Source: a virus. From it: 23,101 bases of DNA. This document shows, one piece after another, positions 1 through 23,101 of the stretch. The stretch spans positions 1-23,101 of IMG/VR virus record IMGVR_UViG_3300034109_000300; one strand, written 5' to 3'. The first letter of the stretch is position 1. Every line of letters begins with the position of its first letter. Below the pieces are notes generated by a model. That model saw only the letters and a list, made by a program, of their open reading frames with translations, had not been told where the DNA came from and made no database searches. A program made the translations under genes and the position numbers.

Positions 1-444
1 GGCGTGCCGGTCACGGTGCTCGACGTCATCGGCGGCGCCGGTGGTCCGACTCCCACGGCGCAGTGGGGCGCCGCAGGCCCAGCCACGCCACGGCCGCATG
101 CGGCGTGGGTGCGTCCGGAGCCGGTGGGCGGTGTGAGCAGTGGCGGCGGCGGCACCCCCCTTCCCGCGCCCCCTGTCCCCGCCCCCGGCCCGGACCTGAC
201 GCGTGTGCTGGCGCGACTCGACGCACTGGTGGCGGCGACGTCTGCGCTCCGGGCGCAGCTTGACGCCATCGAGGCGAGCAGCGCGGCGGCGGCGTCGGAG
301 GCACTGAAGGCCGCTGGCCGCGCCAGCGACATCAAGACGCAGATCGAGAACCTGCCCGCATTCAAGCCCGCCCCCGCGTATGTGGGCCGCTTCCCAAAGC
401 CGTTCGGCGGCTCGACCGAAGTGACGCTGACCCCGAGGGAGTAG
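1..444 (+). CDS. Pro/Ala-rich coiled-coil phage protein, 5' end cut by window
   Basis: The reading frame is open from the first base, so the true start may lie upstream; the first in-window start is GTG at 4. The visible 146 residues begin with a Gly/Pro/Ala-rich low-complexity stretch (about residues 10-62). A helical segment rich in Ala, Leu, Asp and Glu follows (about 63-115) and looks like a coiled coil. The end is a short Pro/Phe tail. There are no catalytic motifs, Cys pairs or membrane segments. A Pro-rich linker plus coiled coil fits a trimeric virion fibre or the tail end of a larger modular protein, but this is inference. It sits three bases upstream of a holin-like gene, so it could also be the C-terminal part of a lysis or structural protein. 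I do not recognise the family. Confidence 0.6.
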   Translation, partial: GVPVTVLDVIGGAGGPTPTAQWGAAGPATPRPHAAWVRPEPVGGVSSGGGGTPLPAPPVPAPGPDLTRVLARLDALVAATSALRAQLDAIEASSAAAASEALKAAGRASDIKTQIENLPAFKPAPAYVGRFPKPFGGSTEVTLTPRE

Positions 445-447
445 CCG

Positions 448-687
448 ATGCCGCCGATGCTATCTGCTGCGCTGGGGTCGATCATCCGGTGGGCGCTGTC
501 GCTGCTCGTGCCCTATCTGGTGTCGGCGGGCATCTGGACGGCGGATGAGGCGACGACCTACGTGACGGGCCTGTCGCTGGCGATTCTCGCGCTCGTGTGG
601 TCGCTGTGGCAGAAGTATCGGTCACGCCTGCGGTTCTTGGATGCGCTGGACGCGCCTCCTGGCACGCCGGAACGGTGGATTCAGTAA
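448..687 (+). CDS. Small two-helix membrane protein, holin-like
   Basis: This 79-residue protein has two hydrophobic segments, about residues 8-28 and 38-56. The short polar link between them contains ADEAT, and a charged, Arg-rich cytoplasmic-type tail follows (KYRSRLRFLD). Size, two spans and basic C-terminus match class II holins and other small phage membrane proteins. The ATG at 448 follows the previous stop by three bases. Its TAA overlaps the ATG of the next gene (TAATG at 685-689), so the cationic peptide downstream is probably made by coupled translation. Pore formation for lysis is inferred from topology and neighbours; no endolysin is visible in this window, so the assignment stays tentative. 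The alternative is a structural or superinfection-exclusion membrane protein. Confidence 0.65.
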   Translation: MPPMLSAALGSIIRWALSLLVPYLVSAGIWTADEATTYVTGLSLAILALVWSLWQKYRSRLRFLDALDAPPGTPERWIQ

Positions 688-797
688 TGGGCCTCCCGTG
701 GCGTCGTCTCGCCAAGAAGCTCGGCAAGTGGCTGCTGCGCAAGGCGAGCGAAGAAGCGCTGAAAGAGTTGCAGAAGCGCAAGGAGCAGGCGAAGTGA
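687..797 (+). CDS. 36-residue cationic amphipathic peptide
   Basis: The start is the ATG in the TAATG overlap with the holin-like gene, and the stop TGA overlaps the GTG of the next gene (GTGA at 794-797). The first 20 residues contain seven Arg/Lys (6, 7, 10, 11, 14, 18, 19) and no acidic residue. Trp5, Leu8, Leu12, Trp15 and Leu16 fall on one face of a helix and the basic residues on the other. The second half (SEEALKELQKRKEQAK) is a charged helix. This is the pattern of membrane-active antimicrobial peptides and of the cationic 'disruptins' known from some phages that disrupt the outer membrane at lysis. That function is inferred from pattern and from the adjacent holin-like gene. A small nucleic-acid-binding peptide is the main alternative. 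The tight coupling on both sides argues that the reading frame is real. Confidence 0.6.
   Translation: MGLPWRRLAKKLGKWLLRKASEEALKELQKRKEQAK
780..785 (+). promoter_or_regulatory. Ribosome binding site deciding the GTG start at 794
   Basis: AAGGAG lies eight bases before GTG 794, inside the end of the preceding small gene. It selects this GTG over upstream in-frame starts, which would overlap the cationic peptide gene by over 100 bases, and over ATG 812, which would sit 26 bases away. The start therefore retains the whole N-terminal zinc-ribbon. Confidence 0.7.
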
Positions 798-1849
798 CAT
801 TCGACCCGAAGATGGCGTTCGTCGAGTGCCCGAAGTGTGATAGCGCGTTCCATGTGGAGCGCATCAAGGGCTCGGCGTGGTTCTGCAACTGCTGCGCCCA
901 TCAGTTTGAGGCGTCGTCATCAGAGGCTGGGACCGCTCCCCGTCGCAATTCGGCGGCGGGCAGTGGAAGCTCTCGGGCGGCGCTTCAATTCGCTGCGATC
1001 CTCCTGCTGCTGATGCCCGCGCTGGCGTCGGCACAGGGCCGCGTGTTCTTCGAGCCTGGTGACGGCTCGTCGAAGGCCGTGACCGACTGCACGCCGACCA
1101 CGACGTCTTGGGATGGCGTGCCGCATCGCAGCGGCTCGGCGCTGGAGTGCGGCTGGGACGGCACGCTCGGCTGGCAGGACTCGGCCAAGACCCGCGAGCT
1201 CGAGCTCTCGGCGGTGCCGATGACGGCGGAACTGTTTGCGGATGCGTGGTTCCGCGTCGATGCGAACGTTGACCGCGTGGCGGGGTCGAAGCTGATGCGG
1301 TTCAGCTTCGGCGCGGCCGACGTGATCATCGCCTGCCAGTTCGAGCAGCAGCCAGACGCCACGCTGTTCATGTCCGTCGGCGGTCAGCCGTCGTTCTGGG
1401 GCGGCACGGCGGCGAGTCAGTGCCGTCAGGGCTGGCAGCGCCTCCGCGTCTACATGTCGCGCACGCTGATCCGGCTGTGGCTGGGCGATGTGCTTCTGCG
1501 GGAGTGGACTGGTAGCTTCGCCGTCAACGGGATGGTCGCGTTCATGTCGAACTGGTCGGACAACGCGGGCTGGTCGCATGACGCGGCCAATCACGTCTAC
1601 TGGCAGGGCGTGCAGGTATTCAGCGATGCCGGCACGGGTGGTGTCGGCTCGATGCGTGAGGGCGCGATGACGCAGGGTGGCGCGGTGACGCCTCCGGTCT
1701 CGAGCGCCACGTATACGTGCGCGGTCACGGGCACGCCGAGCAGCTACGCGGACGGCGATGTCCGGCGCACGATCAGGTGCGACACGAACGGGCCGGTCAC
1801 GTCACTCCCGGTCGGCGCGACGTTTACGGTGACGGTGCCCCGGAAATAG
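794..1849 (+). CDS. Zinc-ribbon, hydrophobic segment and jelly-roll-like domain protein
   Basis: The 351-residue product has three parts. Residues 9-38 form a short zinc-ribbon with CPKC at 12-15 and CNCC at 31-34, similar in layout to MJ0042-type ribbons. After a Ser/Arg-rich linker comes a hydrophobic segment (about 62-80) ending in ALASAQG, which looks like a signal peptide with an Ala-x-Ala cleavage site or a membrane anchor. The remaining approximately 270 residues are beta-rich with many Trp (WFRVDANVD, WQRLRVYMS, VYWQGVQVF) and resemble the LamG/concanavalin or polysaccharide-lyase-like jelly roll, followed by a small C-terminal beta domain (about 305-351). The fold is inferred from pattern. 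A cytoplasmic ribbon in front of an export-type segment is odd; the reading frame is continuous, so this is not a visible frameshift. Likely a virion or cell-surface carbohydrate-binding protein; substrate unknown. Confidence 0.65.
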   Translation: MTFDPKMAFVECPKCDSAFHVERIKGSAWFCNCCAHQFEASSSEAGTAPRRNSAAGSGSSRAALQFAAILLLLMPALASAQGRVFFEPGDGSSKAVTDCTPTTTSWDGVPHRSGSALECGWDGTLGWQDSAKTRELELSAVPMTAELFADAWFRVDANVDRVAGSKLMRFSFGAADVIIACQFEQQPDATLFMSVGGQPSFWGGTAASQCRQGWQRLRVYMSRTLIRLWLGDVLLREWTGSFAVNGMVAFMSNWSDNAGWSHDAANHVYWQGVQVFSDAGTGGVGSMREGAMTQGGAVTPPVSSATYTCAVTGTPSSYADGDVRRTIRCDTNGPVTSLPVGATFTVTVPRK

Positions 1850-1850
1850 C

Positions 1851-2522
1851 ATGGCGTTCGTTCAGCGCAACCAGACGCAGTTGTTCAGCGGCGGGCTGGC
1901 CTATGACTCGTCGGTCACGGCAGGGAATACACTGCTGGCGGTGTTCTCGGTCAGCGTGGGCACCGAAGTCAGCGTCACGAGCGTGAGCGGTGGCGGGACG
2001 TGGGAGAATGTCGGGCGCGTCGAGACGCCGGGCACGCCTCGTGAACTGTCACTCTGGGTCTGCTACTCCGCGACGGGCGGCTCCACGACGGTGACGCCAT
2101 CGGTCTCTGGCACCTACGACGTGATCCGCACGTGGATCGGGGAATACGACGAGACGGGGCAGATTCTCGACCAGTATGCCGAGGCGGCAGGCACCGGCAC
2201 CTCGCCGAGCAGCGGCGCGACGGGCACGACGACGGCGGCGGTCTCGCTGGTGATCGGCTGCTTTACGACCGAGTTCAACGGCGTCACGTTCACGGGGCCG
2301 GGCGCGCCGTGGACCACGCGACATGAGCAGGCCGACGAGCGTATTCACGTCATAGACCAGAACGCGACGAGCGCGGCGGCGTTCACCGCATCGGGCACGT
2401 ATAGCAGCAGCGACGGATGGGGCGCGATCTGCGCGACCTTCAAAACGGATGTCGTCACTGCCAGCCCGCTCGTCGGTGGCGGGGCCACGGCTGGGCATCG
2501 GCGCAACAGATTGGCGGCATAA
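1851..2522 (+). CDS. Beta-sandwich phage protein, probable virion surface component
   Basis: The 223-residue protein begins one base after the previous stop. It is rich in Thr, Ser, Gly and Val in alternating beta-strand patterns (TLLAVFSVSVGTEVSVTSV, SLVIGCFTTEF). A central Gly/Ser/Thr-rich linker lies near residues 116-130, and there are no catalytic motifs. The overall pattern is one strand-rich domain of about 200 residues with a short disordered tail, common in tail-fibre or head-decoration proteins of metagenomic phages. It lies at the head of a run of similar beta-rich genes, consistent with an adhesion or decoration module. No specific family is recognised, and the role is inferred from composition and position only. 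Confidence 0.65.
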   Translation: MAFVQRNQTQLFSGGLAYDSSVTAGNTLLAVFSVSVGTEVSVTSVSGGGTWENVGRVETPGTPRELSLWVCYSATGGSTTVTPSVSGTYDVIRTWIGEYDETGQILDQYAEAAGTGTSPSSGATGTTTAAVSLVIGCFTTEFNGVTFTGPGAPWTTRHEQADERIHVIDQNATSAAAFTASGTYSSSDGWGAICATFKTDVVTASPLVGGGATAGHRRNRLAA

Positions 2523-2525
2523 CTC

Positions 2526-3191
2526 ATGGTCTATCTCGGAGATTTTGCCGTCGGCGCGACGGTGCAGCTCAAGTGGGCATCGAACGGCGCGAACGGGGCC
2601 AGCATCACGCGGGCGACGAACGGGTCGCTGCGCATCTACAAAGGCAGCTCGGTCACGCAGCGCACGTCGAGTGCGGGCATCACCGACACCGAGGACTTCG
2701 ACTCGCTGACAGGCGTGCATCACGCGACGATTGACCTGAGCGACAACACCGACGCGGGCTTCTACGCGGCGGGCTCGGAATATCAGGTGGTGCTGCAGGG
2801 CGCGACGATTGACGGCCAGAGCGTCAATGCGGTGCTCGCGCATTTCTCGATCGAACGCTACGGCAACGTCTACGGCGCGCGCGTCTGGATGATCGATGAC
2901 AACGCGGCCGGCACGCCGGCGGATCGCTATGTCGTCGCGTTCCTGAAAAACGGGCAGGCGCTGACGACGGGCATCACGTCGCCGCAGATTCGCGTCGTGC
3001 TCGCGTCGGATGGCTCCGACCTGTTCACGGGGCAGACGCTGACCGACTTCGGTGGTTCCATCGGCTACTACCGCTTCGACGCCACCGGCAGTAACCGCTC
3101 GGTGTCGGGCGCGGCCTACCTCGCGATCATCACGGCCACGATTGACGGCGCGACGCGGACCATCGTGCAGCCGGTTGGGAGGGACAGCTAG
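2526..3191 (+). CDS. Phage structural protein, two BppU-like beta domains
   Basis: The 221-residue protein starts with MVYLGDFAVGATVQLKW, the opening strand of a beta-sandwich common in phage virion proteins. These proteins carry a pattern of ligand, FDSLTGVHHATIDL and FYAAGSEYQVVLQGATIDG. The second half (about 113-221) repeats the layout, with VWMIDDNAAGTP, a GSIGYYRFDATGS segment and a closing RTIVQPVGR strand, so the protein looks like two tandem domains. Such domains resemble the N-terminal attachment domain of baseplate or fibre proteins, and attachment to the particle is inferred. It precedes a small helical-linker protein and the large repeat protein. No clear ribosome binding site precedes ATG 2526, so coupling to the upstream gene is likely. 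Confidence 0.65.
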   Translation: MVYLGDFAVGATVQLKWASNGANGASITRATNGSLRIYKGSSVTQRTSSAGITDTEDFDSLTGVHHATIDLSDNTDAGFYAAGSEYQVVLQGATIDGQSVNAVLAHFSIERYGNVYGARVWMIDDNAAGTPADRYVVAFLKNGQALTTGITSPQIRVVLASDGSDLFTGQTLTDFGGSIGYYRFDATGSNRSVSGAAYLAIITATIDGATRTIVQPVGRDS

Positions 3192-3193
3192 TC

Positions 3194-3637
3194 ATGGCAG
3201 ACAACATCGGATATACGCCAGGCGCGGGCGCGACCATCGCGGCGGATGACATCGGCGGCGCGCTCTATCAGCGCGTGAAGCTGGCGCACGGCCCCGATGG
3301 CAGCGCCACGGATGCGAGCGACAGCGCGCCGTTGCCGGCCGTCGTCTCACGCACGGATGACCTCGTCGTCATGCTGTCGCGTATCGTCAAGCTGCTCGAG
3401 AGCAATGCGGTTGTGGACCAGCAGCAGCGCCAGCGCATCGCGCTCGATACGATTCCAGCCGGTGTCACGCTGCCGACCGTCACGACGGTCACGGGCGTGA
3501 CCACCGTGACCACCGTCGGCACCGTGACCACCCTGGCGAATGCCACCGCCATCGCCGGCATGGACCGCGAGCAGTGGATCAACGCCGCGAAGAGTGTTTA
3601 CGCGCAGTCGATTCGCGCGCGTCTCGAGTTCGTCTAG
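3194..3637 (+). CDS. Small phage structural protein with Val/Thr linker
   Basis: GGGAGGGA at 3177-3184 precedes ATG 3194 at good spacing. The 147-residue product has three parts. An N-terminal segment carries GADDIGGALYQRVKLAHGPDG-type residues (about 16-37), typical of small phage virion proteins that contain this 'VKLxxGxDG' motif. A helical region (about 54-83) follows. A Val/Thr repeat linker (95-113, built of TVTTV units) leads to a helical C-terminus ending in a short AKSVYAQSIRARLEF segment. Proteins with this architecture recur among uncultured-phage structural genes, usually next to fibre or baseplate genes. The linker suggests an elongated trimeric or anchored protein, which is inference. 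Confidence 0.65.
   Translation: MADNIGYTPGAGATIAADDIGGALYQRVKLAHGPDGSATDASDSAPLPAVVSRTDDLVVMLSRIVKLLESNAVVDQQQRQRIALDTIPAGVTLPTVTTVTGVTTVTTVGTVTTLANATAIAGMDREQWINAAKSVYAQSIRARLEFV
3476..3532 (+). repeat. Short in-frame Val/Thr-coding repeat
   Basis: ACCGTGACCACC-like units recur at 3499-3536 and upstream as variants, coding for repeated Thr-Val-Thr-Thr-Val in the structural protein at 3194-3637. It is a coding repeat in a linker and not an operator or CRISPR-type array. Length change by slippage is possible. Confidence 0.7.
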
Positions 3638-3652
3638 GACTAAAGGAGCATC

Positions 3653-6298
3653 ATGCCCGCCCTCAACAAGAACACGCTCACGCAGGCCGTAGACCTCCCG
3701 ACGTGGGAGTGGACGCGATTTGCGCCAGCCGTATCGTCGGCGCTTTCGTCGTCGTGCAGCGCCGACAACGGCAACTTCCTCGCGTCCGAATACGGTCGGT
3801 ATCTCTATTACTTGATCTCGGGCACGCAGTTCGTCAGGTATGACACGTGGACGGACATGTATCAGCAGCTCCAGTCGCCGCCGTTCACGCCGGCGACGAT
3901 GACTGCGATGAAGTTCGCGGGCACACTCGGTCCCGAGGATCGCGTCATCGCGGCCACGTCCACCACGCTGACCGTCGCGGCAGTCACGCAGGCCAGCATG
4001 GTCGGCTATGACGTGGTCATCGTGTCGGGCACGGGCGCGGGGCAGCGGCGCACGATCACGGCGGCAGCGGACCCCGTCATCGCGGACAGCGGCATCGCGA
4101 CGGCAGTGGCGAACGCGCTCGGTGGCATCACGCTGACCGACTCGACGAAGGCGTGGGGTGGCAATGCGTGGGCGGGGTATACGCTGCGCGTCGCGAACAC
4201 GCCTGCGGGCAGCGCGGGCCAGATTCGCCGCATCCTGAGCAACACGGGCACCGTGCTGACCATCGGCGATTCGACGCAGATGAGCAAGCCGTTCCACAAC
4301 CCGGCGATCTTCGCGCCGGCCATCTCCGCGACGGCGGGCTCGCAGACGACCTACGCCATCGAGTCGCAGGTGCTCACGGTCGATAGCGCGTGGGCCACGA
4401 CGCCCGATACGACGTCGGTCTATCGCATCCAGTCGGGCATGGTGCTGCTCGGCAGCGGCGGCGGCACGACGGCCACACCGGCCGCGCCGTTCTACTCGAT
4501 GCAGGCGTATGACGTCCTCACGGATTCGTGGTATGTCCTGCCCGCGTATACGAACAACTACGTGGCGGCGCTCACGGACCTCTCAATCGAGCGCACGACC
4601 GAAACCTCGTCGATCTGGGAGCGTGGCGTTGCGACGGGCGGGAGCACGACGACGCTCGTGGATGCTGCACACGGCGTGGACTTCGCCGCGTGGCGCACGA
4701 ATCAGTGGGCGGGCTACTGGGTGTTCGTCTTCTCAGGCACGGCGGCGGGCCAGATGCGCCAGATCGCCAGCAATACGGGCACCACGTTGACCTGGAGCAG
4801 CGCGGGCACCGCGCCAGACACGACGAGCCGCTACCTGATCCTCGGCTTCGACGCAGGCGTGGCGACGTCGGGCGCATCCACCACGATCACGGACTCCACG
4901 AAGGCGTGGGCCACGAACCGCTGGACCAATTACGTCGTGCGCATCCTGCACGGCACCGGCATCGGGCAGACGCGCATCATCGCCAGCAACACGGCGACGG
5001 TGCTGACCGTGCAGCAGGCATGGACGACGACACCCGATAGCACGTCGGTGTTCGCGATTCAGGCCAACCCGGACACGCTCTATCTCGTCTCTGGCGGCAA
5101 CGCGGCGATCCTCATGCACAACATGGATTCGCAGGTGGCCACGTTCGGGCGGCAGATCGACTACGGCATCGCGCGCAACGCCGCGGCGACGGTCGGCGGG
5201 CATCAGCCGGTGGCGATTGCGTCACTGTCGAACGTCACGACCACGGCGACCGTCACGACCGCACACGCGCATCAGTTCCGCGCGGGTGATCTTGTCACGG
5301 TGCGCGGCGCGACCGACGCCAACTACAACGTGACGGCGGTTGCGATTGCGACGGTGGCCTCGGCCACCACGTTCACCTTCACGATGGCGGGCACGCCCGC
5401 CTCGAACACGCTGACGGGTTCGCAGTCGACGACGACGCTCACCGACCTGACGAAAAACTGGACGACGAACGAGCACGCGGGACGGCTCGCCTACATGAAC
5501 ACGGCGGCCATCACCGCGGCCTCGGGCTCGGCCGCAGGGCAGGTGGTCCGCATCACGAGCAACACGGCCACCACGCTGACCTTCGCCGCGACCGTCACCG
5601 CCCCGACGAACGGCGTGAGCCGCTACAGCATCGCGCGCGGTGACGCGATCGGCACGCTCGATTTCGGTGTCGCGACAGGCACGCAGAGCACGACGACGAT
5701 TCAGGACACGTCGAAGAGTTGGACCGTGAACATCTACGCCGGGCGGCGTGTGCGCGTGCTTACGTCGGGTGGTCCCATCGAGGTGATCATCGCGTCGAAC
5801 ACGAGCAACACGCTGACCGTCGCCACGATCACCCTGCCAGTGACGGCCGTCACCCAATACGCGATCCTCGAGGGCAATGCAAAGGGCGTGGGCACGAGCG
5901 CGAATTGGGCCTTCGGCACGTCGAGCGAGGCGCTGCGTGGTCGCTACATGTTCATCCTGCGCGGCGGCGGCGCGTATGGCTTTGAGCGCGTGGACCTCGC
6001 GACTGATCGCATCAGAGTGATCAACACCGCGCCGCTCACGGAGACTTTCACCACCGGCTCCATGACGGCCTACGACGGCGGCGACCGCATTTACATCCAC
6101 AAGGACGCCACGCAGCGCGTCTACAGCTTGGATGTCGTCACCGGCAAGGTGAACGGCGCGAGCATGTATCCCTACGCCGCGCCGACCGCGGTGATCGGCA
6201 ACCGCATGGAGATTTTCACGACGAAGGACGGGCTGAAGTATCTCTGGCTGAACCGCGCCTCGTTCGCCGAGTGCTTCCGCTGCCTGCTCTACTGGTAG
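3653..6298 (+). CDS. Large Kelch-like propeller protein interrupted by repeat modules
   Basis: AAAGGAG at 3642-3648 precedes ATG 3653. The 881-residue product has blade-like segments of Kelch type: YLYYLISG...RYDTWTDMYQQL (50-72), AYDVLTDSWYVLPA (285-298), DTLYLVSGG (474-482), GRYMFILRGGG (763-773), DRIYIHKDA (811-819) and RMEIFTTKDG (851-860). Between them lie five clear modules of 65-100 residues (about 158-258, 327-397, 403-470, 585-661, 672-739) plus a decayed one near 100-140. Each runs D-x-T-K-x-W, then a Tyr/Gly strand, G-x-G-Q-x-R, I-x-S-N-T and a closing Tyr-x-Ile strand. Residues 524-583 form a different beta module with a HQFRAGDLVTV core. It has no enzyme motif. A large virion surface or receptor-binding protein is the best inference. 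Confidence 0.75.
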   Translation: MPALNKNTLTQAVDLPTWEWTRFAPAVSSALSSSCSADNGNFLASEYGRYLYYLISGTQFVRYDTWTDMYQQLQSPPFTPATMTAMKFAGTLGPEDRVIAATSTTLTVAAVTQASMVGYDVVIVSGTGAGQRRTITAAADPVIADSGIATAVANALGGITLTDSTKAWGGNAWAGYTLRVANTPAGSAGQIRRILSNTGTVLTIGDSTQMSKPFHNPAIFAPAISATAGSQTTYAIESQVLTVDSAWATTPDTTSVYRIQSGMVLLGSGGGTTATPAAPFYSMQAYDVLTDSWYVLPAYTNNYVAALTDLSIERTTETSSIWERGVATGGSTTTLVDAAHGVDFAAWRTNQWAGYWVFVFSGTAAGQMRQIASNTGTTLTWSSAGTAPDTTSRYLILGFDAGVATSGASTTITDSTKAWATNRWTNYVVRILHGTGIGQTRIIASNTATVLTVQQAWTTTPDSTSVFAIQANPDTLYLVSGGNAAILMHNMDSQVATFGRQIDYGIARNAAATVGGHQPVAIASLSNVTTTATVTTAHAHQFRAGDLVTVRGATDANYNVTAVAIATVASATTFTFTMAGTPASNTLTGSQSTTTLTDLTKNWTTNEHAGRLAYMNTAAITAASGSAAGQVVRITSNTATTLTFAATVTAPTNGVSRYSIARGDAIGTLDFGVATGTQSTTTIQDTSKSWTVNIYAGRRVRVLTSGGPIEVIIASNTSNTLTVATITLPVTAVTQYAILEGNAKGVGTSANWAFGTSSEALRGRYMFILRGGGAYGFERVDLATDRIRVINTAPLTETFTTGSMTAYDGGDRIYIHKDATQRVYSLDVVTGKVNGASMYPYAAPTAVIGNRMEIFTTKDGLKYLWLNRASFAECFRCLLYW
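4124..5869 (+). repeat. Diverged coding repeats in the propeller protein
   Basis: Five units fall at about 4124-4426, 4631-4843, 4859-5062, 5405-5635 and 5666-5869. They share codons for D-(S/T)-(T/S)-K-x-W near the start and SNT(A/G)TxLT near the middle. The DNA similarity is strongest around the SNT core, for example agcaacacg(g/a)gc or agcaacacggcc. The units are unevenly spaced because blade segments separate them. They look like old duplications or shuffled modules and not recent tandem copies. Confidence 0.7.
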
Positions 6299-6309
6299 GA
6301 GATCGTCAC

Positions 6310-6483
6310 ATGACGCTTGATGACATTCTGACGATCCTCGGCCACCGCGTCACGGCGCTCAGGAATGAGCGCGTGCTCGCGGTCTCGGCGGGCCAGCTCC
6401 AGCAGGTCGTGCAGGTCGATGCCGACCTCGCGGAGACCGAAAGCACGATGCAATCAATCCAGGCGCTGCTCGCCGGCCAGTAG
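6310..6483 (+). CDS. Small helical phage protein
   Basis: The 57-residue product starts at ATG 6310, 11 bases after the previous stop, with TAGGAG at 6296-6301 as ribosome binding site. An upstream in-frame start would overlap the large protein by 28 bases and lacks a ribosome site. The sequence is one long helical region (LTILGHRVTALRNERV, then QLQQVVQVDADLAETESTM) with heptad-like hydrophobic spacing, typical of small coiled-coil proteins often found near phage tail genes. It has no Cys, no membrane segment and no signal. Function unknown; a small oligomerisation or assembly factor is possible. Confidence 0.6.
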   Translation: MTLDDILTILGHRVTALRNERVLAVSAGQLQQVVQVDADLAETESTMQSIQALLAGQ

Positions 6484-6489
6484 TCCGTC

Positions 6490-7359
6490 ATGCTGCTCAC
6501 GCTACTGTCGCCCGGCGAGGCGCAGGTCGGGCGCCTCACTGGCGCACGCCTCTGGCGCCTCGTCGGCGACGGTGACGATGACCAGTGGCGGATACCGCTA
6601 CCAGGCGCGGCCTCGTCCGCCGCCTACACGCTCGCGTGTGATGCGGCAACACTCGCGCTGACCGCGCAGGATGTCGACACGAGAGTCGGGCGGGCGCTCG
6701 GGCTCGAGGCGTCGTCCGTCGCGCTGACGGCGCAGGATGTGGGCACAGCCGCGGCACGGCGGCTCGGGCTCGACCCCGCGACCTATACGGTCACGGCACA
6801 GGATGTCGGCACGCGTGCGGCGCGAGTGCTGGCGCTGGATGCGGCGACCTATGCGGTCACGGCGCAAGATGTCGGGCTGGTCAAGTCTGGCAACTACGCC
6901 CTGACGCTTGATCCGGCGACCTACACGGTCACGGCGCAGGACGTCGGCACGGTCGCGGCGCGGCGGCTCGCGCTCGACGCCGCGAGCTACACGGTCACGG
7001 CGCAGGACGTCGACACGGTCGCAACCAGGGCGCTGGGGCTCGACGCCGCCGCCGTCACGGTCGCCGCGCAGGACGTGACGCTTGCGCGAGCGACACGCCT
7101 CGCGCTCGACGCGGCCTCCGTGACCACGACCGGCGCGGCGCTGCTGTTCGCACGCGGGCGGGCGCTCACGCTCGACGCCGCGACGATCAGTGTGACCGGC
7201 GCCGATGTGAGTTTCCCGCGCACGGGGCAAGTGGTGGGCGTCGTGACGGTGCGAGGCCGCGTCTCGGCGCCCGTGGCGCTCACCGGATCGTCGCGTGAGA
7301 GTGTGACACTGACGGGATCGTCGGTGTCCGTGTGTGCAGTGACTGGATCGATTCAGTAG
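6490..7359 (+). CDS. Nine-unit 22-residue repeat protein
   Basis: The 289-residue product has a short N-terminal segment, then nine units of about 22 residues from residue 49 to 250. The consensus is Leu-Asp-Ala-Ala-(T/S)-Tyr-x-Val-Thr-Ala-Gln-Asp-Val followed by a variable x-A-A-R-x-Leu turn. The fourth unit has 24 residues. The last three units are diverged (TAQDV becomes TTGAA or TGADV). The C-terminus has three shorter V-x-LTGSS strands. Repeats of this kind occur in phage structural proteins and probably build an elongated beta structure; that is inference. The start codon ATG 6490 lacks a clear ribosome site, so reinitiation after the gene ending at 6483 is likely. It is rich in Ala, Leu, Asp and Val. 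Confidence 0.7.
   Translation: MLLTLLSPGEAQVGRLTGARLWRLVGDGDDDQWRIPLPGAASSAAYTLACDAATLALTAQDVDTRVGRALGLEASSVALTAQDVGTAAARRLGLDPATYTVTAQDVGTRAARVLALDAATYAVTAQDVGLVKSGNYALTLDPATYTVTAQDVGTVAARRLALDAASYTVTAQDVDTVATRALGLDAAAVTVAAQDVTLARATRLALDAASVTTTGAALLFARGRALTLDAATISVTGADVSFPRTGQVVGVVTVRGRVSAPVALTGSSRESVTLTGSSVSVCAVTGSIQ
6634..7239 (+). repeat. Nine approximately 66-base coding repeats
   Basis: Tandem units each code for about 22 residues with the core (g/c)(t)cacggcgcaggatgtcgg or close variants, repeated at roughly 66-base steps. Units 2, 3, 5 and 6 are most alike; units 7-9 are diverged. One unit is two codons longer. Such repeats could recombine and change the number of units in the protein. 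Confidence 0.75.
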
Positions 7360-7368
7360 GAGATCACG

Positions 7369-7788
7369 ATGGCTTCAGCAATCAAGTTTGAGACGTTTTC
7401 CGAGCACCTGGCCGAGAAAGTCCACAACCTCGACACCGACACAATCAAGATCGCCCTGAGCAACACGGCGCCGAACGCGGCCACGAATACCGTGTTCGCC
7501 AACATCACGGAGATCAGCGCCGGCAATGGCTACACCGCCGGCGGCGCGGACACGCAGAACGCGACGAGCCGCACGGGCGGCACGACCACCGTGACGGCCG
7601 TGGATGTCGTGTTCACCGCGAGCGGCAGCGTCGGCCCCTTCCGCTACGTCGTCGCCTACAACGACACGCCGACGAGCCCGGCCGATCCGCTCATCGAATA
7701 CTGGGACTACGGCTCGTCGATCACCCTCGCGAGCGGCGAGACGTTCACGGCCGACTTCGGCGCGTCGGGCCTGATGACGATCGCCTAA
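7369..7788 (+). CDS. Phage virion protein, beta-rich
   Basis: AGGAG at 7358-7362 precedes ATG 7369. The 139-residue product has a motif set common in small phage structural proteins: DTDTIKIALSNTAPNAATNTV near residues 22-42, then NITEISAGNGYTAGG (46-60), a central beta sheet with FRYVVAYNDT, and a C-terminal GETFTADFGASGLM segment. Proteins with this layout are widespread in phage and metagenomic genomes and are usually annotated only as structural or hypothetical. Its position between repeat and BppU-like genes is consistent with the virion surface or baseplate. Its TAA overlaps the ATG of the next gene (TAATG at 7786-7790), so the two are coupled. Confidence 0.7.
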   Translation: MASAIKFETFSEHLAEKVHNLDTDTIKIALSNTAPNAATNTVFANITEISAGNGYTAGGADTQNATSRTGGTTTVTAVDVVFTASGSVGPFRYVVAYNDTPTSPADPLIEYWDYGSSITLASGETFTADFGASGLMTIA

Positions 7789-8009
7789 TGGCGACCATCA
7801 CGGCGGGCGAGGTGCGCGAGTGCTGCCAGACCGGCAGCAATCTGCGCCTCGTCGAAGACACACCGCAACTGACGATCCGGCAGTGCGTCGCGCCGGCGGC
7901 GGACGGGCTCGTCGAGCTCGATGGCGTGCGCGTGTGCGGACGCCGTCACTTCCGCGCCAAGCTGATCGGGCTCGGCGCGCGCGCAGCCGGCGCACGGCTG
8001 GGAGACTAG
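7788..8009 (+). CDS. Small Cys/His phage protein, degenerate zinc ribbon
   Basis: The 73-residue protein resembles small phage zinc-ribbon proteins that carry two Cys pairs around a NLRLVE...PQLTIRxC core and end in CGRRHF. Here CC is at residues 12-13, a Cys at 33 and CGRRHF at 50-55. A loop of about 16 residues sits between the last two Cys, and the first pair lacks the usual C-x-x-C spacing. So zinc binding may be weakened or altered. It is translationally coupled to the preceding gene and followed by GGAG (8001-8004) for the next. Role unknown; these proteins often lie in structural-gene runs. Confidence 0.6.
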   Translation: MATITAGEVRECCQTGSNLRLVEDTPQLTIRQCVAPAADGLVELDGVRVCGRRHFRAKLIGLGARAAGARLGD

Positions 8010-8010
8010 C

Positions 8011-8379
8011 ATGGCCATCCGCGACGACATCACCGCAGACGACGACCTCTACACGGGCGAGGATAAGACGCTGACCATCACCGTCTATCAGGCCGACGGT
8101 GCCACGCCGCAGAACATCACCGGCTGGGCGCTGAGCTACGTGTGGAAGAAGACGCTCGCCGACCCCGACGCGGAGGCGGCGCTGACCAAGACGACGAGCA
8201 GCGGGATCACGCTGACCACGCCGGCAAGTGGCATCTGCACGGTGACGATTGCCGACACCGACACCGATCATCTACCGGCACGGACCTACGTCCACGAGCT
8301 CAAACGCACGGACGCCGGCAGCGAGACCGTGCTGACCACGGGCACGGTCCTGCTCCAGCAGTCCGCGCATCGGACGTAA
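8011..8379 (+). CDS. BppU-like N-terminal domain virion protein
   Basis: The 122-residue product matches the pattern of the immunoglobulin-like domain that starts many baseplate or fibre proteins. An early KTLTITVYQADG strand (about 19-30) is followed by ITGWALSYVWKK (36-47), KTTSSGITLTTPASG (60-74), CTVTIADTDTDHLPA (76-90) and a YVHELKRTD...VLTTGTVLL end. The domain usually anchors baseplate or fibre proteins to the particle. Here nothing follows it, so it is a stand-alone domain. ATG 8011 has GGAG six bases upstream. Its stop TAA (8377-8379) is followed by an AT-rich gap before the terminase genes, marking a module border. Confidence 0.7.
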   Translation: MAIRDDITADDDLYTGEDKTLTITVYQADGATPQNITGWALSYVWKKTLADPDAEAALTKTTSSGITLTTPASGICTVTIADTDTDHLPARTYVHELKRTDAGSETVLTTGTVLLQQSAHRT

Positions 8380-8391
8380 TGCCTCAGTCAA

Positions 8392-8411
8392 TTATCCAAA
8401 ACAATGGATAA
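8392..8411. promoter_or_regulatory. AT-rich palindrome before the terminase genes
   Basis: TTATCCA (8392-8398) and TGGATAA (8405-8411) form a perfect 7-base inverted repeat with a 6-base spacer AAACAA. It ends three bases before the terminase small-subunit ATG at 8415. It is the most AT-rich short stretch I noticed in an otherwise GC-rich window. It could be an operator for a dimeric HTH protein, or an RNA hairpin close to the ribosome binding region. A terminator is less likely because no T run follows. Confidence 0.4.
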
Positions 8412-8414
8412 CGC

Positions 8415-8681
8415 ATGGCACGACATAAGCTGACGGGTCCAGGACCTGGGCGTCCGAAAGGCAGCGTCAACAAGTCCAAGCTCTTGTTCACGCAGCTCCT
8501 CAAGGACATCGCGGACAGTCCGGAGTATCAGGACAGTCTTCGCGAACGCGCCATCAAGGGCGACGCCACGCTCGACCGGGAAATCCTCGCCCGCGTGCTG
8601 GGGGCGGTGCCGAAGATCATGCAGATAGAGACGCCGGCTCCGCTGGTGATCGACACCGTGGATGACCGAGACCCCCAGTAA
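8415..8681 (+). CDS. Probable terminase small subunit
   Basis: The 88-residue protein starts GPGPGRPKGSVNK (about residues 8-20), the basic opening of DUF5681-like and other phage DNA-binding proteins that lie just upstream of large terminase. A helical region follows (SKLLFTQLLKDIADSP), and residues 45-70 are helix-rich. The role is inferred: recognition of phage DNA and loading of the large subunit. It overlaps the terminase large gene by 20 bases, the usual arrangement. The ribosome site is poor and partly inside the AT-rich palindrome, so translation may be controlled there. It is short compared with classical small terminases, so it may be a domain-reduced form. Confidence 0.65.
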   Translation: MARHKLTGPGPGRPKGSVNKSKLLFTQLLKDIADSPEYQDSLRERAIKGDATLDREILARVLGAVPKIMQIETPAPLVIDTVDDRDPQ

Positions 8682-9951
8682 CGCCGTCCGGCTGTCGCTC
8701 CACAAGGGGCAGGCGGCGGTCCATCGCTCGCCTGCTCGCTTCAAGGCGATGGTCGCAGGGCGCAGAACGGGCAAGACGTATCTCAGCCGCGCACGGCTGA
8801 TTGCGGGCGCGCTCAAAGTGCCGGGGCGTTACTGGTATATCGCGCCGACCCGCATCATGGCCAAGGACATTATGTGGTCGGACCTCAAGGCGGCGATCCA
8901 CCCCTCATGGTTAGCCGGCGACCCGATGGAGACGGAGCTGCGGCTGGTGTTCAAAGGTGGCGGGGAGATTCAGCTCCACGGGGCGGAAGACCCCGACAAG
9001 CTGCGCGGACGCAAGCTCGCCGGAGCGGTGTTCGACGAGTTCGCGGACGTGAAGCTGGAAGCGTGGACGGAAGCGATCCGGCCGGCGCTGGCTGATGGCA
9101 AGGGCTGGGCCGACTTCATCGGCACGCCCAAGAGCTACAACCACCTGTATGACGCCTTTCTCCGTGGACAGTCCAGCGACGAGAAGGATATCGAGTGGGC
9201 CTCGTGGCAGTTCCGCACCGTCGATAACCCGTTTATCGACCCGACCGAGATTGAAGCCGCTCGGCGGGACATGGACGAGCGCACGTTTCGGCAGGAGTTT
9301 GAGGCGTCCTTCGAGGCGATGGCGGGCCGGATTTACTACGCGTTCGAGCGCAGCAAGGACGTGCGGCCGGTGGCGCTGGATCATCACCTACCGGTGCGGA
9401 TCGGGTTCGACTTCAACGTCAACCCGGCCACGGCGGTGATCGGGCAGCAATACCAGGACGAGGTGCGCGTGTGGCGGGAAGTGTTCGTCACGCACGCGGG
9501 CGGGGAGGCGACACGGGCGAGCGCCATGCAGGCGCGGCGGCTGCTGGACATGGCCGACTTCCGGGGGGAGGTGCGTATCTACGCCGACGCCTCTGGGGCG
9601 AGCGCGAAAACGACCGGCCCATCGGACCATGCGGCGGTGCGGGAAGTGTTCCCGCTGGCGTCGTGGCACGTCCCACGGGCCAATCCCCATGTCCGGGACC
9701 GCTATGCGGCGGTCAATAGCCGGTTCTGCACGTCTGATGGCAGGAGGCATGCGGTGATCGACCCGGCCAACGTGAAGCTCATCGCGGACTTGGAGCAGGT
9801 GGTGTTCGACGAGTCGGGCGTCGAGGACCAGAAGAGCAACCCCATGCTCACGCACATCTCGTCCGCGTTCGGCTATTGGGTGCATCGGGAATGGCCACCA
9901 GTGACGAAAACCACGGGAGGCGCGGCGTATCTGCCGCAGTTGATGGTATGA
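8662..9951 (+). CDS. terL: Terminase large subunit, ATPase and nuclease
   Basis: The 429-residue protein packages phage DNA into the prohead by ATP hydrolysis and cuts the concatemer. The ATPase has Walker A AGRRTGKT (32-39), Walker B AVFDEF with Asp125 and Glu126, and a coupling motif FIGTPKSYN (152-160). The RNase H-like nuclease follows: motif I RIGFDFNVNP with Asp250, and motif II RIYADASG with Asp309. The third motif, usually H-x-x-D-A, reads THISSAFGYW, so Ser401 stands where the acid is expected. GGTGAT lies 12 bases before ATG 8662, and the gene overlaps the small subunit by 20 bases. The last bases overlap the HTH gene (ATGA at 9948-9951). Identity is secure; the nuclease change needs checking. 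Confidence 0.92.
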   Translation: MTETPSNAVRLSLHKGQAAVHRSPARFKAMVAGRRTGKTYLSRARLIAGALKVPGRYWYIAPTRIMAKDIMWSDLKAAIHPSWLAGDPMETELRLVFKGGGEIQLHGAEDPDKLRGRKLAGAVFDEFADVKLEAWTEAIRPALADGKGWADFIGTPKSYNHLYDAFLRGQSSDEKDIEWASWQFRTVDNPFIDPTEIEAARRDMDERTFRQEFEASFEAMAGRIYYAFERSKDVRPVALDHHLPVRIGFDFNVNPATAVIGQQYQDEVRVWREVFVTHAGGEATRASAMQARRLLDMADFRGEVRIYADASGASAKTTGPSDHAAVREVFPLASWHVPRANPHVRDRYAAVNSRFCTSDGRRHAVIDPANVKLIADLEQVVFDESGVEDQKSNPMLTHISSAFGYWVHREWPPVTKTTGGAAYLPQLMV

Positions 9952-10163
9952 CGATCCGCGAACAGCTCCGCGCCGCCTATCTCGCCTCCCACCGCCCCGC
10001 GATCGACATCTGCACCGAGGCAGGCGTCTCGCGGGCGACGTTCTTCAACGCGCTGTCCGGACGGCCTGTGCTCACGAGTAGCCTGTTCGCCCTGTGCGCC
10101 GTGTTGCGCGTGGCGTCGATTGCCGTGCCGATGCGCGAGTCTAGCGGATTAGACACGCACTAA
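9948..10163 (+). CDS. Small HTH (Cro/XRE-like) protein
   Basis: ATG 9948 overlaps the terminase stop as ATGA. The 71-residue product has a helix-turn-helix at about residues 17-36 (IDICTEAGVSRATFFNAL), followed by SGRP and a Leu/Ala helix (SLFALCAVLRV). This matches the core of Cro/XRE-type DNA-binding domains. It sits in the middle of the packaging genes, an uncommon place for a regulator. Repression or activation of the late genes is possible, and the 20-base palindrome at 8392-8411 is one candidate site; both are inference. It is short but complete for a Cro-size protein. The C-terminal SIAVPMRESSGLDTH looks like a short arm. Confidence 0.7.
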   Translation: MTIREQLRAAYLASHRPAIDICTEAGVSRATFFNALSGRPVLTSSLFALCAVLRVASIAVPMRESSGLDTH

Positions 10164-10190
10164 TTGACGCGGTGACATGCTACGTGATAC

Positions 10191-11837
10191 GTGGCGCGTC
10201 AGGATGTTCCGCTCGCTCGGCAGGCGATCGCCCCGCACCCGGCGTATATCGTCTGGCAACCGCTCTGGCAGCAGTTGCTCGACGTGTATGAGGGCGGCGG
10301 CGGCTTTGTCGACACGACACGGCCGTACCTCTACGCGCACCCCCGCGAATGGCTGGACCACTCTATCCTCGTCGATGGGAAGTGGGTCTCCAATCCGAAC
10401 CCGACGCAGGCCAGCCCGAAGCTCAAGGCACGGCGGCGCATCGCCCGTTACGAGAACATCGCGGCCACGCTGATCGAGCAGCTTAAGTCGGCGCTGTTCC
10501 GCAAGGCGGCGACGCGGGGCTTCGCGGACCCAGCGCGCATCGACGCGAACAACCCCCTGCGCGCCTTCTGGGAGAACGCAGACGGGCTCGGTCACTCCAT
10601 CAATGCGGTGATGCCTGAGCAGTGGACGTCGGCCGCGGTCTTCGGCCACACGGTCATCATGGCCGACCGCATGGGCGAGACGGGCGCCACGGCCGCGGAC
10701 CAGCCTCCGGTGGTCCTGCGGGGGTATACGCCGCTCGACCTGATCGACTGGCTCACCGATGACCTCGGCGGGCTCACGGCCGTCCGGCTGCTGGAAGCGG
10801 TCAGGCGCGACAGCTTCGACACGCCCGCGTCGGCGATTCTCTCGCAGGTGCGGACGGTCACGGACACCGGCTGGACGATCACGCCGCTCGAAAAGCTCGG
10901 CGTGCCTGGGCGCGGGCTGAGGCCGGCGAAGGGCGCGGACATTGAGGAGGGCGACCACGGCTTCGGCGCGCTGCCGGTGGTCGTGCTGTATGCCCGTCGC
11001 CGGTCCCTCGCGCCGACGATTGGCCGCTCGGTGCTCGGCGATCCGGCGCTCTACATCGACCTCTACAACCTCACTAGCGAAGTGCGGGAACTGCTGCGGA
11101 ATCAGACGTTCGCGTTGCTCAATGTCCCGCTTGGCGGCGACGGCAGCATCGAGCGCGAGAGCACGCTGCTCGGGCAGACGTCGGGCACGCAGAATGTGGT
11201 GTTCTCGTCGGCGCCGATTAACTACGTGAGCCCTGACGGCACCAACGTCCAGGTGTATCACGAGCACATCGACCGGCTGGTGCGCCTGATCTACCGGCTC
11301 GCGGTCATCGGCTGGGAGAGCGATAGCCGAGACGCCGAGTCAGGCGATAGCCGCAAGCTCAAGAAGGAAGACCTCCACCAGATGCTCGCGGGCTACGCGG
11401 CCGAGTGTGAAGCCGCCGAGGTCTCGCTGGCAAAGCTGGTCTATCGCGCTCACTACGGGGAACGGTGGCAGGCGCAGTGGGACGCGGACCAGCCGATTAT
11501 CAGCTACCCCGACGACTTCGACGTGGCCGGGCTGCTTGATGAACTCGAGGCGGTCACGCAGGGCATCGCGTTGGAGCTGGGCGAGACGGCCACGAAGGAA
11601 ATGAAGAAGCGGGCGGTGCCGAAGCTGCTGCCCAACCTGCCGCAGTCGGTCGCGGACACCATCGAGAAGGAAATCGCCGCGATGGAGTTCAAGTCGGCCG
11701 ACCAGCGCGAGCGCGAGATGATGGCGATGCGGTTCCCGTCCGCGCAGGGCGACGGCGATCCTGGTGATCCGGGCGAACCGCCGATGCGGGACGAGCCCGA
11801 GGACGACGAATCTGACGACGAGGAGGCGTCCGCGTAA
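10191..11837 (+). CDS. Portal protein (DUF4055-like)
   Basis: The 548-residue protein lies between terminase and Mu gpF-like genes, the standard portal position. Recognisable segments are PAYIVWQPLWQQLLDVYEGG near residues 17-36, TRPYLYAHP (43-51), ARYENIAATLIEQL (84-97), a GYTPLDLIDWLTDD region and the ALYIDLYNLTSEVRELLRNQTFALLNV helix that matches DUF4055-type portals. The portal forms the 12-subunit ring through which DNA enters and leaves, and contacts terminase and adaptor. Start is GTG 10191, since an in-frame TGA lies two codons before. There is no clear ribosome site. The C-terminus is acidic (RDEPEDDESDDEEASA), perhaps a packaging-related tail. Confidence 0.85.
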   Translation: MARQDVPLARQAIAPHPAYIVWQPLWQQLLDVYEGGGGFVDTTRPYLYAHPREWLDHSILVDGKWVSNPNPTQASPKLKARRRIARYENIAATLIEQLKSALFRKAATRGFADPARIDANNPLRAFWENADGLGHSINAVMPEQWTSAAVFGHTVIMADRMGETGATAADQPPVVLRGYTPLDLIDWLTDDLGGLTAVRLLEAVRRDSFDTPASAILSQVRTVTDTGWTITPLEKLGVPGRGLRPAKGADIEEGDHGFGALPVVVLYARRRSLAPTIGRSVLGDPALYIDLYNLTSEVRELLRNQTFALLNVPLGGDGSIERESTLLGQTSGTQNVVFSSAPINYVSPDGTNVQVYHEHIDRLVRLIYRLAVIGWESDSRDAESGDSRKLKKEDLHQMLAGYAAECEAAEVSLAKLVYRAHYGERWQAQWDADQPIISYPDDFDVAGLLDELEAVTQGIALELGETATKEMKKRAVPKLLPNLPQSVADTIEKEIAAMEFKSADQREREMMAMRFPSAQGDGDPGDPGEPPMRDEPEDDESDDEEASA

Positions 11838-12709
11838 TGGCGGAACAGGATCGCCTTCAGCTCATCGGCCAAGCCTTCGCGTCACTTGCAGACACGGAAT
11901 CGGCGCGCTTCTCGCGTGAGCTCGGCCGCGTGCTGGCCGCGCTCGAGCGTGACCTGCTCGGACTCGTCGCGGGCGTGCGTGAAGGCCGGCGGGGCGTGCT
12001 GGCGCGTGTCGGGCGGCTGCTCACGCTCCGCACGGAAATCCGTCAGGCGCTCGAAGCGTCGGGGTATTCGGCGCTGATCACCCGCGCCAGTCTCGATGCC
12101 GTAGAGCGCATGGCGGCGACGGCCACGGGCCGGATCGTCACGCAGGGCGCGGCGATGGGGCGTGTCTCACCGGAACGCTTGCGCGTGCTAGCCGAACTGA
12201 TGCGGGCCGACCTGTTGGGCGTGGGGGAGACGCTGGCGCACCAGGTCTGGCGCTCGGCGATGTTCTCCGTCTACACCGACCGCCCTGTCTCGGAGATTGT
12301 CGGCGTGCTGGCGAAGGCGATCGAGAAGTCTCGCGCCCAGGCGCAGACGTTGTTCGACACGCAGGTGAGCATCGTCGGCCGGCAGATTGTCGCGGCGGAA
12401 CCGACAGCCGACGACCAGCAGGCGTATCTCTATGTCGGGCCGGTGGATGGCATGGTGCGCGAGTGGTGCCTGTCGCAGATCGGCATGGTGCGCACGCAGC
12501 CGGCGATTGAAGCGCTCGATAACGGCCAGTTGCCGAATCCGTTCATCACGGGCGGGGGCTACAACTGCCGGCATAGCTGGATGGCCGTGTCCGATCCAGA
12601 ACTCATCGCGCTCGCGGATACGGGCACGCGTGCGCCGGGATTCGGGGAGCGCGTGGATCGTGCGCGAGCGTTCAAGGCGGGGCGGAAGACGCAGCGGAGT
12701 GCCGCGTGA
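11837..12709 (+). CDS. Mu gpF-like head morphogenesis protein
   Basis: ATG 11837 overlaps the portal stop (TAATG). The 290-residue protein has an N-terminal helical region (about 1-190) and a C-terminal domain with the layout of phage Mu gpF-like proteins. That layout is YVGPVDGMVREWCL (199-212), I-x-x-L around 224-227, and GGGYNCRHSW (239-248) with Cys211, Cys244 and His246 as the probable metal-binding or structural set. Mu gpF is a minor head protein made next to the portal, used in head assembly and sometimes in DNA entry. It is smaller than many members of this family. The stop overlaps the ATG of the next membrane peptide (TGATG at 12707-12711). Confidence 0.85.
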   Translation: MAEQDRLQLIGQAFASLADTESARFSRELGRVLAALERDLLGLVAGVREGRRGVLARVGRLLTLRTEIRQALEASGYSALITRASLDAVERMAATATGRIVTQGAAMGRVSPERLRVLAELMRADLLGVGETLAHQVWRSAMFSVYTDRPVSEIVGVLAKAIEKSRAQAQTLFDTQVSIVGRQIVAAEPTADDQQAYLYVGPVDGMVREWCLSQIGMVRTQPAIEALDNGQLPNPFITGGGYNCRHSWMAVSDPELIALADTGTRAPGFGERVDRARAFKAGRKTQRSAA

Positions 12710-12810
12710 TGGACGCGCTCGTGGCGTTCGTCATCACGCTCGCCGTGGCGGGCGTCGTGTTCGCGGGTGCGGTCCTGTGGGCGTTCTGGCGCGTGCTGAG
12801 GGATGCATGA
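12709..12810 (+). CDS. 33-residue single-span membrane peptide
   Basis: This is a very short gene with a fully overlapping context: ATG in the preceding TGATG, and its TGA inside the next gene's ATGA (12807-12810). The product is almost one transmembrane helix: hydrophobic ALVAFVITLAVAGVVFAGAVL (about residues 3-23), then a Trp/Phe/Arg tail (WAFWRVLRDA). The helix is flanked by an Asp and by Arg, suggesting N-out or N-in insertion. It is too short for a class I/II holin but the right size for a small membrane toxin or a lysis regulator. Strong coupling to head genes argues it is real. No function can be assigned. Confidence 0.5.
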   Translation: MDALVAFVITLAVAGVVFAGAVLWAFWRVLRDA

Positions 12811-13106
12811 GCTTCACCGTGCGTCGCGTGAATCTCGACCTCAAGGACGTGTCCATTGTGACGCGTGAGGACATGGCCGCTGTCGGACAGATGCTCCGGC
12901 AGCGGATCATCGAACGGACGGCCCGTGGCGTGGATGCGTCGGGGCAACCGTTCGCCGCGTATTCAGACGGCTACGCGAAGACCAAGCGCGAAGCCGGAGT
13001 TGGCACGGGTGGCGTAGACCTGACGGTGAGCGGCGAGATGCTGCGCGCCATCACGATCGATGTCGCCCCGGACGCAAAGTCCGTCACCTTGAGCTTCGCC
13101 CGCTAA
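12807..13106 (+). CDS. Virion morphogenesis/tail completion protein, N-terminal part
   Basis: The 99-residue product matches the first half of phage virion morphogenesis (Mu gpG/tail completion) proteins: RQRIIERTARGVDASGQPFA (about residues 30-49), YSDGYAKTKR, and VDLTVSGEMLRAITI (69-83), then a closing strand SVTLSFAR. The usual family continues with a segment that has a conserved DFFG/RDF sequence. Here that follows in the next gene in another frame. The ATG overlaps the membrane peptide stop (ATGA). The stop TAA at 13104-13106 overlaps the next ATG. Role: end of the head-tail joining set. Confidence 0.75.
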   Translation: MSFTVRRVNLDLKDVSIVTREDMAAVGQMLRQRIIERTARGVDASGQPFAAYSDGYAKTKREAGVGTGGVDLTVSGEMLRAITIDVAPDAKSVTLSFAR

Positions 13107-13309
13107 TGGCCAAGCGCAAGGGACCGACGCTGATTCAACGCTCGCGGGCCATCAGTCCGCAGCAGAAGGCGATCTATCACGCCGTGACGGGCGCGGGCAA
13201 GTCCCGCGTGGTGCGTGACTTTTTCAACGTCGGCCCCGGCGATGCCGAGGCCATTACGCGGCTGCTTCAAAGCCGCATCACGACGCGCTTACAGCGCGGG
13301 AACGCGTAA
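13106..13309 (+). CDS. Virion morphogenesis protein, C-terminal part in another frame
   Basis: The 67-residue product starts at ATG 13106 in the TAATG junction. It carries AIYHAVTGAGKSRVVRDFFNVGPGDAEAI at about residues 22-50. That matches the last third of virion morphogenesis proteins, where R-(D/E)-F-(F/L)-G-L precedes a helix. So the function encoded by one gene in most phages is divided into two overlapping genes here. An added basic N-terminal segment (MAKRKGPTLIQRSRAISP) lies between. The two products probably act together. The gap-free reinitiation TAATG argues for two peptides. An ancient frameshift is the other view. Confidence 0.7.
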   Translation: MAKRKGPTLIQRSRAISPQQKAIYHAVTGAGKSRVVRDFFNVGPGDAEAITRLLQSRITTRLQRGNA

Positions 13310-13320
13310 GGAGACGCCAG

Positions 13321-14037
13321 ATGGCGGATACGTTGACGGTCGAACTCGACGAAAGCGGCGGCATTAAGACGCTGCCGGAACAGTTGCAGCGATTTCTCGA
13401 TAAGCGCATCGACGAAGCCTACAAGAAGGGCGCGGACAAGACCGAGAAGGCCCTGTCCCCTCATCTGGCCGATCCGGTCGAGATCGAGAAACTGCGCCAG
13501 CGCGCCAAGCAGGCCGACGAGCTCGAAATCGGCGTGCTCGAACGCGACAAGCGCTACGAGGAAGCCCTCAGCCTGCGCGACAAGAAGAACGCCGAGCTGA
13601 TTGCGGCGGAACAGGCCAAGACATCGGCGGCGGTGAAACGCGTGCGCGAGTCGGTGGCCAAAAGCATTCGGGCGGCGGCGGCGACCTCTGGGGCGCGTGC
13701 CGAGAGCCTGGACGAACTGGAGCGCCTGCTGGGCGCGGAAGTAGACCTCGACGACACACTCACGGAATTTGTCAAGGACGCGGATGGGAAACCTCGCGTC
13801 GACGACAAGGGCCAGCGCGTGACGATCGAGGGTTTGGTGGCGGACTACCTGAAAACGCACGCCCATCACGTCGCGGTGGCCCCGGCCAAGGGGGGCAAAG
13901 CGCCCGGTGGGACGACGTTTGCGGGGCGCCCGCCTGTCGCCGGCGATGCGCGGTCAGACGCTCGGGCCAAAGTGGCCGAGAATCCGACCGAGGCGAACAT
14001 CGGCGCACTTCTCAAGGCTGCGACCAGTCGCACGTAA
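13321..14037 (+). CDS. Scaffold protein
   Basis: AAGGAG at 13308-13313 precedes ATG 13321. The 238-residue protein is acidic and basic by turns, with a long helical coiled coil (about residues 15-120: LDKRIDEAYKKGADKTEKAL, EIEKLRQRAKQADELEIGVLERDKRYEEAL), then helix-rich regions and a Gly/Pro/Ala-rich C-terminus. This composition and its place directly before the major capsid protein fit a scaffolding protein that guides capsid assembly and leaves before DNA packaging. No separate capsid protease is visible nearby, so how the scaffold is removed is unclear. The two genes are 12 bases apart. Confidence 0.8.
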   Translation: MADTLTVELDESGGIKTLPEQLQRFLDKRIDEAYKKGADKTEKALSPHLADPVEIEKLRQRAKQADELEIGVLERDKRYEEALSLRDKKNAELIAAEQAKTSAAVKRVRESVAKSIRAAAATSGARAESLDELERLLGAEVDLDDTLTEFVKDADGKPRVDDKGQRVTIEGLVADYLKTHAHHVAVAPAKGGKAPGGTTFAGRPPVAGDARSDARAKVAENPTEANIGALLKAATSRT

Positions 14038-14049
14038 GGAGCTACACTC

Positions 14050-15207
14050 ATGCCGTTTACCGGCCTCTCGTCCAACGAACGCTTCACTGCCAACCAGGTG
14101 CAGGAGGATGTCGCCGCTGCGGTGGCGGCGCTCTCCCCCAAGGAGACGGCGCTGCTCGACTTCCTCGGGGATTCGAGCGTCTTCGCCTTCTCCACCCGTC
14201 ACGAATACTTTCAGGACTTCCTCGTCCCGAACCGGATCATCGCCTCGACGGCGGTGAACTCGGCCACGGCGGCGACGGGCATCCAGATCAACGGGCTCGG
14301 CCTTGCGCTGACCGTGGGCACGCTGCTCGAGAACGAAGTCTCGGCCGAAGTGCTCCAGATCACGAGCATTCCCGGCCCGAACTCGATTCTCGTCTCTCGC
14401 GGCTACGGGCCGAGCGGCACCATCGGCTCGCTCGTGGCGGGCGGTGAGTTCTACGTGCGCGCCTTCGCGGGCGTGGAAGGCGGCGACCACAACGGCTCGT
14501 CCGTGCGTCGTCTCGGCACGCGTCTCGCGAACACCGTGGGGCTGTTCCGCGCCGAGGTGGCGATGAGCGGCACCGACATGGCGCTCGAGCTCTACGGCAA
14601 CGACGGCTACGCGTCGGCGCAGGCGAAGGCGCTCACGCAGATGCTGTGGGGCCTCGAGAACGAAGTGCTGCGCGGCGTGCTCAACGGCGTGAACTCGCTC
14701 GGCACGTTCTCGCAGGCCACGGGCCTCGGTGAGACCCGCACGATGCAGGGACTGCGGACGTTCCTGACCACGATCAACTCGACGGTGGTGGCGTCGTCCT
14801 TCACGGCGAACCCGCACCTCTACATCGGCGATGCCTTCTCGAACATCTTCGACCAGGGCGGTTCACCGAATGAGACGTGGGCCATCGTCGCCGGCCGGAA
14901 CCGCTACCGCGCGATTTCGGACCTGAACGACACCCGCGTCGAAGACAGCAACCAGCTTGAGGAATTCAAGCGGGTGATTCGTCGCTACCGTGGGCCGTTC
15001 GGCTCGGCGGAAGTCATCCTCGCCCGTGCGCTCGGCAACGACGAGGCGCTGATCATCCCGCGTGAGCGCGTGAAGGTCGTGCCGTTGCAGGGCCGGTCGT
15101 TCTCGATCGAGGCGATGGCGAAGGCGGGCGACAACGAGAAGTCGCTGCTCACGGGCGAATACACGCTCGAAGTGCATCACCAGAACGCGATGGCGCGCAT
15201 CCGGTAA
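14050..15207 (+). CDS. Major capsid protein, SU10/DUF5309-like
   Basis: AAGGAG at 14036-14041 precedes ATG 14050. The 385-residue protein has features of the SU10-type (DUF5309) HK97-fold capsid proteins: ALSPKETALLDFLGDS (27-42), FSTRHEYFQDFLVP (47-60), then ITSIPGPNSILVSRGYGPSGTIGSL (104-128), a characteristic RGYGPSGTIGS turn. The middle region has helical segments with NTVGLFRAEV and the C-terminal end has LLTGEYTLEVHHQNAMARIR. No delta domain or protease site is obvious at the N-terminus, so cleavage is not indicated. It follows the scaffold gene and precedes a strong hairpin. HK97-fold membership is a family inference; the match to this group is good. Confidence 0.85.
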   Translation: MPFTGLSSNERFTANQVQEDVAAAVAALSPKETALLDFLGDSSVFAFSTRHEYFQDFLVPNRIIASTAVNSATAATGIQINGLGLALTVGTLLENEVSAEVLQITSIPGPNSILVSRGYGPSGTIGSLVAGGEFYVRAFAGVEGGDHNGSSVRRLGTRLANTVGLFRAEVAMSGTDMALELYGNDGYASAQAKALTQMLWGLENEVLRGVLNGVNSLGTFSQATGLGETRTMQGLRTFLTTINSTVVASSFTANPHLYIGDAFSNIFDQGGSPNETWAIVAGRNRYRAISDLNDTRVEDSNQLEEFKRVIRRYRGPFGSAEVILARALGNDEALIIPRERVKVVPLQGRSFSIEAMAKAGDNEKSLLTGEYTLEVHHQNAMARIR

Positions 15208-15267
15208 TGCATACCCCCGAGATGGCACGGCCGACGCCGTAGCCTCGACGGTGGCTGCTGTGCCCAC

Positions 15268-15297
15268 GCCCGGTGTCGGATTCGTCCGGCACCGGGC
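15268..15297. terminator. Strong GC hairpin after the major capsid gene
   Basis: GCCCGGTGTCGG (15268-15279) and CCGGCACCGGGC (15286-15297) pair over 12 bases, with one G-U pair, around the loop ATTCGT. No T run follows, only ACCTTACC. It is 60 bases after the capsid stop and 33 bases before the next gene, inside the largest gap of the window. It may partly stop transcription, or protect the abundant capsid mRNA 3' end, so that capsid is made more than the downstream proteins. An intrinsic terminator of classical form is not supported. Confidence 0.55.
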
Positions 15298-15330
15298 ACC
15301 TTACCAACCTCACTTGAGGCAGTGAGATAC

Positions 15331-15525
15331 ATGGACCCGATACTCGACGAAATGCGGCGGCTGAAGTCGCCGAGCGATATCCGCGACTCCAGATTCCGCG
15401 ACTGGACTGACTACCTGTGTGCGCTGGTGGCGAAGAAGGACGACGAGATTGCGTCGCTCAAGGCGCGCCTTGACGAGAAGCGCGGCCCCGGTCGCCCCCG
15501 GAAAGACGAGGCGGCGCATGAGTAA
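15331..15525 (+). CDS. Small helical protein with basic AT-hook-like tail
   Basis: The 64-residue product is helical (MDPILDEMRRLKSPSDIRD, then LVAKKDDEIASLKARLDEK) and ends in RGPGRPRKDEAAHE, with a GRPRK core like AT-hook or nuclear-type basic motifs found in some phage proteins. ATG 15331 is preferred to GTG 15322: GAGG at 15316-15319 sits only two bases before the GTG and 11 before the ATG. The spacing is long, so either start is possible. The gene overlaps the glycosyltransferase-methyltransferase gene by eight bases (ATGAGTAA), so it is probably coupled to it. It may bind nucleic acid or dock on the large enzyme; no proof. Confidence 0.6.
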   Translation: MDPILDEMRRLKSPSDIRDSRFRDWTDYLCALVAKKDDEIASLKARLDEKRGPGRPRKDEAAHE

Positions 15526-18466
15526 CCGCCTGACCTGGCTGTTCCACGTGGACAGCGTGCCGATGACGGCCGATGTCGTCGCCGGCAAGACGTCCCTCGG
15601 TGGATCGGAGTCGGCCTGCCTCGGACTGGCGCGGGCGCTCACGCGGCGCGGTCATGACGTGTTCATCGCGGCGACGAAGCTCTCCTCCGACGTGCCGGAC
15701 ACCGACGCGCACGGCGTGCGCTGGATCGCCTCGGAAGACTTGCCGACCGCGCAGAAGCTCATCGACGCCGACGTGTTCGTGTCGCTGCGCCAGCCGCACG
15801 TGTTCTCGCTCGGCGTGCAGGCGCGCTACCGGATGCTGTGGAATCAGGACATGCTCACGGGCGGGCCTGACGGCGACGTGAAGAAGCAGCTCATGGCGCT
15901 CTCGTGGGCGTATGACGAGATCGCCTACGTCTCCGAGTATCACCGCAAGCAGTGGGAAGGCGTGGCTCCTGAGTTGGCCCCGCTCGGCTGGGTGACGAAG
16001 AACGGCTTCGACGCGGCCCTCGTGCCGACTGACGTGGAGCGCGTGCCGAATCGCATCATCCACATCAGCCGCCCCGAACGGGCGATGACGCCGATTCTCG
16101 CGATGTGGCCGGAACTGAAGCGCCGCGTCCCTGATGCGGAGCTGCACATCTGCCGCTACCAGTCGATGTATGACGGCGAGGGCTCGAACGTCAAGGCGAT
16201 GGTCGAAGCCTACGACCGCGAGATCGCCCGCGTGAACGCGGAAGTTGGCGGGATTGTCTCGCTCGGCCAGCTGGCCAAGCCGGAACTCTATCGCGCCCTC
16301 GCGTCGGCCTCGGTCATGTGGTATCCGGGCGTCGTGGACTTCGCGGAGACGTCCTGCATCGCGGCCATCGAAGCGCAGGCGTGCGGCACGCCCATCGTGT
16401 GCAGCTACAAGGGCGCGCTGCCGGAGACGGCCCCGGCCGCATACCACGTCAAGGGTGACGCGATGTCGCCCGAGTATCAGGCAGAGAGCATCGATACCGT
16501 GGCGATGGTGCTCAAGCACGGCGAGAAGATGGGCGTATGGAATGGCCTTCAGCACGTCCAGTCCTACACCTACGACGCCATCGCCGCCGAGTGGGAATCG
16601 CACGTGTGGGACCGCTTCACGACGCGCAGCGCCAACACGGAGCGCATCATCGACGCCCTCGTGCATGAAGACGACTACTGCGCCGCCCTGCCTCTGATGA
16701 CCGATCAGGCGCAGATCGCGGACGCCATGCGCGTGATTCGCGGCGAGGAACAGGGCGCGGAAGCTTACGGGAAGTTCGCACTCGACCCCGAAGCCGAGAT
16801 GACCACGCACAAGCAGGCGCGGCACGCGGCGGTGGTGCAGGCGTTCGAGGGCAAGAAGCGCATTCTTGATCTGGCCTGCGGCAACGGGGCGTTTGCGATC
16901 CTGCTGGCGGAAGCCGACCCGGAACGCACGGTCGTCGCCATCGACTACAGCGCGCAGAACATCGTCGCGGCCAAGGCGGCGGCTGAACGGCACGGCGTCG
17001 CGGATCGCGTGGATTTCCGACACGCCACAGTCTGCGACTTGGAAACGGGCGCGTTCTCTGAAGAGTTTGAGCTGATGCTCGTGGGCGCGCCTGACGGCCT
17101 GTTCCTCGGCGAGTTCTTGGAGCACGTCGCCGGATCGGCGCGGCTTATGACCGACCTTGCCTACAAGCTTGGCTCTGGCGTGTCTGTCGTGGCGACCGTG
17201 CCCTCGGGGCCGTTCTCCGAGATGATGCCCGTGGACATGGTGAAGCAGCGCGGCCACGTCCACCACTACCGCCCGCGGGATTTGCAGGAGATGTTCGGCG
17301 GGCAGGACGCGTTCACGGTCGATTACCTCGACTGCGGCATCTCGCCCCGTGGTGCGGCGCTGGGGCACTGGATCATCCGCTACGCCACGCACACGCAGAA
17401 GCCCGTCCAGCCCCGACCGCTGGCGCACTGGCATCGCACCATGCGCCCGAAGCAGCGCCTCTCGTGGGGCATTCTGGCGCACAACGCGACCAAAGACCTC
17501 AACGCCTGCCTGACGTCCATCTGGCAGATCGCCGACGAGATCATCGTGGCCGATACCGGCTCTGATGACCGCGCCGAACTGGAGCACATCTGCGACCGCT
17601 GGGGCGCAACGCTGTTGACGCTCCCCCCGGTGCAGCGCCTTGAGGGCGGATTCTCGCAGGCGCGGAATATCACGATGGACGCTTCGTCTGGCGAGTGGTT
17701 CGGCTGGATTGACGCCGACGAAGTGCTCGTCGGCCACGGCGGGCTCCGCAAATACCTGGAGTCGGGGCCGTTCAAGGGATACGCGATCTTCCAGAACCAT
17801 CTCATGATCGACTGCCCGAAGCACGCGGATACGCCCGTCCGGGTGTTTCGCAAGCGGCCCGACATCGAGTTCTACGGCGTCGTCCATGAACAGCCGCAGA
17901 TGGGCGACTGCAACGGCGACATCCTGCCGGCGCTTCAGTTGTTCGACGTCCAGATTGCCCATACGGGTTACCTCACCGAACAGGTGCGGCGCGTCAAGTC
18001 CACGCAGCGCAACCTGCCGCTCCTGATGCGGGATCGTCAGGTGTTCCCGGATCGGCAGTTGGGCATCGTGCTCGTGATTCGCGATCTCATCACGCAAGCA
18101 GCGTGGCGCGTGGAAGCGAACCGAGGCCAGACGGACGCGTCGGTGTGGGAGATGTATCGGCAGGCCATCGCCCTGTTCGAAACGAATTTCTTGGACCCGC
18201 ACCACCGGCTGCATTTCCTCGCGCGACCCTTCTACGAGTCGGCCGTGAAACATGTGGCCGGCGCGCTCGAGACGGAATACGCGCTCGGCGGGATGGCGGG
18301 TGGGCTGAAGGGACGGCACGCCAAGCCCGAGACGTTCTGGGTCCGCACGCAGGCGCATCTGCCCGCGATGCTGGACTACTACCAGCAGAAGGCGCTCAGG
18401 GTCTATGAGCCGATCCCGCTGGACGTCGAGCCGTGGGTGCCGGTGCGTGACGAGGTGATGGCATGA
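15518..18466 (+). CDS. GT4 glycosyltransferase - methyltransferase - GT2 glycosyltransferase fusion
   Basis: The 982-residue protein joins three catalytic domains. Residues 1-370 are a GT-B/GT4-type transferase with LGGSESACLGLARAL (28-42), nucleotide-sugar half HISRPERAM (182-190), and the E-x7-E motif Glu277...Glu285 in FAETSCIAAIEAQACGTPIV. Residues about 430-630 are a class I SAM methyltransferase: motif I ILDLACGNGAFA (449-460), acidic Asp476 in VVAIDYS, and EFLEHV (532-537). Residues about 645-800 are a GT-A/GT2 transferase like SunS: LSWGILAHNATKDLNACL (648-665), VADTGSDD (677-684), FSQARN (712-717) and the DAD metal site (732-734). A helical C-terminus follows (820-960). Start ATG 15518 overlaps the preceding gene; the end overlaps the adaptor gene (ATGA). 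It probably builds a methylated glycan on virion proteins; the acceptor is unknown. Soluble, no signal peptide. Confidence 0.85.
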   Translation: MSNRLTWLFHVDSVPMTADVVAGKTSLGGSESACLGLARALTRRGHDVFIAATKLSSDVPDTDAHGVRWIASEDLPTAQKLIDADVFVSLRQPHVFSLGVQARYRMLWNQDMLTGGPDGDVKKQLMALSWAYDEIAYVSEYHRKQWEGVAPELAPLGWVTKNGFDAALVPTDVERVPNRIIHISRPERAMTPILAMWPELKRRVPDAELHICRYQSMYDGEGSNVKAMVEAYDREIARVNAEVGGIVSLGQLAKPELYRALASASVMWYPGVVDFAETSCIAAIEAQACGTPIVCSYKGALPETAPAAYHVKGDAMSPEYQAESIDTVAMVLKHGEKMGVWNGLQHVQSYTYDAIAAEWESHVWDRFTTRSANTERIIDALVHEDDYCAALPLMTDQAQIADAMRVIRGEEQGAEAYGKFALDPEAEMTTHKQARHAAVVQAFEGKKRILDLACGNGAFAILLAEADPERTVVAIDYSAQNIVAAKAAAERHGVADRVDFRHATVCDLETGAFSEEFELMLVGAPDGLFLGEFLEHVAGSARLMTDLAYKLGSGVSVVATVPSGPFSEMMPVDMVKQRGHVHHYRPRDLQEMFGGQDAFTVDYLDCGISPRGAALGHWIIRYATHTQKPVQPRPLAHWHRTMRPKQRLSWGILAHNATKDLNACLTSIWQIADEIIVADTGSDDRAELEHICDRWGATLLTLPPVQRLEGGFSQARNITMDASSGEWFGWIDADEVLVGHGGLRKYLESGPFKGYAIFQNHLMIDCPKHADTPVRVFRKRPDIEFYGVVHEQPQMGDCNGDILPALQLFDVQIAHTGYLTEQVRRVKSTQRNLPLLMRDRQVFPDRQLGIVLVIRDLITQAAWRVEANRGQTDASVWEMYRQAIALFETNFLDPHHRLHFLARPFYESAVKHVAGALETEYALGGMAGGLKGRHAKPETFWVRTQAHLPAMLDYYQQKALRVYEPIPLDVEPWVPVRDEVMA

Positions 18467-19323
18467 GTTGGCACCCCGGTGATCTGCTCAATGACTCGGA
18501 CCTCGTGGCGTATGAGGGCCAGATCCTCAAGCGCTTCGGCGTCGAGAATTGGGAAGCGCGACGCACGAAAGTGCTGGAGGACTGGCTCTGGCCGCAGCTC
18601 CGCGTGGCCGGGTTTGCCCCGGAGCGTTTCCGCACGCGGCATACGGCGGATGTCGTCTACGGCGTGACTTCCGGCGTGTTCACGGACGTCACCGACGCGG
18701 CCACGAACGCCACGACGGACGACATCGATCTGGCGGCCACACTCGCGGCGTCCTCGGACTATCTCGCCATCGGCTCGGCGCAGCAGTTCCGCGGCGTGTC
18801 GGTGCGCATGCTGGACGCGGTGTCCACGGTGGGCTCCACCCTGACCGTCGAACTCTGGCGCGATGCATGGCGCGCCGTGCAGGTGAGCGACGAGACGCGG
18901 GCGACGCCGCACCGGCCGTTCTCGAGGGGCGGGTCGGTCATCTGGGCGGTGCCGCACGACTGGGTGCTGCGGTCGCTGAATCACTCGGCGCCGTATTACT
19001 ACGCCCGTCTCCGGCTGTCTGCCGTGCCGACGTCGGCGCGCATCGGGCAGATCACGACCATCCGTCGCTCGGTGCTCTGCGGTCCGGTGGCCTACAAGGT
19101 GCTGGCATCCATTTTTCGCGAAGCGCCGATGACGCAGGATGGACCGTGGGCGGATCGGGCGACCTACTACGAGACCGAGGCCGCCCTGGCGTTTCAGCGG
19201 GCGCTGGCGCTCGTGGGCGGCGAGTTCGACGCGGACGCGCCGACCGATGACGTGCTCGACCGCGACGACGAAGCGCAGACGCGGGACACGGCCGGCAGTC
19301 CCTTCCGATGGGAGCGCGCCTGA
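18463..19323 (+). CDS. Head-tail adaptor/connector candidate with inserted beta domain
   Basis: The 286-residue product begins in the ATGA overlap. Residues 1-55 are helical (YEGQILKRFGVENWEARR, LEDWLWPQLRVAGF). Residues about 207-252 are also helical (VAYKVLASIFREAPMT, YYETEAALAFQRALALV) and followed by an acidic Asp-rich tail. Those two parts resemble the helical core of head-tail adaptors (gp6/gp15-like). Between them, residues 65-200 are a beta-rich block (SVRMLDAVSTVGSTLTVELWR, YYYARLRLSAVPT) that looks like an inserted jelly-roll or Ig-like domain. It occupies the connector position between capsid and tail terminator. The assignment is by position and helical pattern. Confidence 0.65.
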   Translation: MSWHPGDLLNDSDLVAYEGQILKRFGVENWEARRTKVLEDWLWPQLRVAGFAPERFRTRHTADVVYGVTSGVFTDVTDAATNATTDDIDLAATLAASSDYLAIGSAQQFRGVSVRMLDAVSTVGSTLTVELWRDAWRAVQVSDETRATPHRPFSRGGSVIWAVPHDWVLRSLNHSAPYYYARLRLSAVPTSARIGQITTIRRSVLCGPVAYKVLASIFREAPMTQDGPWADRATYYETEAALAFQRALALVGGEFDADAPTDDVLDRDDEAQTRDTAGSPFRWERA

Positions 19324-19757
19324 TGGCGACCACGCTCGATGCCATCGTGGACCGTGTGCGGTCGCTCTGCCTCGGCCCCCCGTTCGAGTTCGTGGAGTCG
19401 GCGCGTCTGGATCGGTTCGACTGGGACGCGGCGCAACAGTTCGAAGACGTCTCGCTCTTCCGAGTGGAGACGGTGAGTCAACCGGCACGCGGGGGGACGT
19501 CGTTCACCGAAGAGCGGACGGACCTCGTGACGGTGACGGTGGGACGTGCAATCCACGGCGACTATGACGCGACGCGGCGGGCCTTGCTCCGCTGCTCGCA
19601 TTCACTGAGCGCGGCGATTGTGCGGGACGGCGCAGCAGAGAGCGGTATCTACACGGTGCCCGATGGCGGCTTTGCGTCGCGTGTGGACGCGGACCCGACG
19701 ACGGCGTATCTGGCGATGCGGCTGACGCTGCCCGTCAACTATATGGCCCAGCTCTAG
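19323..19757 (+). CDS. Tail terminator or tail completion protein
   Basis: ATG 19323 lies in the TGATG overlap with the preceding stop. GGAG (19311-19314) is eight bases upstream, so this start is preferred to GTG/ATG 19308. The 144-residue product is small and mixed alpha/beta: LDAIVDRVRSLC (5-16), FSEERT-like DLVTVTVGRAI (67-77), a DYDATRRALLRCSHSLSAAI helix and TTAYLAMRLTLPVNY end. It lies between adaptor and tube genes, the usual tail terminator position. The TLPVNY ending resembles the beta strand of such proteins. Role: caps the tail tube and joins it to the head; inferred from synteny. Confidence 0.65.
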   Translation: MATTLDAIVDRVRSLCLGPPFEFVESARLDRFDWDAAQQFEDVSLFRVETVSQPARGGTSFTEERTDLVTVTVGRAIHGDYDATRRALLRCSHSLSAAIVRDGAAESGIYTVPDGGFASRVDADPTTAYLAMRLTLPVNYMAQL

Positions 19758-19767
19758 GAGACACACG

Positions 19768-20832
19768 ATGGCAGGATACACGGGACGAGAAGGCGCGTTT
19801 GCCTTCGCCAAGCACGGCACGAACTCGTGGGCGGTGGCGGCGTCCGTCACGAAGGGCGCGTATTTCGCGTCGGACGGCGGGGCCACCTACGCGCCTCAGC
19901 GCGTCGACGATGACGCCTTCGGGCAGGCGTTCCTCGGCGCGGGCGACTTCGGCAACGTCACCGCCGTGGACATCACCCTGATGCAGCGGGCGCGCTACGA
20001 TGACTGGAGCTATATCATCGAGGCGCTGGCGATGGGCTCGCCGGCGGCGGTGACGCTCTCGACGTCGGCCACTGGGCAGGTGACGTCCTGGCAGCACGTC
20101 ATCGACCTCGCGCCGTCGATTGACGGGCTCGGCATGACGACGGCCATTGATAAGGTGCAGTTCGTCGATGAGCTGACCAGCGCGAAGGTCTACGGCTTCT
20201 CCTTCGGCCTCGGCGATTCCGGCGTGTTCGATGAGTCGTTCAAGCTGCTCGGCACGCAGATGACGAACATCTCGTCGGTGAACACGCGCTCGACGGTCAA
20301 CGGCGCGACGTTCAAGGCGCTCGACAATCGCGTCTTCGAGAAGCAGACGACGGTGCGACTGAACGCGCAGGCGGCGGGCTCGCTCACGGCGGCGGATGCC
20401 ATCCAGGTCGAAGCGATCGAGTGGAGCTTCGAGCGCCCGCAGGATGCGCCGTATGTGACGGGGCAGGACTTCATCTTCGAGCCCGGCGACAACGGGCACC
20501 CGCAGATCACGCTGTCGTGGACCTATCCGCGCATGAGCACCGTCAGTGCGAACTCGCTGTATCAGGCGCTCAGGGCGGATACCGATTTCAAGGCCGACAT
20601 CACCGCGCTCGGCGCGCTCATCAATTCGACCGACCGCTACACGATCCGGTATCAGTTCCCGCACCTGGAGCTGAATACGTGGCAGGCGAACGTCACTGGC
20701 CCGAATCAGGTGAAGCCGGTGGCGACGTGGACGGCCAAGCAGGCGGTGACGTCTCCGAGCGGGATGCCGTTCACACGGCCGTTCCGGCTCACGCGCATCA
20801 TGACCAACTCGCTCGCCGCCTTCGTGGCGTAG
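19768..20832 (+). CDS. Major tail tube protein candidate
   Basis: AGGAG (19756-19760) precedes ATG 19768. The 354-residue product is beta-rich with few Cys, directly upstream of the tail-chaperone gene, which is the usual tube position. Segments include VAVDITLMQRARYDDWSYIIEAL (about 67-89), AVTLSTSATGQVTSW (93-107), KVYGFSFGLGDSGVFDES (132-149), VEAIEWSFERPQD (214-226) and RFRLTRIMTNSLAAFVA-type end. The size suggests two tube-type domains. The protein would stack as rings around the tape measure and form the DNA channel. No sheath gene is nearby. Assignment is by position, abundance-type strong ribosome site and fold pattern. Confidence 0.75.
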   Translation: MAGYTGREGAFAFAKHGTNSWAVAASVTKGAYFASDGGATYAPQRVDDDAFGQAFLGAGDFGNVTAVDITLMQRARYDDWSYIIEALAMGSPAAVTLSTSATGQVTSWQHVIDLAPSIDGLGMTTAIDKVQFVDELTSAKVYGFSFGLGDSGVFDESFKLLGTQMTNISSVNTRSTVNGATFKALDNRVFEKQTTVRLNAQAAGSLTAADAIQVEAIEWSFERPQDAPYVTGQDFIFEPGDNGHPQITLSWTYPRMSTVSANSLYQALRADTDFKADITALGALINSTDRYTIRYQFPHLELNTWQANVTGPNQVKPVATWTAKQAVTSPSGMPFTRPFRLTRIMTNSLAAFVA

Positions 20833-20853
20833 CACTGACCGACGAGGCAACCT

Positions 20854-21276
20854 ATGGCAATCAAGCTGCTCGACGAGGACGACACGCTGACCATCCGGGA
20901 CAGCGAACTGGGGCTCGATGACGGGGACGACGACACGCTCTACACGGTGCGTGTCGTCTCCCCGCAGACCATCAAGGCGATCCGCAAGGCGCACACGAAG
21001 AAGCGCCCCACGGGCGGGCAGGGCATGGCCGATGTGCTCGATACGGAGCGCTTCGGGGAGGCGCTGTTCGACTACGTGTTGGCGTCGTGGAACGCCGGTG
21101 CGGTGCTCATCAAAGGCCAGCCCGTGACGGCCGAGGATATGGTGCAGACGAGCGGCGGGCCAGTGAAGGCCAAGACGCTGCTCGACGGGTCGCGGAAGGC
21201 GGCGCTGCTTGAGCGAGCCGGCGCGAATCAGGTCGTGGCCGAGGGCCGCGAGGATTCCTTTCGCGCATCTGCGTAG
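20854..21276 (+). CDS. Tail assembly chaperone, first part (gpG-like)
   Basis: GAGG at 20844-20847 precedes ATG 20854. The 140-residue product is acidic at the start (DEDDTLTIRDSELGLDDGDDDT) and has a mixed helical centre: VRVVSPQTIKAIRKAHTKK (about 32-50) and FGEALFDYVLASWNAGAVLIKGQPVT (67-92). That pattern is typical of siphovirus gpG-like chaperones just upstream of the tape measure. It ends GREDSFRASA at TAG 21274. The next reading frame, shifted +1, overlaps its end and encodes the T-like extension. So two products are expected: the short chaperone and a longer one with the second part, which together load tail tube protein on the tape measure. Confidence 0.75.
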   Translation: MAIKLLDEDDTLTIRDSELGLDDGDDDTLYTVRVVSPQTIKAIRKAHTKKRPTGGQGMADVLDTERFGEALFDYVLASWNAGAVLIKGQPVTAEDMVQTSGGPVKAKTLLDGSRKAALLERAGANQVVAEGREDSFRASA

Positions 21277-21610
21277 CTTCTGCGAGTGGTGGGTAGACCG
21301 TGGGCAGCACGCGACGTGCTGCCGTGCGGCCGATCCGGAGATCGTGCAGTCGGAGCCGGAGGTGTTCGACTGTGAGACGTGCGAGTTTCGACAGCGCGTG
21401 GACGGGCTGGGCGACGAGAACGCGGACGCCTGGCGCGTCTACGCGAAGCTGACCAGCCATCGGTGGCTCTGGGATATGCAGGGCGCGGACTGGTGGTTGG
21501 GGCAGGTGTTCGGGGCGTGGGACGAGGACGAGCGAGACGACGTGATGGCGCGGGTCGATGTGATTTACGACACGCTGCATCCGCGACAGGAGAAACCCCG
21601 TGGCGCGTGA
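21209..21610 (+). CDS. Tail assembly chaperone, second part (T-like extension)
   Basis: This frame overlaps the end of the first chaperone and is read either by frameshift (near 21259) or from TTG 21209, which has GGAAGG at 21194-21199 upstream. Coordinates follow the stand-alone start. The product carries LRSFCEWWVDRG (about 22-33), a CC pair, FDCETCEF (53-60) and a helical segment with ENADAWRVYAKLT (69-81). The end is a helix with DDVMARVDVIYDTL. A Cys pair followed by an ENAxAW helix is typical of small phage proteins that lie between tail chaperone and tape measure (T or DUF1799-like). The first 18 residues of this frame may not be used in the fused product. The stop overlaps the tape measure start by 11 bases. 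Confidence 0.65.
   Translation: MSEPARIRSWPRAARIPFAHLRSFCEWWVDRGQHATCCRAADPEIVQSEPEVFDCETCEFRQRVDGLGDENADAWRVYAKLTSHRWLWDMQGADWWLGQVFGAWDEDERDDVMARVDVIYDTLHPRQEKPRGA
21259..21262 (+). other. Candidate +1 ribosomal frameshift site
   Basis: At TTT-C, codon 136 (TTT) is followed by CGC. A +1 slip of tRNA-Phe from TTT to TTC improves pairing with its usual GAA anticodon and continues as GCG CAT CTG CGT. The fused product would be about 251 residues: 136 of the chaperone plus 115 from the second frame. The switch is from frame 1 to frame 2, so a lambda-type -1 slip would not do it. A Mu-type -2 slip would be equivalent in frame. No stable stimulator was checked. Confidence 0.45.
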
Positions 21611-23101
21611 GCTAGTCCTAGAAGCTAAAGTCGAGAGCGTCGAAGCGGAAGCCGCGCTCGCACGGCTGGCGAATGCGTTCACCGCGACCGGCGACAAGGC
21701 CGACGTCGCCGCTGCGAAGGCCGAGAAGTTCGAGAAGTCCTATAAAGACGGACAGGCGCGCAAGAAGGCCACGTCAGAACTCGACGCCCTGAGCGGCGCG
21801 ACCACGCGAGCGGGCGATGCCGCGCAGAAGGCGACGGCCAGCACGTCCGCGCTCACGGGCATGGTGATGCGGTTCGCGGCCCCTGCGGCGGTTGGCGCGG
21901 CCGTGATGAGCACGCTGAACTGGGCGGGCAATCTCACTGACTTGTCCCGTGCAACGGGGATCGGCACAACGGCGCTTCAGAAGTTCGAGACCATCGGCAA
22001 GCTGTCCGGGGCGACGATGGATCAGGTCGCCAACGCGTCGCTCCAGTTGTCGAATCGACTGGCGGGCGGGGACAAGTCGGCGGCGCGGGCGATGGAATCG
22101 CTGGGGCTCAGCACGCAGCGGCTTATCAATATGAGCCCCGACATGGCCATGTTGGAGTTCGCGGCGGCGTTGGCGAAGGTCGAGAACCCGCAACAGCGCG
22201 TGGCGTTGGCGATGGACGCGCTCGGACGGTCTGGCGGCGCATTGCTGCCGACCCTGATGGACCTGAACGTCGAATGGGATAAGACCACGGCCAAGCTGAG
22301 CGAGGACGGCGTGAAGGCGCTGGACGACGCCAGCGACTCGATGGACCGGCTCATGGACAGCGGCAAGGGGTTGCTCGCCACGGTGTTCGTGCCGTTTGCC
22401 CCGCTGCTTGAAGGCATCACCAACGTGCTGACGCCGCTCTCCAAGCTGTTTAATGCGTTCATGCGGGACGTGCTGGCCCCGTTCGACCCCGCGAAATGGC
22501 GCGAGTGGGCCGATAGCCTCCGCGATGCCGCGAGGAGTATGGCCTTCATGGCGGGCGTCGGTCCGGGCATCGTGTCCGCGCCGCCGCCGCTGCCTGGGTC
22601 TCCCGGTGGCGGGTTTGGTATGCCCACGCCGGCCGGGGCAATCCCCTTGCCGTCGAATCTCAGCCTCGGTGGGCCGGGGCGTATCGACCTGCCGTCTCGC
22701 AGCGGCAGCGGTGGAGCGCGTGTGCTGCCGTTCCGCCAGAGCACGTTTGCACTCGGCTCGACGGCGGCGTCCATCTTTGGCATGGCCAACACGCCGGGCG
22801 GGTTCAACGCCGGGTCGCTGCCGTTCCTGGCGTCGCTGCCGTTCCTTCAGTCGGGCGGCTCGCCCATCTCGTTTGCAAACGGCTCGAGCCTTGCCGGCAC
22901 GGTGCCGATGAACGCGCCCGGTGTCGGCGGTGGCGGGCTCGGCGGGCTTGTGCGTGGGCGTGGCACGCAGATCGCGGGGCTGGGCCTCGGTCTCCTCTCG
23001 CGCTTTATTCCCACGGATAGCAAGGTCGGCGCCGCGCTCAACATGGCCGGACAGGGCGCGCAGATGGGGGCCATGTTCGGCCCGTGGGGGATGGGCATCG
23101 G
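21600..23101 (+). CDS. Tape measure protein, 3' end cut by window
   Basis: GTG 21600 is preceded by AGGAG (about 21588-21593) and overlaps the previous stop. The frame stays open to the last base, giving 500 codons. The start is a helical region rich in Ala, Glu and Lys (ELVLEAKVESVEAEAALARL). A hydrophobic segment follows at about 84-107. Then comes LTDLSRATGIGTTALQKF (112-129), a motif typical of TP901/lambda-type tape measures, and later ALGRSGGALLPTLMDL (about 205-220). The rest is Gly/Pro/Ser-rich with hydrophobic stretches. The protein spans the tail tube, sets its length and is ejected with DNA. The C-terminal end and total length are not seen. Assignment is secure by order and motifs. 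Confidence 0.9.
   Translation, partial: MARELVLEAKVESVEAEAALARLANAFTATGDKADVAAAKAEKFEKSYKDGQARKKATSELDALSGATTRAGDAAQKATASTSALTGMVMRFAAPAAVGAAVMSTLNWAGNLTDLSRATGIGTTALQKFETIGKLSGATMDQVANASLQLSNRLAGGDKSAARAMESLGLSTQRLINMSPDMAMLEFAAALAKVENPQQRVALAMDALGRSGGALLPTLMDLNVEWDKTTAKLSEDGVKALDDASDSMDRLMDSGKGLLATVFVPFAPLLEGITNVLTPLSKLFNAFMRDVLAPFDPAKWREWADSLRDAARSMAFMAGVGPGIVSAPPPLPGSPGGGFGMPTPAGAIPLPSNLSLGGPGRIDLPSRSGSGGARVLPFRQSTFALGSTAASIFGMANTPGGFNAGSLPFLASLPFLQSGGSPISFANGSSLAGTVPMNAPGVGGGGLGGLVRGRGTQIAGLGLGLLSRFIPTDSKVGAALNMAGQGAQMGAMFGPWGMGI

Follow-up and report, generated by a model that had tools for sequence, protein, structure and literature searches.

Enzymes that unite two glycosyltransferase (GT) domains and one methyltransferase (MT) domain in a single chain have been described from an algal virus and from a bacterium. 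A064R of PBCV-1 builds and O-methylates the sugars of the capsid glycoprotein (PMC9614988), and WsaE of Geobacillus stearothermophilus is a soluble trifunctional enzyme composed of two rhamnosyltransferase domains and a 2-O-methyltransferase (PMC2943079). In phages, fused GT and MT domains encoded in the structural-gene left arm are known from the cluster J mycobacteriophages, such as Omega gp16 with two GT domains and LittleE gp17 with an MT-GT arrangement (PMC3706429). That phages can glycosylate their virions with enzymes of their own is established for Che8 and Corndog, in which virion proteins need the GTs Che8 gp110 and Corndog gp38 to become glycosylated (PMC12363180, citing Freeman 2023).

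The stretch of DNA analyzed here (the window, 23,101 nucleotides of IMG/VR record IMGVR_UViG_3300034109_000300) encodes a GT4-MT-GT2 fusion of 982 amino acids at 15518-18466, on the plus strand like all window genes named below, for which a role resembling that of A064R and the Che8 and Corndog enzymes is predicted. The fusion, A064R and WsaE each combine two GT domains with an MT domain in a single polypeptide, but the order GT4-MT-GT2 matches neither of the known enzymes. A064R is a GT-GT-MT protein of 638 amino acids with GTs of other folds and families, comes from an algal virus and makes the terminal part of an N-glycan, whereas WsaE carries its MT at the N-terminus and acts, outside any virus, on a bacterial S-layer glycan attached to a lipid carrier. 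We expect the fusion to work in the manner of these two enzymes and place it beside them, not as a member of their type. The cluster J proteins have two domains at most and vary among sister phages instead of forming a fixed core gene, and the passages of PMC12363180 on the Che8 and Corndog GTs mention no three-domain fusion. The GmaR/SunS family shares the DxD, HE(Q) and C-terminal HxGY...RN motifs with the GT2 domain, yet its known enzymes are not fused to GT4 and MT domains. In phage ctKR88 (MW202524; 3147-7307), a gene that closely follows the one for the capsid protein also fuses a GT4 to a GT2, but in the reverse order GT2-TPR-GT4, with a TPR region replacing the MT and a Lys in place of the second Glu of E-x7-E. 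Two additional GT genes also lie close behind the capsid gene of this unrelated phage, and MT genes occur further on. A Foldseek search against viral models returned the multi-domain GT/MT phage proteins A0A6J5M7M7 and A0A6J5T3W3 with poor overall superposition (rmsd ~29), and proteins of this multi-domain kind are likely to occur in other uncultured phages.

Viral trifunctional GT-GT-MT enzymes, the bacterial trifunctional WsaE, phage MT-GT fusions and phage virion glycosylation are thus known already. Three features appear to be new, as we did not find them in the openly licensed literature: the domain order, the standing of the fusion as a fixed core gene of a lineage of tailed phages, and the inteins at its catalytic motif. 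The three-domain order had been called unfamiliar in the first-pass annotation, which holds in so far as that literature offers no phage precedent, but is tempered by the viral GT-GT-MT arrangement of A064R and the phage MT-GT arrangement of LittleE gp17.

The reading frame and its three domains

The fusion is translated from a single stop-free frame, and its AlphaFold model, built from 28 homologues, reached a pLDDT of 90.2 and a pTM of 0.89. Pfam matches to all three domains exceed the gathering cut-offs (Glyco_trans_1_4 4.9e-07, Methyltransf_31 4e-11, Glycos_transf_2 4.2e-08). The N-terminal domain (residues 1-370, 15518-16627; PF13692) is modeled with a GT-B fold, and residues 1-371 of the model align to MshA, BshA, PimA and sucrose-phosphate synthase with Z scores of 29-32 in VIA-align. 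This modeled fold and the E-x7-E motif (E277 and E285, 16346-16372) assign the domain to the GT4 family, members of which also came up when profiles of solved structures were searched. Foldseek matches of the whole protein comprise MshA/PimA-like GT4 enzymes and SunS/ThuS, with SdgB also among them. A helical linker seen in the secondary structure of the model (residues 371-430, 16628-16807) leads to the MT domain (residues 431-632, 16808-17413; PF13847, PF13649 and PF13489), which scores 43 bits against PF13847 at a cut-off of 27 and matches profiles of the solved structures 3bus and 6uv6, the latter a D-glucose O-methyltransferase, as well as UbiG and tRNA enzymes. Its glycine-rich SAM motif and family profile predict a class I SAM methyltransferase.

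In a profile search of solved structures, the GT2 domain (residues 645-855, 17450-18082; PF00535) matched GmaR (22ao) with an E-value of 9.5e-32 over 197 residues and SunS (7msp) with 3.4e-21. The similarity spans ~195 residues including the acceptor-side motifs, and this profile together with the DxD, HE(Q) and HxGY...RN motifs predicts a transferase of the GmaR/SunS type. The remaining C-terminal region (residues 856-982, 18083-18463) is mostly helical in the model, carries no assigned family and belongs to the least conserved stretches of the protein.

These results bear out the first-pass description of one continuous 982-residue GT4-SAM methyltransferase-GT2 frame: the profile searches and structure prediction it had proposed as a check recovered all three domains, the motifs lie where it had placed them (E277/E285, DLACGNG 451-457, EFLEHV 532-537, DTGSDD 679-684, DAD 732-734), and the GT2 is indeed SunS-like, with GmaR and SunS as nearest relatives. 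The overlaps it had reported are likewise real, with 8 bases shared with a small open reading frame of ~64 amino acids (15331-15525), which was found in near relatives only, and 4 bases with the next gene starting at 18463. Its placement of the gene between capsid and adaptor is right as to the head-gene slot, but the gene directly upstream is this small reading frame, and the capsid gene precedes the latter.

Its further concern, that a sequencing error or an assembly fusion of separate genes had produced the frame, would be in keeping with the metagenomic source, but is refuted by the relatives of the gene. Contigs from three IMG datasets carry the same protein at 100 % identity (L002, L003 and L006, the last with the first 364 residues only), and G001, a record of 37.4 kb, shares 21.6 kb with the window at 99 %. 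A profile search found relatives on 70 viral contigs with identities down to 28 %, none of which has a split gene. Among the 43 distinct capsid-linked loci that reach the fusion, 35 are complete and unbroken, eight run off the contig and none is split; further distant homologues comprise eight complete fusions and two that are complete apart from an intein. Because GT4 motifs served as seeds in the search for distant homologues, MT-GT2 relatives without GT4 would escape, a bias from which the capsid-based search is free. With identical copies in separate datasets and the same architecture in diverged homologues, an artefact joining separate genes has practically no probability left and was ruled out. 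No match to the fusion in the isolated-phage collection spans more than 34 % of its length, and we found no cultured member of the group.

Residues of the catalytic motifs are nearly invariant. E277, E285, D476, E532, E535, H536, R716, N717, D732, D734 and E735 as well as H790, E791, H815, G817 and Y818 are identical in all 46 distinct complete proteins, and in the SAM motif G457 is kept in 46, D451 and G455 in 45 of 46. DTGSDD is poorly kept (D679 in 36/46), while DAD and H790-E791 are invariant. One homologue (L107, 9438-12419) has lost the nucleotide-binding DTGS motif of the GT2 (VATNDESEDL) and retains the DxD and HE motifs. Estimated dN/dS ratios of 0.05-0.37 overall in six pairs, with constraint on all three domains, show purifying selection on each of them. 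A regulatory or scaffolding protein with dead catalytic sites, conceivable since GmaR is described as an antirepressor (PMC9638930), is very improbable, because 45-46 of the 46 homologues retain each catalytic residue, whichever of the three domains it belongs to.

Three homologues are interrupted by inteins at one identical point within E-x7-E, between the positions of S279 and C280 (16354/16355 in the window). In L008 (4377-6551) the intein starts with Cys and contains an HNH match, in L193 (3944-7753) it starts with Pro and contains HNH as well, and in L198 (3953-7414) it starts with Pro and has no HNH match. The Intein_splicing profile gave 6.3e-17 for L193, and 1.5e-08 and 1.2e-07 for L008 and L198, the latter two just under the Pfam cut-off. 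With a Pro start and a block F Cys, the inteins of L193 and L198 resemble class 3, but by eye they seem to be missing two residues of its WCT motif, W and T. The differing first residues and contents suggest at least two intein invasions. Inteins usually insert near the active sites of essential enzymes (PMC7664689), and their placement here fits an indispensable GT4 activity, short of proof.

A core gene of the head module

The fusion lies among genes for the terminase large subunit (8662-9951; phrog_2 1.6e-44), the portal protein (10191-11837; phrog_145 9.9e-37) and a major capsid protein of the SU10_MCP family (14050-15207; PF17236 2e-40, phrog_1328 2.7e-33) on one side and a head-tail adaptor-like protein (18463-19323; AF2 pLDDT 81) on the other. 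Further downstream follows a conserved, co-inherited tail protein (19768-20832), which is a tube candidate by position and conservation and matches no Pfam or PHROG family. Core status was assessed on loci collected by the capsid protein alone, which gave 57 distinct loci. The fusion occupies the same slot at 43 of these, and the remaining 14 end 0-903 bp past the capsid gene; the gap from capsid to fusion is 224 to 2168 bp where known. The fusion follows at every capsid locus with enough downstream sequence, and in most complete loci its stop overlaps or abuts the adaptor start by 4 or 1 bases, in the window as ATGA. Pairwise distances of the fusion follow those of the capsid protein (Mantel r 0.86), the portal (0.83) and the adaptor (0.81), and this co-divergence is as tight as that of the three with each other (capsid-adaptor 0.82, capsid-portal 0.80). 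The fusion is a core gene of the head module located between the capsid and adaptor genes. An optional or moron gene was rejected, as no relative lacks the fusion wherever the sequence extends far enough. Phage GTs are usually seen as optional, whereas here a 3-kb gene for an enzyme of three predicted activities is as fixed as the portal and capsid genes.

The fusion also occurs in a second, unrelated head module. An alphaproteobacterial Mu-like prophage (G269 contig 83, L201) encodes a homologue with 31 % identity, separated by 3 bp from a following head-tail adaptor gene of the Mu gp36 family, with a Mu-type portal (PF06074), a head protease and a capsid protein of PHROG 1005 instead of 1328 upstream and a tail tube gene downstream. 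Since the fusion precedes the adaptor among different portal and capsid families, the slot is kept in this module too, although ~4.2 kb of other reading frames, one of them weakly like a type I restriction N-terminus, lie between capsid and fusion. The gene context typical of virion glycosylation, a transferase encoded among structural genes, is therefore found in both the window's group and the Mu-like module. The stable association with head genes, seen in two modules of different families, would remain unexplained if the fusion modified a host protein or small molecule to aid late infection, as could be imagined from the similarity of its GT2 to GmaR and SunS, which act on flagellin or a peptide; we regard such a target as unlikely.

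In bacterial genomes outside phage contigs, we found single-domain matches only (199 genomes of the family of a Xanthobacteraceae metagenome-assembled genome, 385 of its class and 398 of its phylum). Besides the known contig of that assembly (L040), full fusion matches came from G269 and from a pseudomonadotal contig (G752 contig 29, L204/L205), both among phage structural genes. These three hint at hosts within the Pseudomonadota, but L040 and G752 look like phage contigs, for which binning is a weak guide. On the G752 contig, a reading frame past the tail genes resembles PurM by eye.

Many members of the group may be temperate, because 10 of 17 larger records have an integrase match, and the fusion may also have a role during lysogeny. 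Sets of GT4, GT2 and MT enzymes are typical of O-antigen and exopolysaccharide loci, so the fusion might, in infected or lysogenic cells, alter a glycan of the host surface or a precursor of that glycan and thereby block superinfection. Conversion genes, though, usually adjoin the integrase and vary, whereas the fusion is fixed in the structural operon across the whole group. The combination of GtrA flippase and membrane-bound GT known from Gtr serotype conversion was not found in the 17 records searched: GtrA-type flippases (PF04138) gave no match in them, while control genomes matched, and the fusion has no predicted membrane segment (no 19-residue stretch with hydropathy above 1.6). Modification of the host surface accordingly appears improbable.

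Proposed donors, acceptor and order of transfer

We consider the fusion to be a soluble trifunctional enzyme whose product is a short, O-methylated glycan attached to a virion protein, a reading to which we assign a probability of about 60 %. The fusion would be made together with the late head proteins and draw on the nucleotide sugars and SAM of the host cytoplasm. Two or more sugars would be transferred to the virion protein by the GT2 and GT4 domains, and the MT would O-methylate a sugar. Among the 17 larger records, 16 have no PF00534 match other than the fusion, and in the 17th no protein reaches the threshold; in 15 of the 17, the fusion is also the sole PF00535 protein. Being nearly the only phage GT, it has to work unaided or together with enzymes of the host, and since no other phage GT is around, it should both start and extend the chain. 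In the L028 record (G007), three more GT2 matches in three frames lie at 12585-16929 besides the fusion. Sugar nucleotidyltransferases (PF00483) gave no match in the 17 records, with controls matched, so the host presumably supplies the sugar donors.

DNA-glycosylating phage GTs are known (Pyle 2024, as cited in PMC12619734), and the transferases could correspondingly glycosylate a modified phage base that the MT methylates. The 17 records, though, have no match to thymidylate synthase/dCMP hydroxymethylase (PF00303; controls matched), and the fusion does not adjoin replication genes, which makes DNA hypermodification a rather remote explanation; a search for TET/JBP (PF12851) gave no match but was uninformative, as the control also remained without one. 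With no predicted membrane segment, and with no flippase, nucleotidyltransferase or thymidylate-synthase-type modifier in the 17 records, the virion-directed enzyme that we favor is most likely cytoplasmic and supplied with host donors.

The GT2 is the probable starter because it matches GmaR and the peptide transferase SunS including the acceptor-side motifs. In the order we prefer, the GT2 would place the protein-linked sugar, the GT4 would extend it and the methyl group would form a cap, as in A064R and WsaE. The opposite order, with a GT4 starter, may also hold, as GT4-type protein transferases such as SdgB exist. The first-pass annotation had proposed virion glycosylation in steps following the polypeptide, from first sugar to methyl to second sugar. 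Virion glycosylation is the most likely role and its link to head genes is real, but the stepwise order finds no support: in WsaE the N-terminal MT adds the terminal methyl cap (PMC2943079), a precedent on which we rejected reading the reaction order from the domain order, and the reverse is at least as likely for the fusion, whose C-terminal GT2 groups with the protein-acting GmaR and SunS. The range of acceptors used by GT4 and GT2 families is very wide, and the MT could act on something else.

The most likely acceptor is a head or neck protein, which is favored only by gene order, and gene order by itself does not single one out. In the adaptor, a discoidin/CBM32-like jelly roll is inserted at residues 58-205, which best matches the portal-tail chain of phage LME-1 (9efk_M, Z 16.5), followed by contractile-injection baseplate and CBM32/discoidin domains (Z 7-10, with CBM32-type domains at Z 7-8); we speculate that it binds the glycan made by the fusion. 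A lineage-wide extension is possible, though we hold it tentatively: glycan synthesis would be a fixed step of head assembly, in which, for every particle, one enzyme equips a protein of the head or neck with a methylated sugar chain, the CBM32-like domain of the adaptor may recognize this chain, the enzyme would have moved into or from the unrelated Mu-like module, and its catalytic site would be valued enough to host independent inteins. Virion glycosylation, with an enzyme that we infer to be essential or nearly so, may be basic to particle making in a large uncultured group. As a single expressible gene, the fusion also offers a natural enzyme chain for methylated glycans on proteins.

A scan for Ser/Thr-rich segments as candidate acceptor sites gave nothing decisive, with the richest stretches in proteins encoded before the terminase gene (15/30 residues in one of 881 amino acids). 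The region upstream of the terminase gene (641-6298) encodes large Thr/Ser-rich proteins with no Pfam or PHROG match, which are possibly tail or adsorption proteins.
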